A program made the position numbers and the translations under genes. This document shows, one piece after another, positions 1 to 64,000 of a stretch of 64,000 nucleotides of DNA; the stretch's first letter is position 1, and each line of letters opens with the position of its first letter. The notes under the pieces were generated by a model. That model saw nothing but the letters and a program-made list of their open reading frames with translations. It made no database searches and had not been told where the DNA came from. The DNA is from an uncultured Gammaproteobacteria bacterium (GTDB taxonomy: Bacteria; Pseudomonadota; Gammaproteobacteria; Eutrophobiales; Eutrophobiaceae): positions 806,001 through 870,000 of the forward strand of contig OY282354.1 of the NCBI GenBank assembly GCA_958295485.1. Reading direction: 5' to 3'.

Positions 1-192
1 TACCGACTCGTCCAGCACCTTGATCTCGCCGTGTACCGACTCGTCCAACACTTTGAGGTCGGCTTTTGTCGCTACGCTTTCATTGACGGCTTTGCTGATA
101 GTCTTCACCATTGCTTCTGCCTGTGTGTCGTCGAACCCGACCCTTTCCAGGGTTTTCGCGGCGGCGAGTGTGTCAAATGTTACTGATTCCAT
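1..192 (-). CDS. DUF1640-like small coiled-coil protein, C-terminus outside window
   Basis: The reading frame starts with ATG at 190-192 behind a clear AAGGAG ribosome site and runs off the left edge, so only 64 codons are visible. The sequence opens with MESVTFDTLAA and a Q-A-E-A helix, then a repeated block (KVLDESVHGEI / KVLDESV) of heptad character. This pattern resembles the DUF1640/CCDC90-like bacterial coiled-coil proteins, which have a long central coiled coil and often a C-terminal membrane helix. The repeat is also visible in the DNA (two copies of a roughly 31-36 bp block at 1-60), so the coiled coil may have lengthened by tandem duplication. Function is unknown; the family call is tentative because the C-terminal half is missing. 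Confidence 0.6.
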   Translation of the reverse strand, partial: MESVTFDTLAAAKTLERVGFDDTQAEAMVKTISKAVNESVATKADLKVLDESVHGEIKVLDESV

Positions 193-538
193 GATACTCA
201 CTCCTTAAATTGCTGTTGATGGTGAGAAAGCTGCCGGCGCCCATCAGGGCTCAGCCCGGCTTGCTCACTCATTTCCTATGAAATGCCGTGTCCGGCGACG
301 CAAGCATTATTTCACCCACACTCACGACCGGCGAGACAACGGCGTATCGCACCAGGGAGTATACTACAAACCAATTGAAATTTCATAACTACGGACTTCT
401 CAATCGGCGGCGCCCAGGTCACCCGGTACCCGGACACGTTAAGGGCGTCCCAGGGGAAGCCGGCCAACACCCTGTGGCTAACGAGACCATCAACTCGGAC
501 GTATCATTGATGCCCCCTCCCTTGAACCGGTCCCGTCG
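193..538. other. Intergenic region without a recognisable gene
   Basis: About 345 bp between the coiled-coil gene and the SDR gene. The open frame at 288-542 has arginine/proline-rich content with no family resemblance and no ribosome site, so I do not call it. No terminator or tRNA was seen. Confidence 0.5.
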
Positions 539-1309
539 CTAACGCGCTTGCATTCGGATGCCGCCGTCGATACGGATGCATTCCCCGTTGATGTAGTCGT
601 TTTCGATAATGAACATTGCGAGGCGGGCGACTTCATCGGGGTTGCCTAATCTTTTGGGGTAGAGAACGGAGGCTTCCAGTGCCCGGATGACTTTTTCTTC
701 TAATATGTTGAAAATGGGGGTGGCAATCAAACCGGGGACGATGGTATTTACCCTTATTCCCAGGGAGGCCAGGTCCCTGGCCACGGGCACGGTCATGCCG
801 ACTATCCCGCCTTTGCTGGCGCTGTATGCCGCCTGGCCGATTTGTCCTTCGTATGCGGCGACGGAGGCCGTGTTTATGATCGCGCCCCTGCCGCCGTATT
901 CATCGAAGGGTTCGTTTTTCGCCATTTGTTCCGCGGCTAAACGCAGCACGTTGAACGTGCCGGCCAGGTTGACCTGGATGACCTTGTTGTATAAGTCCAG
1001 CGCGTGGGGGCCGTCCCTGCCTAAAGTCTTGGCGGCGGCCGCGATGCCGGCGAAGTTGCAGCAGATGTGGATGGCATCGAATTTTGCCATGGTGGCGCTA
1101 ATGGCGTTCGCCACTGATTCTTCATCGGGAACGTCGACGCGTTGAAATATCACCCGGTCGCCCGACTGCTCGGCCAGTTTGGCGCCCAGCTCTTCATTCA
1201 AGTCGAAGATCGCGACATTAGCGCCGGCGTCTGTCAGGCGTTTGACTGTCGCCTCGCCCAACCCGGAAGCGCCGCCGGTGACTATTGCTGTTTTACCTGA
1301 AATATCCAT
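539..1309 (-). CDS. SDR-family dehydrogenase, type 2 3-hydroxyacyl-CoA dehydrogenase-like
   Basis: A 256-residue classical short-chain dehydrogenase. The NAD-binding motif TGGASGLG is at residues 11-18, an acidic residue D36 after strand 2 favours NAD over NADP, NFAG (variant of NNAG) is at 85-88, and the catalytic S149, Y162 and K166 are in place. The sequence around RDGPHALDLYNKVIQVNL is typical of the HSD10/type-2 3-hydroxyacyl-CoA dehydrogenases that oxidise 3-hydroxyacyl-CoAs in fatty-acid and branched-chain amino-acid breakdown. The start at 1309 is chosen because it directly follows a GGAGG site and begins with the family-typical first strand; the frame is open 30 codons further upstream. 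A role beside the acyl-CoA genes at 2-4.5 kb and the liu operon fits, but substrate is inferred. Confidence 0.85.
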   Translation of the reverse strand: MDISGKTAIVTGGASGLGEATVKRLTDAGANVAIFDLNEELGAKLAEQSGDRVIFQRVDVPDEESVANAISATMAKFDAIHICCNFAGIAAAAKTLGRDGPHALDLYNKVIQVNLAGTFNVLRLAAEQMAKNEPFDEYGGRGAIINTASVAAYEGQIGQAAYSASKGGIVGMTVPVARDLASLGIRVNTIVPGLIATPIFNILEEKVIRALEASVLYPKRLGNPDEVARLAMFIIENDYINGECIRIDGGIRMQAR

Positions 1310-1343
1310 ACCTGACCTCCAAAGGAAATTTTGCCGCCGAAAT

Positions 1344-1463
1344 TCAAAAATCGTCCGGCAGGTTGATTGACCGCAGACCGGGATAGGCCGAGAAGCCACG
1401 GTCCAAGGTCACCCATTCACAACCGTGTTCAATCGCCAAGGCTGCGTGATGGGCGTCAGGAGT
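1344..1463 (-). pseudogene. vapC: VapC toxin remnant (PIN domain C-terminus)
   Basis: Read on the minus strand, this segment encodes TPDAHHAALAIEHG, then VTLDRGFSAYPGLR and a stop. This matches the last third of VapC-type PIN nucleases (the DAHHAALA helix with an acidic catalytic residue and the TLDRGF motif). No start codon or N-terminal catalytic aspartate is present; the sequence upstream runs straight into the antitoxin gene's last codons in another frame. I read this as a toxin whose first two thirds were deleted, leaving the upstream VapB-type antitoxin orphaned. It cannot make a working PIN nuclease. Confidence 0.7.
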
Positions 1464-1848
1464 CCAGCTGCTCCTCAAGCGCCGCATTGTCCGTCAGGTT
1501 CACCCCGGGCTGAACGCCTTGACCTCGGAATACGGGAATCGGCGGTGTATCGACAACCGCTGCATTGTCCGTCAGGTTCACCCCGGGCTGAACACCTTGA
1601 CCCCGGAATACGGGAATCGGCGGCGCATCGACAACCGCCCCATTGTCCGTCAGGTTCACCCCGGGCTGAACGCCTTGACCCTGGAATACGGGAATCGACG
1701 GCGCATCGACAACCGCCGTATCATCCGGGGTCGCCAGAAATACGCGAAGGGCCTGCTCAACCGTTGTTTTCAGCGTCTTGCGCTCACTAACCGCATACGC
1801 CTTGGCCCTTTTCAGTAATTCGTCGTTGATGTCTATCGTCGTGCGCAT
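1456..1848 (-). CDS. vapB: VapB-type antitoxin with threefold C-terminal peptide
   Basis: A 130-residue protein. Residues 1-40 (MRTTIDINDELLKRAKAYAV and following) are a ribbon-helix-helix-type DNA-binding N-terminus of the VapB/DUF2191 kind. These antitoxins normally end with one short toxin-binding segment of the form P-x-F-x-G-x-G-x-Q-P-G-V-x-L-x-D. Here that segment is present three times in tandem (PVFQGQG or PVFRGQG followed by VQPGVNLTDN), with a period of 26 residues. The expected partner, a VapC PIN toxin, survives only as a C-terminal stump immediately downstream and overlapping. The gene would normally repress its own promoter and neutralise VapC. Whether the tripled peptide is functional or a by-product of repeat expansion is unknown. 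Confidence 0.75.
   Translation of the reverse strand: MRTTIDINDELLKRAKAYAVSERKTLKTTVEQALRVFLATPDDTAVVDAPSIPVFQGQGVQPGVNLTDNGAVVDAPPIPVFRGQGVQPGVNLTDNAAVVDTPPIPVFRGQGVQPGVNLTDNAALEEQLDS
1485..1718 (-). repeat. 78-bp tandem repeat, three copies, inside vapB
   Basis: The block starting CATTGTCCGTCAGGTTCACC recurs at 1485, 1563 and 1641, an exact 78-bp period (26 codons, frame-preserving). Copies differ at only a few positions, which indicates recent expansion. Confidence 0.95.
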
Positions 1849-1997
1849 AATAAAAGCATATCAAGTATTATGGTTTTATGTAATATGAGATAGGCGGGTC
1901 AGGGGCAGGTTGCTTGATTCCGTCCCTCGGTTCGGTAGTTTTTAATCAATAGTCATTTATAATGTGAGCAAACACAACTCATCGAGGAAAACCCGCC

Positions 1998-2801
1998 ATG
2001 GCCGCGACCGCGCAAGAACTGATTGAAGAACCAAGCCTGCTTACCGGGGTAAAGTCCGGTATCGCAACCCTGACGTTGAATCGCCCGGCGCAGTTCAATG
2101 CGTTGTCCGGTGAGATGCTGTCCGCGCTGCAAGCCGCGCTCGATGGGATCAGCCGGGATGAAACGGTGCGCGTCGTGATCATTGCGGCAAACGGCAAGGC
2201 TTATTGCGCGGGACATGACTTGAAGGAAATGCGCTCAAGTGAAGACCGGGCGTTTCACCGGTCACTGTTCGGGCAATGCGGCGCCATGATGAAAACCATC
2301 AATCAGCTGCCCCAGCCGGTCATTGCCAAGGTGCATGGCATTGCCACCGCCGCGGGCTGTCAGTTGGTGGCGCAATGTGATTTGGCCGTCGCTGCCGATT
2401 CGGCGCGCTTTGCCGTGTCCGGCATCAACGCCGGGTTATTTTGCTCCACCCCTGCGGTGCCTTTGAGTCGGAACATGCACCGCAAACAGGCGTTGCAGAT
2501 GTTGTTGACCGGCGATTTTATCGATGCGGCAACCGCCAAACAATTCGGGTTGATTAACGAAGTGACGCCCCCGGAAGAACTGGACGCGGCAGTTGCGGCG
2601 TTGGCGGAAAAAATCGTTGGCAAATCGCGCCTGGCCGTCAACCTGGGAAAGAAGATGTTTTATGAACAGGCGAATATGGATTTGAGCGCGGCTTATGATT
2701 TTGCCGGTGAACGCATGGCCTGCAATATGGACAGTGAAGACGCAAGGGAAGGGATCGATGCCTTCATCGAAAAGCGAAAACCCGTCTGGAGGGGCAGATA
2801 A
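1998..2801 (+). CDS. Enoyl-CoA hydratase/isomerase family protein (ECHDC3-like)
   Basis: A 267-residue crotonase-fold protein with a GAGGAAA ribosome site before ATG 1998. Crotonase landmarks are visible: TLNRPAQFNAL near residue 28, the oxyanion-hole segment AGHDLKEM near 73, and the second oxyanion loop GIATAAGCQLV near 114. In classical hydratases the two catalytic glutamates sit in G-G-C-E-L and in the following loop; here the first is Q (AAGCQL) and the second region reads GLFCSTPAVPLSR with no glutamate. That pattern is typical of the ECHDC3 subgroup, for which hydratase activity is doubtful. It lies directly upstream of an acyl-CoA synthetase on the same strand (97 bp gap), so a role in acyl-CoA metabolism is likely but the reaction is not settled. 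Confidence 0.8.
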   Translation: MAATAQELIEEPSLLTGVKSGIATLTLNRPAQFNALSGEMLSALQAALDGISRDETVRVVIIAANGKAYCAGHDLKEMRSSEDRAFHRSLFGQCGAMMKTINQLPQPVIAKVHGIATAAGCQLVAQCDLAVAADSARFAVSGINAGLFCSTPAVPLSRNMHRKQALQMLLTGDFIDAATAKQFGLINEVTPPEELDAAVAALAEKIVGKSRLAVNLGKKMFYEQANMDLSAAYDFAGERMACNMDSEDAREGIDAFIEKRKPVWRGR

Positions 2802-2898
2802 ATCCGGTTTCCGGTTTTCAGTCATCAGTTGACACCGCCCCTTTCTGAAAGCCAACAACTGAAAGCCAGCAACTGAAAGCCAACGACCAACAACAGCC

Positions 2899-4533
2899 AT
2901 GAAGTCCGAGCACATCTATGAAGCCGGTTTAGGCAAGAACCAGGCAAACTACACGTCGCTGTCGCCGTTGACCTTTATTGAACGGGCGGCCTCGGTTTAT
3001 CCCGATTACACGTCCGTTGTCCACGGCGAACTGCGGTTCACCTGGGCGGAAACCTATGCGCGCTGCCGGCGGCTGGCGTCTGCATTGAGCAAAAGAGGCA
3101 TAGGCAAAAACGATACGGTTTCGGCCATGTTGCCCAATATACCCGCCATGTACGAGGCCCACTTCGGCGTCGGCATGGCCGGCGCCGTATTGAATGCGCT
3201 TAATTACCGGCTGGATGCCGATGCCATCGCCTTCATGTTAGACCATGGCGAGTCAAAAGCGATTATCACCGATCGCGAATTCTCCGCCATCATCAAGGCT
3301 GCCCTGGCAAAATCAGGCAGGAAGATCATTGTTATCGACGTCGATGATCCCATGTACGCGGGCGGCGAGTTGATCGGCGAGACGGATTATGAATCTTTCC
3401 TGCTGGAAGGGGACCCTGACTTTGACTGGAATATGCCGGAAGATGAATGGGATGCGATCGCGCTTTGCTATACATCGGGAACCACGGGCGACCCGAAGGG
3501 CGTAGTGACCCATCATCGCGGCGCTTACCTGAACGCTGTTTCCAATTTGATGGTGTGGAATACCACCGCCCATCCCGTTTACTTGTGGACCTTGCCCATG
3601 TTTCATTGCAACGGCTGGTGTTTCCCATGGGGTATCGCCGCGGTTGCCGGTACGAATGTTTGTTTAAGGGCGGTCAGGGCTGATGCCATCTTCCCGCTGA
3701 TTAAAAAAGAAAAGGTGGATCATCTTTGCGGCGCGCCGATCGTATTGAATTTACTGGCTAACGCCCCTGGCGAATTGAAAGAAGGCATAGACCGCCAGGT
3801 TAAAGTGATGACTGCGGCATCGGCGCCGCCCCCCGCCGTGCTGCAAGCCATGGAAGAGATGAATTTTCCCGTTACCCACGTTTACGGCCTGACCGAAATC
3901 TACGGCCCGGCGGTGGTTTGCGACTGGCGCAAGGAATGGAACGATTTACCCATAGAGGAACAAGCCGAAATAAAGGCAAGGCAAGGGGTGCGCTATCCAT
4001 TGCAAGAGGCCGTCATGGTGGCGGATCCGGAAACCCTGGAGCCGGTCGCCAGGGACGGTGAGACCATAGGGGAGATATTCCACCGCGGCAATATCGTGAT
4101 GAAAGGCTACCTGAAAAACCCGGCGGCAACGGAGCGGGCCTTTAACGGCGGCTGGTTTCACAGCGGCGACTTGGCCGTATGGCATGAAGACGGTTACGTG
4201 GAGATCAAGGATCGTTCAAAAGACATTATTATTTCCGGCGGCGAGAACATTTCCAGTATCGAAATAGAGAACGTGCTTTATCGCCATCCCGCCGTATTGG
4301 AAGCAGCGGTTGTCGCCAGGCCCGATGAGAAATGGGGAGAGGCCCCCTGCGCTTTCGTGACCTTGAAAGACGGTGAAACCCTGACGGAAGCGGCGGTCAT
4401 TGATTTCTGTCGCGACAACATGGCGAGCTTCAAAGCGCCCAGGACCGTCGTTTTCGGGCCATTGCCAAAGACGTCAACCGGCAAGATTCAAAAATTCATC
4501 CTGCGCGCCAAGGCACGGGATGCGGGCAATTAG
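2899..4533 (+). CDS. AMP-dependent acyl-CoA synthetase/ligase
   Basis: A 544-residue ANL-superfamily enzyme that activates a carboxylic acid as acyl-AMP and transfers it to CoA. Core motifs: the P-loop YTSGTTGDPKGV near residues 190-201, YGLTE near 328, the hinge region with SKDIIISGGENISS near 438, and the C-terminal catalytic lysine in PKTSTGKIQKF near 522. Overall sequence and length match the medium/long-chain acyl-CoA synthetase subgroup that includes plant AAE1-like and bacterial DmdB-like enzymes; the natural substrate cannot be read from sequence. It is preceded by the ECHDC3-like gene and followed by a CoA-binding protein, suggesting a small acyl-CoA module. Its last codons take part in a 137-bp tandem duplication. 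Confidence 0.9.
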   Translation: MKSEHIYEAGLGKNQANYTSLSPLTFIERAASVYPDYTSVVHGELRFTWAETYARCRRLASALSKRGIGKNDTVSAMLPNIPAMYEAHFGVGMAGAVLNALNYRLDADAIAFMLDHGESKAIITDREFSAIIKAALAKSGRKIIVIDVDDPMYAGGELIGETDYESFLLEGDPDFDWNMPEDEWDAIALCYTSGTTGDPKGVVTHHRGAYLNAVSNLMVWNTTAHPVYLWTLPMFHCNGWCFPWGIAAVAGTNVCLRAVRADAIFPLIKKEKVDHLCGAPIVLNLLANAPGELKEGIDRQVKVMTAASAPPPAVLQAMEEMNFPVTHVYGLTEIYGPAVVCDWRKEWNDLPIEEQAEIKARQGVRYPLQEAVMVADPETLEPVARDGETIGEIFHRGNIVMKGYLKNPAATERAFNGGWFHSGDLAVWHEDGYVEIKDRSKDIIISGGENISSIEIENVLYRHPAVLEAAVVARPDEKWGEAPCAFVTLKDGETLTEAAVIDFCRDNMASFKAPRTVVFGPLPKTSTGKIQKFILRAKARDAGN

Positions 4534-4781
4534 CGTTTTTTGAGAGAGTCGTCATGTTTACTATCGACAGCAATGAACTCCGGCAGATTTTCGCCGACAA
4601 TAAGAGAGTGGCGATAGTCGGCTTGTCGCGCAATCCGATGCGCCCCAAGGCACGGGATGCGGGCAATTAGCGTTTTTTGAGAGAGCCGTCATGTTTACTA
4701 TCGACAGCAATGAGCTCCGGCAGATTTTCGCCGACAATAAGAGAGTGGCGATAGTCGGCTTGTCGCGCAATCCGATGCGTC
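4508..4781 (+). repeat. 137-bp tandem duplication spanning a gene junction
   Basis: Two copies (4508-4644 and 4645-4781) carry the last codons of the acyl-CoA synthetase, the intergenic spacer, and the first codons of the CoA-binding protein. Copies are near-identical (for example gtcgtc/ccgtc and AACTCC/AGCTCC differences). The first copy therefore yields a chimeric mini-ORF. Confidence 0.95.
4554..4670 (+). pseudogene. Chimeric mini-ORF: CoA-binding N-terminus joined to synthetase C-terminus
   Basis: Thirty-eight codons: MFTIDSNELRQIF through GLSRNPMRP is identical to the start of the real CoA-binding protein at 4691, then the frame passes into the duplicated synthetase tail (KARDAGN) and its stop. 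It keeps the original start context and ribosome site, so it may be translated, but it lacks most of the Rossmann fold. Confidence 0.8.
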
Positions 4782-5167
4782 CCAGTTATTTCACCGGGAA
4801 GTACCTGCAAGCGCACGATTTTGACGTTGTTCCGGTCAACCCGAATTACCAGGAAATACTGGGTGAGACCTGTTATCCCGACCTCCTCTCGATTCCCGGC
4901 AGGGTGGACGTGGTTGACCTGTTCCAAAAACCGGCCCGGGTCATGCCGTTTGTCCGGCAAGCCATTGAAATCGGCGCACGGGTACTCTGGATGCAGCTTG
5001 GCGTCGTGAATGAAGACGCCGCGAAACTCGCGCGGGACGCCGGGTTGGAAGTGGTCATGGATCGCTGCATGAAAATTGAATATGCCCGGTTGTTCGGCGG
5101 GCTGAACCTGGTTGGCGTGAATACCAAAGTGGTTTCATCCAGGCGTCCCCTTTTTGTGAACCGATAA
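4691..5167 (+). CDS. CoA-binding domain protein (YccU-type)
   Basis: A 158-residue single-domain Rossmann protein of the CoA_binding_2 family. VAIVGLSRNPMRPSYFTGKY near residues 18-38 is the nucleotide/CoA-binding turn, followed by VVPVNPNYQEILG, the D-V-V-D-L-F-Q-K-P strand and a conserved WMQLGVVNEDAAKLARDAG helix, ending with the VMDRCMKIEY motif typical of the family. Such proteins bind CoA or a related nucleotide; no enzymatic role is established. It sits 15 bp before the metY-like gene on the same strand and after the acyl-CoA synthetase, so co-transcription is likely. Confidence 0.85.
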   Translation: MFTIDSNELRQIFADNKRVAIVGLSRNPMRPSYFTGKYLQAHDFDVVPVNPNYQEILGETCYPDLLSIPGRVDVVDLFQKPARVMPFVRQAIEIGARVLWMQLGVVNEDAAKLARDAGLEVVMDRCMKIEYARLFGGLNLVGVNTKVVSSRRPLFVNR

Positions 5168-7538
<2,371 letters not shown>

Positions 7539-7544
7539 GGATAC

Positions 7545-8957
7545 ATGGATAACAAGGCATCGACATTAATTATTCCGGTGGAGAACCAGGTCCGTGAACT
7601 CGATGCGAAACTGCTTCTGGCCTGCATAGCGGCAGAACGCGGTTATCCGGTCATCCTGGGGTCGCGGGCTTATTGCCACTTTAAGGCGGCATCGATTCCA
7701 CGGGGCGTTTATCTGGCCAAAAGTATGCGCAGACTAAGTAATGCGATGTTTAAAATCCTGCGCATGTCAGGCCATGAGATCGTATTCTGGGAAGAAGAAG
7801 CGCTGGTGCATCCTCCTCCCGAGGTCTATTTTACTTTGCGACTTTCACCGGCGACCATCAAGCTCGTATCCCATGTGTTTGCCTGGAGCCGGGAAAATGC
7901 CGACTTGCTCAAACAATACCCTCACCTGCCGGAAAAGCTGCCAATACATATCACCGGCAACCCTCGCGGCGATATGTTGCGCCCGGAAATGCGTTCATAT
8001 TTTGCTGAAGACGTCAGCAGGATACGCAAGACGTACGGTGATTTTATCCTGATCAATACCAACTTCAGTGACGTTAATCCGTTTATACCCGGCGTGGGAA
8101 CGCTTTTGCCACCAAATAAATTCAGACGCAAGCCCAGGCTGGGGCAAGCAGGAAAAGGGATGAATCTGGAATTCGCCCAGGGACTGCATGATCACAGACA
8201 GCGCATCCTTGCCGACTTTATCGACTTGGTTCCGAGGCTGGAACAGGCTTTTCCTGATTTAACCATCATAATAAGGCCCCATCCCAGTGAAAAACACGAC
8301 ATTTATAATAAATTGTCCGGGCAATGCAGCAGGGTACAGGTGGAAAATGACGGTAGCGTTATCCCTTGGCTCCTGGCTGCTGAAGCCATGATACACAATG
8401 GTTGCACGACCGCTTTGGAGGCCTGTCAGCTAAAGGTTCCAACTGTTTCTTATGAAGCGACCGTGAATGAATATTATGATACGGGGATTCATGCGATGCC
8501 TGCCAGCTTGAGCTACCAATGCGGCAGTTTTGCTGAGCTGAAGGTGACGCTCAGGCAAATCCTTGACGGCAAGCTGGGTGTGGCGGGAGGCAGAAAACGC
8601 CAGGAGGTCGTAGATTATCACTTGGCGGCACAGGAAGGGGCGCTGGCTTGTGAGCGAATCATGGATGTTCTGGACGCGGCCGGCTATGGCAAAAGGCAAC
8701 CCCCGGCAACGTCAGCGGGATTATTTATTCAGGGCTGGTTGTTTGCCAACATAAAGGCAGCGCTGACAAAACTGAACATGCGCAGGTTCGGGCCGAACCG
8801 GCTTGGGTATCATGACCACCGCTTCCCGGAACTGTCGGTGGCTGATATTGAGCGACGAGTTGCCAGGTTCGGCAGTATATTGAACAGGTTTGACAATATC
8901 ACTATTCGACCCCATTCGCGTCACTTGCTTGACATCAACTCGGAGCCGTCTGTGTGA
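7545..8957 (+). CDS. Surface carbohydrate biosynthesis protein
   Basis: A 470-residue protein. The N-terminus (LIIPVENQVRELDAKLLLA, then GYPVILGSR) and the central ITGNPRGDMLRPEMR, IIRPHPSEKHD and HNGCTTALEA blocks resemble the surface-polysaccharide biosynthesis proteins that have a GT-B or CDP-glycerol-transferase-like fold. The H-P-S-E motif and the G-C-T-T-A-L-E-A loop are typical nucleotide-sugar side elements of that fold. It adjoins the nonulosonate genes neuB, neuC, neuA, so a role in building or transferring a surface glycan is likely. Its 3' end overlaps the convergent neuB gene by 23 bp. Confidence 0.7.
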   Translation: MDNKASTLIIPVENQVRELDAKLLLACIAAERGYPVILGSRAYCHFKAASIPRGVYLAKSMRRLSNAMFKILRMSGHEIVFWEEEALVHPPPEVYFTLRLSPATIKLVSHVFAWSRENADLLKQYPHLPEKLPIHITGNPRGDMLRPEMRSYFAEDVSRIRKTYGDFILINTNFSDVNPFIPGVGTLLPPNKFRRKPRLGQAGKGMNLEFAQGLHDHRQRILADFIDLVPRLEQAFPDLTIIIRPHPSEKHDIYNKLSGQCSRVQVENDGSVIPWLLAAEAMIHNGCTTALEACQLKVPTVSYEATVNEYYDTGIHAMPASLSYQCGSFAELKVTLRQILDGKLGVAGGRKRQEVVDYHLAAQEGALACERIMDVLDAAGYGKRQPPATSAGLFIQGWLFANIKAALTKLNMRRFGPNRLGYHDHRFPELSVADIERRVARFGSILNRFDNITIRPHSRHLLDINSEPSV

Positions 8958-10050
8958 ATTTATTATCTTCTCTCTTGAAGTCGCTTGCACGCGTACTTTT
9001 TTCCATGTCATTCCAGCGTAATTGATGGTCATACTTCATATTCTTTCTCGCACGATAGTCGCCATTAATTATCTCTTCATATTTCTCAGCGGGTATCTCG
9101 CCTGTCCCCGGTCGTTTGACCCAGATATTTTCTTCAGTGATTAATTCGCCTTTTTTAATTCCCCTTGTTTGATTGACGACGACCGACGCGTAAGCAAAAT
9201 TAATGGTAACTCTCTCTTCGGGCAGGATATTCTTGCCTCCTCCCCGGCATTCAAACATGATTTTTGCATCCCTGATCAGTTCTTTGCATTCGTTTTCATC
9301 CATGGAAATCTTGATATCCGGCCCTTCCCTGTGTTTTGCATCGGTAAAATGTCTCTCTAAAATTGACGCCCCCAATGCCACCGCGCCGAGGCAAGGATGA
9401 TTGCTTGAAGAATGATCGGACAAGCCGATAACGGCATTCGAAAAATTTTCTTCTAATTGAGCCAACGCGCCCAGGCGAATCTTCTCGTAAGGGGTCGGGT
9501 ATAAACTGGTTGTATGCATCAGGGCATATTGGACTCCAGCCGCTTCTAAAATATCCACGGCCTTTGATATGGTTGCAAGATTATTCATGCCGGTACTCAG
9601 AATAATCGGCTTTTTGAAATTAGCGATATGCTTGATCAAAGGGTAGTTATTACACTCCCCTGAGCCAATTTTACAGGCCGGGACTTGCATGTCGTGAAGA
9701 CGGTCAGCCGCTTTTCTTGAGAAGGGGGTTGAAATAAAGATCATCCCTCGTTCGATGACGTATCTTTGCAACTCTTTTTCATCTTCTTCAGACAGGGCGC
9801 ATTTTTTCATAATGTCATAAATAGATTCCTTCGCATTCCCCGGGATTGTCTTTTTGGCGGCGATGCACATTTCATCTTCGATAATGTGAGTTTGGTGTTT
9901 TATGACTTCGACTCCCGCCCTTGCCGCCGAATTGACCATTTCTTTGGCAGTCTTTAAACTTCCATTATGATTGATTCCTATTTCTGCGATAATAAGAGGC
10001 GGGAAATCCTTGCCGACTTTTCTGTTTCCAATCTCGAAGAATTTTTCCAT
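8935..10050 (-). CDS. neuB: N-acetylneuraminate (nonulosonate) synthase
   Basis: A 371-residue enzyme condensing phosphoenolpyruvate with an N-acyl hexosamine to give a nine-carbon sialic-acid-type sugar. The TIM barrel carries AEIGINHNGS, the VEVIKHQTH strand, FISTPFSRKAADRL, KIGSGECNNYPL, LSTGMNNLATI and GLSDHSSSN, and the C-terminal SAF/antifreeze-like domain is present (RGIKKGELITEENIWVKRPG). The protein may prefer N-acetylmannosamine or the legionaminic precursor; sequence alone does not decide. An in-frame TTG at 10063-10065 would add five residues; ATG 10048-10050 is preferred but neither has an ideally spaced ribosome site. It faces away from neuC with a very short divergent gap, unlike the usual single operon. 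Confidence 0.9.
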   Translation of the reverse strand: MEKFFEIGNRKVGKDFPPLIIAEIGINHNGSLKTAKEMVNSAARAGVEVIKHQTHIIEDEMCIAAKKTIPGNAKESIYDIMKKCALSEEDEKELQRYVIERGMIFISTPFSRKAADRLHDMQVPACKIGSGECNNYPLIKHIANFKKPIILSTGMNNLATISKAVDILEAAGVQYALMHTTSLYPTPYEKIRLGALAQLEENFSNAVIGLSDHSSSNHPCLGAVALGASILERHFTDAKHREGPDIKISMDENECKELIRDAKIMFECRGGGKNILPEERVTINFAYASVVVNQTRGIKKGELITEENIWVKRPGTGEIPAEKYEEIINGDYRARKNMKYDHQLRWNDMEKSTRASDFKREDNKFTQTAPS

Positions 10051-10083
10051 TATTGATTTTTGCAATAGTTCCCCGGGTATAAA

Positions 10084-11211
10084 ATGACAAACCGTCGTAT
10101 TTTATTTATTACAGGGACCCGGGCTGATTTTGGGAAACTGAAATCTCTTATTCATGCCGTGCAAAATATGGATGGATTCAAGCCTCATGTCTTTGCTACG
10201 GGAATGCACACCTTACTCAAATATGGTGAAACAGTCCATGAGATATACAAGGAAGGACTGGAAAATATTCACACGTTCGTCAACCAGTTTATTGGAGAGC
10301 CTGCCGATATGGTTCTTGCGAATACCATACAAGGCGTTTCCCGGTTTGTTCATGAAGCCCCCCCTGACATGATAGTTGTTCATGGCGACCGGGTTGAATC
10401 AGTCGCCGGCGCGATCGTGGGGGCGTTAAACAATATCCTGGTGGCGCATATTGAGGGGGGTGAACGCTCCGGAACCATAGATGAATCCATACGACATGCT
10501 ACCTCTAAATTTGCTCATCTTCATTTTGTAGCCAACCAGGATGCCGCAAACCGATTAATTCAATTAGGGGAAAACCCTGCCTCTGTCTTTGTCATAGGCT
10601 CCCCGGATATGGATATCATGATCTCGAAAAACCTTCCTGCCATCGACAAGGTAAAGGAATATTATGCTATTGACTTTGAAAAATATTTCATCGCCCTTTA
10701 CCACCCGGTTACCACGGAAATAAACAAAATGAAAACCCATGTCAATGTTTTTGTCGATGCCTTGCTGGAAACAAAAAAGGAGACTGTTCTTGTTTACCCC
10801 AACAATGACCCCGGCGCCGGAGAGATATTATCGGCTTATGAAAAACTGGACAACATCCCTTTCATAAAGATTTTTCCTTCCTTGAGGTTTGAGTATTTCC
10901 TGACCTTGCTCAAGCATGCCGACCTTATTATCGGGAATTCGAGCGCAGGGATCAGGGAGGCTTCTTTTTACGGCGTTCCCGCCGTCAATATAGGAACAAG
11001 GCAAAACAAGCGGTTTCAACATGATAGTATTTGTAACGTCTCCCATGATAAGCAAGAGATTATCCGGGCCGTACAAAAAATGGAGAAGAAAAAGTTCAAA
11101 AAAACGAACTATTTCGGGAACGGGGACAGCGATAAAAAATTCATCGAAATTATTTCCAGTGAAAATGTCTGGAAAACGCCCAAGCAGAAATATTTTATGG
11201 ATCTGCCGTGA
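10084..11211 (+). CDS. neuC: UDP-N-acetylglucosamine 2-epimerase, hydrolysing
   Basis: A 375-residue GT-B-like epimerase. Diagnostic segments are ILFITGTRADFGKL at the N-terminus, IVVHGDRVES near residue 97, AHIEGGERSGTIDESIRHA near 122, FVIGSPDMDIM near 170 and GNSSAGIREASFYGVPAVN near 283. It converts UDP-GlcNAc (or the bacillosamine analogue in legionaminic acid synthesis) to a mannosamine sugar and UDP, the first committed step to the NeuB substrate. Its stop overlaps the neuA GTG start (GTGA), so the two are translationally coupled. Confidence 0.9.
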   Translation: MTNRRILFITGTRADFGKLKSLIHAVQNMDGFKPHVFATGMHTLLKYGETVHEIYKEGLENIHTFVNQFIGEPADMVLANTIQGVSRFVHEAPPDMIVVHGDRVESVAGAIVGALNNILVAHIEGGERSGTIDESIRHATSKFAHLHFVANQDAANRLIQLGENPASVFVIGSPDMDIMISKNLPAIDKVKEYYAIDFEKYFIALYHPVTTEINKMKTHVNVFVDALLETKKETVLVYPNNDPGAGEILSAYEKLDNIPFIKIFPSLRFEYFLTLLKHADLIIGNSSAGIREASFYGVPAVNIGTRQNKRFQHDSICNVSHDKQEIIRAVQKMEKKKFKKTNYFGNGDSDKKFIEIISSENVWKTPKQKYFMDLP

Positions 11212-11915
11212 AGCAAAAATCCATTCTAGCGATTATTCCCGCCAGGGCCGGTTCAAAAGGCGTTCCAGGTAAAAACAGAAAAAAATTGCTCGGGACCCCA
11301 CTGATAACGTATACCATCAAGGCGGCGCTGGAAGCCAATTACATAAAAGAAGTGGTCATAACGACAGATGATGAGGCCGTTAAAGAAACAGGAGAAAAAT
11401 TCAACGTTGACGTGATAACCAGACCCGCTCGATTTTCTACTGACAAGTCAAGTTCCGAATCGGCGGTTATTCACTGTTTAAGGACTTTACAAAAGAGAGA
11501 AAAATTCTTTGAATATTTTATCTTGCTACAGCCCACTTCTCCTTTGAGGACGTCCTTTCACATTGATGATTGTTGCGAGAAGTTTTTTTCAACTGAAAAT
11601 AATAGCGCGATCAGCATTACCGATAATGCCCATCATCCGTATAAGACGTTTTTTATAAAAAATAAAGAAATGCTGCCGGTCAAGGGCTGGAAACTGCTCA
11701 GCAGCCCCAGGCAGAAATTGCCTGCGAACTTCCGTCAGAACGGCGCGATTTACCTGTTATCCACAACCCGGTTTTTAGAGGAGAAAAGTTTTATTATCAG
11801 ACCCGTTATGGGTTACAGGATGAAACCGGAAGAAAGCATAGATATTGATACCGAACTGGATTTCAAGATAGCGGAGATGCTCATGAAGGCGTCACGCAAC
11901 AACGATATGGCGTAG
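11208..11915 (+). CDS. neuA: Acylneuraminate cytidylyltransferase
   Basis: A 235-residue CMP-nonulosonate synthetase. IIPARAGSKGVPGKNRKKL at residues about 9-27 is the CTP-binding loop; LQPTSPLRTSFHIDDC, QNGAIYLL and the C-terminal S-I-D-I-D-T-E-L-D-F motif complete the family pattern. It activates the NeuB product as a CMP sugar for glycosyl transfer. The start is GTG overlapping the neuC stop by 4 bp. The last codons belong to a 143-bp tandem duplication that reaches into the next gene. Confidence 0.9.
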   Translation: MKQKSILAIIPARAGSKGVPGKNRKKLLGTPLITYTIKAALEANYIKEVVITTDDEAVKETGEKFNVDVITRPARFSTDKSSSESAVIHCLRTLQKREKFFEYFILLQPTSPLRTSFHIDDCCEKFFSTENNSAISITDNAHHPYKTFFIKNKEMLPVKGWKLLSSPRQKLPANFRQNGAIYLLSTTRFLEEKSFIIRPVMGYRMKPEESIDIDTELDFKIAEMLMKASRNNDMA

Positions 11916-12127
11916 TTTTCCCCATTTTCCTTAATCGATGAGAAGGCGCGTATCTTGTGAACGGGTATGAGAAACACAGGCCATATATTGATACCGAACT
12001 GGATTTCAAGATAGCGGAGATGCTTATGAGGGCGTCATGCAACAACGATATGGCGTAGTTTCACCCATTTTCCTTAATCGATGAGAAGGAGCGTATCTTG
12101 TGAACGGATATGAGAAACACAGGCCAT
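11842..12127 (+). repeat. 143-bp tandem duplication spanning neuA end and next gene start
   Basis: Copy 1 (11842-11984) and copy 2 (11985-12127) share the neuA C-terminal codons, the spacer with the AAGG-type ribosome site and the first codons of the downstream gene. The two copies differ at scattered positions (for example gcgcgtatc versus gagcgtatc), so this event is older than the liu duplications. Confidence 0.93.
11957..12058 (+). pseudogene. Chimeric mini-ORF from neuA-junction duplication
   Basis: A GTG-started frame of 33 codons begins with NGYEKHRPYI, as in the real gene at 12100, then passes into the duplicated neuA tail (DTELDFKIAEML and onward) and ends at the neuA-type stop TAG. 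Its ribosome site is that of the downstream gene. Confidence 0.75.
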
Positions 12128-12873
12128 ATATTGAATCTGAAGGCCTGGATGAGTTGGTCGATTTTCTGGAGAACTCCGGGTACAGGGAAGGAGTCTTTGA
12201 TGCCGTGAGCGGCAAATTGGACATCCCTTTTCCGCCGCAAACCGACGACCTGGTTCGCCTGCATAAACTTGTCAGGAGCAGGAAGTGTTTCACGGCGCTG
12301 GAATTCGGGGTGGGCTATTCCTCGATTGTGTTGGCCGATGCGTTGTATAAAAATCAGGTCGAGTGGGAGGAATTGACAAGCAAGCCTCCTGTAAGAAACC
12401 GCTTCATGTTTCAGCTATTTTCCGTAGATACCTCCAGGGACTGGATTGAGAGCACAAGGAAACGTTTTCCGCCGCGCCTGGTTGACCGAGTCCACTTTCA
12501 CTACAGCGAAGTTGAAATAGGCGTTTATCAAGGCCAACTTTGTCACTACTATAAAAATCTGCCGGATATTGTGCCTGACTTCATTTACCTTGACGGCCCT
12601 TCCGCAAAGGACGTAAAAGGCAGTATTCGCGGTTTGAGCTTCCAGTGCGAAGAAAGAACCGTCATGTCCGGCGACCTGCTGCTCATGGAATCCACGTTTC
12701 TGCCGGGGACGTTCATATTAGTTGATGGAAGGACGAATAATGCCCGCTTCCTGGAACGACACTTTGTAAGGAACTACGAGACCAGGTGGGACAGGGAAGG
12801 CGACGTAACCACGTTTGAATTAGTGGAAGAAAGGCTGGGAAAATACAACCTGCTGGGTTCAGATTTCTTCTGA
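12100..12873 (+). CDS. SAM-methyltransferase-like Rossmann protein of unknown substrate
   Basis: A 257-residue protein starting with GTG behind a good AAGGAG site. ALEFGVGYSSIVLADAL near residues 66-82 looks like the glycine-rich motif I of class I methyltransferases, FSVDTSRDWIESTRKRF resembles motif II, and PDFIYLDGPSAKDVKG the motif IV aspartate region. There is no recognised catalytic signature, so the fold call is inference and activity is open. Its position directly behind neuA suggests modification of a surface sugar or of a glycan-linked substrate. Confidence 0.6.
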   Translation: MNGYEKHRPYIESEGLDELVDFLENSGYREGVFDAVSGKLDIPFPPQTDDLVRLHKLVRSRKCFTALEFGVGYSSIVLADALYKNQVEWEELTSKPPVRNRFMFQLFSVDTSRDWIESTRKRFPPRLVDRVHFHYSEVEIGVYQGQLCHYYKNLPDIVPDFIYLDGPSAKDVKGSIRGLSFQCEERTVMSGDLLLMESTFLPGTFILVDGRTNNARFLERHFVRNYETRWDREGDVTTFELVEERLGKYNLLGSDFF

Positions 12874-13112
12874 AACCCGCCTGGGACGCGGATTTCGCGC
12901 CGGTCTGGTATGGCAGATGAAAAGAGACTCGCTGGCAAATCTGAATAAGCTATTTGAGCACTGGAAGCCAATAAGTGACCCTCTCCCCAATCTTGTACCA
13001 CGAACCATTCAGGAAAATTCATCATATCAGGGCTATGCAGCCCGTTCCAGTTGTTGCCGATATGAAGAAAACTACTATCACTGCACCCGCTTCAACGCCG
13101 GGTTGAATTATT

Positions 13113-13406
13113 TCAAACCGCGATGGTCTTTTGCACGAATTCCGGATCCGCCTGGATCATGCGCAGGTAATTGCTCGCCGCTGTATCGGGGCTTCGCTTG
13201 CCCTGCTCCCAGCCTTTCACGGTATCGAGACTCAAGTGAAACGCACGCGCAAAGACGGCCTGCGACATCCGTACCTTACGGCGAATCGCTTTGATCTCCG
13301 CCGGCGTGACCACCACATACGTGGTCTTCGGCGCCATATGGCGTTTAGCGACCTTCACCGCTTCTTTCAGGTTCGCTTCCAGTTCGTTGAACAGTTTGTC
13401 GTCCAT
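13113..13406 (-). CDS. higA: HigA-type helix-turn-helix antitoxin
   Basis: A 97-residue protein with an Xre-type helix-turn-helix: TPAEIKAIRRKVRMSQAVFARAFHLSLDTVKGWEQGKRSPD spans about residues 34-74 (MSQAVFARAF is the first recognition turn and TVKGWEQGKR the second helix). It lies 9 bp behind a RelE/HigB-type toxin gene on the same strand. This toxin-first order is the hallmark of HigBA systems, in which HigA neutralises HigB and represses the operon. It starts with MDDKLFNELEANLKE, as in NadS/HigA relatives. The name is by family resemblance. Confidence 0.8.
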   Translation of the reverse strand: MDDKLFNELEANLKEAVKVAKRHMAPKTTYVVVTPAEIKAIRRKVRMSQAVFARAFHLSLDTVKGWEQGKRSPDTAASNYLRMIQADPEFVQKTIAV

Positions 13407-13415
13407 CGTTAGCTC

Positions 13416-13745
13416 CTAACCAAATTCATCAATAATCTCGTTGACGTACTTTTTCAGTTGCGCTTTCTGTTCAGCAGTTATGTTCTCTTGATCGGCCTTG
13501 GCATAGATCAGCAACAACAAAATTGGTTTGTGCTTGTCATGGTAGTAGTAAATTACCCGAGCGCCACCACTCTTACCCCGGCCGGGCCGGGCGAAGCGGA
13601 CTTTCCGCAAACCACCGGTGCCCTGAATAATCTGTCCTGCCGTCGGACGTTTGGCGAGGAATCCCAACATACCCTCGAATCCGGCGTCACCCAGCAGCCT
13701 GCGCGCTTTCGTTTCAAACGTGCCTATCGGGACAATCGTTTGCAT
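13416..13745 (-). CDS. higB: RelE/HigB-type toxin
   Basis: A 109-residue protein, start chosen at ATG 13743-13745 (a six-codon extension with a TTG start is possible). The fold elements ARRLLGDAGFEGMLGFL, IIQGTGGLRKVRFARPGRGKSGG, ARVIYYYHDKHKPILLLLIYAK and the C-terminal helix KAQLKKYVNEII match the RelE/HigB ribosome-dependent mRNA interferases (basic patch R-x-x-R, the G-G-x-R-V-I-Y strand, the L-L-x-x-Y-x-K strand). It would cleave mRNA on the ribosome when free of antitoxin. Of the toxins left in this window it is one of the few that look intact. Confidence 0.8.
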   Translation of the reverse strand: MQTIVPIGTFETKARRLLGDAGFEGMLGFLAKRPTAGQIIQGTGGLRKVRFARPGRGKSGGARVIYYYHDKHKPILLLLIYAKADQENITAEQKAQLKKYVNEIIDEFG

Positions 13746-13943
13746 CAGGCATCCCTGACCCAATAAATCCTATTATAGTTCATTGAACCCTACGAGTCAA
13801 ATCGATTGATCGTTGATATGTTCCTTATTATCCATATTTATACCTTACCACAAATGAGGTAATGCGGGAGAATGATCAGCGCGTTTCTGAATCGGAAATG
13901 GCGGCGTGGGTAAAGCCTCCCTGTTACCGGGAAGAGGCGCGTA

Positions 13944-14070
13944 ATGGACGGTTTGATTGCAGGCAGCGGTATTGGCGGATTAACGATTGCCCTGCTGTCA
14001 CTTCAGTTTCAGTTGCTGGAGTGTTGTTTTCGGCCGTCGGTGAAATCATGGCAATGTTCCCGGCTTGACG
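13944..14070 (+). pseudogene. FAD-dependent monooxygenase N-terminal remnant
   Basis: The frame MDGLIAGSGIGGLTIALLSL looks like the FAD-binding start of flavoprotein monooxygenases (G-x-G-x-x-G, then a helix). A frameshift follows; another frame continues with GVLFSAVGEIMAMFPA, comparable to the usual second strand and E-x-x-x-E-I-R segment. The next gene begins within a few bases on the opposite strand. Only about 40 residues survive. The call rests on a short motif, so it is tentative. Confidence 0.4.
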
Positions 14071-14075
14071 TTTGT

Positions 14076-15071
14076 TCAGCTATTGACGTGTGGGATGACT
14101 TTTTCGGCCAACGTTTCGATTATTGTATCGGGGTGTTTTGTCGCGATTGGCAGGACGAAATTTTCAATGCCGAGGTCTGCCAGCCCCCTCAGTCTTGGTA
14201 TGACCTCGTCCGGCGTGCCCGCTATTGCGACTGAATCCAGGATGCGGTCGGTTACCAGTTCGGTGTGTTCCGCATCCATGCTGCCATGTTGTTGGTAGTC
14301 GTATTTTTCCTTCATTATTTTCAACTCCTGCCACAGGTCTTCCGGCATATCCTCCCTGGGGACAGCTTTGTAGATAGTCCTTGCGGCAACCGCGGCGTAA
14401 CCGCGCGCTTCGGCGCGCACTTGCTCGCGATCTTCGGACGCGGCGAATGCCAGGCGCTGATATAACTTGATTTCGGACAGGTTGCGGTTGGCCTGCCGGG
14501 CCCCAATCTCGATATGCTTTTTGGCGTAACGCACCAGGTCGTAATCCGCGCCCACCTGAAACAGCACGCCGTCAGCGATGCGGCCGGCAAGTTGCAGGGA
14601 CTTGGGTCCGGTGCAGGCAATGACCACGGGCGCTTTTCGGGGAGGCCAGCTGACTTTGATATCCCGGCCCTCGAAGTTCACTGTCTCCCCGGCCATTAAT
14701 TGCCTGATCACGTTGATGACTTCTGCCATACGTTGGAGGCTTGCAGGTTTTCGCCCGATGTTGTTGACCGCGCTTTCCCCGACACCGATACCCAGCACGG
14801 CGCGCCCGTCGGCGTATTCATCCAGCGTAGCGAAGTTGTTGGCCAGGACTGCGGGGTGTCGCGTGACGGCGTTCGTAACGCCGGTTGCCAGTTCCATACG
14901 CCTGGTGCGGGTGGCCAGTAACGCCAGCGCTATGAATGCATCGCGAAAAACAGACTGGGAATCTGCGACCCAGACTCCCGCAAACCCCAGTTCCTCCGCA
15001 TGGGCAATCCAATCGACAAAATCCGCCAAGGGGCGGTTGGGAAGAATCCCTATATGAAAAGAAACGGCCAC
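14076..15071 (-). CDS. LLM-class flavin/F420-dependent oxidoreductase
   Basis: A 331-residue luciferase-like monooxygenase/reductase. Family hallmarks: FHIGILPNRPLADFVDWIAHAEELGFAGVWVADS at the N-terminus (strand 1 and helix 1 of the TIM barrel), TRRMELATGVTNAVTRHPAVLAN near residue 56 and LGIGVGESAVNNIGRKPASL near 93, with VVIACTGPKSLQLAGRIADGVLF near 146. The arrangement resembles the 5,10-methylene-tetrahydromethanopterin reductase-type members, many of which in bacteria use FMN or F420 for unknown oxidations. It stands alone; the sulfatase downstream runs in the opposite direction. Confidence 0.82.
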   Translation of the reverse strand: MAVSFHIGILPNRPLADFVDWIAHAEELGFAGVWVADSQSVFRDAFIALALLATRTRRMELATGVTNAVTRHPAVLANNFATLDEYADGRAVLGIGVGESAVNNIGRKPASLQRMAEVINVIRQLMAGETVNFEGRDIKVSWPPRKAPVVIACTGPKSLQLAGRIADGVLFQVGADYDLVRYAKKHIEIGARQANRNLSEIKLYQRLAFAASEDREQVRAEARGYAAVAARTIYKAVPREDMPEDLWQELKIMKEKYDYQQHGSMDAEHTELVTDRILDSVAIAGTPDEVIPRLRGLADLGIENFVLPIATKHPDTIIETLAEKVIPHVNS

Positions 15072-15321
15072 GGCTATAGAGGTTTTATAGCCTCTTCGAT
15101 TTTAGCCTGACTTTGCAGAACAATATGCCACATATAGAAAAAAGGATAATCGAAGACAGGCAACGATTTTTTACGTCTGGATTGTTTAACGGAAGAAAAA
15201 CCGGCATGTATTTCTGACTCCTGGGCGTCACAATGTTGACGGGAAAAATGTTGCTTATTCAACTGCTGCTGAATCTGTGTTAAATATATGCAGTATGATG
15301 AGTCTATGCAAATTGAAAATG

Positions 15322-16914
15322 ATGAACAAACGTCAATCCCTCTCCGGCATTTTTCAATTAATCGTTACGGCCCCGTTGGTTTTCGGCAGCGTCGTCGCTT
15401 CAGCTTATCAACCCGATGCGCCGCACGAGAAAGCCAGGCAGGCCAATGCAAAGGCATGGGCAAAACAGGATGCGGACATTGATGCGCGCCTGGCAAAACT
15501 GGAAGAGCGCTTCGGCAAAAAGCCGAACATTATCTATATACTCGGTGACGACGTGGGCTGGGGCGAACTTGGTTCTTACCTGGGCGGCAAGTTGCGGGGC
15601 ACTCCCACGCCAAACCTGGACAGGATGGCCGCAGAAGGCTTGCAGTTTCTATCGCACTATGCCGAACCTTCCTGCACACCCACCCGGCTTGCCCTGTTAA
15701 CGGGCCGGCATCCGGTACGGACTGGCGTGGATATCGTATTATGGCCGGGCCAGAAGCAGGGCCTGGCGCCGGCAGAAGTGACGGTGGCCGAACTCTTGTC
15801 GGGCGCCGGTTATCACACGGCCATGTTCGGCAAATGGCACGTGGGTGACTTGGAACCCCATGCGCCGGAAAACCAGGGCTTTGATTATGCTTATTACGGG
15901 CTGTATAACGGCGCCATCTACTCCTGGGCGAACCAGGACGCATTTTATAAGAGCCAGACCCTGGATGGGGTGGGTCACTTTTACGACTTCCCCGGAACCC
16001 TTGCCGATTATGAGAAGAAATACGGGATAAAAATATTGGGCGCCCTCGAAGGCAGGAAGGGCAGGGGGCGCAGGGAAGTCGCCAGGCTAACCAGCGAATC
16101 CATGGTGGAAATGGAAGCCCGGTCCATCATAAAGATTAAGCGGTTCATACAAGACAAGGCGAAATCCGACAAACCGTTCTTTTTATACTGGGCCAGTTAT
16201 GCCCAGCAAATGGCCTCGTCCCCGAGGGAATATCGTTTCAATGAAGGGTTGGACTATCGCAACAATCAATCGGCCGAGTTGGCGCAGCACGATGATTATA
16301 TCCGGCAATTGCTCGACACGCTCAAACAGGCAGGCATAGAAGAAAATACCCTGGTGATATGGGTGAGTGACAACGGGCCCATGTATGCCTTCTGGCCCAA
16401 TGCGGGTTATTCCTGGTTGCGGGGTGAAAAAGGGGAAGTCTATGAGGGGGGAGTGCGTACCCCCGGGTTTGCCCGCTGGCCGGGAATGATCGAACCGGGG
16501 CAGACCGCGTTGGATCTCATTTCTGTCACGGACTTGTTTGTTATGGCCGCGCGCATCGCCGGGGCAGAAGACGCGATACCTTCCGACAGGGTCATTGATG
16601 GCATCAATCAACTGCCGTTGCTGCTTGAAGGCGAAGGCAATGGCAGGAGGAACTACCTGTTTCATTACAGTGGCAAGGACCTTGCCGCCGTCCGCATGGA
16701 TGAACACAAGTTGCACATTAAGCAGGGCAGCAGGGGAGGGTTGCCCAATATGGAAATCTACAACATCACCCGCGATCCGGGTGAGAAATTCGGCGCGATG
16801 TATAGTCAGTTGTGGGCCGTGGCGCCATTTCAACGCCTGATCGGGTCACATAAGCAAAAGATACAGGAATTCCCCCATCGCGAAATTCGCTCGGGGCTGT
16901 TTTCAAACAAGTAA
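15322..16914 (+). CDS. Secreted sulfatase (arylsulfatase family)
   Basis: About 530 residues from ATG 15322 (15 codons of upstream open frame also exist). The N-terminus is a signal peptide: basic MNKRQ, a hydrophobic stretch, then VVASA before YQPDAP, suggesting export to the periplasm or beyond. The mature enzyme starts with KPNIIYILGDDVGWGELGSY (metal-binding DD), carries the formylglycine signature as C-T-P-T-R in EPSCTPTRLALLTGR, then GKWHVGD and a later SDNGPM metal ligand set. The cysteine at the signature is post-translationally oxidised to formylglycine, which hydrolyses sulfate esters. The cysteine-type signature needs an FGE or anSME maturase, not seen in this window. Confidence 0.9.
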   Translation: MNKRQSLSGIFQLIVTAPLVFGSVVASAYQPDAPHEKARQANAKAWAKQDADIDARLAKLEERFGKKPNIIYILGDDVGWGELGSYLGGKLRGTPTPNLDRMAAEGLQFLSHYAEPSCTPTRLALLTGRHPVRTGVDIVLWPGQKQGLAPAEVTVAELLSGAGYHTAMFGKWHVGDLEPHAPENQGFDYAYYGLYNGAIYSWANQDAFYKSQTLDGVGHFYDFPGTLADYEKKYGIKILGALEGRKGRGRREVARLTSESMVEMEARSIIKIKRFIQDKAKSDKPFFLYWASYAQQMASSPREYRFNEGLDYRNNQSAELAQHDDYIRQLLDTLKQAGIEENTLVIWVSDNGPMYAFWPNAGYSWLRGEKGEVYEGGVRTPGFARWPGMIEPGQTALDLISVTDLFVMAARIAGAEDAIPSDRVIDGINQLPLLLEGEGNGRRNYLFHYSGKDLAAVRMDEHKLHIKQGSRGGLPNMEIYNITRDPGEKFGAMYSQLWAVAPFQRLIGSHKQKIQEFPHREIRSGLFSNK

Positions 16915-17011
16915 CGGTTCCTTTCAGTCATACCGGTTTCTTTTCAGGAGTTCCCGCCGTTAGCGGAAATTGCCGGCAGCCAGGGAGCAATTCCCGTTGT
17001 TCGTCGAAAGT

Positions 17012-17116
17012 GGGTTTGGGGGCTGTTTTTCCGTTCCATGGCCTATCCCTGGCTCATGCTTGGCTCATCCCACGCTCACCCCTGGCGTTAGTCACTCCAA
17101 GACAGCCCCCAAACCC
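17012..17116. repeat. 14-bp perfect inverted repeat with 77-nt spacer
   Basis: Arms gggtttgggggctg (17012-17025) and cagcccccaaaccc (17103-17116) are exact reverse complements in the 297-bp gap between the sulfatase and the GFA gene. GTTAGCG-type motifs flank the arms on the same strand (about 16970 and 17120). No protein-coding potential is seen. It may be a small mobile hairpin element or a transcription-ending structure; undetermined. Confidence 0.7.
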
Positions 17117-17211
17117 CTGTTAGCGAGAACTGCGGATTTTTTTGGTTTTTGTTTCATTAAGTTTTGATCAAGGGTAAAATATGAATTCATGCATTCATTG
17201 AGGATAGAAAA

Positions 17212-17622
17212 ATGGCAAAAATCGAAGGTGGTTGTTTATGCGGCAAGATTCGGTACAGCGGTGAGGCCGACCCCCTGGCAGCGGTTGTGTGCAACTGTAC
17301 CAGCTGTCAAAAGCAAACCGGCAGCGCTTATTCGATAAACCTCGTCATGCCGAAAGGCTCCCTTGATATCCAGGGTGAAATGGAGGTGTACACGCATGCG
17401 GGAGATAGCGGTCAACCGGTGTATCGCAATTTCTGCGGTAATTGCGGGTCATCCGTTATCAGCGAACTCTCGGTAATGGATACCATTGTCATACTCAAGG
17501 CCGGCTCTTTGGACGATACCTCCTGGGTCAAACCCACCACGGAAATTTACTGCGACAGCGCCCAGGAATGGACCCGCGTCAAGACGGAATTGGAATCCCA
17601 CCCAAAAATGCTGCCGTCCTGA
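17212..17622 (+). CDS. GFA (glutathione-dependent formaldehyde-activating/CENP-V) family protein
   Basis: A 136-residue zinc protein. The zinc-binding cysteines fall where the GFA family has them: C8 and C10 in GGCLCG, C27, C29 and C32 in CNCTSC, and C75 and C78 in FCGNCGSS. Members include formaldehyde-activating enzyme (Gfa) and many unassigned bacterial relatives. The name does not prove formaldehyde metabolism. Start ATG 17212 follows GAGGATAG. It is followed by a long perfect palindrome that could end the transcript. Confidence 0.85.
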   Translation: MAKIEGGCLCGKIRYSGEADPLAAVVCNCTSCQKQTGSAYSINLVMPKGSLDIQGEMEVYTHAGDSGQPVYRNFCGNCGSSVISELSVMDTIVILKAGSLDDTSWVKPTTEIYCDSAQEWTRVKTELESHPKMLPS

Positions 17623-17641
17623 ATTTGCTGAAGGACGTTTC

Positions 17642-17663
17642 GGAGGCGATTGCAATCGCCTCC
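17642..17663. terminator. 22-bp perfect palindrome downstream of GFA gene
   Basis: A perfect dyad (GGAGGCGATTG and its exact reverse complement) lies 19 bp after the GFA stop. A stem of 9 bp with a four-base loop would form. No T-run follows, so it could be an unusual terminator, an operator, or a palindromic insertion sequence of REP type. Confidence 0.6.
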
Positions 17664-18090
17664 CCGCATTACTTGGGCACGGTCGAAAATCCGGGGGTCA
17701 GGTCACCTCGCCCGCGATCTTTTGCATACCTGCGTCGCCGATGCCCAGACCGAGGCCGAGAAACAGCAGTTCAGAACGGGGGAACCGAGTAAGAAGCAAA
17801 TTACCCAAGCTACCGAACAGCTTCCGCGGGCTGCTGCAACTTCCTTCCTCAAGGCTTCATTCCGCCGCCGTATCCTGGAAATTCGGCAACAACGAAGTGC
17901 ACCGACTCGGAAAGTGGAGTTCCTCGAAGGAGAGAATCCGCTGACGGAGGTCGAAGGCATTTCCTTTTGCCCCGGCCTTCCCCATGCTATAATTTCGACA
18001 AGCATTGTCGCCGCCGAGAGTAATACATTTCCTGGGAATGTCACTTGACTCGGCGCGGGAACTTGCCAACCTGAAGATGTGGAGATTTTA
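17664..18090. other. Intergenic region with no recognisable gene
   Basis: About 425 bp between the palindrome and the 91-residue protein. Plus-strand frames here contain charged stretches without start context or family resemblance. The short gggggtcaggtca motif at 17695-17707 resembles the GGGGTCAGGTC motif found near the RAYT transposase and in the ABC-gene repeat patch. No RNA gene seen. Confidence 0.4.
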
Positions 18091-18366
18091 ATGAACGTGA
18101 AGGAAGTAGCGCAGACGGCAAAAAGCTACATTGCCGATCTCTTTGCAGACGAGGAAATCAGGAATGTCGGTCTGGAAGAGGTCCAACTCGACGAAATGGA
18201 GAGCGTCTGGAAGGTTACCATTGGTTTCCTCAGGCCGTGGGACCGGGATAATCCTTTGGGTATTACCTTTGAAGACCCGAAAGGACGCACCTATAAAGTC
18301 GTGCGCTTGAAAGACGAAGACGGCAGCGTCATATCCGTGACAGACCGCATGCTTGCTTCGAATTGA
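18091..18366 (+). CDS. Small conserved-looking protein beside a PIN-toxin stump
   Basis: A 91-residue acidic protein beginning MNVKEVAQTAKSYIADLF, start chosen at ATG 18091 with GGAG six bases upstream. It has an alpha/beta pattern (VWKVTIGFLRPW, ITFEDPKGRTYKVV) and no known domain name that I can assign. Four bases after its stop lies the N-terminus of a PIN-domain protein whose frame closes after 29 codons, so the pair looks like a two-gene unit (small protein plus PIN protein) of the type found in TA-like operons. Function not assignable. Confidence 0.55.
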   Translation: MNVKEVAQTAKSYIADLFADEEIRNVGLEEVQLDEMESVWKVTIGFLRPWDRDNPLGITFEDPKGRTYKVVRLKDEDGSVISVTDRMLASN

Positions 18367-18370
18367 AGCG

Positions 18371-18460
18371 ATGCGCCCAACCGGAGTATTCGTCGATGCA
18401 AGCTTGCTTGTGCTGCTCATCCCTGGTCGGACAGATCGTCACTTTTGCGGGCAGGCGTGA
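18371..18460 (+). pseudogene. PIN-domain toxin remnant, N-terminus only
   Basis: ATG 18371 starts MRPTGVFVDASLLVLLI, the first beta strand and helix of a PIN domain with the first catalytic aspartate (FVDAS). The frame ends after 29 codons, and the remaining two thirds are absent; the next gene begins 46 bp later. It follows the 91-residue protein by four bases and overlaps no other gene. Confidence 0.6.
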
Positions 18461-18506
18461 AAAGGCATATACTTTCAAGGTCAATTGAACATCAGGAGTA
18501 CTTACC

Positions 18507-18779
18507 ATGGAGCTTGATCTACGCGAAGCGGGGGGGCGTCTTCCAGAGTTAGTCAACGCCGCTCGACAGGGTGGGCGCGTCGTTATAACAAAAGATGGTG
18601 AGCCGGCTGTTGAGCTCGTGCGCTGTCCCAAGCGCAAGCGCGGCGGGGTCGACTTCGATAAGCTGGAGGCCACGTGTAAACGCCTGGGGCTGTCGGGAGA
18701 CGGAGAGCGGTGGCCTGAAGAATTCAACGATCCGGCGTTCAGCCGCCAAGCGCTCGGACTCGACGAAGACGACGAATAG
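18507..18779 (+). CDS. Phd/YefM-type antitoxin
   Basis: A 90-residue protein. The N-terminal half (MELDLREAGGRLPELVNAAR, then GGRVVITKDGEPAVELV) is the Phd/YefM DNA-binding fold; the C-terminal tail with WPEEFNDPAFSRQALGLDEDDE is the acidic toxin-binding extension typical for PIN-toxin partners. Start ATG 18507 follows AGGAG at about 18491. Its stop (18777-18779) is directly followed by the PIN-like frame whose start codon is missing. Confidence 0.85.
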   Translation: MELDLREAGGRLPELVNAARQGGRVVITKDGEPAVELVRCPKRKRGGVDFDKLEATCKRLGLSGDGERWPEEFNDPAFSRQALGLDEDDE

Positions 18780-18793
18780 GGAGGCGAACTCGG

Positions 18794-19198
18794 GCGCGGG
18801 CGCTTCTTGACACATCTTACCTGTATGACTTTATGGGGGTGCCCGGACAGTTCTCCGATGCCGAACGCCGGTTCTTTGCCGACCACGAGGCGCAGCTATT
18901 TGTGAGCGTCGTGTCCATTTGGGAGATGCGGCTGAAGTACCAGGCTCGTCATCTGTCGGGCGAACGCAAGAACCCCTTCGCTCCGAATGACGTGGTTGCT
19001 GCGATTGCCGCGCTTGGGGAACAGGACGTGACCTTCCTGCCGATGGTTGTGAGTCACGCCGCACGGATACTCGAAACGCGTCTCGATCACAAGGACCCGT
19101 TCGACGAGCTTCTCCTTGTGCAAGCTCAGGAAGAGGGTCTTAAGCTCCTCACTGTCGATCGCCGGATCATTGGGTATCCACTGGCTATCACGGTGTAA
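18794..19198 (+). pseudogene. PIN-domain (VapC-type) toxin without usable start codon
   Basis: The frame reads RARALLDTSYLYDFMG and continues through FVSVVSIWEMRLKYQ, ILETRLDHKDPFDELLLVQAQ and LLTVDRRI, i.e. a nearly complete PIN ribonuclease with all acidic residues. Upstream of the first aspartate there is no ATG, GTG or TTG back to the antitoxin stop region; the likely original start (a codon before R-A-L-L-D) reads CGGGCGCGGGCG. The first downstream ATG (18833) would remove LLDTS with the first catalytic aspartate. I therefore score it as start-codon-lost or dependent on a non-standard start. Confidence 0.6.
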
Positions 19199-19256
19199 AG
19201 CGGTGGGCCGATAAATTCGACCAGCCATCTGCGCCGTCTTGTTAAAGGACGGGTGG

Positions 19257-21431
19257 TCAGTGCAGGGGGGTTCCATGGTCGGCTAACAATAATAATTCTA
19301 CTCCTTCGTCCACCAAGTCGCCGGCGGAGTAATGCAGTGACTGAACCACGCCGTCATGGGGCGCGGTAATGGCATGTTCCATCTTCATGGCTTCGAGTAT
19401 CAACAGGGCATCGCCTTGTTTTACTTGTTGCCCCTGTGTTGCCATTACTTCGATAATCCTGCCTGGCATGGGTGACATGAGATTGCCGGTTGCTTGTCCG
19501 TCATCCGCGTGGTCGGAATCGGAAATAATATCGAGTCGGTGGGTACTGCCGGCGTGAAACAGTGTCAGTTGTTGGTCGTTTTTAATGATTGTGACGTGTA
19601 GCCGCTCGTTGTCAAGGGTTGCCGTCAGTTGGTTGTCCTGGTCAAGGCGTCCGGCGGCGCGAATTAGTTGGTCGTCGGTCTGGATCAGGTATTTACTCCG
19701 GCAAGGGAGGCTTAGGGGGTTATCATGGCAAGGTGTCATAAATTCCCCCTTACCCAGGTTCTCTCCTTCCAGGGGGGAGGGAGTGGTGGGATGTCCCTCG
19801 TTGATACCCAGGCTCTCTCCTTCCGGGGGAGAGGGGGTGGTGGCGTTGGAGAGTTCTTTGCGTGAAGGAGGCGCTGGGGTGATCTTGATTTCATGCTCCC
19901 TGGTTCCATCATGGAAGCGGAAGCGTTCTTCGGTGACCAGGTTGGGTTGCCAGTTGTCCGTCAAATGCCAGGGGGAGGTCGGGTCGGGGGAAGTCGCGGC
20001 ATAATCGGCGGCTGATTTTTCCCGTTCGAGGACCTGGTGCAGCGCGGCTAAACCGAGAATGTCAATATTCACTGCGCCTGGAAACAGGTCGGCTTGGCGG
20101 CGTTCGATAAAACCCGTATCGAAGTCAGCTGATTGGAATGCTTCGTGCGAGATGATCGAGGCAAGAAAGTTTATATTGGTAATCACTCCCGCCACCTGTG
20201 TTTGACCCAGGGCCTCGCGCATACGCCGTAAACAGTTCGTGCGGTCACTGCCCCAGGCGATCAGCTTTGCGATCATCGGGTCATAGTGAATGGTGATGGA
20301 GTCCCCCTGTCTGACCCCGGCATCCACTCGTATGTGGGTCGAGTCGTTCGGAAAGCGCAGGTGGTTTAACCGGCCGATTGAGGGGAGAAAATGATTGCCG
20401 GGGTCTTCCGCGTAAATGCGCGCTTCCAATGCGTGGCCGTTGATGGAGAGCTGTTCCTGGGTCGCGGGGAGGCTCTCGCCGGCGGCGACCAATAATTGCC
20501 ACTCGACCAGGTCTTGACCGGTGATTAATTCGGTCACCGGGTGTTCGACTTGCAGGCGGGTATTCATTTCCATGAAATAGAACGCGCCGTCTTCGGCGAC
20601 GATGAACTCAACCGTGCCGGCGCCCGCATAATCGATGGCCCTGGCTGCGGCGATGGCGGTCTTGCCCATTGTTGCGCGTTTTTCATTATCCAGGCCGGGC
20701 GCCGGCGCCTCTTCCAGCACTTTCTGGTGGCGCCGTTGAATCGAGCAATCCCGTTCAAACAGGTGTACCGCATTACCGTGGTTATCGCAAAATATCTGGA
20801 TTTCCATATGGCGGGGCTTGCCTATATATTTCTCTATCAACACGTTGTCATCATTAAACGAGGACAGCGCTTCCCGCTTGGCGGCCTGGAGCGCATCGTT
20901 GAAGGCCTTTGCGCTCTCTACCGCGCGCATGCCTTTGCCACCGCCGCCGGCGGTTGCCTTGATCATGACGGGGAAGCCGATTTTCTCCGCCTCTTTTAAC
21001 AGCAACCGCGCAGCCTGATCAGCGCCGTGATAACCGGGGACAACGGGGACCCCGGCCTTTTGCATGAGGGACTTGGCGGCGCTCTTTGAGCCCATGGCCT
21101 CGATTGCTCCGGCCGGCGGGCCGATGAAGACAATGCCGTCGTCAGCGCAGGCCCGGGCAAATCCGGCGTTTTCCGAAAGGAAGCCGTAGCCGGGATGAAT
21201 GGCCTCGGCATTGGCGCGTTTCGCGACGGCCACCAACTTTTCTGCGTCAAGGTAGCTGTCCCTGGCCGGCGCGGGGCCTATGGCAAAGGCTTCGTCGGCC
21301 ATGGAGACGTGTTGCGCCCCGGCGTCGGCTGCCGAATAAACCGCAACGGTTTTAATGCCCAGTCGTTTTGCGGTACGGATGACGCGACAGGCGATTTCGC
21401 CGCGATTGGCTACCAGGATTTTGTTAAACAT
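19257..21431 (-). CDS. liuD: Biotin-containing acyl-CoA carboxylase alpha subunit (methylcrotonyl-CoA type)
   Basis: A 724-residue protein starting MFNKILVANRGEIACRVIRTA: biotin carboxylase N-domain, ATP-grasp with GGGGKGMR near residue 163, HMEIQIFCD, and the C-domain motif EMNTRLQVEHPVTE near 285. The C-terminal biotinyl domain has the acceptor lysine K683 in EAMKMEH. In liu operons this subunit carboxylates biotin for the 3-methylcrotonyl-CoA carboxylase of leucine breakdown. It is 13 bp downstream of liuC. Unusually, residues about 529-564, between the carboxylase and biotinyl parts, consist of two copies of the T-T-P-S-P-x-E-G-E block made by an in-frame palindromic insertion (see the separate repeat entry). 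The start was placed after 28 codons of upstream open frame because of the family N-terminus. Confidence 0.92.
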   Translation of the reverse strand: MFNKILVANRGEIACRVIRTAKRLGIKTVAVYSAADAGAQHVSMADEAFAIGPAPARDSYLDAEKLVAVAKRANAEAIHPGYGFLSENAGFARACADDGIVFIGPPAGAIEAMGSKSAAKSLMQKAGVPVVPGYHGADQAARLLLKEAEKIGFPVMIKATAGGGGKGMRAVESAKAFNDALQAAKREALSSFNDDNVLIEKYIGKPRHMEIQIFCDNHGNAVHLFERDCSIQRRHQKVLEEAPAPGLDNEKRATMGKTAIAAARAIDYAGAGTVEFIVAEDGAFYFMEMNTRLQVEHPVTELITGQDLVEWQLLVAAGESLPATQEQLSINGHALEARIYAEDPGNHFLPSIGRLNHLRFPNDSTHIRVDAGVRQGDSITIHYDPMIAKLIAWGSDRTNCLRRMREALGQTQVAGVITNINFLASIISHEAFQSADFDTGFIERRQADLFPGAVNIDILGLAALHQVLEREKSAADYAATSPDPTSPWHLTDNWQPNLVTEERFRFHDGTREHEIKITPAPPSRKELSNATTPSPPEGESLGINEGHPTTPSPLEGENLGKGEFMTPCHDNPLSLPCRSKYLIQTDDQLIRAAGRLDQDNQLTATLDNERLHVTIIKNDQQLTLFHAGSTHRLDIISDSDHADDGQATGNLMSPMPGRIIEVMATQGQQVKQGDALLILEAMKMEHAITAPHDGVVQSLHYSAGDLVDEGVELLLLADHGTPLH
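19741..19845. repeat. In-frame CTCTCC/GGAGAG palindromic insertion in liuD
   Basis: Two palindromic blocks (ggttctctccttccaggggg and ggctctctccttccggggga, each continuing into gagg or gaggg) sit inside the coding sequence, encoding TTPSPLEGEN and TTPSPPEGES. The frame is preserved. Related blocks lie in recB (about 55397) and recD (58466-58488). Confidence 0.85.
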
Positions 21432-21444
21432 GAACAGGGAACAT

Positions 21445-22233
21445 TTATTTAACCCACTTCGGTTTGCGCTTTTCCAGGAAGGCTGACAGGCCTTCCTTCC
21501 CCTCTTTCGATGCACGTATATCGGCTATGCGCTCACTGGTCATTTGCCTGAGTTCCCGCGTTGCCGGCTGGCCGGATACGTCAAACACCAGGCGTTTTGC
21601 CGCTCTCACTGCCTCGGGGCTGTTGGCTAATATGGTTTCGATGATTTTTTCCATGGCGTCGTCCAGTCGCGCTTCATCCATTACTTCGGAAATCAAGCCG
21701 AGCTCCTTTGCCCGGCCGGCGTCAAAGCGTTCCGCCGTTTGGAAATAACGACGGGCGTGTCCCTCGCCGATAGCGCGTATCGCGTAAGGACTGATGGTGG
21801 CGGGGATCAAACCGATTTTTGCTTCGCTGAACGCAAATCCGGCGTCAGTGGAAGCCAGCGCCACGTCGCAGCACGAGACCAGGCCGCAACCACCGCCTAA
21901 GGCCGCGCCTTGTACCCTGGCGATGGTGGGGATAGGAAGGAAGTTGAGTTTATAAAGCATCTCAGCCAGGGCATTGGCGTCACGGATGTTTTCTTCACGG
22001 GTGTTATGACCCATGCGTTTCATCCAGTCAAGGTCTGCGCCGGCCGAGAAATTTTTGCCATTCGAGCGCAACGCCATCACTTTCAAGGTGGCATCCTGAC
22101 TGATGCCGTCGAATACGTCGCTCAGTTCCGCAATGTAATCTTCGTTAAAGGCATTGTGTTTGTCGGGACGATTTAACGTGACTGTCGCCACGTTCCGGTC
22201 ATCGGTTGCATAAGTGATATAAGTGTATGACAT
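21445..22233 (-). CDS. liuC: Methylglutaconyl-CoA hydratase
   Basis: A 262-residue crotonase. It has VTLNRPDKHNAFNEDYI, the first oxyanion segment FSAGADLDWMKRM, the second GAALGGGCGLVSCCDV (catalytic region), and AEAKIGLIPATISPY. The M-K-R-M and G-C-G-L variants are characteristic of 3-methylglutaconyl-CoA hydratases (the AUH/LiuC group). It hydrates 3-methylglutaconyl-CoA to HMG-CoA, the step after LiuB/LiuD. It lies between liuB and liuD on the minus strand; the liuB side carries a 73-bp tandem repeat. Confidence 0.9.
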   Translation of the reverse strand: MSYTYITYATDDRNVATVTLNRPDKHNAFNEDYIAELSDVFDGISQDATLKVMALRSNGKNFSAGADLDWMKRMGHNTREENIRDANALAEMLYKLNFLPIPTIARVQGAALGGGCGLVSCCDVALASTDAGFAFSEAKIGLIPATISPYAIRAIGEGHARRYFQTAERFDAGRAKELGLISEVMDEARLDDAMEKIIETILANSPEAVRAAKRLVFDVSGQPATRELRQMTSERIADIRASKEGKEGLSAFLEKRKPKWVK

Positions 22234-22243
22234 GGCGCTCCCC

Positions 22244-22390
22244 GTTACATGCGGAACAGGCCAAACCGGGTCTGTTCCACCTGACTTTGATATTGTTATT
22301 CACGTCTTCACAAGATGTTACATGCGGAACAGGCCGAACCGGGTCTGTTCCACCTGACTTTGATATTGTTATTCACGTCTTTACAGGATG
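22244..22390 (-). repeat. 73-bp tandem repeat of the liuB 3' end (two extra copies)
   Basis: The motif gttacatgcggaacaggcc occurs at 22244, 22317 and 22390, an exact 73-bp period. Each copy contains the terminal liuB codons ([11 protein letters not shown] and its TAA) plus the following spacer. The liuC ribosome site region sits after the last copy. Confidence 0.95.
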
Positions 22391-23998
22391 TTACATGCGG
22401 AACAGGCCAAACCGGGTCTGTTCCACGGGCGCGTTCAAGGCGGCGGAAATGCTGAGCCCCAACACCCGGCGCGTGTCCCGGGGGGCGATAATCCCGTCGT
22501 CCCATAGCCGGGCGCTGGCATAATAAGGATGACCCTGGGTTTCGTATTGTTCCCGGATCGGCGTCTTGAACTCCTCCTGCGCCGATTCGGGCCAGTCCTC
22601 GCCCTTGGCCGCTAAATTATCCAACCTGACTTGCGCCAGTACGTTGGCGGCCTGCTCGCCCCCCATGACGGAGATACGGGCATTGGGCCACGTCCACAGG
22701 AAGCGCGGACTGTAAGCGCGCCCGCACATGCCATAGTTGCCGGCGCCAAAGCTGCCGCCGATGATCACGGTAAACTTGGGCACGCCGGTCGTGGCGACGG
22801 CTGTGACCATCTTGGCGCCGTCCTTGGCAATGCCACCCGCCTCGTATTTTTTTCCCACCATGAAACCGGTGATATTTTGCAGGAAAACCAACGGCACGTT
22901 TCGTTGGCTGCACAACTCGATAAAATGGGTCCCTTTCAGGGCTGATTCGGAGAATAAAATGCCGTTGTTGGCAATAATCCCAACGGGATAGCCGTAAATA
23001 TGGGCAAACCCGCAGACCAGGGTTGTGCCGTATAAGGGTTTGAACTCATCAAATCCGCTGCCGTCCACGATGCGGGCGATCACTTCACGTACCTCACAGG
23101 GCTTACGCGTATCCGGCGGGATAATGCCGTCAATCTCATCAACGGCATGTTCCGGCTCGACCGCTTCCCGCGTCTGCAAGGTAACGCGCTTGTTGGAATT
23201 GAAGTGGCTGACTGAGCGTCTTGCCAATTCCAGGGCGTGACGATCATTCAGGGCGTAGTAATCCGTTACGCCTGACAGGCGTGAATGCACGTCCGCGCCG
23301 CCTAATTCTTCCGCGTTGACCACCTCGCCCGTGGCCGCCTTGACCAACGGCGGGCCGCCTAAAAATATCGTCCCCTGATTTTTGACGATGATGCTTTCAT
23401 CGGACATGGCCGGCACGTAAGCGCCGCCAGCGGTGCAGGAACCCATGACGGCGGCAAGCTGTGGAATGCCCTTGGCCGACATGTTGGCTTGGTTATAGAA
23501 AATGCGACCGAAGTGGTCCCGGTCGGGAAATACTTCGTCTTGTTTTGGCAGGAAGGCGCCGCCCGAGTCCACCAGGTAGATACAGGGCAGGTGATTCATC
23601 TCGGCGATTTCCTGGGCGCGCAAATGTTTTTTTACCGTGATTGGATAGTAAGCGCCGCCCTTGACGGTAGCGTCGTTGGCCACCACCATGCACTCGCGTC
23701 CCGCCACGCGCCCGACGCCGGTAATGATGCCGGCGGCCGGCACGGCATCATCGTACATACCCCAGGCAGCCAATTGCGAGAGTTCCAAAAAGGGCGCGCC
23801 CGGGTCACACAGCTGCCTGATACGATCGCGGGGGAGTAGTTTGCCGCGGGACAGGTGTTTCTCCCTGGCGGTTTCACCGCCACCTTGCGCGATAGCGCTG
23901 ACTTTCTCATTCAGGTCATTTACCAGGGCCTGCATCGCCGTGGCGTTGGTCTTGAACTCATCGGATTGAGCGTTAATCGTTGTTTTCAGGATAGTCAT
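22391..23998 (-). CDS. liuB: Methylcrotonyl-CoA carboxylase beta (carboxyltransferase) subunit
   Basis: A 535-residue carboxyltransferase. It has [28 protein letters not shown], the [17 protein letters not shown] oxyanion/biotin segment, [25 protein letters not shown], and the C-terminal [27 protein letters not shown] acyl-CoA binding block. These identify the MCC-beta group of biotin-dependent carboxylases; it works with LiuD to form 3-methylglutaconyl-CoA from 3-methylcrotonyl-CoA. Both ends take part in local duplications: 177-bp copies at the liuA side and 73-bp copies at the liuC side. Confidence 0.92.
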
Positions 23999-24355
23999 GG
24001 CTCAGGTCGATTCCTCAAAAAGTTCCCGGCCAATGAGCATGCGTCGTATCTCACTGGCGCCGGGCGCGATAGCGCTGACTTTCTCCTTCAGGTCACTTGT
24101 CAGGGCCTGCATCGCCGTGGCGTTGGTCTTGAACTCATCGGATTGAGCGTTAATCGTTGTTTTCAGGATAGTCATGGCTCAGGTCGATTCCTCAAAAAGT
24201 TCCCGGCCAATGGACCTGCGTCGTGTCTCACTGGCGCCGGGCGCGATAGCGCTGACTTTCTCCTTCAGGTCACTTGTCAGGGCCTGCATCGCCGTGGCGT
24301 TGGTCTTGAACTCATCGGATTGAGCGTTAATCGTTGTTTTCAGGATAGTTATGGC
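23999..24355 (-). repeat. 177-bp tandem duplication spanning the liuA-liuB junction
   Basis: aggtcgattcctc starts at 24004, 24181 and 24358, an exact 177-bp period. Each extra copy holds the liuA C-terminal codons (GRELFEEST and stop), the spacer and the liuB N-terminal codons. Two extra copies exist; the spacer between real liuA and real liuB grew by about 354 bp. Confidence 0.95.
24002..24175 (-). pseudogene. Chimeric mini-ORF: LiuB N-terminus fused to LiuA C-terminus
   Basis: Fifty-seven codons from ATG 24173-24175: [20 protein letters not shown] (liuB start) runs on to [20 protein letters not shown] and FEEST (liuA end) with the liuA stop. The second extra copy at 24179-24352 codes for almost the same peptide, but its start codon is ATA (tat in place of cat at 24350-24352). 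The frame is preserved because 177 is a multiple of three. Confidence 0.85.
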
Positions 24356-25528
24356 TCAGGTCGATTCCTCAAAAAGTTCCCGGCCAATGAGCATGCGTCG
24401 TATCTCACTGGTGCCGCCGCCGATTTCATACAGTTTGGCGTCGCGCAGGAACCGTCCGGTGGGAAATTCGTTGATGTAGCCGTTGCCCCCCAGGGCCTGA
24501 ATTGCTTCCAGGGCCATCCAGGTAGCTTTCTCTCCGGCATAAAGGACGGCGCCGGCCGCATCTTTCCGGGCAGTCTCACCACGATCACAGGCCTTGGCAA
24601 CTGCATAAACGTATGCGCGACAGGCGTTCATGGTGGTGTACATGTCAGCAATTTTTCCCTGCATGAGTTGAAACTCGCCGATGGGTTTGCCGAATTGTTT
24701 ACGTTCATGCACGTAGGGCATGACCACGTCCATACAGGCCTGCATGATGCCTAATGGCCCGCCTGCCAGTACGGCTCGTTCGTAATCAAGCCCGCTCATC
24801 AGCACCCTTACGCCTTCATTAACCTGACCGAGTACGTTTTCCGCCGGGACTTCACAATCCCCGAATACCAGCTCACAGGTGTTGGAACCGCGCATGCCCA
24901 ACTTATCCAGCTTCTGCGCCGTGGAAAAACCCTTGAACCCTTTCTCGACGATAAAGGCGGTGATGCCGCGCGGGCCAGCGTTGACATCCGTCTTGGCGTA
25001 AACAATCAGGGTCTGCGCATCGGGGCCGTTAGTGATCCACATCTTGCTGCCGTTAAGGATGTACCTGTCGCCATTTTTATCAGCCCGCAGCTTCATGCTG
25101 ACTACATCAGAGCCGGCGCCGGTCTCGGACATGGCCAGGGCGCCCGGATGTTCACCGCTGATTAACCTGGGCAGGTATTTTCGTTTTTGTTGTTCATTGC
25201 CGTTACGTCTTACCTGGTTGACGCACAGGTTGGAGTGGGCGCCGTAGGACAATCCAATCGAAGCGGAGGCCCGGCTGATTTCTTCCATGGCGACCACGTG
25301 TTCCAGGTAACCCATGCCGGCGCCGCCGTAGGCCTCTTCCACGGTGATGCCGAGCAAGCCCATGTCACCCAGCTTTCGCCACATGTCTCGTGGAAATTCA
25401 TTGGTCTCGTCTATTTCGGCCGCGCAGGGGCTGATTTCCGTTTTGGCAAAATCATGCACGGTCTCGCGCAGCATATCGGCGGTTTCACCCAGGTCAAAAT
25501 TCAGGCCGGGGTAAGGGGCATGGTTCAT
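24356..25528 (-). CDS. liuA: Isovaleryl-CoA dehydrogenase
   Basis: A 390-residue acyl-CoA dehydrogenase. Features: FNWDLGET-like N-terminus, [54 protein letters not shown] (FAD/substrate loops), and [12 protein letters not shown] near residue 253, the glutamate of which (first E) is the catalytic base position used by isovaleryl-CoA dehydrogenases. C-terminal [15 protein letters not shown] is typical. It oxidises isovaleryl-CoA to 3-methylcrotonyl-CoA, the first step of the liu pathway. A LiuR-type operator lies just upstream (25544-25559). Confidence 0.93.
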
Positions 25529-25543
25529 AACGATTCTCTCAAG

Positions 25544-25559
25544 TTTACGTATACGTTAA
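25544..25559. promoter_or_regulatory. LiuR-type operator upstream of liuA
   Basis: TTTACGTATACGTTAA is a near-perfect dyad between the liuA start (25528) and the liuR stop (25578). Its form (T-T-x-A-C-G-T-x-x-A-C-G-T-x-A-A) matches the known LiuR consensus of proteobacteria, which controls branched-chain amino-acid catabolism. Inferred repression site of liuABCD. Confidence 0.75.
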
Positions 25560-25577
25560 TATCAGTAGAGGCATGTC

Positions 25578-25964
25578 TTAACCTTGGGCTACATTTTTCA
25601 GCAGTTTATCCAGGCAATTCTGTTCCACCTCATCCATGGTCTTCAAGGTAGCTTCCACGTCTTTCATTTTTTCCAGTAAAGCGCGCCGATGCTCTGTAAT
25701 TTTTTGACATAAACGCACTAACTGACGCGTGTCATTCGATTGTGAAGGATCATACATATCTATAATTTCCTTACATTCTTCCAAAGAAAAACCTAACCTT
25801 TTACCGCGTAACGTCAGTAACAACCGGGTTTTATCCCGCTCCGAATATATCCGGGTCTGCCCCCGTCTCGCCGGTGAGAGCAGGCCCTTATCCTCATAGA
25901 AACGCAGCGCCCTGGGGGTGACGCCGAATTGCCCCGCAAGATTTTTTATGGAATAGCCGGACAT
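25578..25964 (-). CDS. liuR: MerR-family regulator LiuR
   Basis: A 128-residue MerR-type regulator. The winged helix-turn-helix begins MSGYSIKNLAGQFGVTPRAL and continues RFYEDKGLLSPARRGQTRIYSERDKTR, followed by LGFSLEECKEIIDMYD and a long coiled-coil dimerisation helix. This is the arrangement of LiuR, which senses a leucine/isoleucine catabolic intermediate and controls liu genes. The gene lies directly upstream of liuA in the same direction and has its own operator dyad at 25983-25998. Auto-regulation is likely. Confidence 0.9.
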   Translation of the reverse strand: MSGYSIKNLAGQFGVTPRALRFYEDKGLLSPARRGQTRIYSERDKTRLLLTLRGKRLGFSLEECKEIIDMYDPSQSNDTRQLVRLCQKITEHRRALLEKMKDVEATLKTMDEVEQNCLDKLLKNVAQG

Positions 25965-25982
25965 CAGTCAACCCAACATAAA

Positions 25983-25998
25983 TTTACGTTAACGTCAA
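25983..25998. promoter_or_regulatory. LiuR-type operator upstream of liuR
   Basis: TTTACGTTAACGTCAA lies 18 bp upstream of the liuR start on the minus strand. It shares the ACGT-AACGT spacing with the box before liuA. It probably mediates auto-regulation. Confidence 0.75.
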
Positions 25999-26124
25999 CT
26001 TTAGCACAAAACCCCGAAAGATAAAATAAAATAAGAAAATAAAATAAGAGAAAATAAAATAAGGACACCCATAGATTAGGTTAGATGGAAATGGATCTGG
26101 GTTTTCTCCAGGAGGATCAAATAA

Positions 26125-26172
26125 GGACACCCATAAATTAGTATTTGGCCGAATGTCAATTTATGGGTGTCC
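26125..26172. repeat. REP hairpin (arms GGACACCCATAAATT / AATTTATGGGTGTCC), left of ATPase
   Basis: Arms of 15 bp at 26125-26139 and 26158-26172 with an 18-nt loop. The right arm is followed by ctaaactatg, as at 27464. Same arm sequence as the elements around the RAYT gene at 28.2-29.1 kb. Upstream (26030-26080) is a low-complexity (aaataaaat)n tract and a second, altered copy (ggacacccatagatt) at 26077-26091. Confidence 0.85.
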
Positions 26173-26225
26173 TAAACTATGTTGAGTGGAAAAATGCCTT
26201 GTTATTGCGCGATTTTCCGGTAAAA

Positions 26226-27383
26226 ATGGTACTTATGTATGCAAGATTACTGTCAAATCCAACTCAATCCGTTTTTCTATTCGGTCCTCGTGGAACCGGT
26301 AAGTCAACATGGATTCGCGAACGCTTTCCGAGCGCTGTTACTTACGACTTGCTTGATACTGGCGAGGCGCTGAGGCTCAGCAAAGAACCTCAAGTATTGT
26401 ATCGTGAGCTTGCGGCCCTGCCGGCTGGCGATTGGGCAGTGCTTGATGAGGTGCAGAGGGTGCCTGATTTATTGCATGAGGTGCATCGTCTTATTGAGTC
26501 TCACCGTCTCCGTTTTGTGCTCTGCGGCTCAAGCGCTCGCAAGCTTCGACGTGGCGGCGTGAACCTGCTGGCCGGCCGTGCCGTTACGACCTCCCTGTTT
26601 CCATTGGTATCAGCCGAACTGTCTTTCAACCTCAACCTGGAGCGGATTTTACTTTTCGGTGCGTTGCCTATGGCGGTTACAGGTGATAATCCGCAAGAGT
26701 ATCTTCGTGCCTATGCCGAGACCTACCTTGTCCAGGAAGTCCGGGCGGATGCCCTGACCCGCAACTGGGGCGCTTTTGCGCGCTTTCTCGAGATTGCCGC
26801 GCGCCAGAATGCCCAAGTCACCAATACCACCGGGATTGCTCGTGATGCGGGCATCAGTCGCCGAACCGTGCAGAATCATTTTGAGATTCTGACAGATACA
26901 CTGCTTGGCTATTGGCTGCCTCCCTGGAAATTGAAATCCGCGACAAAACAGGTGCGACAGAGCAAGTTCTATTTTTTCGATTGTGGGGTTGTCCGGGCGC
27001 TGAGCGGTCGACTACCCTATCCGCCTGTGGCTGAGGAGATGGGTCTCCTTGCGGAAACTTTTATCCTGAACGAACTGCGCGCCTACCTCAGTTATTCGGG
27101 CCGGCATTACCCGCTGTATTTTTGGCGGAACTACGATGGTACAGAAGTGGACGCGCTCTGCGAGACTGTGGAGGGTTTTGTCGCCATTGAAATCAAGGCA
27201 TCGTCGCGTTGGGACAAGCGCTTCAATCGTGGCTTACACCGGATCAGGGAAGATCTCGGCAGGGGAAAAACGAAGTGCTACGGCGTGTATCTGGGCGACC
27301 GGATGGCCCTTTGGGATGACGTGTGGGTCATGCCTGCCCTTGAGTTTCTCAAGCGCCTGTGGGCCGATGAAATCCTCCGCTGA
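26226..27383 (+). CDS. AAA ATPase with DUF4143 domain
   Basis: About 385 residues from ATG 26226 (an in-frame ATG at 26235 begins MYARLLSNPTQSVF, another candidate start). The P-loop FLFGPRGTGKSTWI lies near residues 14-27, the Walker B VLDEVQRVPDL near 79, and sensor CGSSARKL near 103. The second half has DUF4143 features: EYLRAYAETYLVQEVRAD, a winged helix around DAGISRRTVQNHFEIL, then FFDCGVVRALSG and the restriction-like KxxxxRxE-type box near VAIEIKASSRWD. Such ATPases are common in archaea and bacteria as mobile, often repeat-associated proteins of unclear role. The gene is flanked by matching REP hairpins. Confidence 0.85.
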   Translation: MVLMYARLLSNPTQSVFLFGPRGTGKSTWIRERFPSAVTYDLLDTGEALRLSKEPQVLYRELAALPAGDWAVLDEVQRVPDLLHEVHRLIESHRLRFVLCGSSARKLRRGGVNLLAGRAVTTSLFPLVSAELSFNLNLERILLFGALPMAVTGDNPQEYLRAYAETYLVQEVRADALTRNWGAFARFLEIAARQNAQVTNTTGIARDAGISRRTVQNHFEILTDTLLGYWLPPWKLKSATKQVRQSKFYFFDCGVVRALSGRLPYPPVAEEMGLLAETFILNELRAYLSYSGRHYPLYFWRNYDGTEVDALCETVEGFVAIEIKASSRWDKRFNRGLHRIREDLGRGKTKCYGVYLGDRMALWDDVWVMPALEFLKRLWADEILR

Positions 27384-27415
27384 CCGAAAAAGTGAAATAA
27401 GTGACATTGAAATAA

Positions 27416-27463
27416 GGACACCCATAAATTGATATCAAATCAAATGTTAATTTATGGGTGTCC
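27416..27463. repeat. REP hairpin right of the ATPase gene
   Basis: Arms ggacacccataaatt (27416-27430) and aatttatgggtgtcc (27449-27463) as in the left hairpin, again followed by ctaaactatg, then TGTTGAGG in place of TTGAGTGG. The two hairpins have the same arms and similar outward flanks, so the ATPase gene sits in a hairpin-delimited cassette. Confidence 0.85.
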
Positions 27464-27489
27464 TAAACTATGTGTTGAGGTGACCAGCT

Positions 27490-27723
27490 ATGACCAGGAA
27501 ACATGATTTTCATTCGGTTGAGTTCTTCCGAAAGATCCGGGATGAACATGCAGCGCTAATATCTGACTGGCCGCAGGAAGAGATCATTGCTTTTTTCAGT
27601 TCTCATGTCGCGGCTGACAAGATATTCCAGCGGGTTGGTGAACTTGGCGACCCTCCCATTGCCTCTCCGGGTTTGTCAGCTGCTGAACCTGCTTCTTGCA
27701 AATATCATAAACCAAAGACCTGA
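27490..27723 (+). CDS. Small protein of unknown function
   Basis: A 77-codon frame starting MTRKHDFHSVEFFRKIRDEH, with ISDWPQEEIIAFFSSHVAADK following. The D-x-V-x-x-x-R-x-I-R-D pattern at the start resembles the small hypothetical proteins often found beside toxin genes, in which a conserved aspartate-rich start precedes a helix. A partner toxin was not found. It follows the REP hairpin; the 3' half seems ordinary until the stop. Low confidence. Confidence 0.4.
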   Translation: MTRKHDFHSVEFFRKIRDEHAALISDWPQEEIIAFFSSHVAADKIFQRVGELGDPPIASPGLSAAEPASCKYHKPKT

Positions 27724-27730
27724 CCTCTTT

Positions 27731-27898
27731 AGTGCTCTACGGCTTGGGCGCTCGCAAGCTTCGACGTAGCGGCGTGAACTCGTTGGCCGGCCGTGCCGTT
27801 ACGACCCCCTGGTTCCATTGGTATTGGGCGAATTGTCTTTCAATCTCGGTCCGGAGTGGATTTCATTTTTCGGCGCGTTGCCTATGGCGACCACGGGT
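27731..27898 (+). pseudogene. Diverged internal fragment of the DUF4143 ATPase
   Basis: The segment (ctctacggcttgggcgctcgcaag and onward, through cgcgttgcctatggcg) aligns to 26517-26680 of the intact gene, which contains the sensor and post-sensor region (CGSSARKL ... LFGALPMA). It has base changes and small indels and no start codon. It shows that a second ATPase copy once lay here and was removed except for an internal piece. Confidence 0.75.
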
Positions 27899-28000
27899 GG
27901 ATAAATAAGAGATAAATAAGGGATAAATAAGGGATAAATAAGGGATAAATAAGGACACTCATAGATTGGGTTAGATGGAAATGGCTCTGGGATTTTTCAG
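27899..28000 (+). repeat. Tandem 12-bp ataaataaggga tract with paralogous flank
   Basis: ataaataaggg repeats four times, followed by ggacactcatagattgggtt and agatggaaatggctctggg. The flank is a diverged copy of 26077-26110 (ggacacccatagattaggtt). The same arrangement therefore occurs left of the intact ATPase and right of the ATPase fragment. Confidence 0.7.
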
Positions 28001-28167
28001 GAGAATGCGCTTTCTCGCTTGATGATGACGTATTATTATTCTCCGCCTCTGAGAGGCAGCCCTGCTTTCGCCCGACACAGCCGGTTTCAGCTTATTCAGG
28101 ACGAGTGCAACCCGGCGCCGGACAGCGCGGGTCAAAGAGGTGAAGCTATCGGGGAACTATCAGGCAG

Positions 28168-29133
28168 CTAACGACAACTCGCCGGGACAGGGACCTGCCA
28201 GAGCCATTGTTGGCCAATCGCCTGACAGTAGGTTTTGAGGTGCGCCGTTGATCCCAACGCTTTCTGCAGCCAGGGGCGGTGTGGCTGCATCGCCCGTTGC
28301 CAGCCTGCTGGCGTGATGCCGAGTTGGTCAATCAAGGGTGGATAAGCGGTCGGGATAGCGCCCCGCTTATCCTCACGGAGGCGCTGCCCAGACCAGTCCA
28401 GCAATTGCAGATAGTCCTCAAAGTCAAACGGGAGCGTGGCGCTTATATCTGCCTCAGCTGCGGTCTCACGGGGCTGGAACGGCATTAACTCCGGGGCAGT
28501 CTGCGCCCGCCGGCGTTTGACCGAAGTATAATCAGATTGTGTCGGGGTGGAGCTAATCCCGGCCCGGACGGGGTTCAAGTCCACGTAGGCCAGGCACTGC
28601 AACACGGCGGCATCATCTAATAATGCCTGTGACTTGAAGCGGCCCTCCCAAAAGCGCCCCTTGCAGTCATCCTCGGCATTGGCGGCGCGGGCAATCTTCT
28701 CGTTCAGATAGCCCATGAAACGGCTGATGCTCGTCAGGATTTGGCGCATTCGGGCTATCTCCGTATCCACCTGGTCCAGCTCCCCTGCTGCCAGCACATC
28801 CCCCGCCTGAAACCGTTTCAGCAGGGGACTGAGGGAATACAACTGTTGCCAACGGTCAAGCACTGCTGTCTGAGAGAGCGAGGCGGCCAACGCCAGGTTG
28901 ACCCGGAGAACCACGTGGTAGTGATTGGACATGATGGCATAGCCGACGAGGTCGATACAGAAGGCTTGAGACAAGGCAAGGAGGCGTTGCTCGACCCAGC
29001 TGCGGCGGTGCTCGTAGCTGTTCCCGGTCAGCCGGTCGAACCCGCACAAGAAGGCGCGCCGGACACAGCGGGAGATACAGTGATAGTAGGGGGTTTCATC
29101 CAGGCAGATTTGTTGGCGTCGTGCAATGGTCAT
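28168..29133 (-). CDS. REP-associated tyrosine transposase (RAYT, IS200-like Y1)
   Basis: A 321-residue Y1-type transposase. The N-terminal strand DETPYYHCISRCVRRAFLCG, the HUH metal motif in MSNHYHVVLRV near residue 68, and the catalytic tyrosine region with FMGYLNEKIARA, FWEGRFKSQALLDD and YVDLNPVRAGIS are the RAYT pattern. RAYTs are single-copy, not self-mobilising transposases that propagate REP hairpins; REP hairpins of the same arm sequence lie on both sides. An AGGAGG site precedes the ATG at 29133. A GGGGTCAGGTC motif is seen at 29149-29158. Confidence 0.88.
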   Translation of the reverse strand: MTIARRQQICLDETPYYHCISRCVRRAFLCGFDRLTGNSYEHRRSWVEQRLLALSQAFCIDLVGYAIMSNHYHVVLRVNLALAASLSQTAVLDRWQQLYSLSPLLKRFQAGDVLAAGELDQVDTEIARMRQILTSISRFMGYLNEKIARAANAEDDCKGRFWEGRFKSQALLDDAAVLQCLAYVDLNPVRAGISSTPTQSDYTSVKRRRAQTAPELMPFQPRETAAEADISATLPFDFEDYLQLLDWSGQRLREDKRGAIPTAYPPLIDQLGITPAGWQRAMQPHRPWLQKALGSTAHLKTYCQAIGQQWLWQVPVPASCR

Positions 29134-29198
29134 GGCTACCTCCTGTAGGGGTCAGGTCATCCTGTGCTGCCAATGATACCAACATCCGACCGAATGTC

Positions 29199-29323
29199 AA
29201 TTTATGGATGTCCTGAATGAGGTAATTTATGGGTGTCCTGAATTTGTGCCGTCCTGAATTTGTCTTGAATTATGGATGTCCTGAATTTACTCCGTCCGAC
29301 CGAATGTCAATTTATGGGTGTCC
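29199..29323. repeat. Cluster of REP half-arms upstream of RAYT
   Basis: The AATTTATGG(G/A)TGTCC arm occurs at 29199-29213, 29224-29238, 29268-29282 (shorter form) and 29309-29323, with the prefix CCGAATGTC at the first and last. These are single arms in direct orientation, not full hairpins. Confidence 0.85.
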
Positions 29324-29381
29324 TAAACCTGCTCTTTCCGCTAAATCTGCTCTCGCCCGTAAGGCGAGGCATTCTTGTCAT
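29307..29381 (-). pseudogene. hicA: HicA toxin stump interrupted by REP
   Basis: ATG at 29379-29381, overlapping the hicB stop, starts MTRMPRLTGE, the conserved first residues of HicA proteins. The frame then passes directly into RFSGKSRF and the REP arm and stops. Only about ten residues of HicA remain. Resemblance is short, so the call leans on position relative to HicB. Confidence 0.45.
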
Positions 29382-29590
29382 ACGGCTAATCTCTGGATGC
29401 CGACCAACTCAAGCGGATTTGGTTCGGGGGCCTTCTCGACCTCAAGCCATAGTGCGATGGCTTCTTCCATTCTCTCCATCAGTTGGTCGATCGACTTGGC
29501 TTGAGTGTGGCATCCCGGCAACGCAGGAACGCTGCCTACATAGTAGCCATCTTCATCTCTCTCGATAACGACCGTATATGTTTCATTCAT
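29378..29590 (-). CDS. hicB: HicB-family antitoxin, partner lost
   Basis: A 70-residue HicB-type protein: TYTVVIERDEDGYYVGSVPALPGC, then HTQAKSIDQLMERMEEAIALWLE. This is the partial RNase-H-like antitoxin core (PF15919-type) with no separate DNA-binding domain. In intact hicBA/hicAB loci it neutralises the small dsRBD toxin HicA; here the following frame is only a stump. A REP arm lies 28 bp upstream of its start. Confidence 0.85.
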   Translation of the reverse strand: MNETYTVVIERDEDGYYVGSVPALPGCHTQAKSIDQLMERMEEAIALWLEVEKAPEPNPLELVGIQRLAV

Positions 29591-29617
29591 TTTCGTTACT
29601 CCGACCGACCGAATGTC

Positions 29618-29632
29618 AATTTATGGGTGTCC
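29618..29632. repeat. REP arm AATTTATGGGTGTCC
   Basis: Single arm with the CCGAATGTC prefix, directly between hicB and the broken antitoxin gene, at the point where that gene's 3' end is lost. Confidence 0.8.
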
Positions 29633-29639
29633 TAAATCT

Positions 29640-29815
29640 GCCCTAAATCTGCTTTCGTTCTCACCTTTACGGCCAGCCTGTGAATCTGCCAGGCCACGTT
29701 CAATTAATGCCCTTGCTCCCGGATGATAAGCCAATTCATCCTATATTGTATTCTCAGACAATGGGTCAATAAGCTGATGGGTAGCTTGTTTAATATTTTG
29801 CGCAGGGGTACTCAT
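29640..29815 (-). pseudogene. Small antitoxin-like gene with premature stop
   Basis: The minus-strand frame from ATG 29813-29815 reads MSTPAQNIKQATHQLIDPLS, then an in-frame TAG where relatives of this small-protein type have tryptophan in a T-W-D-x-L motif, then DELAYHPGARALIERGLADS. This resembles the small RelB/ParD-like antitoxin-type proteins that precede RelE toxins. The frame ends in a REP arm at 29618-29632, so no toxin follows. Confidence 0.5.
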
Positions 29816-30008
29816 GTATCCAAGTATATCAAGACTGACCCTGGGTCGTTACTAATTCCGGGGGCTGTTGAATTTTTGGAGATAAATTTGAGACTCATCC
29901 ATAAATGATGGTATGATTCGGCGGGTCGCGTGGCTGGAATGCTTTTCTGCGTTCGCGGGCTTTGGCGACGAACGGAAATTAAAGGATAATCCCATGGAGG
30001 ATAACCTC

Positions 30009-30809
30009 ATGAAAGCACGAAAACAGTCAGGTTTTACCCTGGTGGAAATTGCCATGGTCTTGGTCCTGGTCGGGCTCCTGTTGGGCGGTATTCTGAAAGG
30101 CCAGCAGCTGATCAATAGCGCCAAGGTGAGAAACATGGCCGATCAAAATTCCGGCATCCAGGCCGCTTATTACGGTTTCATCGACCGCTACCGGCAGGTT
30201 CCGGGCGATATGTTGCCGACGCTGGCGTGCAGCGCGATCACCTCAAGCGTGGACCCCAGCTGTGGCGGCACGCCGACCATCGGCGGCAACCAGAATGGGC
30301 GCGTTGACCAATGGGAAGAGGCCGGCGCGCTTTGGGCCCATTTGGCTCATGCCCGGTTTCTTAACGGAAGCTACGCCGGCAATACTGCCACTGCCGCGCA
30401 ATACGAGACGGGCGTATTAACGGGACAGGTGCCCGGCAACGCATTTCAGCAACCCATCCTGCTTGGTTTTACCGACGATTATGACGACGGCGGCGCTACG
30501 GCGGGTTCAACCGTGCGCCTGGGTTATGTATTTGGCGCGGGCGTTACACCGACGTTACTGCGTGAGTTGGACACAAAGCTGGATGATGGCGACCCGGGCA
30601 GCGGCGTCGTGCGCGGGACGGTCAGCACGGCAAAAACCGGTGAAGCCGCAGTGAGTGGCGATGATTTTGGCGCCGGCAGAGCCGGCAGTGAAGTTGTATT
30701 GTGGTCGTCGGCAGCCGGCGCTGACTGTATCAACAATGCGGATGCGACGGGTTCTTCATGGAACGTAGATAGTGATAATACCCGTTGCAACGCCTTGTTC
30801 TTGTACTGA
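30009..30809 (+). CDS. Type IV pilin-like/type II pseudopilin protein
   Basis: A 266-residue protein. Start ATG 30009 is chosen because GGAGG lies seven bases upstream; 15 bp upstream another ATG is in frame. The leader MKARKQSGFTLVEIAMVLVL is a class III signal with the G-F-T-L-V-E cleavage motif and a hydrophobic helix. The mature part is rich in small and acidic residues with four cysteines in the sequence (two possible disulfides), which fits the pilin fold. No assembly genes are close, so it may be an orphan prepilin. Confidence 0.8.
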   Translation: MKARKQSGFTLVEIAMVLVLVGLLLGGILKGQQLINSAKVRNMADQNSGIQAAYYGFIDRYRQVPGDMLPTLACSAITSSVDPSCGGTPTIGGNQNGRVDQWEEAGALWAHLAHARFLNGSYAGNTATAAQYETGVLTGQVPGNAFQQPILLGFTDDYDDGGATAGSTVRLGYVFGAGVTPTLLRELDTKLDDGDPGSGVVRGTVSTAKTGEAAVSGDDFGAGRAGSEVVLWSSAAGADCINNADATGSSWNVDSDNTRCNALFLY

Positions 30810-30819
30810 TCTCAAAGCA

Positions 30820-31355
30820 GCCGTCATTCTGAATCTGCGAAGTGGGCGCAGAATCTTGTCTGTCCCCTTGAGCGCCTTCGCCCGACTTGTCCTGGGGCGA
30901 AGCGCGGGACTTGTTCCGGGGCGAAGCGCGAGACTTGTTCTGGGGTGCAGCGCGGGACTTGTTCCGAGCCGCAGCGCGGGACTTGTTCCGAGCCGCAGCG
31001 CGGGACTTGTTCCGGGGTGCAGTGCGGGATTTGTTCCGGGGCGAAGCGCCCGACTTGTTCTGGGGCGAAGCGCGGGACTTGTTCCGGGACGAAGCGCGGG
31101 ACTTGTTCCGGGGTGCAGCGCGGGACTTGTTCTGGGGCGAAGCGCGGGACTTGTTCTGGGGCGAAGCGCGGGATTTGTTCCGGGTGGCAGCGCGGGACTT
31201 GTTCCGGGCCGCAGCGCGGGATTTGTTCTGGAGCGAAGCGCCCGACTTGTCCTGGGGTGCAGCGCGGGACTTGTTCTGGGGTGCAGCGCGGGACTTGTCC
31301 TGGGGCGAAGCGCCCGACTTGTTCCGGGGCGAAGCGCAGGACTCAGGATGACGGC
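30820..31355. repeat. Array A: 24-bp tandem repeat in an inverted-repeat frame
   Basis: About 19 copies of a 24-bp unit (gcgcgggacttgttccgggg plus cgaa or tgca variants) fill 30885-31345. The ends are gccgtcattctga (30820-30832) and tcaggatgacggc (31343-31355), an inverted repeat matching at 12 of 13 positions. All frames are open through the array (for example G-L-V-P-G-R-S-A in one frame), but codon content only mirrors the repeat, so I do not call genes here. Confidence 0.9.
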
Positions 31356-31388
31356 TCCGCCAGACGAATTCCGCTTCGGGTTTCCCTT

Positions 31389-31560
31389 ATGCGCGGATGG
31401 AATTACGCTGGTGTCATGACGGGGGTGGCCATTCAATTTCGGCAGCTGACAAAGACCCGCTTCGAGTTCCTCTTATGCGCGGATGGAATTACGCTGGTGT
31501 CATGATGGGGGCGGCCATTCAATTTCGGCAGCTGACAAAGACCCGCTTCGGGTTTCCCTT
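31389..31560 (+). repeat. 86-bp tandem duplication of the ABC ATPase 5' region, two extra copies
   Basis: atgcgcggatggaattacgc occurs at 31389, 31475 and 31561. Each extra copy holds a start region of the ABC protein (MTGVAIQFRQLTKTR or MMGAAIQFRQLTKTR); after 86 bp (not a multiple of three) the frame differs from the next copy. Confidence 0.93.
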
Positions 31561-31587
31561 ATGCGCGGATGGAATTACGCTGGTGTC

Positions 31588-32346
31588 ATGATGGGGGCGG
31601 CCATTCAATTTCGGCAGCTGACAAAGACCCGCGGTGGGCAGGCCGTATTATCGAAGCTGGACCTGGATGTCATCGAGGGTGAGTTTTTGGGATTGATCGG
31701 AGTTAACGGCGCCGGTAAAACCACCTTGATAAAGTGTTTGCTGGATCTTGATTCGGTCGGTTCAGGCAGCATCGCCATTTTCGGCCAGGCGCATTGCGTG
31801 GTCGGAGCCAGGGAGCAGTTGGCTTATTTGCCGGAAAAATTCCTGCCGCCCTGTTACCTGACTGGTCAGGATTTCCTGCGCTACATGGGCAAGCTCCACG
31901 GCCATGATTTCAACCCGGACGAAGTAGGGGAAATGTTGCGCATCCTGGACCTGGAAGCCGCCGCGCTGGATAAATCCGCCGGTCGGCTGTCCAGGGGAAT
32001 GGCGCAGAAACTGGGTTTGGCCGCCTGCCTGTTGAGTGGGAAAAGGCTGCTCGTCATGGATGAACCAATGAGTGGGCTTGATCCAAAAGCCAGGGCCGGT
32101 TTGAAACGCCGCTTGTTGGAGCTGAAACAACAAGGTTACACCTTCTTTTTCAGCGCTCACTTGTTATCGGACGCGGAAAAACTGTGCGACAGGATAGCGA
32201 TATTGCACCAGGGCAAAATTCAGTATGTCGGGTCACCGGCGGCCTGCTGCCGGCATTTCAACGCTCCTGATCTCGAGCAGGCCTATTTATGCTGTATCGA
32301 CGCTGAGTGCCCCCCGGCTCGTCCAGGTCCCCGGGTGCGAGCATGA
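31588..32346 (+). CDS. ABC transporter ATP-binding protein with altered C-terminus
   Basis: About 252 residues from ATG 31588. Walker A GVNGAGKTTLIKCLL near residue 36, Q-loop AYLPEKFLPP, signature LSRGMAQKLGL near 132, Walker B LLVMDEPMSGLDPKARA near 154, H-loop FFFSAHLLSDAEKLCDR near 184: a complete nucleotide-binding domain of the exporter/DrrA class. No permease gene lies nearby. The 3' end departs from what the repeated fragments downstream suggest: after LEQAYLCCIDAE the reading frame enters the repeat patch and stops. The last copy of this end at 33103-33129 continues as GAERSRMSNG, which may be the ancestral tail. Confidence 0.8.
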   Translation: MMGAAIQFRQLTKTRGGQAVLSKLDLDVIEGEFLGLIGVNGAGKTTLIKCLLDLDSVGSGSIAIFGQAHCVVGAREQLAYLPEKFLPPCYLTGQDFLRYMGKLHGHDFNPDEVGEMLRILDLEAAALDKSAGRLSRGMAQKLGLAACLLSGKRLLVMDEPMSGLDPKARAGLKRRLLELKQQGYTFFFSAHLLSDAEKLCDRIAILHQGKIQYVGSPAACCRHFNAPDLEQAYLCCIDAECPPARPGPRVRA

Positions 32347-33130
32347 GCGGGCAGGTAGCGCGGCCGGCATCCAGCTTGCTCCGCTCGTACAGGTCCCCGG
32401 GTGCGAGCATGAGCGGGCTTTGACGGAAGAGGCCCACGCGTATACCTGGCTCGTACAGGTCCCCGGGTGCGAGCATGAGCGGGCTGTGCATTTTGCGACC
32501 TGACCCCATTTTGCATTTTGTTGCATTTTTTGTGAGCGGGCTGTGCATTTTGCGACCTGACCCCATTTTGCCATTTTGTTGTGCATTTTGTTGCAGGTAC
32601 CCGGGCGCGAGCATGAGCAGGCTGTGCATTGTGCGACCTGACCCCATTTTGCGACCTGACCCCATTTTGTGCATGTGGTTACACCTTCTTTTTCAGCGCT
32701 CACTTGTTATCAGACGCGGAAAAACTGTGCGACAGGATAGCGATATTGCACCAGGGCAAAATTCAGTATGTCGGGTCGCCGGCGGCCTGCTGCCGGCATT
32801 TCAACGCTCCTGATCTCAAGCAGGCCTATTTATGCTGTATCGGCGCTGAGCGCCCCCCGGCTCGCGACCTGACCCCATTTCAACGCTCCTGATCTCGAGC
32901 AGGCCTATTTATGCTGTATCGGCGCTGAGCGCCCCCCGGCTCGTACAGGCCCCCGGGTGCGAGCATGAGCAGGCTGTGCATTGTGCGACCTGACCCCATT
33001 TTGGGCGCGGGCTGTGCATTGTGCGACCTGACCCCATTTTGTGCACTGAGCGCCCCCCGGCTCGTCCAGATACCTGGGCGCGAGTATGAGCGGGCCTATT
33101 TATGTTGTATTGGCGCTGAGCGTAGCAGGA
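32313..33130 (+). repeat. Mosaic repeat patch at the 3' end of the ABC gene
   Basis: The patch mixes three parts: (a) a block CTCGTACAGGTCCCCGGGTG plus cgagcatgagcggg, about six times (first at 32313, 32381, 32450); (b) GCGACCTGACCCCATTTT, seven times (32495, 32552, 32633, 32651, 32864, 32985, 33023); (c) fragments of the ABC gene end. Part (a) carries a GCTCG...CGAGC stem. The CCTGACCCC motif is the reverse complement of the GGGGTCAGG motif next to the RAYT gene. Confidence 0.85.
32677..32857 (+). pseudogene. Duplicated 3' fragment of the ABC ATPase
   Basis: Near-identical to 32134-32314 of the ATPase (H-loop through LEQAYLCC). A few substitutions occur (SDAEKLC retained, LKQAYLCC). A shorter third copy lies at 32879-32939 and a fourth at 33090-33130. 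None has a start or Walker motifs. Confidence 0.9.
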
Positions 33131-33575
33131 TGAGCAATGGACGGAGGAAAGCGCAAGCCTGTTGATAAATTCCCCGCCGTTTGCTTTCCCTGGGTCCGGC
33201 GACGTTGCAGCGTTTTATTTCATTCGCTGTGACCCAGTCCTTGATTTCAAGCAGCGCCGGCGGTTTGTCCAGGTCGATGATTGTAACCGGTTTGTTCAAG
33301 CTGTTGGCGAAAACAAGTGTCAATACGGTTCCGCCCTCCAGCTTTTCCGTATTCAGTATGAGAGTGCCGTCACTGTCTTCAACGTTTTTTCTTGTCCTGT
33401 CGCGGTATTCCTTTGAAGCCAGTTCAGTCAGCTGGTAGCGCTCATCTATTCTCCCGTCCTCGGCCGTCCTCCCGGCGGGACACCAGCCGCCATGGGGTAT
33501 ATGCAGCGCAATGGCCACATCCAGGGCCGCGCGATCAACCCCCGCCTGTCCACCAGATATAATTTTTTCAATCAC
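33096..33575 (-). CDS. Putative molybdenum carrier protein (Rossmann-like)
   Basis: About 159 residues from GTG 33573-33575 (an alternative ATG at 33602 adds nine residues). IEKIISGGQAGVDRAALDVA at the N-terminus, GGWCPAGRTAEDGRIDERY, ASKEYRDRTRKNVEDSDGTL and FANSLNKPVTIIDLDK are the arrangement of the YpsA/'putative molybdenum carrier' family (related to lysine decarboxylase-like Rossmann proteins). A single cysteine-bearing core binds a metal or nucleotide in relatives; the role is unproven. The 3' end extends about 20 codons into the ABC repeat patch on the other strand, so the natural C-terminus (after CNVAGPRESKRRGIYQQACAF) may have been lengthened. Confidence 0.75.
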   Translation of the reverse strand: MIEKIISGGQAGVDRAALDVAIALHIPHGGWCPAGRTAEDGRIDERYQLTELASKEYRDRTRKNVEDSDGTLILNTEKLEGGTVLTLVFANSLNKPVTIIDLDKPPALLEIKDWVTANEIKRCNVAGPRESKRRGIYQQACAFLRPLLILLRSAPIQHK

Positions 33576-33576
33576 C

Positions 33577-33682
33577 GCGTCTGACCTCAATGACTGCAAC
33601 AACGCTTCAGCCGGATGCCCGGCCTGCTGTACCTGGTTGCCAGATCCGCGTCTGACCTCAATGGTTGCAACAGCGTTTCAGG
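33577..33682 (-). repeat. 71-bp duplication upstream of the molybdenum-carrier gene
   Basis: gcgtctgacctcaatg(a/g)(c/t)tgcaaca begins at 33577 and 33648. The element lies between the carrier start and the TerB stop and resembles the junction duplications elsewhere. Confidence 0.8.
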
Positions 33683-34142
33683 ATTTATTCTGTTCCGCTA
33701 CTTTATGCTTTGTCTTGATGTAATCCTTATGGGAGATATAGAGCAAGTCGGCGATTTTTCTAATGTAGTATTCTTCGTATTTATCCAGGACGGCGTCGGC
33801 GAATGCAACTTGCCAGAGCAATTCGATTATTTGTATTTTTTCAGCCGCGGCCAGTTTCTCATTCAGCAATCGGGTAAAGTCGTGTAATGAAACGGCGAGA
33901 TCAACTTCCCGGCGCGCCAAGTCTATTAACTCATCTACCTGTCCCGCTTCGATATGAAACCTGTCGACCAGCGCATTTTTTATGATCAGAAGTTCATCGT
34001 CGCCTATTGACGAATCCGCCAGGCTGATCTCCAACATCAACACGGCGGCGGTTAATTCAATGCGATTGCCGGCGTCCGGCCCGGTGTCGTTATCAGCGCC
34101 TTTATCGTTATGCGTAAAGAACTCTTTTAATGATTTAATCAT
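33678..34142 (-). CDS. TerB-family protein
   Basis: A 154-residue helical protein. RIELTAAVLMLEISLADSSI, DELLIIKNALVDRF, VDLAVSLHDFTRLLNEKLAA and LLWQVAFADAVLDKYEEYYIRKIADLL match the TerB fold, in which acidic residues (here the A-D-S-S and F-A-D-A segments) bind metal in many members. The family includes tellurite-resistance TerB and DUF533/YebE proteins with unknown roles. It lies between the putative molybdenum carrier and HspQ on the same strand. Confidence 0.8.
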   Translation of the reverse strand: MIKSLKEFFTHNDKGADNDTGPDAGNRIELTAAVLMLEISLADSSIGDDELLIIKNALVDRFHIEAGQVDELIDLARREVDLAVSLHDFTRLLNEKLAAAEKIQIIELLWQVAFADAVLDKYEEYYIRKIADLLYISHKDYIKTKHKVAEQNKS

Positions 34143-34151
34143 TCACCCGGG

Positions 34152-34469
34152 TTAATTTTTATTTTTATAAGAGGAGTAACGACCATTTTCGAAACTTTCA
34201 AAACAGGCATCAACCAACAGGTGCCTGACAGGTTCAAGAGACGGGTCGTCATCCAGGTTTCTCTCGGCAACGTATGTTTCATGGTCGGCATTATGCACCA
34301 ATACCCTGTACCAGGGTTTGTCTTTCGGCGGTCTGGACAGGGCCATTTTTTCATACCATCCTGCCGCTCCCTGAAAAACGGGATCAACGTCGATTATAAC
34401 GCCCCTGTAGTCGAATAATTTGTGTGTAACGAGTTGGCCGATACTGAATTTGGCATGTTGTAACGTCAT
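34152..34469 (-). CDS. hspQ: Heat-shock protein HspQ (YccV, hemimethylated DNA-binding family)
   Basis: A 105-residue HspQ. FSIGQLVTHKLFDYRGVIIDVDP at the N-terminus, PWYRVLVHNADHETYVAERNL in the middle and NPEV-like H-L-L-V-D-A-C-F at the end are family-specific. HspQ is a heat-shock protein that stimulates Lon and binds hemimethylated oriC DNA. It precedes TerB by 9 bp in the same direction and probably shares its promoter. Confidence 0.9.
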   Translation of the reverse strand: MTLQHAKFSIGQLVTHKLFDYRGVIIDVDPVFQGAAGWYEKMALSRPPKDKPWYRVLVHNADHETYVAERNLDDDPSLEPVRHLLVDACFESFENGRYSSYKNKN

Positions 34470-34560
34470 TTTTCAATTTACACCTTTTTATATGGATTTG
34501 CAGTATTGTAAACGCGGGCAGCTTATGCGCAATAGCTGAATATATACAGACAAGACAGGC

Positions 34561-35268
34561 AATCCGCCAACCAGGCCTGTCCCTGCGTGTCGCAAGCAGG
34601 GGCTTCTGGAAGCTCGCGCCGCCGCTGGTTGGCCCGGCGTCCTCGAAGAAACGCTCCAGCGCGCCAAGGGGCTTCAGGGCGCTCGCGCCGCCGCTGCTGG
34701 TTGGCCCGGCGTCCTCGAAGAAACGCTCCAGCGCGCCAGGGGGGCTTCAGGGCGCTCGCGCCGCCGCTGGTTGGCCCGGCGTCCTCAAAGAAACGCTCCA
34801 GCGCGCCGGGGGCTTCAGGGCGCTCGCGCCGCCGCTGGTTGGCCCGGCGTCCTCGAAGAAACGCTCCAGCGCGCCAGGGGGCTTCAGGGCGCTCGCGCCG
34901 CCGCTGGTTGGCCCGGCGTCCTCGAAGAAACGCTCCAGCGCGCCCGGGGGGCTTCAGGGCGCTCGCGCCGCCGCTGGTTGGCCCGGCGTCCTCGAAGAAA
35001 CGCTCCAGCGCGCCCGAGGGGCTTCAGGGCGCTCGCGCCGCCGCTGGTTGGCCCGGCGTCCTCGAAGAAACGCTCCAGCGCGCCAGGGGGCTTCGGGGCG
35101 CTCGCGCCGCCGCTGGTTGGCCCGGCGTCCTCGAAGAAACGCTCCAGCGCGCCAGGGGGCTTCAGGGCGCTCGCGCCGCCGCTGGTTGGCCCGGCGTCCT
35201 CGAAGAAACGCTCCAGCGCGCCCGGGGGGCTTCGGGAAGCTCGCGCCGCCGGCGCTGGTTGGCTGATT
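34561..35268. repeat. Array B: about 70-bp tandem repeat in an inverted-repeat frame
   Basis: About ten copies of a unit with gcttcagggcgctcgcgccg and ctggttggcccggcgtcctc, plus aagaaacgctccagcgcgcc, spaced by 68-73 bp. The ends are aatccgccaaccag (34561-34574) and ctggttggctgatt (35255-35268), an inverted repeat matching at 13 of 14 positions. Reading frames through the array (A-R-R-P-R-R-N-A-P-A-R) are open but are repeat artefacts. The left end also carries a 29-nt element shared with 40532-40560. Confidence 0.9.
34575..34603. repeat. 29-nt dispersed element, copy 1
   Basis: GCCTGTCCCTGCGTGTCGCA plus AGCAGGGGC. It matches 40532-40560 at 26 of 29 positions and can fold CCTGC/GCAGG. Confidence 0.75.
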
Positions 35269-35282
35269 GCTGGGGCGCGGTC

Positions 35283-36239
35283 TTAATTCATTTTGAAAAG
35301 GCTGCGGTATTGACCGGGTGAATGTCGATAAGCCTGCTTGAACTCCCGGCAGAAATGAGAAATATCACCAAAGCCAACCATGAACGCAATCTCGGAAACT
35401 GACTTCCCGGCGTGGGTCGGATGAACGAGATAAGATGCGCTGCGTTCCAGGCGCAGGGATTTAATCCAGCGCGCCGGCGATAACCCTTCTTTTTGAAACA
35501 GCCTCCCCAGGTGCCGCACGGATATGCCCATGTCGTCAGCGACGTTCTCCAGTGAGAGATCAAAATCATCCAGGTTCCGTATAATGAAATGCTTGGCCCG
35601 CGCCAGTGTCCGGACGGTATTTTCAGAGGCAGAGTGAACGCCGTGCCCCAACTCCCTCCTGATACTTTGAATAAAAATAGAGACTGCCGCTTCGACGTAG
35701 GCATGAAGATCAACAGCTTCCATTTCATCAATTTTCTCAATCAGTGGCCTCAGAAAAGCGGTCACGAGTTCTCCGCCCAATGACGTTGCCGGCACTAAAT
35801 GACCAAGAATGGTCGCCACATCAGTTTCCAGGATGGAAAGCATGTAACGCGGCAGACGAATTGCGATATGTTCGAAGGGCTCTAAAAGAATCATGTGGTA
35901 GGGAAGCCGGGGGTCATACAAGACAAAATCACCAGGATTCAGCCGTATCGTCATATTATTTTGCTGATAATCGGCAATTCCTGACTTCTGATACAAAATA
36001 ACAAAATAATCATTTTTACGCCGTTGGATCCGCTCCTCTCGTCGGTAAACCTCATGGGGCTCCGCGGAAATGAGTGACATGTTTATCTGGACCAAAGGAA
36101 AGCTCCTGATTTCACCCCGGAACCCCGTGCTGTTCCTGATATGGCAATCCACGTCGGCGATATGGTCACAAACAAACTGCCGCCAGAAATCCGCTTTACG
36201 ATTTGGTTCGATTACCTCGGTAGTAAAAACATGATCCAT
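35283..36239 (-). CDS. AraC-family transcriptional regulator (AraC_binding_2 type)
   Basis: A 318-residue regulator. The N-terminal half (MDHVFTTEVIEPNRKADFW, SLISAEPHEVYRREERIQRR, LYQKSGIADYQQNNMTIRLN, DFVLYDPRLPYHM) is the AraC_binding_2 (FeaR/NitR-like) sensor domain; the C-terminal half has the two helix-turn-helix motifs (LSLENVADDMGISVRHLGRLF and VSEIAFMVGFGDISHFCREF with the FKQAYRHSPGQYR ending). It is transcribed in the same direction as the amidase and TonB-receptor genes across array C, and probably controls them. Confidence 0.9.
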   Translation of the reverse strand: MDHVFTTEVIEPNRKADFWRQFVCDHIADVDCHIRNSTGFRGEIRSFPLVQINMSLISAEPHEVYRREERIQRRKNDYFVILYQKSGIADYQQNNMTIRLNPGDFVLYDPRLPYHMILLEPFEHIAIRLPRYMLSILETDVATILGHLVPATSLGGELVTAFLRPLIEKIDEMEAVDLHAYVEAAVSIFIQSIRRELGHGVHSASENTVRTLARAKHFIIRNLDDFDLSLENVADDMGISVRHLGRLFQKEGLSPARWIKSLRLERSASYLVHPTHAGKSVSEIAFMVGFGDISHFCREFKQAYRHSPGQYRSLFKMN

Positions 36240-36275
36240 GACCGGTACCTCGCTGCTTTTGCTTATCTGTCAGCA

Positions 36276-36654
36276 GTTCCCGCTAACGGTAAACTGTCCT
36301 CAAGTCTCCGCGAGGATACAGTAAACTGTCCTCAAGTCTCCGCGAGGATACAGTAAACTGTCCTCAAGTCTCCGCGAGGATACAGTAAACTGTCCCCAAG
36401 TCTCCGCGAGGATACAGTAAACTGTCCCCAAGTCTCCGCGAGGATACAGTAAACTGTCCTCAAGTCTCCGCGAGGATACAGTAAACTGTCCTCAAGTCTC
36501 CGCGAGGATACAGTAAGCTGTCCCCAAGTCTCCGCGAGGATACAGTAAACTGTCCTCAAGTCTCCGCGAGGATACAGTAAACTGTCCCCAAGTCTCCGCG
36601 AGGATACAGTAAACTGTCCCCAAGTCTCCGCGAGGATAAGGAATTAGCGGGAAC
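36276..36654. repeat. Array C: 32-bp tandem repeat in an inverted-repeat frame
   Basis: Eleven exact-period 32-bp units (caagtctccgcgaggataca plus gtaaactgtcct) fill about 36291-36640; only T/C variation (cctcaag versus ccccaag) and one g separate them. Each unit contains the perfect 12-bp palindrome ACAGTAAACTGT. The frame is gttcccgctaa (36276-36286) and ttagcgggaac (36644-36654), a perfect 11-bp inverted repeat. There are no spacers, so this is not a CRISPR array. Confidence 0.92.
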
Positions 36655-36664
36655 GCCTGCTTAT

Positions 36665-38050
36665 CTAACTCTCCAGCGCGCTTTCGACAGACCTGGCGAT
36701 TAACATCAGTTTTTCATCTTTGCCTTTTACGCCGGCAAGTTCCAGCCCCACGGGTTTACCCGAAACAGTTCGCCCTGCCGGCACAGTAATACAGGGGCCT
36801 CCGTAATTGCTGAAAGGCTCGGTATTTCGGGTATAGGCAAGAAAAACCGAATGCTCTTTGCCCTGGAAATCAAAAACGGCGTCTTCTCCCAAAGGACGTC
36901 TTTCCAGCGCGGCAATTGGCGTCGTCGGGAATGCAATGACGTCTAATTGCTGCCGGGCGTACAGGTCATCGATAAGACCAACGAACGCGCCCCAGTTATT
37001 TTGCAACGCCGCCAGGTATTGAGCGCGGTCAATCGCGTCAGAGTATATTTGCGCTTCCAACGCGGCCTTCTCAACCGGCCCTGCGACGTTGGCGACAATA
37101 TCAGCAATGGAGGCCCGGATGCCCTGGCGGGCAAAGAATACAGCCATCTCCCGGAGCATCTCGTAACATGCGACAGGATAACCGACACCCTGGTTAAGGG
37201 CAAGGGCTTCAGTAAGATCCAACTCCACCAATATGCATCCCATTTCAGCCAGGGTATCGATTGCGCGGTCTATGACCTGACCAAGCTCAGCTTCTAATGA
37301 GTCGAAGAAATGGGCGACAGGCAGGCCGACGCGTAAACTTTCCAATCCTGTATCGGGGAGCGGGGTATGGGTAGTGAGTATTTGGTCGAGGACCTGAATA
37401 TCCTCGACGCCACCGGCAATGATGCCCGGCGCGTCAAAAGATGGACTGACGGGGATGAAGCCATCCGTAGAATACCGCCCGGTGGTCGGACGGTAGCCGA
37501 CACAGCCGCAAAGGGCGGCTGGAATTCGTACCGAGCCGCCGGTGTCACTGCCGATCGCGAACGGCACGATACCCGCCGCCACTGCCGCCGCTGAGCCGCC
37601 GCTACTGCCGCCGGCGATCCAGTCCTTGTTAACCGGGTTTTTCACCGGCCCGTAAGTCGCGTTGTTGCAGGTGATGCCCTGACAGTATTCGGAAAGGTTG
37701 TTTTTCCCCAGCAGAAATCCACCTGCCGCGCGTAGCTGGCCGACGATATGGGCGTCTTGTCCGGGACGGAAATCACGCAACAAAGCGCCGCCGGCAGTTG
37801 TGGGAAACCCGGTTGCCAGGATATTGTCTTTTACGCTGAACGGTATGCCGGCAAGCGGCTTGGCAGCTATGAAATTATCAATATAGTCGTATACGTCAGC
37901 CTCTGAGCATTGCGATATGAAGGCATTCAACTCCCGCTGCCCGGATAGCGCGGCAAAACGTTCAAGCAAGTAATCTTCCCGCGCCAGCGCCCCGCCGGCA
38001 AAAGCGTCCAGCGCTTTTGCCAGGGAATGTTTCCCGGAAAATTCCGTCAT
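36665..38050 (-). CDS. Amidase signature family amidohydrolase
   Basis: A 461-residue amidase. The catalytic triad segments are present: [15 protein letters not shown] (the first lysine in SVKDN near residue 73), [14 protein letters not shown] (serine-rich loop near 149) and [16 protein letters not shown] (nucleophile serine near 172). N-terminal residues vary among subgroups, so the substrate (aliphatic or aromatic amide, or an AtzF/allophanate-like compound) is unclear. The ATG at 38048-38050 overlaps the TonB receptor stop (TGATG), so translation is coupled to the receptor. A receptor plus amidase plus AraC regulator suggests uptake and hydrolysis of one amide nutrient. Confidence 0.9.
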
Positions 38051-40359
38051 CAGAAGCCTTTGCGGAGGGTGAGATACCACTCGCGCGGCGCGTTATAGTT
38101 TACGTCCCCAAACCCCGGCACCCGTCCGATGCCGCCACTGATGATGATGCGTTTATCAGTCAGGTTGTGGACGCCGAGCGTCAGGCCCCAGTCATGCTTT
38201 TCATGTTCGATTGTCGCCGATGCCTCAAACAGGTGATAGGAGGGCTGAAAAAGCTCAGGGTCATTTTCAAAGGTTTGATGAACGCTGGAAGAATAGAGCC
38301 AATCAGCGCGAAGATTCAGCTGAAAGCCGCCGCTCAGCGGGAAAGTCGCTTCAGGCGACACGGATGATTGAAATTCAGGCGTATTGGCAAACCTGGAATC
38401 CACGGTGACCGGTTGGAACGGTATCGAAGCGTTCGGGGGCAAGACGCTGTCAAACCCGGCGTCGATGTATCCGGCGGTGGCGGAAATCCTGAAATATTCA
38501 TGCAGGATGAATACACCTTCCGCCTCTACGCCCCAAATCGTGGCATCGCCGCCGTTTTGGTTAATCGGCGCGCCGAAGCTGTCAAACAGGACAAGCTGGA
38601 TATCTTTATACCTGGAATAAAAAGCCGCCGCGTTCAGGCTTGCCCGATTATTCAACCCTTTCCATTTACTGCCGACTTCATAGCTCCATACCGTTTCCGG
38701 GTCAAATGGGAGGGGAGCCGCTACGGGAGCCACATAGCGAGGAGTAAAGCCGCCGCTTTTGAAACCCTTGGCGGCTGAGACATAAAGGAGATGATCATCA
38801 TTGATTTTATATTCAATGCCAAGCCGACCGGTAATATCCTTGAATGTCTCCGTGCTTTCCTCATCGACGACCGTGAGAGGAATGACGGGAATAACCTGGG
38901 ATGTATCATAACTTTTACGGTCGCGTATCCAGCGCAAACCACCCGTTACCGACAGTCGCTCCGTCAGTTCAAAAGTGCCTTGCCCAAACACGGCCAGGGA
39001 CTGGTTATCAACCAGGTTGTCGATATCGATGCTGGGTGGCGGCCCAAACAGGTTTCCTAAGGAAATGAAGACGTTATCGGTTGCTTGTTCGTCAAAAAAG
39101 TATGCCCCGACCGTCCAGGCCAACCGGTCACTGAAGGAGGAACCGTTCAGCTGAATTTCCTGGGAAAATTGCTCGTAATCAATGTCGCGGGTTTGTTCTC
39201 CTATGGGAAAAGGCGTGCCGTCGCCATCCCGATTGAACTCACCCTTGGTTGACCGGTAGGACGTGATTGACTTGAATTCCGCCATGCTGAAATCGACAGT
39301 CGTCGTGAGCGCCAGCCCCCATATATCAAGGAGCGTCCCATTAGGTCCCGTGGCGAAAGTAGTATCAATATCATCCGTGATGAACCTTGGGTCACCGGGA
39401 GAGACCAAACCAAGCCCAGGTACTTCGATGGGCCCCAACGCGCTGGCAGGTATCAGCCCGGCGCTTGAAATGGCCGCTGTTGATGCGACTGATTCCTCGT
39501 TGACCGTTGTCGTGTCGGCGGTAAGCAGGAAGTTCACGGCGTCAGTCGCCTGATATTCAAGTGTCAGCCTGAATGTGTCTGTATCTTTGTTTCCCTGTCT
39601 GTCCGACAGTACCCTTGCATTGCTCTTGTCGTCCGTGGGCCTGAGATTGCCGCCGTTATCGAGCCCGACCAAACGGCGGACAAATCCCTGCTGATCGCGG
39701 CTGAGGAAAGACACGCGGGCCTTCAAACTGTCTGTCAGGGGCAAATCCATGGCGCCGGTAAAATCCCGCCGGCTTCTGGAACCCACGGTAACGTGTGCGT
39801 CAAGGCTGAATTCATCAGCGGGCCGCCGCGTTCTGATATTGAGCGCGCCGCCTATGGTGTTTCTGCCAAACAGGGTGCCTTGCGGGCCTCGAAGTACCTC
39901 GATGCTTTCAACGTCTAATGTATCCAGCACCCCGCCTATTGACCGTGCGAGATAAACGCCATCCACGTAGACGCCGACACCCGGGTCTGTTGTAACCGCA
40001 AAGTCGGTTTGACCAATGCCCCGCACGAAAAAAGCCGCGGCATTGGAAGCGCCGGAAAGACTTGCCGTGGGCTTGAGCGTGACATTGGGCGCCAGGTTGC
40101 CAAGCTGGGATATATCACTGATATCCCTGGTTTCGAGTTGACGCCCTTGAAAGGCGGTCACCGCAACCGGCACATCCTGAACATTTTCTGCCCGGCGGCG
40201 AGCCGTTACGACCACTTCTTCGATCTGGGCGGTTGGTTGTGAAGATGCCTGCTGCGCGATTGCCGGCGCGGTCAGCGAAGCCATAGCCGCCGACATCATC
40301 AGAAATGATACAGTTCGCAGTTTCTTATATTCAAGCGTATCGCTTTTGCTGTTCGACAT
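38050..40359 (-). CDS. TonB-dependent outer membrane receptor
   Basis: About 769 residues; start at 40357-40359 behind AGGAGG. Signal peptide MSNSKSDTLEYKKLRTVSFL and further hydrophobic residues end at AIAQQ. The TonB box region IEEVVVTARRR is followed by a plug domain (NVQDVPVAVTAFQGRQL, LLAPNVTLKP-type segment, VYLARSIGG, VLRGPQGTLFGRNTIGGAL) and a long beta barrel that ends LYLTLRKGF with terminal F. This is the subgroup with V-L-R-G-P-Q-G-T-L-F-G-R-N-T, common in marine and sphingomonad-type bacteria for small organic substrates. It takes up a substrate powered by TonB; linkage to the downstream amidase suggests an amide-containing substrate. Confidence 0.92.
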   Translation of the reverse strand: MSNSKSDTLEYKKLRTVSFLMMSAAMASLTAPAIAQQASSQPTAQIEEVVVTARRRAENVQDVPVAVTAFQGRQLETRDISDISQLGNLAPNVTLKPTASLSGASNAAAFFVRGIGQTDFAVTTDPGVGVYVDGVYLARSIGGVLDTLDVESIEVLRGPQGTLFGRNTIGGALNIRTRRPADEFSLDAHVTVGSRSRRDFTGAMDLPLTDSLKARVSFLSRDQQGFVRRLVGLDNGGNLRPTDDKSNARVLSDRQGNKDTDTFRLTLEYQATDAVNFLLTADTTTVNEESVASTAAISSAGLIPASALGPIEVPGLGLVSPGDPRFITDDIDTTFATGPNGTLLDIWGLALTTTVDFSMAEFKSITSYRSTKGEFNRDGDGTPFPIGEQTRDIDYEQFSQEIQLNGSSFSDRLAWTVGAYFFDEQATDNVFISLGNLFGPPPSIDIDNLVDNQSLAVFGQGTFELTERLSVTGGLRWIRDRKSYDTSQVIPVIPLTVVDEESTETFKDITGRLGIEYKINDDHLLYVSAAKGFKSGGFTPRYVAPVAAPLPFDPETVWSYEVGSKWKGLNNRASLNAAAFYSRYKDIQLVLFDSFGAPINQNGGDATIWGVEAEGVFILHEYFRISATAGYIDAGFDSVLPPNASIPFQPVTVDSRFANTPEFQSSVSPEATFPLSGGFQLNLRADWLYSSSVHQTFENDPELFQPSYHLFEASATIEHEKHDWGLTLGVHNLTDKRIIISGGIGRVPGFGDVNYNAPREWYLTLRKGF

Positions 40360-40735
40360 GTTGCTTTCCTCCTGCTGATATTTCTCTCTACTTCTTAACG
40401 ATAAAGAAAAAGGGCGGGCGGAGTCTTGGGGGTCTAAGACCAACATATTGACTATTCAGGACATATAATGACGTAATCAGCAATCCCCGCCGGCAGCCTG
40501 TCGGACTCTATAGACTGCCATCCCCGCGCGGGCCTGTCCCTGCATGTGGCAAGCGGGGGCGGGAAGCCGGCGAATTGCCATAATCGGGGGCCGCAAACCG
40601 GCCCGCCATCCCCGCGCGACAGGAATTGCAGGTAGCGATATAAAACGGACAGGGCGCTGGTTTGCGGACAAATCGTTGAATTAAATCCCGGCAATAAGGG
40701 TACAATAACATTCCTATTCATAAGGGAGCTGACAG
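40360..40735. other. Divergent region between TonB receptor and gshA
   Basis: About 376 bp. It holds the receptor's ribosome site and 5' leader, a repeated gccatccccgcgcg motif (40516-40529 and about 40608-40621) and the dispersed 29-nt element (40532-40560). Promoters are not resolved by eye. No extra gene is supported. Confidence 0.5.
40532..40560. repeat. 29-nt dispersed element, copy 2
   Basis: GCCTGTCCCTGCATGTGGCA plus AGCGGGGGC, matching copy 1 at 34575-34603 at 26 of 29 positions. Located in the gap before gshA. Confidence 0.75.
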
Positions 40736-42031
40736 ATGGTTGTAAATGCAACGCAAGCAGTGCCCCATTTAACGACGGCGTTGACCGGCCCGCTGAAAAT
40801 AATAGAAAGTGTTATCCTGGACCAGCAGGCCAGGATAGAAGCCTGGTTCCGTTCCCAATGGCGCCGGACGCCGGCGCCGTTCTATGCCTCCGTCGATTTA
40901 AGGAACGCGGGTTCCAAGATAGCGCCCATCGATACCAATTTGTTTCCAGGCGGTTTTAATAACCTTAACCCGGCTTTCGAATCCCTGTGTATCCAGGCTG
41001 TACAGTCGGCGGTAGAACGACTGGGTACACCGGTGGATCGCATTTTGATCATTCCTGAAAATCATACGCGAAATAAACATTACCTCGAGAATATTTCCGC
41101 ATTGCAAAGAATATTTGAAAAGGCCGGTTTCGAAGTCAGGTTGGGGTCCTTGCTTGAAGACCTCTCTGAAAGAATGGAGATCGACTTGGGTGATGGTTTG
41201 TCTGTTTGCCTGGAGCCTTTGCAGCGGGACGGCGCCAGCTTGGTCATCGACGATTTCAAGGCGGAACTTGTTTTGCTGAATAACGATCTGTCATCCGGTG
41301 TCCCGGAGCTTCTGCAAGGGGTAGAGCAGCTGATAAAACCCTCGCTTAACCTGGGCTGGTCGGATCGGCTGAAGTCTGTGCATTTCGGTTTTTATCGGGA
41401 TGTTGCCGGGGAGTTTGCCGCCGCATTGGATATCGACCCCTGGTTGATCGATCCCATGTTCCGCAACTGTGGCGAAGTGGATTTCATGAAGCGGGAAGGT
41501 GAATCCTGTTTATCCGGAAACGTCGATGCGCTCATTGACGCCATACAGAAAAAATACGATGAATATGATGTGGCCTGTAAGCCGTTCGTTATGATCAAAG
41601 CGGATTCAGGCACCTACGGCATGGGTGTCATGACCGTCCACAGTTCAGAGGAAGTATACGAGTTGAACAGGAAACAAAGGACAAAAATGGCCACCACCAA
41701 GGAAGGCCAAAAAGTGACCAAGGCGATCATCCAGGAGGGCGTATACACCCATGAAACCTGGGCTGGACCCGGCACGGTGGCAGAACCCGTTATTTACATG
41801 ATCGACCAAAACGTAGTCGGCGGTTTTTACCGGGTGCATCCAAGACGAGCCACGAACGAAAACCTGAATTCCCCGGGCATGTACTTCGAACGACTGGCCT
41901 TCGACGAATGCTGCAACTCCCCCGACCGGGAGCAGTCCCCCGACGCCCACCCGAACCGTTTTTACACCTACGGAGTAATAGCCCGCCTGGCCCTGCTGGC
42001 CGCCGCCCGGGAAACGAAAAACCTGAAATAA
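40736..42031 (+). CDS. gshA: Glutamate-cysteine ligase (GshA, proteobacterial Acidithiobacillus-type)
   Basis: A 431-residue protein that catalyses the first step of glutathione synthesis. Features are SVDLRNAGSKIAPIDTNLFP near residue 55, GFNNLNP, LIIPENHTRNKHYLENI, KPSLNLGWSDRLKSVHFG, FVMIKADSGTYGMGVMT (ATP-grasp-like segment) and the YTHETWAGPGTVAEPVIYMI block. These fit the shorter glutamate-cysteine ligase type found in some sulfur-oxidising and other gammaproteobacteria (TIGR02049-like), unlike E. coli GshA. Start ATG 40736 has a GGAGCTGACAG upstream. The zorA start comes only 9 bp after its stop. Confidence 0.88.
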   Translation: MVVNATQAVPHLTTALTGPLKIIESVILDQQARIEAWFRSQWRRTPAPFYASVDLRNAGSKIAPIDTNLFPGGFNNLNPAFESLCIQAVQSAVERLGTPVDRILIIPENHTRNKHYLENISALQRIFEKAGFEVRLGSLLEDLSERMEIDLGDGLSVCLEPLQRDGASLVIDDFKAELVLLNNDLSSGVPELLQGVEQLIKPSLNLGWSDRLKSVHFGFYRDVAGEFAAALDIDPWLIDPMFRNCGEVDFMKREGESCLSGNVDALIDAIQKKYDEYDVACKPFVMIKADSGTYGMGVMTVHSSEEVYELNRKQRTKMATTKEGQKVTKAIIQEGVYTHETWAGPGTVAEPVIYMIDQNVVGGFYRVHPRRATNENLNSPGMYFERLAFDECCNSPDREQSPDAHPNRFYTYGVIARLALLAAARETKNLK

Positions 42032-42040
42032 GGCAATGAT

Positions 42041-43675
42041 ATGAGTGGGTCAATTCCCGAGGGAGGTCAGCTGACAGTGTTGACCCCGGCGCTTGAATCA
42101 CTACTCCGCAGTGCTGAAGCAAGTTACGTTACGGAGTTCTTCCTGTGGCTGCTGCTGGTTTGCTTCGTGACCGCACTTGTCTTTGTAAAAAGAGGCTGGG
42201 TGCCTCGCTTTACCGCGTACACGCCAATGCTGCTTACTTCCCTGGGCATCCTCGGCACCTTTATTGGCATTGTAGTGGGGCTGCTGGATTTCGACCCGGA
42301 AAACCTGGATGAAAGTATCGGCCCTCTTTTAGAGGGCTTGGAGACTGCATTTATCAGCAGCCTCGCCGGTATGGGCTCCAGCATCCTTTTCAAGGTGTTA
42401 TCGATAATTCCCTTGTTTCAGCCAAAGATAGTCAAAGAAGAAGACGAGATTGGGCCGGAAGATATTCTGGTTACCCTGAAAGAACAGAAAGAGTTACTCC
42501 AGGCAACCCGGGACGCGATCGCCGGCAGCGAGGAGTCGAGCCTGGCCGGGCAGATGAAGCTATTACGCATGGACTTAAAGGATCAGAACCAGCAAGGCCG
42601 AGAGGCGCATGAAGAATTCAAGAAACATCTGTGGGAAAAACTGGATGATTTCGCACAGATGCTATCCCGGTCTGCTACTGAACAAGTCATTGAAGCGCTG
42701 CAACAGGTCATCGTCGATTTCAACCGGAACCTCACGGAGCAGTTCGGCGAGAATTTCAAGGCATTGGACGCATCCGTGCAGAAACTCGTGCAGTGGCAAG
42801 AGGGTTACCGACAGCAACTGGAGGAACTCCACAAACTCTATGATCAGTCAGTTGAGGGGGCTGCCAGCATTGAGGGGGCAGTGGCGAGCATAGCTGAGTC
42901 CTGCTTGAGCATTCCCCAATCAATGGAAAATCTTACCACCATCGTGGAAACTGCCAACCATCAGCTTGCCGAATTGGAACGGCACCTTGCGGCCTTCCAG
43001 GAAATGCGCGAGAAGGTGGTAGAAGCAGTACCGCAGGTTCAGACTCACGTGGAGGAAATGACCAATCAGATCGCCGCTTCCGTCGATACCGCCAGCGAAC
43101 ACTATAGGCGATTACTGGACGTCTCCGATGCATACATTGAAGCCCAGAATCAGATGGCACAAGAGATGCTACAAACACTCACCAGCGCGGGGGAACGCGT
43201 ACAAGAGGACACTCAGGCGGTTCAACAACGGGTGGCGGATAGTATTCAACAGATGCAACAGCAAATGGAAGCCCAGAATCAGCTGGCGCAAGGTATGCTG
43301 GGAGAACTCACTCGCGCGGGGGAACGCGTACAACAGGACACTCAGGCGGTTCAACAACGGGTGGCGGACAGCATTCAACAGATGCAACAGCAAATGGAAG
43401 CCACACTCCGAGAGACTCTGGCAGCGCAGAACCAAGCTGTTAGCCAAGTCGTAGAAGGGTTGCGTGAGCAAATGGAGCAGGCTGTATCAGACATGAGTGA
43501 GGGGGTGAACGCTCAACTTGAAGCGCTTGACGAGGCGAGGGATAGAGAACTTGAGCGGGTTATGAACGGGATGGGCGAAGCCCTTGCCCAGATCACGGGC
43601 AGGTTCGTTGAGGACTACACGGTGCTTACGGAGGCCATGGGTCGCATTGTCCGACAAGGGAGAGATGAGCGATGA
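42041..43675 (+). CDS. zorA: ZorA: MotA/ExbB-like ion channel with coiled-coil tail (Zorya)
   Basis: A 544-residue protein: three N-terminal membrane helices (FFLWLLLVCFVTALVFV, LLTSLGILGTFIGIVVGLL, FISSLAGMGSSILFKVL) in the MotA/TolQ/ExbB arrangement, then a long cytoplasmic coiled coil of about 400 residues, the hallmark of ZorA. In Zorya the ZorAB motor complex spans the inner membrane with the tail reaching into the cytoplasm and triggers an effector on phage infection. The tail carries a 43-residue tandem duplication (see repeat entry). It is 9 bp behind gshA and overlaps zorB by 4 bp. Confidence 0.9.
   Translation: MSGSIPEGGQLTVLTPALESLLRSAEASYVTEFFLWLLLVCFVTALVFVKRGWVPRFTAYTPMLLTSLGILGTFIGIVVGLLDFDPENLDESIGPLLEGLETAFISSLAGMGSSILFKVLSIIPLFQPKIVKEEDEIGPEDILVTLKEQKELLQATRDAIAGSEESSLAGQMKLLRMDLKDQNQQGREAHEEFKKHLWEKLDDFAQMLSRSATEQVIEALQQVIVDFNRNLTEQFGENFKALDASVQKLVQWQEGYRQQLEELHKLYDQSVEGAASIEGAVASIAESCLSIPQSMENLTTIVETANHQLAELERHLAAFQEMREKVVEAVPQVQTHVEEMTNQIAASVDTASEHYRRLLDVSDAYIEAQNQMAQEMLQTLTSAGERVQEDTQAVQQRVADSIQQMQQQMEAQNQLAQGMLGELTRAGERVQQDTQAVQQRVADSIQQMQQQMEATLRETLAAQNQAVSQVVEGLREQMEQAVSDMSEGVNAQLEALDEARDRELERVMNGMGEALAQITGRFVEDYTVLTEAMGRIVRQGRDER
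43142..43399 (+). repeat. 129-bp tandem duplication in the zorA tail
   Basis: gcccagaatcag(a/c)tggc begins at 43142 and 43271; the following ggggaacgcgtacaa and cggttcaacaacgggtggcg segments repeat closely. Forty-three codons, in frame, lengthening the coiled coil. Confidence 0.9.
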
Positions 43676-44385
43676 GTGTGAGGTCAGAACGTCTCTTCGG
43701 GGCGAGGGGGGGCGGAGATGAAGGTGAACACTGGCTGACTATCTCCGACCTGATGGCCGGCCTGATGATGGTTTTTCTGTTCATCTCCATTACACTGATG
43801 CGTAGCGCATTCATTGAGCGCGACAAGATCAAGGACATAGCGGTGGCGTATCGCGAAGGACAGGTTGCAATCAACGAGGCGTTGTGGGAGGAGTTCGCAG
43901 ACGACCTGGAGAGATGGGAAGCGGTGATTGACAGTGAGAACCTGTCTTTCGAGTTCAAGTCGCCGGAAGTGCTGTTTCAGGCAGGGGAGATTGACCTGCA
44001 ACCGCGCTTCGTGGAGATTCTCAATGACTTCTTTCCCCGGTACTTGGCGGTGCTCAAGAGATTCGAGGCGGCCATCAATGAAGTGCGCATTGAAGGACAT
44101 ACCTCCAGCGACTGGGTCACAGCTGCCGGGGAAGATGAGGCGTACTTCAAGAACATGTGGCTGTCCCAGGGACGAACCCGCGCGGTGCTGGAGTACGTCT
44201 ACAATCTTCCTGTAGTCGCCGAAGACAAACGATGGGTGAAGGCCAACGTGGCCGCGGTGGGCTTCTCATCTTCCCGCCTCGTCCTTGACAGGGCGGGGAT
44301 GGAAGACCGGGACGCCTCGCGCCGTGTGTTGTTTCGTGTCTTTACGAACGCGGAAACCCAAATCCGTAAAATCCTGACGGAGTAA
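43672..44385 (+). CDS. zorB: ZorB: MotB-like peptidoglycan-binding subunit (Zorya)
   Basis: A 237-residue protein with one N-terminal membrane helix preceded by HWLTISDLMAGLMMVFLFIS (the aspartate in ISD is the ion-conducting residue equivalent to MotB Asp32) and a C-terminal OmpA-like domain (VEILNDFFPRYLAV, VRIEGHTSSDW, WLSQGRTRAVLEYV, FSSSRLVLDRA). ZorA5B2-type complexes use this module to anchor to peptidoglycan. Starts in the 3' end of zorA with ATGA overlap. With ZorE downstream it defines type II Zorya. Confidence 0.9.
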   Translation: MSVRSERLFGARGGGDEGEHWLTISDLMAGLMMVFLFISITLMRSAFIERDKIKDIAVAYREGQVAINEALWEEFADDLERWEAVIDSENLSFEFKSPEVLFQAGEIDLQPRFVEILNDFFPRYLAVLKRFEAAINEVRIEGHTSSDWVTAAGEDEAYFKNMWLSQGRTRAVLEYVYNLPVVAEDKRWVKANVAAVGFSSSRLVLDRAGMEDRDASRRVLFRVFTNAETQIRKILTE

Positions 44386-44393
44386 AACGCGCC

Positions 44394-45518
44394 GTGCCCC
44401 TCAATGTAGATATCTCAGGCCTGCGCGAGGCGGTGTGCCGCATGGGCGCGGAGTCTGTGGATGTCGGTACCATTGTTAACTTGACGACTACTCCGTCTCT
44501 CCCCATTGATATTGAACTGGGTACAGGAATTAAGGTCGACCTATCCGAGGTTAAGACAGACAATGGGTTATTGAGCTATCAGGGCCGTCAGATTCTGCTC
44601 TATATCCAAGACCACGGAGACCGCATCCAGGAAGTGTTGGAGAACGAGGACGAAGGAAATAAGTTCCATATTGCCTATTGCCGGACCTTGGAAGATATGC
44701 AATCTCAAGGGCGATTCGAGCGGTATGTAGCGACTAACGATTTAACCGGAAATTTCTTTATTACAGGGTTTGATGGGGGAAATGGAGCGGAAAGAGAGGG
44801 TGGCGCCTACCTCAAAGTCTGCAAGAATTGTCTTACAAAGCTGAACTACCAAGGCTATTATGATAAACATGAGGCCAGATTCCAGATATTTACAGATTTC
44901 GACCTGGAAAAATTCTTCTGCGCCTACAGTTCGTTCTTCCCACACATGCCCAGCCGCCGCGCCGGCGCGTTCGATGGGCAGTACACCCAGGACTGGCGGG
45001 AAATAGCGATGCTTTACAAGGAGAGCAAGAACTTTATCTGCGAGGGCTGTGGCGTAAGGTTGGAAGACCACCGGCGCCTCCTCCACGTGCATCACATCAA
45101 TGGAGTCAAGACAGATAACCGTCAGCAGAATCTGAAGGCACTCTGTGCTGACTGCCACCGCAGGCAGCCTCGTCATGGGCACATGTACGCTTCTCACGAA
45201 GATATGAAGCAGATTACTGCCTTACGTCGGCAACAAAACCTGATCAATCTGAATAGTTGGGAGGATGTTTTCAAGTTTGCAGACCCTGGCGTGCATGGTG
45301 TACTTCACCATCTTCAGCATCACCACCCTGAGCTTCCTGAAATCGGATATGAGGTAAAAAATGACGGAGGAGCGGTCGTTGCGGAGCTGGAACTGGCTTG
45401 GCCTTCCCGATCGTGGGGAATCGCCATCTTGCCGGCAGATATTAAAAAAGCGGAGACAGCCGGCTGGCGCGTAACACCTGTGCATGAAGCGGTGGACATG
45501 CAGGCTACATTATTATAA
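44394..45518 (+). CDS. zorE: ZorE: HNH nuclease effector of type II Zorya
   Basis: A 374-residue protein with GTG start at 44394, eight bases after zorB. The C-terminal part has an HNH nuclease: C-E-G-C-G near residue 220, LLHVHHINGVKTDNRQQNLK (the catalytic HH and N) and C-A-D-C-H-R-R-Q-P. The N-terminal half (NVDISGLREAVCRMGAESVD onwards) and C-terminal FKFADPGVHGVLHHLQHHHPELPE are as in Zorya-associated HNH proteins. Type II Zorya consists of ZorA, ZorB and ZorE. ZorE would cut phage DNA when the motor signals; nicking versus double cutting is not settled from sequence. Confidence 0.85.
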   Translation: MPLNVDISGLREAVCRMGAESVDVGTIVNLTTTPSLPIDIELGTGIKVDLSEVKTDNGLLSYQGRQILLYIQDHGDRIQEVLENEDEGNKFHIAYCRTLEDMQSQGRFERYVATNDLTGNFFITGFDGGNGAEREGGAYLKVCKNCLTKLNYQGYYDKHEARFQIFTDFDLEKFFCAYSSFFPHMPSRRAGAFDGQYTQDWREIAMLYKESKNFICEGCGVRLEDHRRLLHVHHINGVKTDNRQQNLKALCADCHRRQPRHGHMYASHEDMKQITALRRQQNLINLNSWEDVFKFADPGVHGVLHHLQHHHPELPEIGYEVKNDGGAVVAELELAWPSRSWGIAILPADIKKAETAGWRVTPVHEAVDMQATLL

Positions 45519-45531
45519 TCATATTTATTTA

Positions 45532-45590
45532 ATGAAAATGCTGCATATCTTTGGAAATGACAACGTAACGATTGTGGAAGTGAAGGTATG
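45532..45590 (+). other. Relic of a conserved upstream gene end (LHIFGNDNVTIVEVKV)
   Basis: The frame reads M-K-M then LHIFGNDNVTIVEVKV and stops with TGA overlapping the next ATG (GTATGA). A homologous piece (VDIFGNDAMTIVGVNV, same overlap) precedes the DarT-DarG gene at 49587. Both look like the last codons of the same lost gene family; no upstream part is present in either place. Confidence 0.6.
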
Positions 45591-45919
45591 AAAGTTGCGC
45601 TCCCAAAAATCCGCCACGATGAGAAGGGTTTTAAAGCTCTGGTTTCTCTGCATGGACAGACAGAGGGTTGTTTTTTGGATAGCGTGGAACTCGACATGTC
45701 GGGAACGCACTGGTTTGATGCTGATATGTGTGCGGTACTCGGCGCTCTGCTCTACCGCTTGGGAGATAACCTGAACGATGTCAGTTTGACAAATATACCT
45801 GCTGACGTTAAAAAGATACTGTCAAAAAATGGCTTTCTAAGTCACTATGGGCACGAAAAAGTTTCAGACCAATATGGCACAACCGTTTCCTACAAACGGT
45901 TCGATGTTGAAGATGACAA
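45588..45919 (+). pseudogene. STAS/GHKL-type defence-island protein, truncated by IS
   Basis: The frame starts MKVALPKIRHDEKGFKALVS, contains VELDMSGTHWFDADMCAVLG and LTNIPADVKKILSKNGFLSH, then is cut at the IS end after RFDVEDDN. This start pattern is seen in larger ATP-binding (GHKL-ATPase) proteins with a STAS-like N-terminal domain that occur in bacterial defence islands. The ATPase part is missing here. The call is by resemblance; the rest of the gene was replaced by the IS insertion. Confidence 0.55.
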
Positions 45920-45969
45920 TGAACCGCCCCGGGTTTGCCGGGGACTCCATTTCTTGAGAGGATGGAACA

Positions 45970-46281
45970 ATGAACAGACACAAACGCTATCCCCCGGAAG
46001 TCCGGGAACGAGCCGTGCGGCTGGTGCTGGAGCGCCAGGAGGACTATGACTCCCAATGGGCCGCACTTACTTCCATCGCCGATAAGATTGGCTGTACCGC
46101 GGAAACGTTGCGTAACTGGGTGAGACGCGCCGAGATTGACCAAGGTCAACGTGCCGGTCTCACCAGCGCTGAGCGTGACCAATTGCGGGAGTTGAAACGC
46201 GAGAATCGGGAACTGAAGCGGGCCAACGAGATTCTACGCAAAGCATCGGCTTTTTTCGCCCAGGCGGAGCGCGACCGCTAA
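45970..46281 (+). CDS. IS3-family transposase OrfA
   Basis: A 103-residue helix-turn-helix protein: [40 protein letters not shown], and the leucine-zipper-like [20 protein letters not shown], then FFAQAERDR. This is the typical OrfA of the IS3/IS407-type elements, with the zipper that pairs with OrfB. It has a ribosome site AGGAT before ATG 45970. Confidence 0.88.
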
Positions 46282-46624
<343 letters not shown>

Positions 46625-46673
46625 AGACGTTAGAATATGAACAGATGTACTATGATGATGAAAATAACCGGTC

Positions 46674-47369
46674 ATGCGAAGCGGCATGACACAAACTAAC
46701 GGGTCTCCGGAATTCCCGGGGCAGTTCAACACGTTTTTCGCTACAGAAAACTCAGAAGAGCTACTTAAAAGGGTCGCGGACTTGATCACTATCACAAGAG
46801 AAAATATTGTTGTTGACTTCTTTTCTGGTTCTGGCACTACTCAGTCTGTAGCTCAGAAGCTAGGGCGCAAGTGGCTTGGCGTAGAAATGGGAGCGCATTT
46901 TTACACTGTAATTTTGCCTCGCATGAAGAAGGTCATTGGTGGCCATCAATCTGGGATAAGCAAACAGATAGAATATAAGGGTGGTGGCGCGTTCAAATAT
47001 TACTCGCTGGAACAATACGAAGAAACCCTGAAAAACGCCTGCTACAATGAGGACGGCAAACATTTGAAGATAGACAGTGCCAAATCCCCATTCGAGCAGT
47101 ACGTCTTCTGCAACGACGACAAATTCGCCTACGCTGTTAAACCCTTAGAGAACGGCAAACTGGAAATCAATCTGCACAACCTCTATCCCGATATAGACAT
47201 CGCCGAATCGCTTTCAAACATTCTCGGCAAACCCATCCGCTGCCGCACTGCCGAGTCCGTCACCTTCGTCGACGGCACCACCGAAAAGATCAACCCCGCC
47301 AAAATGACTGAAGCGGAGAAACAACACTTCATCACAATTCTAAAACTCTATTTGTGGTGGGGAGAATAA
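46674..47369 (+). pseudogene. DNA methyltransferase C-terminal part (type III Mod-like), N-terminus lost
   Basis: The frame carries GQFNTFFATENSEELLKRVA, then the beta-class motif VVDFFSGSGTTQSVAQKLGR (F-x-G-x-G) and WLGVEMGAHFYTVILPRM, and a long C-terminal tail ending QHFITILKLYLWWGE. This matches the Mod subunit of type III restriction-modification or a related site-specific methyltransferase. The N-terminal half with the D/NPPY catalytic motif is absent, replaced by the IS fragment. The downstream gene starts by TAATG overlap. Confidence 0.7.
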
Positions 47370-48544
47370 TGACAGCAGCCGTACAAAATATTAGTCCTGC
47401 TGTTTTGAAGTGGGCCAGAGAGCGCAAGCACTATGACCCTGCTGACATTGTCAGAAAACTGCCCATCAAGTCTGAAGAAATACTTACGGATTGGGAAACG
47501 GGGAAAAAAGCACCGACTTATCCACAACTGGAGAAATTGGCAGACTACTACAAGGTACCGATTGCGGTGTTTTTCTTCCCGGAACCACCAGAAATTGAAG
47601 ACGCGGCGGCCTCCCTGAGAAGCGTCCCCGGTTTCTACTTGGATTCAATTTCACCCTATACGATGAATATTATTCATCGGGTGCAAGCAACGCAAATGGC
47701 TTTGAAGGAGCTCAACGACGGGATTAACCCTGTATCGAATCCATTGCACAAGAGCTCGATCTTGCCCGCAAACGGAGACATTGAATCTATGTCCGCAGAA
47801 TTGCGAAGTGAGAAATTTTTGAACGTCTCTTTAGAGGAACAACAAGGATGGACTACCTACATGGACGCGCTTTGGGCCTGGAGAGACGCAATAGAGGAGC
47901 AAGGAATTTTTGTTTTCCGCTGGCCGTTCAGATCGGAGTATTTATCGGGGTTTTGTCTCTACGATGAGGAGTTTCCCGTTATTTGTCTTGACAGCCAGGA
48001 ATCCAAGGGTCGGCAAATTTTTACCATGATGCACGAATTAGCTCACCTGTTACACGGAGAAAGCAGCGTGACGCTGGGCAGGGATGGGTTGGAAATAAAA
48101 GAAGATCAAAAAGATGAGCATTATTTTGACCACTCTGCCGGCGCCATACTTGTGCCTATGAATGATTTGAGAGGGCAAATTTCCAGAGGCAAAATCCACG
48201 ATGAAGATTTTTACACTTGTCAGGCAAAACGCTACAAAGTCAGCCCCTCGATGTTCTTAGTAAGATGTAGGTTGAGCAACTTAATTTCTTACGACGTTTT
48301 TACAGACATGAAAGAGCCCTTGAGGGCAAGTTTTTCGGAGACAGGCGGTGGACATCGCAAAGAGGGCGGCGGAGATTATTACTTGAATCAGCTTTCATAC
48401 TGGGGAAAAGCATTCTTACACAACGTTTTGCAAGCTCGTTATCAGAACAAAATCGGCGAATATGAGACCGCCAATATATTGAATATGAAAATAAAGAACG
48501 TTGAAGAGCTTGATGGTTATCTTGTAAACAAGCAATTTGCATAG
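47369..48544 (+). CDS. ImmA/IrrE-family metallopeptidase with Xre-like N-terminus
   Basis: About 391 residues from ATG 47369-47371. The N-terminal PAVLKWARERKHYDPADIVR and PTYPQLEKLADYYKVPIAVF segments are an Xre-like domain; the catalytic zinc motif HELAH is at residues 222-226 in FTMMHELAHLLHG, with a downstream HYFDHSAGAIL glutamate-like zone. Such proteins usually act as antitoxin/peptidase partners that control a DUF4411/PIN toxin (ImmA-DUF4411 type) or as phage-repressor cleavers. It begins by overlapping the Mod stop and is followed 5 bp later by the DUF4411 gene. Confidence 0.85.
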   Translation: MTAAVQNISPAVLKWARERKHYDPADIVRKLPIKSEEILTDWETGKKAPTYPQLEKLADYYKVPIAVFFFPEPPEIEDAAASLRSVPGFYLDSISPYTMNIIHRVQATQMALKELNDGINPVSNPLHKSSILPANGDIESMSAELRSEKFLNVSLEEQQGWTTYMDALWAWRDAIEEQGIFVFRWPFRSEYLSGFCLYDEEFPVICLDSQESKGRQIFTMMHELAHLLHGESSVTLGRDGLEIKEDQKDEHYFDHSAGAILVPMNDLRGQISRGKIHDEDFYTCQAKRYKVSPSMFLVRCRLSNLISYDVFTDMKEPLRASFSETGGGHRKEGGGDYYLNQLSYWGKAFLHNVLQARYQNKIGEYETANILNMKIKNVEELDGYLVNKQFA

Positions 48545-48549
48545 CGCGG

Positions 48550-49023
48550 ATGAGATATATCTTCGACACAAGCGCCTTTATTACATTATTTCGGGACGGA
48601 ATTTACGATAAAGATGTATTCCCAACCCTGTGGGGAAACTTTTACGCGCTTGTAAGTGCACAGCAAATCGTTTCGGTGCGAGAAGCGCGCCGAGAAATTG
48701 AACGTGTAGATGATGACCTGGCTGCCTGGGCGAGAGAAAACTCCAATTTGTTTTATGCCCCCAACGAACGTGAGACTCAATTCATCCAGAAGCTTTTTTT
48801 TAATGCTCATTTTCAAGGTTTGATAGAGCATAAAAAGATCGTTCGCGGTGGCTTCGTAGCCGATCCTTTTGTCATTGCGTTTGCGCATGACATCAGCGGC
48901 TGTGTCGTGACACAAGAAAAGTACAAGCCCAACGCTCCCTGCATTCCTGTCATTTGCAAGAAATATAAAATCCAATGTGTAAATCTTGCAGGCTTCATGC
49001 AGGCAGAAAACTGGAGATTTTAA
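48550..49023 (+). CDS. DUF4411 PIN-like toxin
   Basis: A 157-residue protein of the DUF4411 family, a PIN-like nuclease. YIFDTSAFITLF at the N-terminus provides the first aspartate, VREARREIERVDDDLAAWA the second acidic helix, and GGFVADPFVIAFAH with CVVTQEK the third; these are PIN active-site positions. DUF4411 is regularly encoded beside ImmA/IrrE proteins as the toxin of a type II-like pair. The stop overlaps a small ORF (TAATG) that is a copy of the Mod tail. Confidence 0.8.
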   Translation: MRYIFDTSAFITLFRDGIYDKDVFPTLWGNFYALVSAQQIVSVREARREIERVDDDLAAWARENSNLFYAPNERETQFIQKLFFNAHFQGLIEHKKIVRGGFVADPFVIAFAHDISGCVVTQEKYKPNAPCIPVICKKYKIQCVNLAGFMQAENWRF

Positions 49024-49028
49024 TGGGT

Positions 49029-49106
49029 GTTCCCGCCAAAATGACCGAAGTGAAAAAACAACACTTCATCGTAACTCTAAAATCCTATTTGTGGTGGGGA
49101 GAGTAG
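49029..49106 (+). pseudogene. Duplicate of the methyltransferase C-terminus
   Basis: VPAKMTEVKKQHFIVTLKSY plus LWWGE and TAG copies the last 25 codons of the Mod remnant (NPAKMTEAEKQHFITILKLY plus LWWGE). It is in frame with ATG 49023. The two copies flank the ImmA/DUF4411 pair. Confidence 0.8.
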
Positions 49107-49146
49107 CACCTGTTTAAACAAGTGGCCACTATTTGGAAAAGTAAAA

Positions 49147-49486
49147 ATGAACGGTAAAGAGCAAGTAATAAAGCACTTGGAAATAATCCAAGGAGTTATC
49201 AATCGCTTGGGGCATGACTATTTTGGCGGCCGGGGTTATTTTTATTGCTAGAAGCTAAATTCAATCGGCCTACATTGTTTTAACATTCATCATTCCTGTA
49301 ATCGGCTTTTGGATTCTGGATGGTTATTTTCTCTGGAAAGAGCGATCGTTTCGCAAAGTTTATAATGAGGTCAGAAAGCAGGAAACCGCAGATTTTGCAA
49401 TGGATGCTAATAAGCATAAAGACAAACAGAAGTGCGACTGGTTAGCTTCTATGTTCTCCAAAACGCTGAAGCTATTCTATGGGTGA
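49147..49486 (+). pseudogene. Small membrane protein gene with frameshifts
   Basis: The frame MNGKEQVIKHLEIIQGVINR (then stop) is continued in another frame by AYIVLTFIIPVIGFWILDGY and FLWKERSFRKVYNEVRKQE. Together they describe a short two-helix membrane protein with a basic tail, of a type common in defence islands. At least two frame changes lie between 49210 and 49260. The final stop is created by the IS-end TGA at 49484. Confidence 0.65.
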
Positions 49487-49515
49487 ACCGCCCCGGGTTT
49501 GCCGGAGACTCCATT
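49484..49515 (+). mobile_element. Solo IS3-type terminal repeat
   Basis: tgaaccgccccgggtttgcc plus ggagactccatt matches the left end of the IS at 45920 with one change. It is in the same orientation, so it is not the right end of that element. No transposase follows. Confidence 0.75.
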
Positions 49516-49526
49516 AAGGCTTATCA

Positions 49527-49589
49527 GGTGGAAAAAGTAGTGGACATCTTCGGTAACGACGCCATGACGATCGTGGGGGTGAATGTATG
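49527..49589 (+). other. Relic of a conserved upstream gene end (VDIFGNDAMTIVGVNV)
   Basis: VDIFGNDAMTIVGVNV and TGA, overlapping the ATG of the DarT-DarG gene by GTATGA. Homologous to 45541-45590 over roughly 60 nt. Confidence 0.6.
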
Positions 49590-50744
49590 AAACAGCCAAC
49601 AGAGCTATATTACATTTGCCATATTGATAACCTTGAATCCATTCTGGAAAAAGGCATATGTTCGCGCAAAGATGCTGAAAAACTTGATCATGAAGATATT
49701 CACGATCGAGAAGTATTAGCGCGACGCAATAAACAATTACCGAATAGTAAAAACGTATCCGAGTGTGTGAATTTATATTTTCATGCACGTAATGCCATGC
49801 TTTATCGATTGACTTGTAACATAGACAGGAAGAAATTAGTCGTTTTGCAAGTCTCTTCTTCCGTGCTTGATCAGGAGGATGTCTGTTTTAGTGATCGAAA
49901 CGTAGCCGCCTTTAATGCCCGATTTTTTTCTGGAACCACGGAACTGAAAAATATCGACGCTTCTGTTTTCAAAAAAGAATATTGGACAGATAGCGATGAT
50001 ACCAAGCAAAAAATGATGGCAGAAGTATTGGTTCCGGACAGGATATTGCCTGATAAGATTATTGGCATTTACTCCAGCATTAAAAACGACGCGCTTGCCG
50101 ACATCGTCGGAGACAAGCAGGTTCCGATTTCGGTAGAGCCTTATATGTTTTTTGCGCCTCAATATAGAAAATCTTTAAACAATACTATTTTCCTCTCCAA
50201 AGGCGACATGTTCTTTTCGACTATGCAAACATTTACTATTAGTGTAAACACCAGGGGTATCATGGGAAAAGGATTGGCTTCACGCACCAAGTATCAATTC
50301 CCCGATGCTTATGTTCGCTATCAAGACGATTGCAAAAACAAAAAACTGAAAATCGGCAAGCCAACCCTGTATAAGCGCGCCACCCGAATTGAGGAAGAGC
50401 TGGCTGATGATGCAGCACAACTCAAACAAGACAATTTGAATGGCTCGCGCTGGTTTTTATTTTTTCCGACAAAGCGACACTGGCGAGAAGATTCCAGACT
50501 TGATGACATAGAGAAATCTATGCAGTGGCTTGTGCAAAACTATAAAAAAGAAAACATAGAATCAATTGCCTTGCCGGCGTTGGGGTGCGGACTGGGGAAC
50601 CTGCATTGGAAGGATGTGGGACCTGTGATGTGCCACTACCTGAAACAAATGGACATAAAGTCATGTATTTATCTTCCCATGGATCAGCAATTGCCTGAAG
50701 ACCTCCTGTCTGAAAATTACTTATTAAATAGTTATGATGTTTAG
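49587..50744 (+). CDS. DarT-DarG fusion: DNA ADP-ribosyltransferase plus macrodomain
   Basis: A 385-residue protein. Residues 1 to about 195 match the DUF4433/DarT fold: YYICHIDNLESILEKGI (H12), HDREVLARRNKQLP (basic motif) and the catalytic glutamate E146 in MAEVLVP. DarT attaches ADP-ribose to thymidine bases in ssDNA. Residues about 205-385 are a macrodomain of DarG type: FTISVNTRGIMGKGLASRT, LFFPTKRHWREDSRLDDIEKS and SIALPALGCGLGNLHWKD (ADP-ribose site). DarG removes the modification and neutralises DarT. In the known darTG systems the two are separate, overlapping genes; here they are one frame with no stop. Both parts look intact. It sits at the edge of the defence island, next to recC. 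Confidence 0.85.
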   Translation: MKQPTELYYICHIDNLESILEKGICSRKDAEKLDHEDIHDREVLARRNKQLPNSKNVSECVNLYFHARNAMLYRLTCNIDRKKLVVLQVSSSVLDQEDVCFSDRNVAAFNARFFSGTTELKNIDASVFKKEYWTDSDDTKQKMMAEVLVPDRILPDKIIGIYSSIKNDALADIVGDKQVPISVEPYMFFAPQYRKSLNNTIFLSKGDMFFSTMQTFTISVNTRGIMGKGLASRTKYQFPDAYVRYQDDCKNKKLKIGKPTLYKRATRIEEELADDAAQLKQDNLNGSRWFLFFPTKRHWREDSRLDDIEKSMQWLVQNYKKENIESIALPALGCGLGNLHWKDVGPVMCHYLKQMDIKSCIYLPMDQQLPEDLLSENYLLNSYDV

Positions 50745-50865
50745 CGCCGCCCGGTTGCTTGACCCTCTCCCCATCCTTGTACGTATACTAAGGGCAAATA
50801 ATTCGGGTTTCCTGATATGGTTTTGAAATCCAATAAAGTAATGCAGTCCTGTCCGTTTATCCTTC

Positions 50866-53800
50866 GTGCTTAACCTGTTCCAGTCGAACCGGATGCCTGT
50901 CCTGGCGAAGATCTTCTGTGTCAGGAACGATGAGCCGGGCGACCCCTTCACCCCTTTGTCCGTGATTATGCAGAACCGCGAGTTGGGGCAGTGGTTGAAG
51001 TTCAGCCTGGCACGGGAATACGGCATTTCCGCTAACGTGGATTGTTGTTTCCTGGCCGCTTTTTTTTGGGAGTTGTACAAACGATTGCCGGCGGTACAGG
51101 CGGTGGCGGAGGAGTCGCCCTTCGACAGCGCCCGCCTGGTCTGGCGCATCATGGCCCTGCTGCGGAAGGAAAAGATCGATGATCGGGCGTTACGCAACTA
51201 CCTGGATCAACCGGGGGACTCCAGCCTGCGGCATTACCAGCTGAGTTACGAAATCGCCGAGTTGTTCAACCAATACCTGATATACCGGCCTGAGTGGATG
51301 TTGCAATGGGAATCCGGCGGGGATGACCCCGCGCCGGCGCCGCTTCGATGGCAGCCGGAATTGTGGCGGGCGTTGTTGGCGGACATGGGGAAATACGGCG
51401 GACTGCACCGCGCCAGGCTTCACCGCATGTTGCTGGAACAACTGACGGCCGGCGAATATCCCGTGCAATCCCTGCCGCCGCGGATTTCTGTATTTGGCCT
51501 GTCCGCCATGCCGGCGATGCAACTCCAGACCCTGCAAGCGCTGGCCGGGCATATTGAAGTCGATATCTACTTCCTCAATCCCTGCCGTCATTACTGGGGG
51601 GACATCGCCTCCGACAAGGAGCAGGCCCGCCGCTCCATGCGCGCCCTGTTGGGCGGCAAGACCGAACTGGTCGACGATGACTACCTGGAAGCGGGCAACC
51701 CCATATTGGCTTCCCTGGGCAAGCAGGGGCGCGAGTATTTCGAGATGCTGCTGGATATGGATATGCCCCTGCTGCAAACCGCCGAGCAATTCCCGGAGCA
51801 CGAGGGGGCCACCGCCCTGGAGCGGGTAAAAAACGATGTCCTGGAATTGACTTTCGGCGGCGAATTCGGCAGCGGCGCGGTACCGGAACCCCGACCGCCG
51901 CCGGACGAGGACAGCCTGCAAATACACGCGTGTCACAGTCCACTCCGGGAAATCGAAGTCTTGCACGACGAGCTCCTGCGCCTCATGGCTAACCGGAAAG
52001 ACCTGTCTCCCGGAGAGATATTGGTCATGGCGCCGGACATTGCCGGGTATGCGCCGTTCATCCATTCGGTGTTCGGCGATGGCATCCCGTTCAGTATTGC
52101 CGACCGCGGCGTCATGGAAGAGTCGCCACTGATCAACGGTTTTCTTGCCCTGTTGAAGCTGCCGGAATCCCGTTTCACCGGCGCTGAAGTGGTGGATTTG
52201 CTGGATACCCCGGCCATTGCCAGGCGCTACGGGCTATCGGCGGAGGACCTCAGGCAGGTCACCCTGTGGATTCGGGATACGGGCGTGCGCTGGGAGTTGG
52301 GCGGCGCGGACAAGGAAAAATACTGGCAGGTTCCACCGGAAGGGCACAATACCTGGGAGTTCGGACTGGACCGGCTGTTGTCAGGCTTCGCCATGACGGA
52401 CGAAAACACCTGGGATGGCCTCTTGCCCTGCCCGGCAACGACGGAAGACGCCCGCCTGATCGCCAGCCTTTCCCACTTTGTCGAGTTGCTGGGTAAATAC
52501 CGGGACGAATTGTCGGAGCAACGCCCGCCGGCGGCTTGGCGGAAGTTGCTGTCCCGACTGGTGGCGGATTTTTTTCTGCCGGTAGATGAGGAAGCGCTGG
52601 AATTCGACTGTTTGCAGACGCTTATCAAGGAATTCGGCAACGCCACCCATGCCGGCGGCTGTGAGGAAAACCTTTCTTACGTACTGATGCGCCACTGGAC
52701 ACAGCAGCAGCTCAGGGGCGTCTTCACCCGGAACAGGTCTCCGTACGGCGTAGTCCAGTTCGCCAACCTGTCCGCCGTGCGCGGCATCCCCCGGCGGGTC
52801 ATCTGCCTGTTGGGTCTGAATGACGGCGAGTATCCCAGGGAAGAACGACCCCATTCCTTCGACTTGATGTCGCTCCGAAACAACGACTATCGCAAGGGAG
52901 ACCTGTCCGCACGGCAGGACGACCGTTACCTGTTTTTAGAATCCCTGCTGTCCGCCGAAGAAGTCTTCTACCTGAGCTACGTCGGGCGAGGGGTGCGGGA
53001 CAACCAGGAGAAACCGCCTTCAGTGGTGGTGACCGAGTGGTTGCATTACCTGCAAGCCTTGTTCGGCGAGGAAAACATCAAGCCGGTGGCGCATTCGCTT
53101 CAGCCTTTCAACCCCCGTTACTACCAGGGAGACCGGCTGCAATCCCGGCAGTCTCCCTGGTACGACGCCCTTGCAAATAAACCCGCGCAGTCGCCGGTTT
53201 TCTGCAGGGACCCTCTCCCGGCGGCGGCATGTGACTCCCTGGACCAGCTGGAAAGATTTTTCAGTCATAGCGGCAAGTATTTCTTGCAGCAAAGACTCAA
53301 GGTTTATTTCAATGTGGATGAAATCGAGCTAAAGGATACGGAGAGCTTTGCGCTGGATGCCCTCGAAGCCTATCAGTTGGCGGATGACGCCCTGGATCAT
53401 CTCATCCGGGGTGATTCCCTGGAAGCCTGGCGGGAAAGGCAGCTTGCCGCGGGCGTGGTCTTGCCGGGCGCCGCCGGCCGGGCGCAATCAGGCGTCCACA
53501 TCGACCGCGCCGAAGCCGTCCATGCCGCGCTGAAAGGGACTCTCGCCAAGGGCCGGCGACCCCCGCAAAGCGGCGTCATTGAGCTTGACGGCGCTGCCAT
53601 TCAATACCGGTTCGATGAGATTTACGGGGATACTCACCTGTTCTACCGGGTGGGCAGCCTCAGGCGCAAGGACCTGCTCATGGCTTGGTTGCGACACCTG
53701 GCGTTGAGCGCCACCGGCGGCGATTCGGTGGAGATGCGGATGGTTGGAAGAAAAGACAGCGGCGGTAAAACCGGGGCCGAAGTACGTTGTTTCGCCCCGC

Positions 53801-54195
53801 TGGATGCGGGATTATCCCGGCAATATCTTGGCGAGCTGCTAAAGCTGTATCGCCTCGGCACGGCGCGACCCCTGCTGTTGCCCCCCGAAACTTCATACGC
53901 CTACTACGAAAACTACGTTAAAACCGAAGCTGTCGGGAAAGCCGGGAGCGCTGACCCATCTTTCCCGGCTGAACAACACATTGAAACCGAGGCTGCCGGG
54001 AAAGCGAAGGAAGCGGCGGTCAACAAATGGAACTCATCGTATGGGGGCGCGCCGGAGGGTGATGACATCTACTGGGCCCGCCTGTTTTCCCTGCCTGAAG
54101 CGCTGGGTGGGAAAGAGCGGGCAGAGGAATTTCATGCCCATGCGATCAGACTGTGGCAACCCCTGTGTGAGCGTCTGGTGGAGAATGACGAGTGA
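50866..54195 (+). CDS. recC: RecC subunit of exodeoxyribonuclease V
   Basis: A 1109-residue RecC. Start GTG 50866 is taken from the family N-terminus (LNLFQSNRMPVLAKIF); no good ribosome site is visible. SVIMQNRELGQWLKFSLARE, PATFFWE-like and RVICLLGLNDGEYPREERPH, FDLMS are RecC-typical, as is the C-terminal end before recB. RecC holds the pieces of the RecBCD complex and recognises Chi. It overlaps recB by 4 bp. It follows the DarT-DarG gene by about 120 bp with no other gene. Confidence 0.92.
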   Translation: MLNLFQSNRMPVLAKIFCVRNDEPGDPFTPLSVIMQNRELGQWLKFSLAREYGISANVDCCFLAAFFWELYKRLPAVQAVAEESPFDSARLVWRIMALLRKEKIDDRALRNYLDQPGDSSLRHYQLSYEIAELFNQYLIYRPEWMLQWESGGDDPAPAPLRWQPELWRALLADMGKYGGLHRARLHRMLLEQLTAGEYPVQSLPPRISVFGLSAMPAMQLQTLQALAGHIEVDIYFLNPCRHYWGDIASDKEQARRSMRALLGGKTELVDDDYLEAGNPILASLGKQGREYFEMLLDMDMPLLQTAEQFPEHEGATALERVKNDVLELTFGGEFGSGAVPEPRPPPDEDSLQIHACHSPLREIEVLHDELLRLMANRKDLSPGEILVMAPDIAGYAPFIHSVFGDGIPFSIADRGVMEESPLINGFLALLKLPESRFTGAEVVDLLDTPAIARRYGLSAEDLRQVTLWIRDTGVRWELGGADKEKYWQVPPEGHNTWEFGLDRLLSGFAMTDENTWDGLLPCPATTEDARLIASLSHFVELLGKYRDELSEQRPPAAWRKLLSRLVADFFLPVDEEALEFDCLQTLIKEFGNATHAGGCEENLSYVLMRHWTQQQLRGVFTRNRSPYGVVQFANLSAVRGIPRRVICLLGLNDGEYPREERPHSFDLMSLRNNDYRKGDLSARQDDRYLFLESLLSAEEVFYLSYVGRGVRDNQEKPPSVVVTEWLHYLQALFGEENIKPVAHSLQPFNPRYYQGDRLQSRQSPWYDALANKPAQSPVFCRDPLPAAACDSLDQLERFFSHSGKYFLQQRLKVYFNVDEIELKDTESFALDALEAYQLADDALDHLIRGDSLEAWRERQLAAGVVLPGAAGRAQSGVHIDRAEAVHAALKGTLAKGRRPPQSGVIELDGAAIQYRFDEIYGDTHLFYRVGSLRRKDLLMAWLRHLALSATGGDSVEMRMVGRKDSGGKTGAEVRCFAPLDAGLSRQYLGELLKLYRLGTARPLLLPPETSYAYYENYVKTEAVGKAGSADPSFPAEQHIETEAAGKAKEAAVNKWNSSYGGAPEGDDIYWARLFSLPEALGGKERAEEFHAHAIRLWQPLCERLVENDE

Positions 54196-57100
54196 GCGAT
54201 CTTGATGCCATGCCCCTGAACTGCCACCAGCTTATCGAGGCCAGCGCGGGCACGGGAAAGACCCACACTATCACCAATTTATACCTCCGGTTGCTGCTGG
54301 GCCGCGCTACCGGGTTGCCTCCCCTTGCCGTCAATAAAATCCTGGTGTTGACCTTCACCAACGCGGCGGCGGATGAATTGAGACGCCGAATCAGAAACAG
54401 GATTCACCAGGCCCGGCTGATCTTTCGACAGGATACAGGCCCGGAAGACGATTTCCTGGCCAGGCTGGTGGGAGACAGTCTCGATAAGAACAAGGACGGA
54501 AAACTGCTTGAGGCAGCCAGCCGGTTGATGGATGAGGCCAGCATCTTCACCATCCATGGTTTCTGCTACAAGGTGCTGACCGAACAATCCTTCGACGCCG
54601 GCAGTCTGTTCCGGCAGGAACTGTACGATGACCGGGAACAATTATTCCGGCAAGCCTGCGCCGATTTTTTCCGCAGCCACCTGACGACGCTTCCTGAAAT
54701 CGAGAAGCAATTAGCCGGTAAACTCTGGTCGCGGCCTGAGGCGCTTGCCACCTGCCTGCGACCATACGTATACAGGAGAGAACTCAAACTGACCCCGGCC
54801 AGGGCCGTCGACGTTGAAGCCGTCAACCTGAAAAAAGACAGTGAGGCCCTGCTGGCGGATATCCGGGAAGCCAAGCGCGGCTGGGTCAAAGACGACATCG
54901 CCAGGTTGCTGGAATCCGCAGACCTGAAAAAAGGGAGTAAACCAATCACCCGGTTGCAACAAATGACCGACCTCTGCCAGGGCGATGACCTGGGGCTGGA
55001 TAGCGAACTGTGGGAAGTCTATAACAGGGACAGCCTGGAAAGAGCCAGGAAAAAGGATTGTGCCCTGCCTACTCACCCCCTGTTTAGCTTGCTCAACAGG
55101 ATCTGGTCGAAGCAGCCAATCATCGAAAAGCTCAGGGAAAACCTCTGGCACGTGGTCCTGGAGGAAGTAAGGGCAAGAATCCGAACCATCAAGGAACGCC
55201 GGCGCTTGTTGACCCTGGATGATTTGCTGTTGAATGTGCGTGACGCCATCCGGCGCTCAGGCTCTCCTTCGGAACCCTCTGCCTTGGCGGAACTGCTGGC
55301 GCAACGCTGGCCGGTCGCCATGATCGACGAGTTTCAGGACACGGACGATATCCAGTACGAAATCTTCTCCCGCATCTACCGGACCGATTTCCCCCACCCC
55401 GACTCTCCCCCAGGGGGCGAGGGGACAGCCCATGGGGCAAAGGATGAGGTAGGGGACAGGGCAAAGGATGAGGCAGGGGGCCGGGCAAAGGACGAGGCAG
55501 GGGGCTGGGCAAAGGACGATGCAGGGGACAGGGCAAAGGATGAGGCAGGGGACAGGGCAAAGGATGAGGCAGGGGACAGGGCAAAAGATGAGGCAGGGGG
55601 CCGGGTAAAGGACGATGCAGGGGGCGGGGCAAAAGGCGGCGACCGGGGGCTGCTGATGATAGGCGACCCCAAGCAAGCCATCTACCAGTTTCGCGGGGCC
55701 GATGTATATACCTACATCAAGGCAAGGCGCGCCGTCGATCGCATCCATTCACTGGAGAAAAACTGGCGTTCCACCCCGGCGCTGGTGGAAGCGGTCAATA
55801 CATTGTTTGATAAACAAGGCATGTTCAGCGTTGGCGAGGAGATTCCCTTTGCGCCCGTAGAGGCAGCCCACGCGGACCGGCAGGTGACTATCGACGGCGA
55901 AGAGGTCGCGCCCTTCGAGTTATTCGTTGTCGGCCACGCCGGTACAGGACTCGACAAGGATGCGGCGGGGGCCTCGACCCTGGCAGAGCCGTCGCCGGAA
56001 CCACCGCCGAAGCCGAGGGCGCTCAGCAAGGATGCGGCAAGGGCCTTGGCTATGGAGTATGCCGCCGAGCAGACGTCGCGGTTGCTCAACGCCGGGGATA
56101 AGGTGCGGCTTGGCGGCAAGGATGACAATGACAACTCCCTGAAAGCGGGTGAGATCGCTTTCCTTGTCAAGACCTGGAAGGATGCCGCCCAGGTGCACAA
56201 GGCCCTGGCCCGGCGCGGCATTCAGGGCGTGTATCTCACCCGTGAAAACGTCCTGCTACAGCCGACCGCGGACGATTTGATCCATATACTCCGGGCGGCG
56301 CTGGACCCTGCCGATGACCGGGCCGTTCGCGCCGCCCTGGCTACCCGCCTGCTGCAATGCGAGGCTGGGGAAATCGAAGCGCTGGGCCATGATCTCCGGA
56401 CCCGGCAGGCCGTGATCCGGGAATTTCAGGAATATCACGAGGCCTGGCGGGACCGGGGGATAGCGTTCATGTTGAATCGCCTGTTGCAAAAGCGGCGGCT
56501 GGCCGGGAAATGGCTGGGGCAAATGACCGGCGAACGGGAACTCACCGACTTCCGCCACCTGACGGAATTATTGCAACAGGGGGCGGGGCTTGCCCCGGGA
56601 ATGCGCCAGTTGCTGAGCTGGTTTATGAGGGAAAGACAGGTCGCCGGCAATATCGATGACGAGCAGCGGCAATTGCGGCTGGAAAGCGACGAAAACCTGG
56701 TGAAAATTGTCACCATGCACTCGGCGAAGGGGCTGGAATACGACGTGGTGATGATTCCCATGCCGGTGTTCAGCGTCCACAAGGTCGCTCCCAAGGGGCC
56801 GGCGCTTTATCACGACCCGGAGGAGAATTATCGGGCCTGTCTGGAAGTGGGCGCTGATCAGTCTCACTTGGCGCGCGCCGCAGAAGAGAAGATCGACGAG
56901 GAAATCCGCCTCCTTTACGTGGCGATGACCCGGGCGAGATACCGCTGTTATCTCGGCGTTCCCTTAATCCGGGGCCTGGAAAAAACCACCTTCGGGCGAC
57001 TGCTGGGCGCCTTTCCTGACTCCCCCCTCCCCATAAAAGAATTTGTCGAACAGCTGCGACTTCCCGCGGACTTGTTCAACATCGTTGACGGCGAGGTAGC

Positions 57101-58061
57101 GGACTGTACCCCTTATAAGCCTGAGGCCGGGGTGCAGGACCTGGTTCCGCCCCCGCCTGTCCCCCGAACAGACCAGCGTTGGCGGCTGCACAGCTACTCC
57201 AGCCTGTCAGCCCGGCCGCGGGACCTGGAGCGGAAAACCGCGAGCGATGCCATCGCTGGCTTTGCCGACGACGACCAGGGTCGGGGTGACGGCGACGGCA
57301 TCGGCGAAAGAGATGATTCGACGACTGCCGCGGCGGAGTTCTCCCGCTTCAGTTTCCCCCGTGGGGCGCACGTCGGGCTGGTCCTGCACAAGCTGCTGGA
57401 AGACCTTGACCGCGTGACGTCCCCGGAGGGCCATAGCCGGGACCGGGCCTGCAACTTCGCGCTGGACAAGTTGGGCCTGGGGCAAAACCGCGGGGAATGG
57501 GGCAGGGTGTTGACGGGCTGGCTGGACGACATCCTGAAGACGCCGCTTCACCCCGCCGCCACTTCCCTGGAGCGCATCGAGAGCCATGACCGCCTTAACG
57601 AGATGGAGTTTCATTTTCCGGTGAACAACCCCGCCTTCGTGGTTGACGGGCTGCGGGAGGCTGGCTACCTGGAAAGCCTTCAGCTCGACCCGGACTTTCA
57701 GCTGGTGGGCATGATGACCGGATTGATCGACCTGACGTTCCGTCACGATGGCAAGTATTATGTCCTGGACTACAAGTCCAACCACCTGGGAGACTCGTTC
57801 GGTGATTACGGCGAAGCGCAACTCCGGCAGGCGATTGCCAGGCATCACTACGATCTCCAGTACCTGATCTACAGCATGGCCTTGCACAAGTGGCTCAAGG
57901 CCCGTTCCCATGGCTATGATTACGAGCGGGACTTCGGCGGTGTCTTCTACCTGTTCCTGCGCGGCATGAGAGGCAGCGAAACAGGGGACACGGGCGTTTA
58001 TTTTCACAAGCCGCCACTGGCCGCCATCGAAAAATTAAGCGAATTGTCGGGGACGCCATGA
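54192..58061 (+). CDS. recB: RecB subunit of exodeoxyribonuclease V, with an insertion
   Basis: A 1289-residue RecB with GTG start overlapping the recC stop. Walker [13 protein letters not shown] (K23), motif [22 protein letters not shown] near residue 377, motif [23 protein letters not shown] near 488, [19 protein letters not shown] near 838, and the C-terminal nuclease motif [20 protein letters not shown] near 1178. This is the helicase plus nuclease chain of RecBCD that repairs double-strand breaks and degrades foreign DNA. Between motifs II and III, where E. coli RecB has about 10 residues, this protein carries about 85 extra residues (400-483), made of a palindromic block and an eightfold A-K-D-E-A-G-D-R repeat. 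Confidence 0.92.
55393..55640 (+). repeat. In-frame palindrome plus 24-bp tandem repeat inserted in recB
   Basis: Begins with the ctctcccccagggggcgagg block (S-P-P-G-G-E-G) and continues with about eight copies of gggcaaaggatgaggcaggg plus gaca, an exact 24-bp unit that codes for AKDEAGDR and variants. It ends at G-D-R-G-L-L-M before motif III. All copies are in frame. Confidence 0.92.
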
Positions 58062-59869
58062 ATACCGCCAACATCCCATCCATCGGTCACTACCTGGCTA
58101 ACCTGCTGGCCCGTCATGGTGACCCGATCAATGACGATGTTCGCCGTCTGCTGGATAAACTCTGTGACTCGGTCCTGCGCCAACATAGCTGTCTCGATCT
58201 CTCCGCAATGCCGGAAGAAACGGCGCGCCGGCTCAAGTCCCTCGCCTGCGTCGGCGACGGCGACGACAATACGCCGCTCGTGCTGTACGGCGAGCGCCTG
58301 TACCTGCAACGCTACTTTGCCTGGGAAAAAAGCGTGGCCGCCATGCTGTCGGAACGGAACCGCCCGCAAGCCTGTGACCACCCGGAACGACTGGGGGAAG
58401 AATTAGACCTGCTGTTCCCGCCGGGGAGTGAAAGGAACGCCGCCGCGCGTCACCAGGTGGAGACCCCCTCTCCCCCGGAGGGAGAGGGACAGGGCGGTGG
58501 AAACGGCATCGACTGGCAGCGGGTCGCGGCCCTGCAAGCCCTCACCCGGCGACTGCTCATCATTACCGGGGGGCCGGGCACCGGCAAGACCCGAACCGTC
58601 GTGAAGATCATCGCCCTGTTGTTGGCGCTCTCGGCCCATGAACCCGTTATCCGCCTCGCCGCGCCCACCGGCAAGGCCGCCATGCGGTTGAAGGATTCCA
58701 TACGGGAAGGAATATCAGACCTGCCGAAATCTTTTTCGGCGCTTGCCGACCAGGTATCCACCCTGCACCGCCTGCTGGGGATGCGGTCCGACGGCAGAAG
58801 CTGGCGTCATGACGCCGACAACCCCATTGACGCGGATGTGCTGATTGTCGATGAGGCGTCCATGATCGACCTGCCCCTGGCTCACCGGACGCTTAGCGCC
58901 TTGCCCCCGGACTCCAGGCTCATCCTGCTGGGTGACGCCGACCAACTGCCATCGGTTGACGTAGGCAACGTGCTGGCCGACCTTTGCAGCGGGACCATTG
59001 GTTATTCAGGGGAATTCGTCGAATTCGCCCGTAAATTTGTGCACGGCGACCTGCCTGTCGTGGAAAACAAACACAAGCTAATGGACGCGGTGTGCCGTTT
59101 TGAGCGCAACTACCGCTTCGCGCCTGACAGCGGCATCGGTCGTCTCGCGCGGGAAATCAGGGCGGGGACGGCATCTTTCGAGGTATCTTCCGGGCCGGAC
59201 GATGCCAGCGTGCGTTACCTGGATTTGGCCGGTCTGCGGGCCGGGAACCCGGCGGAACGACTCATCGCTTTTTTTGACGACTATATCCGATTGCTTGAGA
59301 CGGACGAAAAGCCCGATGTCCCGGAATTGCTGAAAGTGTTCGGGCAGACCCGCATTCTCTGCGCCCGCCGGGAAGGATTCGCTGGCGTTATCAACGTCAA
59401 CCGGGTGCTGGAGGCAATCCTTGAGCAACGAGGCTTGAAGCGGCAGGGACAGGACTTCTATACCGGCCGGCCCGTCATGATCACCCGCAACGACTATAAC
59501 CTGGAGTTGTTCAACGGCGACATAGGGATTTGCGTACCCGGAACAGACGGCGGGTTTCTGGTCGCCTTCCCGGACGCGCGGGGAGGCATCAAATACGAGC
59601 TCGCCCTGCGCCTGGCTCACCAGGAGACCTGTTTCGCCATGACCGTCCACAAGTCCCAGGGTTCCGAGTTCGACCACCTGGTATTGCTGCTGGACGAATC
59701 CCCGGAATCCTTCCCGGAACAACTGCAAACGCGGGCGCTGCTTTACACGGCGGCCACCCGCGCCAAAAACCGGATCACCATCTACGGCAACGGTGACATC
59801 TGGCGGCGGGCGCTGGAAAACACCAGCGCCCGCATGAGCGGACTGCAAACCTTCGTTAAAAGCAACTGA
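58058..59869 (+). CDS. recD: RecD subunit of exodeoxyribonuclease V
   Basis: A 603-residue SF1B helicase. ATG 58058 overlaps the recB stop. Walker A ITGGPGTGKTRTVVKI near residues 168-183, IVDEASMIDLPLAH near 263, LILLGDADQLPSVDVGNVLA near 288, and the terminal MTVHKSQGSEFDHLVLLL and YTAATRAKNRITIYG motifs are complete. An extra block of about 17 residues (ETPSPPEGEGQGGGNG near 135-150) arises from a palindromic insertion. It completes the recC-recB-recD operon. RecD drives the fast 5' to 3' strand. Confidence 0.92.
   Translation: MNTANIPSIGHYLANLLARHGDPINDDVRRLLDKLCDSVLRQHSCLDLSAMPEETARRLKSLACVGDGDDNTPLVLYGERLYLQRYFAWEKSVAAMLSERNRPQACDHPERLGEELDLLFPPGSERNAAARHQVETPSPPEGEGQGGGNGIDWQRVAALQALTRRLLIITGGPGTGKTRTVVKIIALLLALSAHEPVIRLAAPTGKAAMRLKDSIREGISDLPKSFSALADQVSTLHRLLGMRSDGRSWRHDADNPIDADVLIVDEASMIDLPLAHRTLSALPPDSRLILLGDADQLPSVDVGNVLADLCSGTIGYSGEFVEFARKFVHGDLPVVENKHKLMDAVCRFERNYRFAPDSGIGRLAREIRAGTASFEVSSGPDDASVRYLDLAGLRAGNPAERLIAFFDDYIRLLETDEKPDVPELLKVFGQTRILCARREGFAGVINVNRVLEAILEQRGLKRQGQDFYTGRPVMITRNDYNLELFNGDIGICVPGTDGGFLVAFPDARGGIKYELALRLAHQETCFAMTVHKSQGSEFDHLVLLLDESPESFPEQLQTRALLYTAATRAKNRITIYGNGDIWRRALENTSARMSGLQTFVKSN
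58466..58488. repeat. In-frame CCCTCTCCC/GGGAGAGGG palindrome in recD
   Basis: ccctctcccccggagggaga followed by ggg, a near-perfect dyad, encodes P-S-P-P-E-G-E-G. It is the third occurrence of the in-gene palindrome (with liuD and recB). Confidence 0.85.
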
Positions 59870-60019
59870 TGTTCGATATGGATTCTTCGCCTGCGGCTCA
59901 GAATGACGGGGCGCGCTCGGCGCATCCAATGACGGGGCCGACGGGCCTTTCCAGCGTCCCTTTTGCGACACCTTTACCCCTTTTCAAACTTCAAACTTCA
60001 AATTGTTTAAATTTTTTCT

Positions 60020-60048
60020 TTGACTCCCCGTCCCGCTTCGTGTATATA
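60020..60048 (+). promoter_or_regulatory. Sigma-70-type promoter before the T4SS cluster
   Basis: TTGACT (60020-60025), a 17-bp spacer and TATATA (60043-60048), with an A+T-rich region upstream. It is about 78 bp ahead of virB3 and could drive the virB3-virB2-virB4-virB5 cluster. Strength is inferred from consensus match only. Confidence 0.7.
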
Positions 60049-60125
60049 TAAAGTAATTCAATCCTGCCAAGCTCGCAGGGGAACACAAGGAGCTTCAAAA
60101 ACCAAACTCGTTTTCAGGTAAGTAT

Positions 60126-60434
60126 ATGGACGTTAAGGAAGATGCATATAGCAACAGGTCGTCGTTGACGGCTGACAAGCGCTATCTCGGTTATCCCGCC
60201 AATCCTGTTTTATTCAGCTTTGCCGCGTCCGCTTTGATCGGCGTGCAGCTGCACTCTTTATTCTTGTTTGCGGTATCAATCACTTTCAGCCTGCTGGTCC
60301 TGGGCTTTGTTTGCCGGGACGATCCCAACGGCATTGCCGTATGGCTGTACGTCGTCAGACGAAGATTGCTGAAACGCATTACCTGCTTGTCGCCGGAAGT
60401 GACCGCCGGCAGGCCGTTCATATTCACTGAATAG
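60126..60434 (+). CDS. virB3: VirB3/TrbD-like inner membrane protein
   Basis: A 102-residue protein with two hydrophobic segments (PVLFSFAASALIGVQL, LFLFAVSITFSLLVLGFV), then a RDDPNGIAVWLYVVRRRL basic end, the typical VirB3 topology with the D-P motif after the second helix. VirB3 works with VirB4 in pilus assembly and is placed next to it in most clusters. Here virB2 lies between virB3 and virB4, an order less common than virB2-virB3-virB4. Confidence 0.75.
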   Translation: MDVKEDAYSNRSSLTADKRYLGYPANPVLFSFAASALIGVQLHSLFLFAVSITFSLLVLGFVCRDDPNGIAVWLYVVRRRLLKRITCLSPEVTAGRPFIFTE

Positions 60435-60456
60435 AGTTACAACAGGAGAAAAAACC

Positions 60457-60750
60457 ATGCGTGACTACTTATATTGCTTTGCCGCGCTTTATTTCCCCGG
60501 GGTTGCCCGCGCCGAATTCGATATCGGCACGACCGGCGGCCCCCTGGATTTCATCACGAAGGCATTTCAAACAGCGATGGATTTTTTGACGGGGCCGGCC
60601 GCGCTGGCTTTCCTGGTCGGTTCCATCGTCGTGGGCGGCGTGATGTGGGCTTACGCCCCCAAGAGCGGCGCGCTCGGCATTGCGTTCAGGGCGATCTTGG
60701 TATTGTTGATCGTCTTCAACCTGACGGTGATTGTAGACAATCTCCGCTAG
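60457..60750 (+). CDS. virB2: VirB2/TrbC-like pilin
   Basis: A 97-residue major pilin candidate. The signal sequence MRDYLYCFAALYFPGVARA ends at A-R-A before EFDIG. Two hydrophobic helices follow (MDFLTGPAALAFLVGSIVVGGV and GIAFRAILVLLIVFNLTVIV), as expected for VirB2/TrbC pilins. Start ATG 60457 follows AACAGGAGAAAAAACC. It precedes a spacer rich in hairpins, then virB4. Confidence 0.78.
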   Translation: MRDYLYCFAALYFPGVARAEFDIGTTGGPLDFITKAFQTAMDFLTGPAALAFLVGSIVVGGVMWAYAPKSGALGIAFRAILVLLIVFNLTVIVDNLR

Positions 60751-60817
60751 CGAAAACTGCTGGAAAAAAAGTTGCAATTTTTATTTAAACGTCTAAAGTA
60801 AGAAAGCATGGGTGACC

Positions 60818-60921
60818 GCTCCGGCATTCGGAGCATGAACCCCTGAGGGCAACCCCCGTGGTTGTCCTGCTGAAACCGCCCCGATATTCGGGGCACGAGG
60901 TCAGGGCGCGTCAGAACGCCC
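60818..60921 (+). ncRNA. Four consecutive hairpins in the virB2-virB4 spacer, putative structured RNA
   Basis: Stems: GCTCCG/CGGAGC (60818-60834), GGGCAACC/GGTTGTCC with one mismatch (60847-60867), GCCCCG/CGGGGC (60878-60894) and GGGCG/CGCCC (60904-60921). Stems one and three are copies (ACCGC(T/C)CCG...CGG(A/G)GCA), and the T-A pair of the first is C-G in the third, a compensatory change. It may be a processing or translation-control leader for virB4. Confidence 0.45.
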
Positions 60922-60958
60922 CCGCTACCGTTACGGACAGCAAATGGAAAGGACATCG

Positions 60959-63484
60959 ATGAATGGAGAACCGGTAAATATCTATCACGGCGCATTTCGA
61001 CCGCACGAGGGGTTCGTGTTGTCGTATACGGGATCATTGATCGGCGCCCTGGAAATAGACGGCATTGACCCTGACGGGATGTCGCAAAAAGACATGGAAG
61101 CGTTTGCCATCGTCATAAGAAACCTGCTGAATATCCTGCCCCAGTCAATCATCCTGCAGGAATACTACATCCACTACAGCGACCTCCGGGTTTCATTCGC
61201 CAGGAGAACAAACCCGGTGTGCAATACCTTGAATGAATACCGTTCAAGGCATTTGAACAATATGCGCCTGTCCGGCGCAAGGTGCATGTTGTTCGTCGAG
61301 CTATACGGGGATAACCGGGGCAAATCCAGCTTGTCATTGTTTATCCGCCACCTGCTGAGATATTTTCAAAGCGCAACCTCCAGGGAATACGTCAAGCGGT
61401 TCATTGCCTATGGACAGACCCAGGCCGCCTCTAGGGCCGCCTTGAAAAAATCGGCAGCGGAATTGGAGACGAAGCTCAAGGACATTATCAATTACTGCGG
61501 CGGTTTGTTTAATACCCGTCGGCTCGATATCGATGAGACTTACCGGGTGATGAAATTCCTGGCGACGATGGATGTGAAATACCTGCATTCCAACTTGAAA
61601 TGCCCTGATCCTATCGATACGGATTTATCGGACGGACAGGTGGCGCCCGTGACGAGCAACGGCATGGATTTGTTAAGGCTGTATAACCTCAACAATACCT
61701 ATCTTCGGGTCATGTCGGTGAAACAATTCAATTTTAATCGCTTTACTCCAGGGCTTTTTGCAAAAGGCGCCGGCGCCCCCATTAAAACCAGGGGCAATTA
61801 TGTGCTGACGACCCGTTACAAGGGAATGAGTGAAGCGTCGAAGTCCTTGTTCTTTTTCAACCGGAAAAAGGAGCTGGAAAGGGAAACCATTACGTTTACG
61901 GACTTTATCAAGGGACTTGACAGCGGCATGGAAAAGGATCGGGAAATGCAGGTCTTTCAACCGTCGTTGATCAGGAAATTCCAGGAACTGGACGAAGCCT
62001 CGTCGTTGAATGACAACCTGGGCCTGGTATCCACCCACGTTATCGTATTCGATACGGACCTTGAGGAGTTGGAGGGAACGACGGAACGGCTGCAATCCGC
62101 CTTGCAACAGAATCAGCTCAGCATCCTGTGGGAAACGGTGGGCCAGGTTGACGTGTTTTTTGACATACAGCCTTGCGCCGACCACCGCAGCAGATTTTTC
62201 CGGGACATTCCCTTGAACACCTCGCAATTTTCCACCCTGTCCCTGTTTTTCAAATCCGCGCAAGGCTCGATGGTCATCGAAGACCTGAACAAGGAAGAGG
62301 CGCAATATGTTTTCCTGTCATCGGATGATACGCCGTATTATTTTTCGCCCTTCACCGGCGGTCGCGGCTTTTTGATCGGCGTCGGGCCAATCCGTAGCGG
62401 GAAATCCTTTTTACGCACCTGCATAGGCATTCATTGGCCCAAATACGGTGGCTTCTACCGGGCTATCGACATCGATCCCGGTTCCGAACCAATCGCCCAT
62501 GCCTATGGCGAGGACGCCGGCATTGTTCGTTTCGATGGCGTTAATGACCGGGGGTTCAATTTTTTCTCCCAAGCCCGGTCGAGTGAAGACGCCCACTTCA
62601 TAACGCACTTGATCCAACAACTCGCGGCGATGATCAACAGTAATGATTCGGAGGAATTGCGGCGCCTGTCGGCCGCGGATCAATTGGCCCTGGACCGGGC
62701 GGTGGGGCAGGCGCTAAGGCTGCCGAAACACCTGCAAACCCTGACGACGTTGAGCAAACACTGCCCGAAACAAATACAGCATAAACTGGCCCGGTTTACC
62801 GGCGATGGCCCTTATGCCCGCTTGTTCGATGCGAAAGAAGATGCCATAGGCGCTATCGACAAGAAGATCGCGATCTACAATTTAATGGGTATCAGCGACG
62901 ACGTGGTCGCAAAGCCGCTGGTAATGGCCGAGATAGCCTACCGGGTGCTGCGCTTCTACGAAAACCCGGCGTACCGGACGTATCCCAAGTGGTTGGACGT
63001 GGATGAATGCCACCACATTTTAGCCAACCCTGAGTTGGCGAAGATGCTGCTGCTGGACCGGATACGCCTCTGGGGAAAGTTGTCGGCTGGTATCGGGATG
63101 TGGACGCAATCCGGCATCGAATTGGGCGGCGTCGAGAACTGGGAGGCGATTCGAAGCGCCGCATCGACCTTTATATTTACTTCCGACCCCGAGCTGAACA
63201 GGGATGCCTACAAATCTATTTTCAATATGAAAGACGGCGAAATAGAGGCTGTCAGGGGATTAATCCCGAAGAAAGAATTTTATCTCATTCAGCGCGACCT
63301 GAACGTCTCGAAAAAATGTATTTTGTCCGTCGAGCCGGAGCAGTACGTGCTGTCAACGTCCAGGCCGGCGGAGCAATCGTTATATTTTGCCAACGTTGAA
63401 CGGTTTGGCTTTGCCGCCGGAGTCAGGAAAACAATGGCGGCGCTCGATTTGAAGGGAGGGAGTATCGATGAAAAAGCGGCTTAG
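60959..63484 (+). CDS. virB4: VirB4/TrbE-like T4SS ATPase
   Basis: About 841 residues from ATG 60959 (AAGGA site six bases upstream; an earlier in-frame ATG at 60944 lacks one). VirB4-family features: FVLSYTGSLIGALEIDGIDP near the start, the N-terminal CagE/TrbE domain, the Walker A LIGVGPIRSGKSFLRT near residue 475, and the Walker B YPKWLDVDECHHIL near 677, then TSDPELNRDAYKS and the C-terminal FYLIQRDL. It is the largest T4SS ATPase, which powers pilus assembly and substrate transfer. The 3' end overlaps virB5 by 17 bp. Confidence 0.88.
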   Translation: MNGEPVNIYHGAFRPHEGFVLSYTGSLIGALEIDGIDPDGMSQKDMEAFAIVIRNLLNILPQSIILQEYYIHYSDLRVSFARRTNPVCNTLNEYRSRHLNNMRLSGARCMLFVELYGDNRGKSSLSLFIRHLLRYFQSATSREYVKRFIAYGQTQAASRAALKKSAAELETKLKDIINYCGGLFNTRRLDIDETYRVMKFLATMDVKYLHSNLKCPDPIDTDLSDGQVAPVTSNGMDLLRLYNLNNTYLRVMSVKQFNFNRFTPGLFAKGAGAPIKTRGNYVLTTRYKGMSEASKSLFFFNRKKELERETITFTDFIKGLDSGMEKDREMQVFQPSLIRKFQELDEASSLNDNLGLVSTHVIVFDTDLEELEGTTERLQSALQQNQLSILWETVGQVDVFFDIQPCADHRSRFFRDIPLNTSQFSTLSLFFKSAQGSMVIEDLNKEEAQYVFLSSDDTPYYFSPFTGGRGFLIGVGPIRSGKSFLRTCIGIHWPKYGGFYRAIDIDPGSEPIAHAYGEDAGIVRFDGVNDRGFNFFSQARSSEDAHFITHLIQQLAAMINSNDSEELRRLSAADQLALDRAVGQALRLPKHLQTLTTLSKHCPKQIQHKLARFTGDGPYARLFDAKEDAIGAIDKKIAIYNLMGISDDVVAKPLVMAEIAYRVLRFYENPAYRTYPKWLDVDECHHILANPELAKMLLLDRIRLWGKLSAGIGMWTQSGIELGGVENWEAIRSAASTFIFTSDPELNRDAYKSIFNMKDGEIEAVRGLIPKKEFYLIQRDLNVSKKCILSVEPEQYVLSTSRPAEQSLYFANVERFGFAAGVRKTMAALDLKGGSIDEKAA

Positions 63485-64000
63485 TCTATTGGCAGTCAAT
63501 CTTTTTTTCCTTGCGGACGTTTATTCGGGGGGTATCCCGACGGTTGACGTCGGCGTGATAGCCCAACAAGTCCGTTCATACCAACAGCAGCTGCGGGACT
63601 TTGAAACCCAGCTCGAACAGGTGGGCATCAGCAGCGCTCAATTAAGCGCCTTGAATAAACAATTCAGCCAGACCCTCAAGGAATACGACGATTATCTCCG
63701 ACAGGTAAAAGGCCTGCGCCACCTTATCTCGCGCAAGGATTGGGAGGGCTTGTTCCAGGCGCTCAAAAATCAACATGGCATCAGCGCCTATTCCCGGATA
63801 CCCACGCTGAATGCGGCCGGGCCGGCCGGCCGCCAGGCAATCGACGCCCAGGTAAGCTCACTTTATACCGTGCCGGCGGTGGCCGACGACGTGCGTCGGC
63901 AAATCGAGGCCATCGGCGCGGACCCCGACCCCTGGGTGGTCAACGCTGAAAGACAACAGGCGCGCTATGCGGCGTACAGGGATCAGTTGGAAATCGTAAA
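63468..64000 (+). CDS. virB5: VirB5/TrbJ-like T4SS protein, 3' end outside window
   Basis: At least 177 codons from ATG 63468, following GAAGGGAGGGAG. A signal peptide (MKKRLSLLAVNLFFLADVYS) is followed by a helical, glutamine-rich part: IAQQVRSYQQQLRDFETQLE, LSALNKQFSQTLKEYDDYLR and LISRKDWEGLFQALKNQ. This is the VirB5/TrbJ pattern of a secreted minor pilus component. The C-terminus lies beyond the window. Confidence 0.72.
   Translation, partial: MKKRLSLLAVNLFFLADVYSGGIPTVDVGVIAQQVRSYQQQLRDFETQLEQVGISSAQLSALNKQFSQTLKEYDDYLRQVKGLRHLISRKDWEGLFQALKNQHGISAYSRIPTLNAAGPAGRQAIDAQVSSLYTVPAVADDVRRQIEAIGADPDPWVVNAERQQARYAAYRDQLEIV

Follow-up and report, generated by a model that had tools for sequence, protein, structure and literature searches.

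A fused DarT-DarG gene of an uncultured gammaproteobacterium as a further member of a rare, already known DarTG type

The window, a 64,000-nucleotide stretch of DNA from an uncultured gammaproteobacterium, carries a darTG gene in which the toxin and antitoxin parts are joined in a single polypeptide. It is preceded by the C-terminal part of a type III methyltransferase gene and by genes for an HTH/M78-protease protein and a DUF4411 protein, and followed by recC, recB and recD (window 50866-59869). A scan for promoters and terminators up- and downstream of darTG gave no excess over chance. The gene and its two halves are located as follows:

49587..50744, plus strand: fused darTG gene, 385 aa, one open reading frame (ORF) without a break, with a full-length homologue in PDB entry 7OMU (E=2.5e-105)
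49587..50183, plus strand: DarT half, residues 1-199, single-stranded DNA ADP-ribosyltransferase domain with R46 and E146 intact (PF14487, E=4.1e-39; alignment to Thermus DarT)
50184..50744, plus strand: DarG macrodomain half, residues 200-385, with K296 and without the DarT-binding C-terminal domain of DarG (PADLOC DarG; NF048014)

An earlier, sequence-only reading of this locus had proposed that DarT and DarG are fused in one 385-residue frame. This was confirmed by an ORF of 385 codons with neither an internal stop nor a frameshift, and by domain searches that recovered both parts. In Pfam, the DarT domain PF14487 spans residues 8-189 (134.8 bits, cut-off 22.5) and the Macro domain PF01661 spans residues 220-347 (E=1.9e-11, 44.3 bits, cut-off 22), while PADLOC assigns residues 3-189 to DarT and residues 201-368 to DarG (E=4.7e-46). 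The latter match covers just positions 2-149 of the 329 positions of the PADLOC DarG model, and the NCBIfam DarG model is matched to about position 156 of 338, unlike the split DarG of a two-gene system, L011, which scores 288 bits over the full length of that model. Since the DarG models are matched over their N-terminal part alone, the antitoxin half is a bare macrodomain. The NCBIfam whole-protein models give 102.4 bits for DarT (cut-off 150) and 147.7 bits for DarG NF048014 (cut-off 250). The fused arrangement is real, and the gene looks functional.

The expectation that the key residues are in place was also upheld, with no essential loss in alignments to characterised DarT and DarG. When aligned to solved chains, E146 corresponds to E160 of Thermus DarT (the chain 7omv has Ala there), R46 to R51 of the same protein, and K296, located in the motif FPTKRHW, to K80 of Thermus DarG and K84 of TARG1. 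R51 is reportedly the active-site arginine of Thermus DarT, a finding ascribed to Schuller and coauthors in 2021. The catalytic Glu and Lys are also retained in the native fused relatives. Thermus DarT E160 and DarG K80 are the residues with an experimental test (PMC5179494, PMC7003065, PMC8501950). By its DarT domain with aligned catalytic Glu and active-site Arg the N-terminal half is a DarT, and by its macrodomain with aligned catalytic Lys the C-terminal half is a DarG/TARG1-like macrodomain. The protein is not a canonical DarTG2, as both parts are encoded by one 385-aa ORF, a genome search found no other DarT in the window's genome, and the chain ends shortly past the macrodomain, leaving no sequestering DarG C-terminal domain. 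By its single chain, its domain arrangement and the lack of that domain it belongs to the fused DarTG of the 7OMU type.

This entry, titled "Thermosipho africanus DarTG in complex with ADP-ribose" and released on 2021-06-23, is presumably the structure from Schuller et al., Nature 2021. It is a 406-residue single chain, aligned over residues 5-382 in the phmmer search against the PDB. An AlphaFold2 model of the window protein (pLDDT 91.2, pTM 0.86) has 7OMU as its best Foldseek match (TM 0.90/0.92, rmsd 2.0 A, 385 columns, 44% identity), and each of the subsequent matches covers one domain only. Because the match spans 385 columns, the model and 7OMU agree in interdomain arrangement as well as in fold. 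Both proteins are one polypeptide with DarT followed by the macrodomain, with the same lengths, and both lack the C-terminal domain and contain an insertion specific to the fused clade. They differ in phylum and in the catalytic position, where the 7OMU chain has Ala and the window protein has E146. This Ala probably represents an engineered inactive mutant, and with it the crystal is no proof of activity for DarT in the native fusion. As a fused DarTG was crystallised already in 2021, the architecture is known and its novelty is not supported. The window gene adds one more member to this known but rare type, and the discovery value of the locus is modest for the same reason.

Canonical two-gene DarTG2 (Thermus, M. 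tuberculosis, EPEC) has homologous domains with R51/E160 and K80 conserved, whereas the window has one gene and no DarT-sequestering DarG C-terminal domain. DarTG1 (DarT-NADAR) also pairs an ART toxin of the DarT type with a protein that reverses its action, but this partner is a NADAR acting on guanosine instead of a macrodomain, and the match of the window DarT half to DarT1 (8baq, E=1.3e-05) is far weaker than that to 7OMU.

Relatives were searched initially with short exact patterns against 84,980 genomes, which gave two fused proteins, L009 (62% identity) and L010 (48%), and the split system L011. In the gammaproteobacterial order of L010, fused genes are present in four of 83 genomes (L009, L010, L046 and L047), each as an unbroken ORF of 379-398 aa. 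The window's genome is the only one of 53 in its own family to have the fused form, and a congener carries a split DarTG (L048) adjoining a type I specificity gene (hsdS, named by eye). The view that DarT and DarG are usually separate agrees with these data: all split systems examined consist of two ORFs and their DarG is longer, in most of them about 320-400 aa, and the full-length relatives in the phylum sample and in the phylum of L011 are either split or interrupted by a stop between the two domains. A sequencing frameshift or a chance fusion was rejected, as the five other unbroken fused proteins (L009, L010, L046, L047 and 7OMU) make such an artefact very unlikely. Elsewhere in the window's genome (L061, G000:C1 near 513 kb) we observed a second DarG-like macrodomain fragment without the catalytic-lysine part, apparently the remnant of an older split DarTG.

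Viral contigs gave no match to the fused protein. Among the matches listed or inspected, the fused form was not found in plasmid records, where the matches covering most of the query were two-gene systems, or in phage records, where the sole full-length match was two ORFs; both sets of records contained split or macrodomain-only relatives alone. A phage origin of the fusion was rejected on these grounds. Our search of the open literature found no statement of a naturally fused DarTG, a weak negative, with key papers lying outside the search. In L010, L046 and L047, all from one gammaproteobacterial order, the fused darTG is located directly upstream of yebC, and nadA directly precedes darTG in two of these three genomes. 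The yebC-adjoining location is a settled chromosomal position and not a defence island, and could point to a housekeeping role.

Separate trees were built for the DarT halves and the macrodomain halves, including six fused sequences (window, L009, L010, L046, L047 and 7OMU). The fused sequences fall on one side of a branch in both trees, with support of 89/96 for DarT and 100/99 for the macrodomain, under small sampling and with a long-branch warning on the macrodomain tree. The internal groupings are also identical: the window protein pairs with L009, while L010 groups with L046 and L047. A single clade with the same pairs in both trees argues for one fusion followed by joint inheritance and horizontal transfer, also between phyla. 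Thus, to judge from these sequences, the fused proteins most likely descend from a single fusion event, with subsequent horizontal transfer.

All fused proteins lack the DarG C-terminal domain that binds DarT, and they have in common an additional segment in the macrodomain:

50382..50444, plus strand: fused-clade insertion, about 14-20 aa, residues ~266-286, RIEEELADDAAQLKQDNLNG (alignment of fused and split rows)

The insertion is present in six of six fused rows of the alignment and in no split DarG row. Located just past the macrodomain's YKR strand and beside the catalytic strand, it is modelled by AlphaFold2 with lower confidence (pLDDT 59-79). Both halves of the gene appear to be under purifying selection, as dN is far below dS in comparisons of L010, L046 and L047. 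For the DarT halves dN is about 0.12-0.19 against dS of about 0.9-2.1 where computable, a range near saturation that makes the dN/dS ratio rough, and for the macrodomain halves dN is lower (0.07-0.09).

The place of darTG next to recBCD had been considered notable in the sequence-only reading, a point that found no support in the comparison. None of the fused relatives L009, L010, L046 and L047 lies beside recBCD where the locus is readable. RecC (PF04257) is found in the window's genome alone among the 53 of its family, and together with the GC content of recBCD (0.60-0.62, against 0.54 for the window) this suggests that recBCD was acquired horizontally. The GC content of darTG is 0.407, and its side of the locus looks like a low-GC defence patch next to the GC-rich recBCD. 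Given the GC gap, the uniqueness of RecC and the lack of conservation, the adjacency looks like the result of two separate acquisitions in a variable region. A functional link between darTG and recBCD was rejected for the same reasons, with GC of 0.41 set against 0.60.

DarG of ordinary DarTG2 acts in two ways: its macrodomain takes the tag off DNA and its C-terminal domain sequesters DarT (PMC7003065), the latter by mimicry of single-stranded DNA as summarised in PMC11481870. In EPEC, the DarG macrodomain alone removes the tag and stops DarT toxicity, and either DarG part suffices (PMC7003065), which makes an antitoxin consisting of the eraser only workable. The sequence-only reading had assumed that a fused protein is silenced in cis and hence needs activation, an assumption that is not supported, as none of the fused proteins has the sequestering domain. 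It cannot be presumed that sequestration silences them, and the certain remainder of the antitoxin is the eraser. The interpretation given in that reading is supported in part.

The combined observations are best explained, and we consider this likely, by a horizontally acquired fused DarTG of the 7OMU type, in which a writer of DNA ADP-ribosylation is tethered to an eraser and controlled by erasure. The protein is probably a self-limiting writer-eraser of DNA ADP-ribosylation with a defensive role, for which we infer both activities, the thymidine specificity, the trigger and the part in defence. With NAD+ as donor, the DarT half at the N-terminus would place ADP-ribose on a thymidine base of single-stranded DNA; the DarG macrodomain, tethered at the C-terminus, would hydrolyse this thymidine-linked ADP-ribose. 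Since both are on one chain, writer and eraser are always made 1:1, and since the clamping C-terminal domain is missing, control of DarT is probably exerted by the erasing activity of the tethered macrodomain, perhaps with partial masking of the DarT cleft by rigid packing of the two domains. Net DNA ADP-ribosylation would appear solely when writing outruns erasing, possibly when replicating phage or stalled forks expose much single-stranded DNA, or when ADP-ribose or a phage factor blocks the macrodomain. Activation by degradation of a labile antitoxin would be impossible unless the chain is cut.

A more far-reaching proposal, which we advance tentatively and rate below an even chance by a wide distance, is that the fused clade is a writer-eraser switch and not a usual toxin-antitoxin system. 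It would have lost the sequestering domain and gained the insertion beside the eraser active site, with an output set by NAD+/ADP-ribose and exposed single-stranded DNA, and would combine in one protein the sensor and the effector for phage replication or stalled forks.

In line with the candidate phage sensor of the sequence-only reading, and by analogy with CapRel, the protein might instead be a closed and silent two-domain phage sensor, which would open when a phage protein acts on it or when proteolysis cuts the domains apart. Activation of fused toxin-antitoxins by direct binding of a phage protein is known, as discussed in PMC11481870, split DarTG defends against phage (PMC11481870), darTG shares its patch with other genes of a defence type, and the predicted rigid domain arrangement is common to 7OMU. 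CapRel is comparable in its working alone, with toxin and antitoxin on one chain; its domains are unrelated, and the phage trigger has been shown for CapRel-type fusions (cited in PMC11481870), not for DarTG fusions. However, the protein lacks the domain that is known to occlude DarT, and beyond the two enzymes it has no obvious variable region for sensing; no phage-linked or plasmid copy of the fused form was seen among the matches listed or inspected. We regard this explanation as unlikely.

Similarly improbable, in our estimate, is a self-limiting regulator of replication or repair that is not a toxin-antitoxin system and signals through short-lived ADP-ribosylation of DNA where single strands are exposed. 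With both parts in equal dosage on the same chain, the differential-stability logic of addiction modules no longer applies, the same yebC-adjoining place in three genomes of one order resembles that of a settled chromosomal gene, and split DarTG of M. tuberculosis is described as regulating replication and gene expression in PMC12170906 and PMC8883491; yet the patchy distribution, in the four genomes of L010's order and the one of the window's family, is unlike that of an ordinary housekeeping function. Finally, a decayed or misassembled DarTG, fused via a frameshift or loss of a stop codon and becoming a pseudogene, might be suggested by split operons with the halves nearly in frame and a single stop between them (L002/L048) and by the IS remnants and repeated methyltransferase tail around darTG, but it is highly improbable and for practical purposes refuted by a conserved fused family of six independent unbroken sequences, one of them a solved structure, with a common insertion, a single clade, purifying selection and catalytic residues kept in the native sequences.

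Under the preferred reading, that of a fused DarTG controlled by erasure, the protein separates erasure from sequestration. One protein that writes and erases a DNA lesion without a sequestering domain would provide a clean test of DarTG control, and, should the wild-type fusion prove active, a one-gene model of triggered DNA ADP-ribosylation that limits itself.

Several traces of rearrangement were observed upstream of darTG. An IS3-like element with truncated transposase frames occupies window 45920-46722, and a copy of its end lies close to the gene:

49484..49515, plus strand: 32-nt copy of an IS end, 71 nt upstream of darTG, matching the left end of the IS at 45920 with 97% identity

The tail of the type III methyltransferase gene is present as a 74-nt direct repeat (86%) at 47295-47368 and 49032-49105, flanking the HTH/M78-protease and DUF4411 gene pair as if this pair had been inserted after a duplicated tail. 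In window 49512-49590, the ATG of darTG overlaps with the stop codon of a remnant frame whose end reads VVDIFGNDAMTIVGVNV, and a similar tail, HIFGNDNVTIVEVKV, in window 45531-45590 precedes the gene at 45588, a hint that darTG and this gene each used to be coupled to a copy of one and the same upstream gene.

Follow-up and report, generated by a model that had tools for sequence, protein, structure and literature searches.

The RecB protein of an uncultured gammaproteobacterium of the family Eutrophobiaceae carries a long, strongly charged insert between helicase motifs II and III. This insert is probably a palindromic repeat joined to a minisatellite that grew by slippage, and it appears to be tolerated in a permissive surface loop of the protein. 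Surface repeat DNA that the host puts up with, and not a new working part of the enzyme, is the most likely explanation because the loops of other bacteria have gained unrelated repeats. The gene lies in a stretch of 64,000 nucleotides (contig OY282354.1 of assembly GCA_958295485.1, positions 806,001 to 870,000), which is referred to here as the window and whose numbering is used throughout (Table 1).

The insert and its gene

In the window, recB is flanked directly by its partners in the order recC-recB-recD. The RecB frame scores 856.6 bits in a profile search against TIGR00609, for which the curated cut-off is 696.05, and its translation contains LDYKSN at residue 1192, which we take to be the nuclease motif of RecB. 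Helicase motifs II and III are both intact around the insert, and on the forward strand across it only the RecB frame is free of stops, the other two holding two and five. An intact frame and perfect motifs are what the original prediction had described. No other copy of recB was found in the host genome, and with the frame intact in the sole recB found there, it is plausible that RecB is made as a protein with its insert.

Table 1. Features of the recBCD region and of the dispersed palindromic core, in window coordinates
Feature	Position	Strand	Basis
recC, partner 5' of recB	50866..54195	+	TIGR01450, 830.7 bits
recB, GTG start, 1289 aa, carries the insert	54192..58061	+	TIGR00609; match to E. 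coli RecB 1w36_B
recD, partner 3' of recB	58058..59869	+	TIGR01447, 438.7 bits
Motif II DEFQDT, residues 379-384	55326..55343	+	translation
Motif II-III loop, 106 residues (mode elsewhere 23)	55344..55661	+	translation and loop survey
Inserted stretch, residues 398-484, 87 aa against 4 in E. coli RecB	55383..55643	+	phmmer alignment to 1w36_B
Imperfect palindrome CTCTCCCCCAGGGGGCGAG, at most 3 mismatches from the 19-bp dispersed core	55403..55421	+	core pattern search
24-bp tandem array, 8.3 copies, codes AKDEAGDR	55435..55633	+	Tandem Repeats Finder
Motif III GDPKQAIY, residues 491-498	55662..55685	+	translation
Palindromic core in recD, within an addition of about 24 residues (PSPPEGEGQGGG) that precedes the motor domain	58468..58486	+	
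Palindromic core, in frame, in a methylcrotonyl-CoA carboxylase alpha-type gene (TTPSPPEGESLG)	19815..19833	-	
Second palindromic core, in frame, in the same gene (TTPSPLEGENLG)	19761..19779	-	

Compared to the most common length elsewhere, the loop has a net excess of 83 residues, in good agreement with the 85-residue insertion that had been predicted between the two motifs. The insert is made of a weak palindrome and a 24-bp tandem array, both in frame, and 24 of its 87 residues are D or E and 15 are K or R. The array shows 89% matches (Tandem Repeats Finder score 286), and its size likewise agrees with the roughly eight copies of an AKDEAGDR unit expected from the first reading; AKDEAGDR is indeed the translation of the consensus. 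Seven copies lie within three mismatches of the consensus, where dinucleotide shuffles lead one to expect none. An ungapped search for a source of the 24-bp unit elsewhere in the window returned the array alone, and a search for a second copy of the whole insert in the 3.74-Mb genome found none, the other matches being at chance level (best E = 0.24). A second variable stretch of RecB, at 55939-56075, has two occurrences of AAGGATGCGGC and is similar to the 24-bp unit.

One could consider the insert an artefact of assembly or copy number, or a sign of a decaying recB, as tandem arrays are error-prone in assembly and this insert is known from one assembly of one strain. However, the 1289-residue open frame with its intact motifs, the ordered way in which the array copies differ, and the length of the contig (3.57 Mb) make such an explanation extremely unlikely.

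Among the genomes of the host family, no relative was found with the same insert or with an empty site, and RecB passed the cut-off in one of 53. The RecBCD genes as a whole (50866-59869) look foreign to their family. An AddB-like protein is present in four of seven genomes of the genus and has no match in the host genome, where RecBCD may have replaced AddAB. A plasmid search for relatives of RecB yielded nothing useful.

Loop length across RecB proteins

The loop between motifs II and III was surveyed in 175 RecB sequences, comprising 80 from genome contigs, the window, and 94 from a class-wide sample. These 175 stand for 177 loci, as the motif pair was not recognised in L270 and L273; L095-L102 lie outside the survey, and those with a motif pair were measured separately. 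For the class-wide sample, a match with an E-value of at most 1e-60 was obtained in 142 of 276 genomes, and 96 stretches were read, with most of the weaker, AddA-like rows excluded.

The loop is 23 residues long in 85 of the 175 sequences and 21 to 26 residues long in 142. At least 38 residues are found in 16, namely 8 of the 80 from genome contigs, 7 of the 94 from the class-wide sample, and the window, whose loop is the longest of all. In a whole-protein alignment of the same 175 sequences, this loop has more insertions of at least 15 residues than any other site, in 8, 6, and 1 sequences at three adjacent positions, and these counts are not of independent events because RecB sequences are related. 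Other sites of RecB hold insertions in seven sequences (17 residues at most), in three sequences (up to 41 residues), or in no more than two sequences each (at most 61 residues). The motif II-III loop is thus the main insertion and length-variable site of RecB, a permissive place that has been hit repeatedly.

The same two motifs occur in UvrD, which was used as the control because too few AddA sequences match the motif pattern (7 of 50 loci, with six loops of 26 residues and one of 21). The UvrD loop is 21 residues long in all 29 of the readable loops, taken from the 30 best-scoring UvrD proteins (a biased choice), of which 29 gave the motif pair. Inspection by eye of the listed UvrD rows revealed neither split matches nor a large excess of length.

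A dispersed palindrome in frame

The palindromic block that had been described beside the array is present, with arms that pair at eight of nine positions around a single base, and it is weak. Its inverted-repeat score of 6 is ordinary for the gene, other stretches of which score 6 to 10, and the whole loop folds less stably than its own shuffles (z = +3.6). A strong palindrome was not found in the RecB loop, the arms being short and the score unexceptional.

The core to which this palindrome is compared is 19 bp long and dispersed in the host genome, with 14 forward and 10 reverse matches at about 20 places; the reversed pattern, searched as a control, gave 0 and 3. Besides recD and the carboxylase gene in Table 1, genes for an ABC transporter and a sarcosine-oxidase-like protein also contain the core in frame, and the approximately 24 residues around the recD core are absent from other RecD proteins. 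Ten copies of the core lie within open frames of 400 residues or more, and by a hand count, from which one further copy at the start of a frame was excluded, 8 of these 10 are read in the same frame as in RecB. The RecB copy is degenerate, with three mismatches to the core, and its 33-column alignment to the recD copy was equalled by 5 of 5000 shuffles. On the basis of this alignment and the shared frame, the RecB palindrome may be kin to the dispersed repeat. Neither a GTAG nor a CGTC tetranucleotide tag is present beside it. Elsewhere in the window, the protein encoded at 28168-29133 resembles the REP-associated tyrosine transposases (RAYT), below the family cut-off (37.5 bits against NF047646, cut-off 80), and a palindromic match lies nearby at 29350-29368.

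The array could also have arisen by slippage of RecB's own sequence alone, in which case the likeness to the dispersed palindrome would be due to chance. Such an origin would suit a palindrome that is weak and unremarkable within recB, a genome in which tandem arrays are widespread, and a short internal repeat like the 24-bp unit at RecB residues 583-598, which score low in the structural model. It is nevertheless unlikely, given that the core match shares its orientation and frame with the other genic copies, that so few shuffles reach the alignment with the recD copy, and that other genomes carry palindromic repeats in their RecB loops.

What fills the loop in other species

Several of the RecB loops of at least 38 residues are filled by dispersed palindromic repeats. 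Two congeners, G288 and G191, have RecB proteins that are 92% identical, and the flanks of their inserts agree at 624 of 654 positions (95%). The G288 insert, a large palindrome, has 94 matches in its genome, and the G191 insert, which is another palindrome, has 61 in its own; when the two are compared with each other, their score does not exceed that of shuffles. Near-identical recB genes with different repeats in the loop provide a direct record of the turnover of intragenic repeats. The loops of L010 and L014 hold GC-rich CCCTCTCCC-type palindromes, two further copies of which occur in the stretch read for L014. G221 and G099 have a low-copy hairpin sequence in common in the loop, and the loop of their congener G309 is 24 residues long. 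Folding energies indicate strong structure (z at or below -5) in 4 of the 16 long loops, and a fifth lies at -3.8; the remaining 11, including that of the window, lack a clear palindrome by this measure. Half of the 16 hold neither a palindrome nor a recognised repeat.

The different inserts between flanks that are 95% identical could also be a mark of diversifying selection, in which repeat insertions are favoured, for example, as an escape from phage proteins that bind RecBCD. The recBCD genes of the window adjoin Zorya II and DarT-DarG genes, and, judging from their titles, solved structures of RecBCD with phage inhibitors exist. Yet contact of an inhibitor with the RecB loop is nowhere seen in the present data, the length of 21 to 26 residues is kept by most of the RecB proteins surveyed (142/175), and tolerance is a simpler account of the pattern, all of which leaves selection of this kind highly improbable. 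Under a broader proposal, mobile palindromic repeats would use the RecB loop as a common landing site throughout the Gammaproteobacteria and would refill it repeatedly, even between sister species, because an altered face of RecBCD is useful, be it against phage inhibitors or for the tuning of recombination. We consider this proposal quite unlikely. If the turnover were favoured and not merely tolerated, it would bear on the evolution of RecBCD against phages.

Structure and selection

Residues 1-941 of RecB were modelled with AlphaFold2 from an alignment of 43 sequences, made up of 42 of 66 trimmed relatives and the window. The model has a mean pLDDT of 83, and its first matches are solved RecB chains (six best rows, E 2.8e-55 to 2.5e-51). 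Residues 402-480 fall below 50 (block pLDDT about 32 to 46) and sit between a helix (386-395) and a strand (486-491). A surface extension had been one of two suggestions for the insert, and it is supported by this stretch, disordered in the model, beside a well-predicted helicase core that matches solved RecB chains.

The other suggestion was that the repeat could change the coupling between ATP hydrolysis and DNA unwinding. A charged loop that acts in this way, or that binds a partner, might be expected from its position between two helicase motifs, its strong charge, and the intact frame of a recB for which no second copy was found. In RecA-like folds, however, a link of this kind, from the end of a helix to the start of the next strand, is on the sheet edge remote from the ATP site. 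The eight array copies hold 16 differences from their consensus, of which 10 are non-synonymous and 6 synonymous, and among the 9 distinct changes, 3 are synonymous compared to 3.2 expected, so purifying selection is not detected. A coupling or catalytic role was rejected on the grounds that the model leaves the loop disordered, that it varies between species in both sequence and length, and that purifying selection is not evident among the copies; altogether, a functional loop is very unlikely, and the suggestion about coupling finds no support. The charged unit is better explained by tandem duplication in a repeat-rich genome.

A repeat-rich genome

In 400 kb of the host genome there are 53 tandem arrays, compared to 9 in 400 kb from a member of its family, and 16 lie in the 64-kb window. 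Array periods are divisible by three in 29 of 30 arrays inside open frames versus 12 of 39 elsewhere, a contrast that is partly built in because a stop-free array whose period is divisible by three itself creates an open frame. The window includes a 69-bp unit in 9.4 tandem copies (34599-35251), which is GC-rich and outside the listed genes, and a 32-bp unit in 10.9 near-identical tandem copies without spacers (36289-36638). At two other loci, L280 and L290, open frames of 6666 and 3216 residues within the stretches read consist mostly of tandem units of about 340 to 380 bp, and these frames possibly encode giant repeat proteins.

The Zorya type II genes zorA, zorB, and zorE occupy 42041-45518, and zorA contains an in-frame tandem duplication of 129 bp (43139-43402). 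A methyltransferase fragment follows at 46674-47369. Directly 5' of recC, a single frame of 385 residues (49587-50744) combines the ADP-ribosyltransferase DarT with the macro domain of DarG, which are usually encoded by two genes. Together, the Zorya II genes, DarT-DarG, and the methyltransferase fragment look like a defence island. On the other side of the recBCD genes, 3' of recD, lies a VirB4-family ATPase (60944-63484; TIGR00929, 134.6 bits, below the cut-off of 643).

A possible origin of the insert

The likely history of the insert would begin with a short, GC-rich palindromic repeat of the genome that lodged in frame in the RecB loop, between the helix after motif II and the strand before motif III. 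An adjacent stretch of 24 bp would then have been duplicated in tandem by replication slippage until it numbered about eight copies, the palindrome thus having arrived before the array. Only in-frame changes would survive, which would explain why the unit length is divisible by three and the frame is open. The product would be a loop of some 87 residues, charged and disordered, outside the motor domain. RecB would be made with this insert at a nearly neutral effect, and the activity of RecBCD is probably little changed.

The RecB loop shows where a large repair machine is able to absorb tens of residues between catalytic motifs, and it offers a natural site for the insertion of a tag or a domain.

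Comparison with known systems

We take PMC3733652 to be the work of Di Nocera and others from 2013. As far as the openly licensed literature goes, no report of a 24-bp array in RecB, or of its loop mapped to motifs II and III, was found. What is already known, from the passages of PMC3733652 drawn on here, is that repeats can lie in frame in recB. Added here are the mapping of the site to the helicase motifs, the two congeners with different repeats, and the tandem expansion.

According to those passages, intragenic REP elements occur in recB of Xanthomonas campestris and X. oryzae, in-frame repeats are found in recB and other DNA-repair genes, and the two Xanthomonas recB inserts lie at about the same site (PMC3733652). 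The host element is like these in being a short palindromic repeat placed in frame in genes, recB included. The Xanthomonas elements differ in that they end in GTAG or CGTC, tags that the host RecB element lacks, and the same passages give the recB site without placing it on the helicase motifs and without a tandem expansion in recB (PMC3733652).

The Rickettsia palindromic elements (RPE; Ogata 2000, Claverie and Ogata 2003) are also in-frame palindromes in protein genes, whose activity is reportedly kept, as outlined in the part of PMC6649704 used here. In this they resemble the RecB element, and their hosts differ. Intragenic tandem repeats (minisatellites or VNTRs) are described in bacteria such as Legionella in the portion of PMC2639597 consulted. 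As in RecB, they are tandem units within genes; the RecB array differs in lying in a helicase loop with an adjoining palindrome. Finally, RecB of E. coli (1w36 chain B) has the same fold and the same motifs as the host protein, but four residues in the loop where the host RecB has 87.
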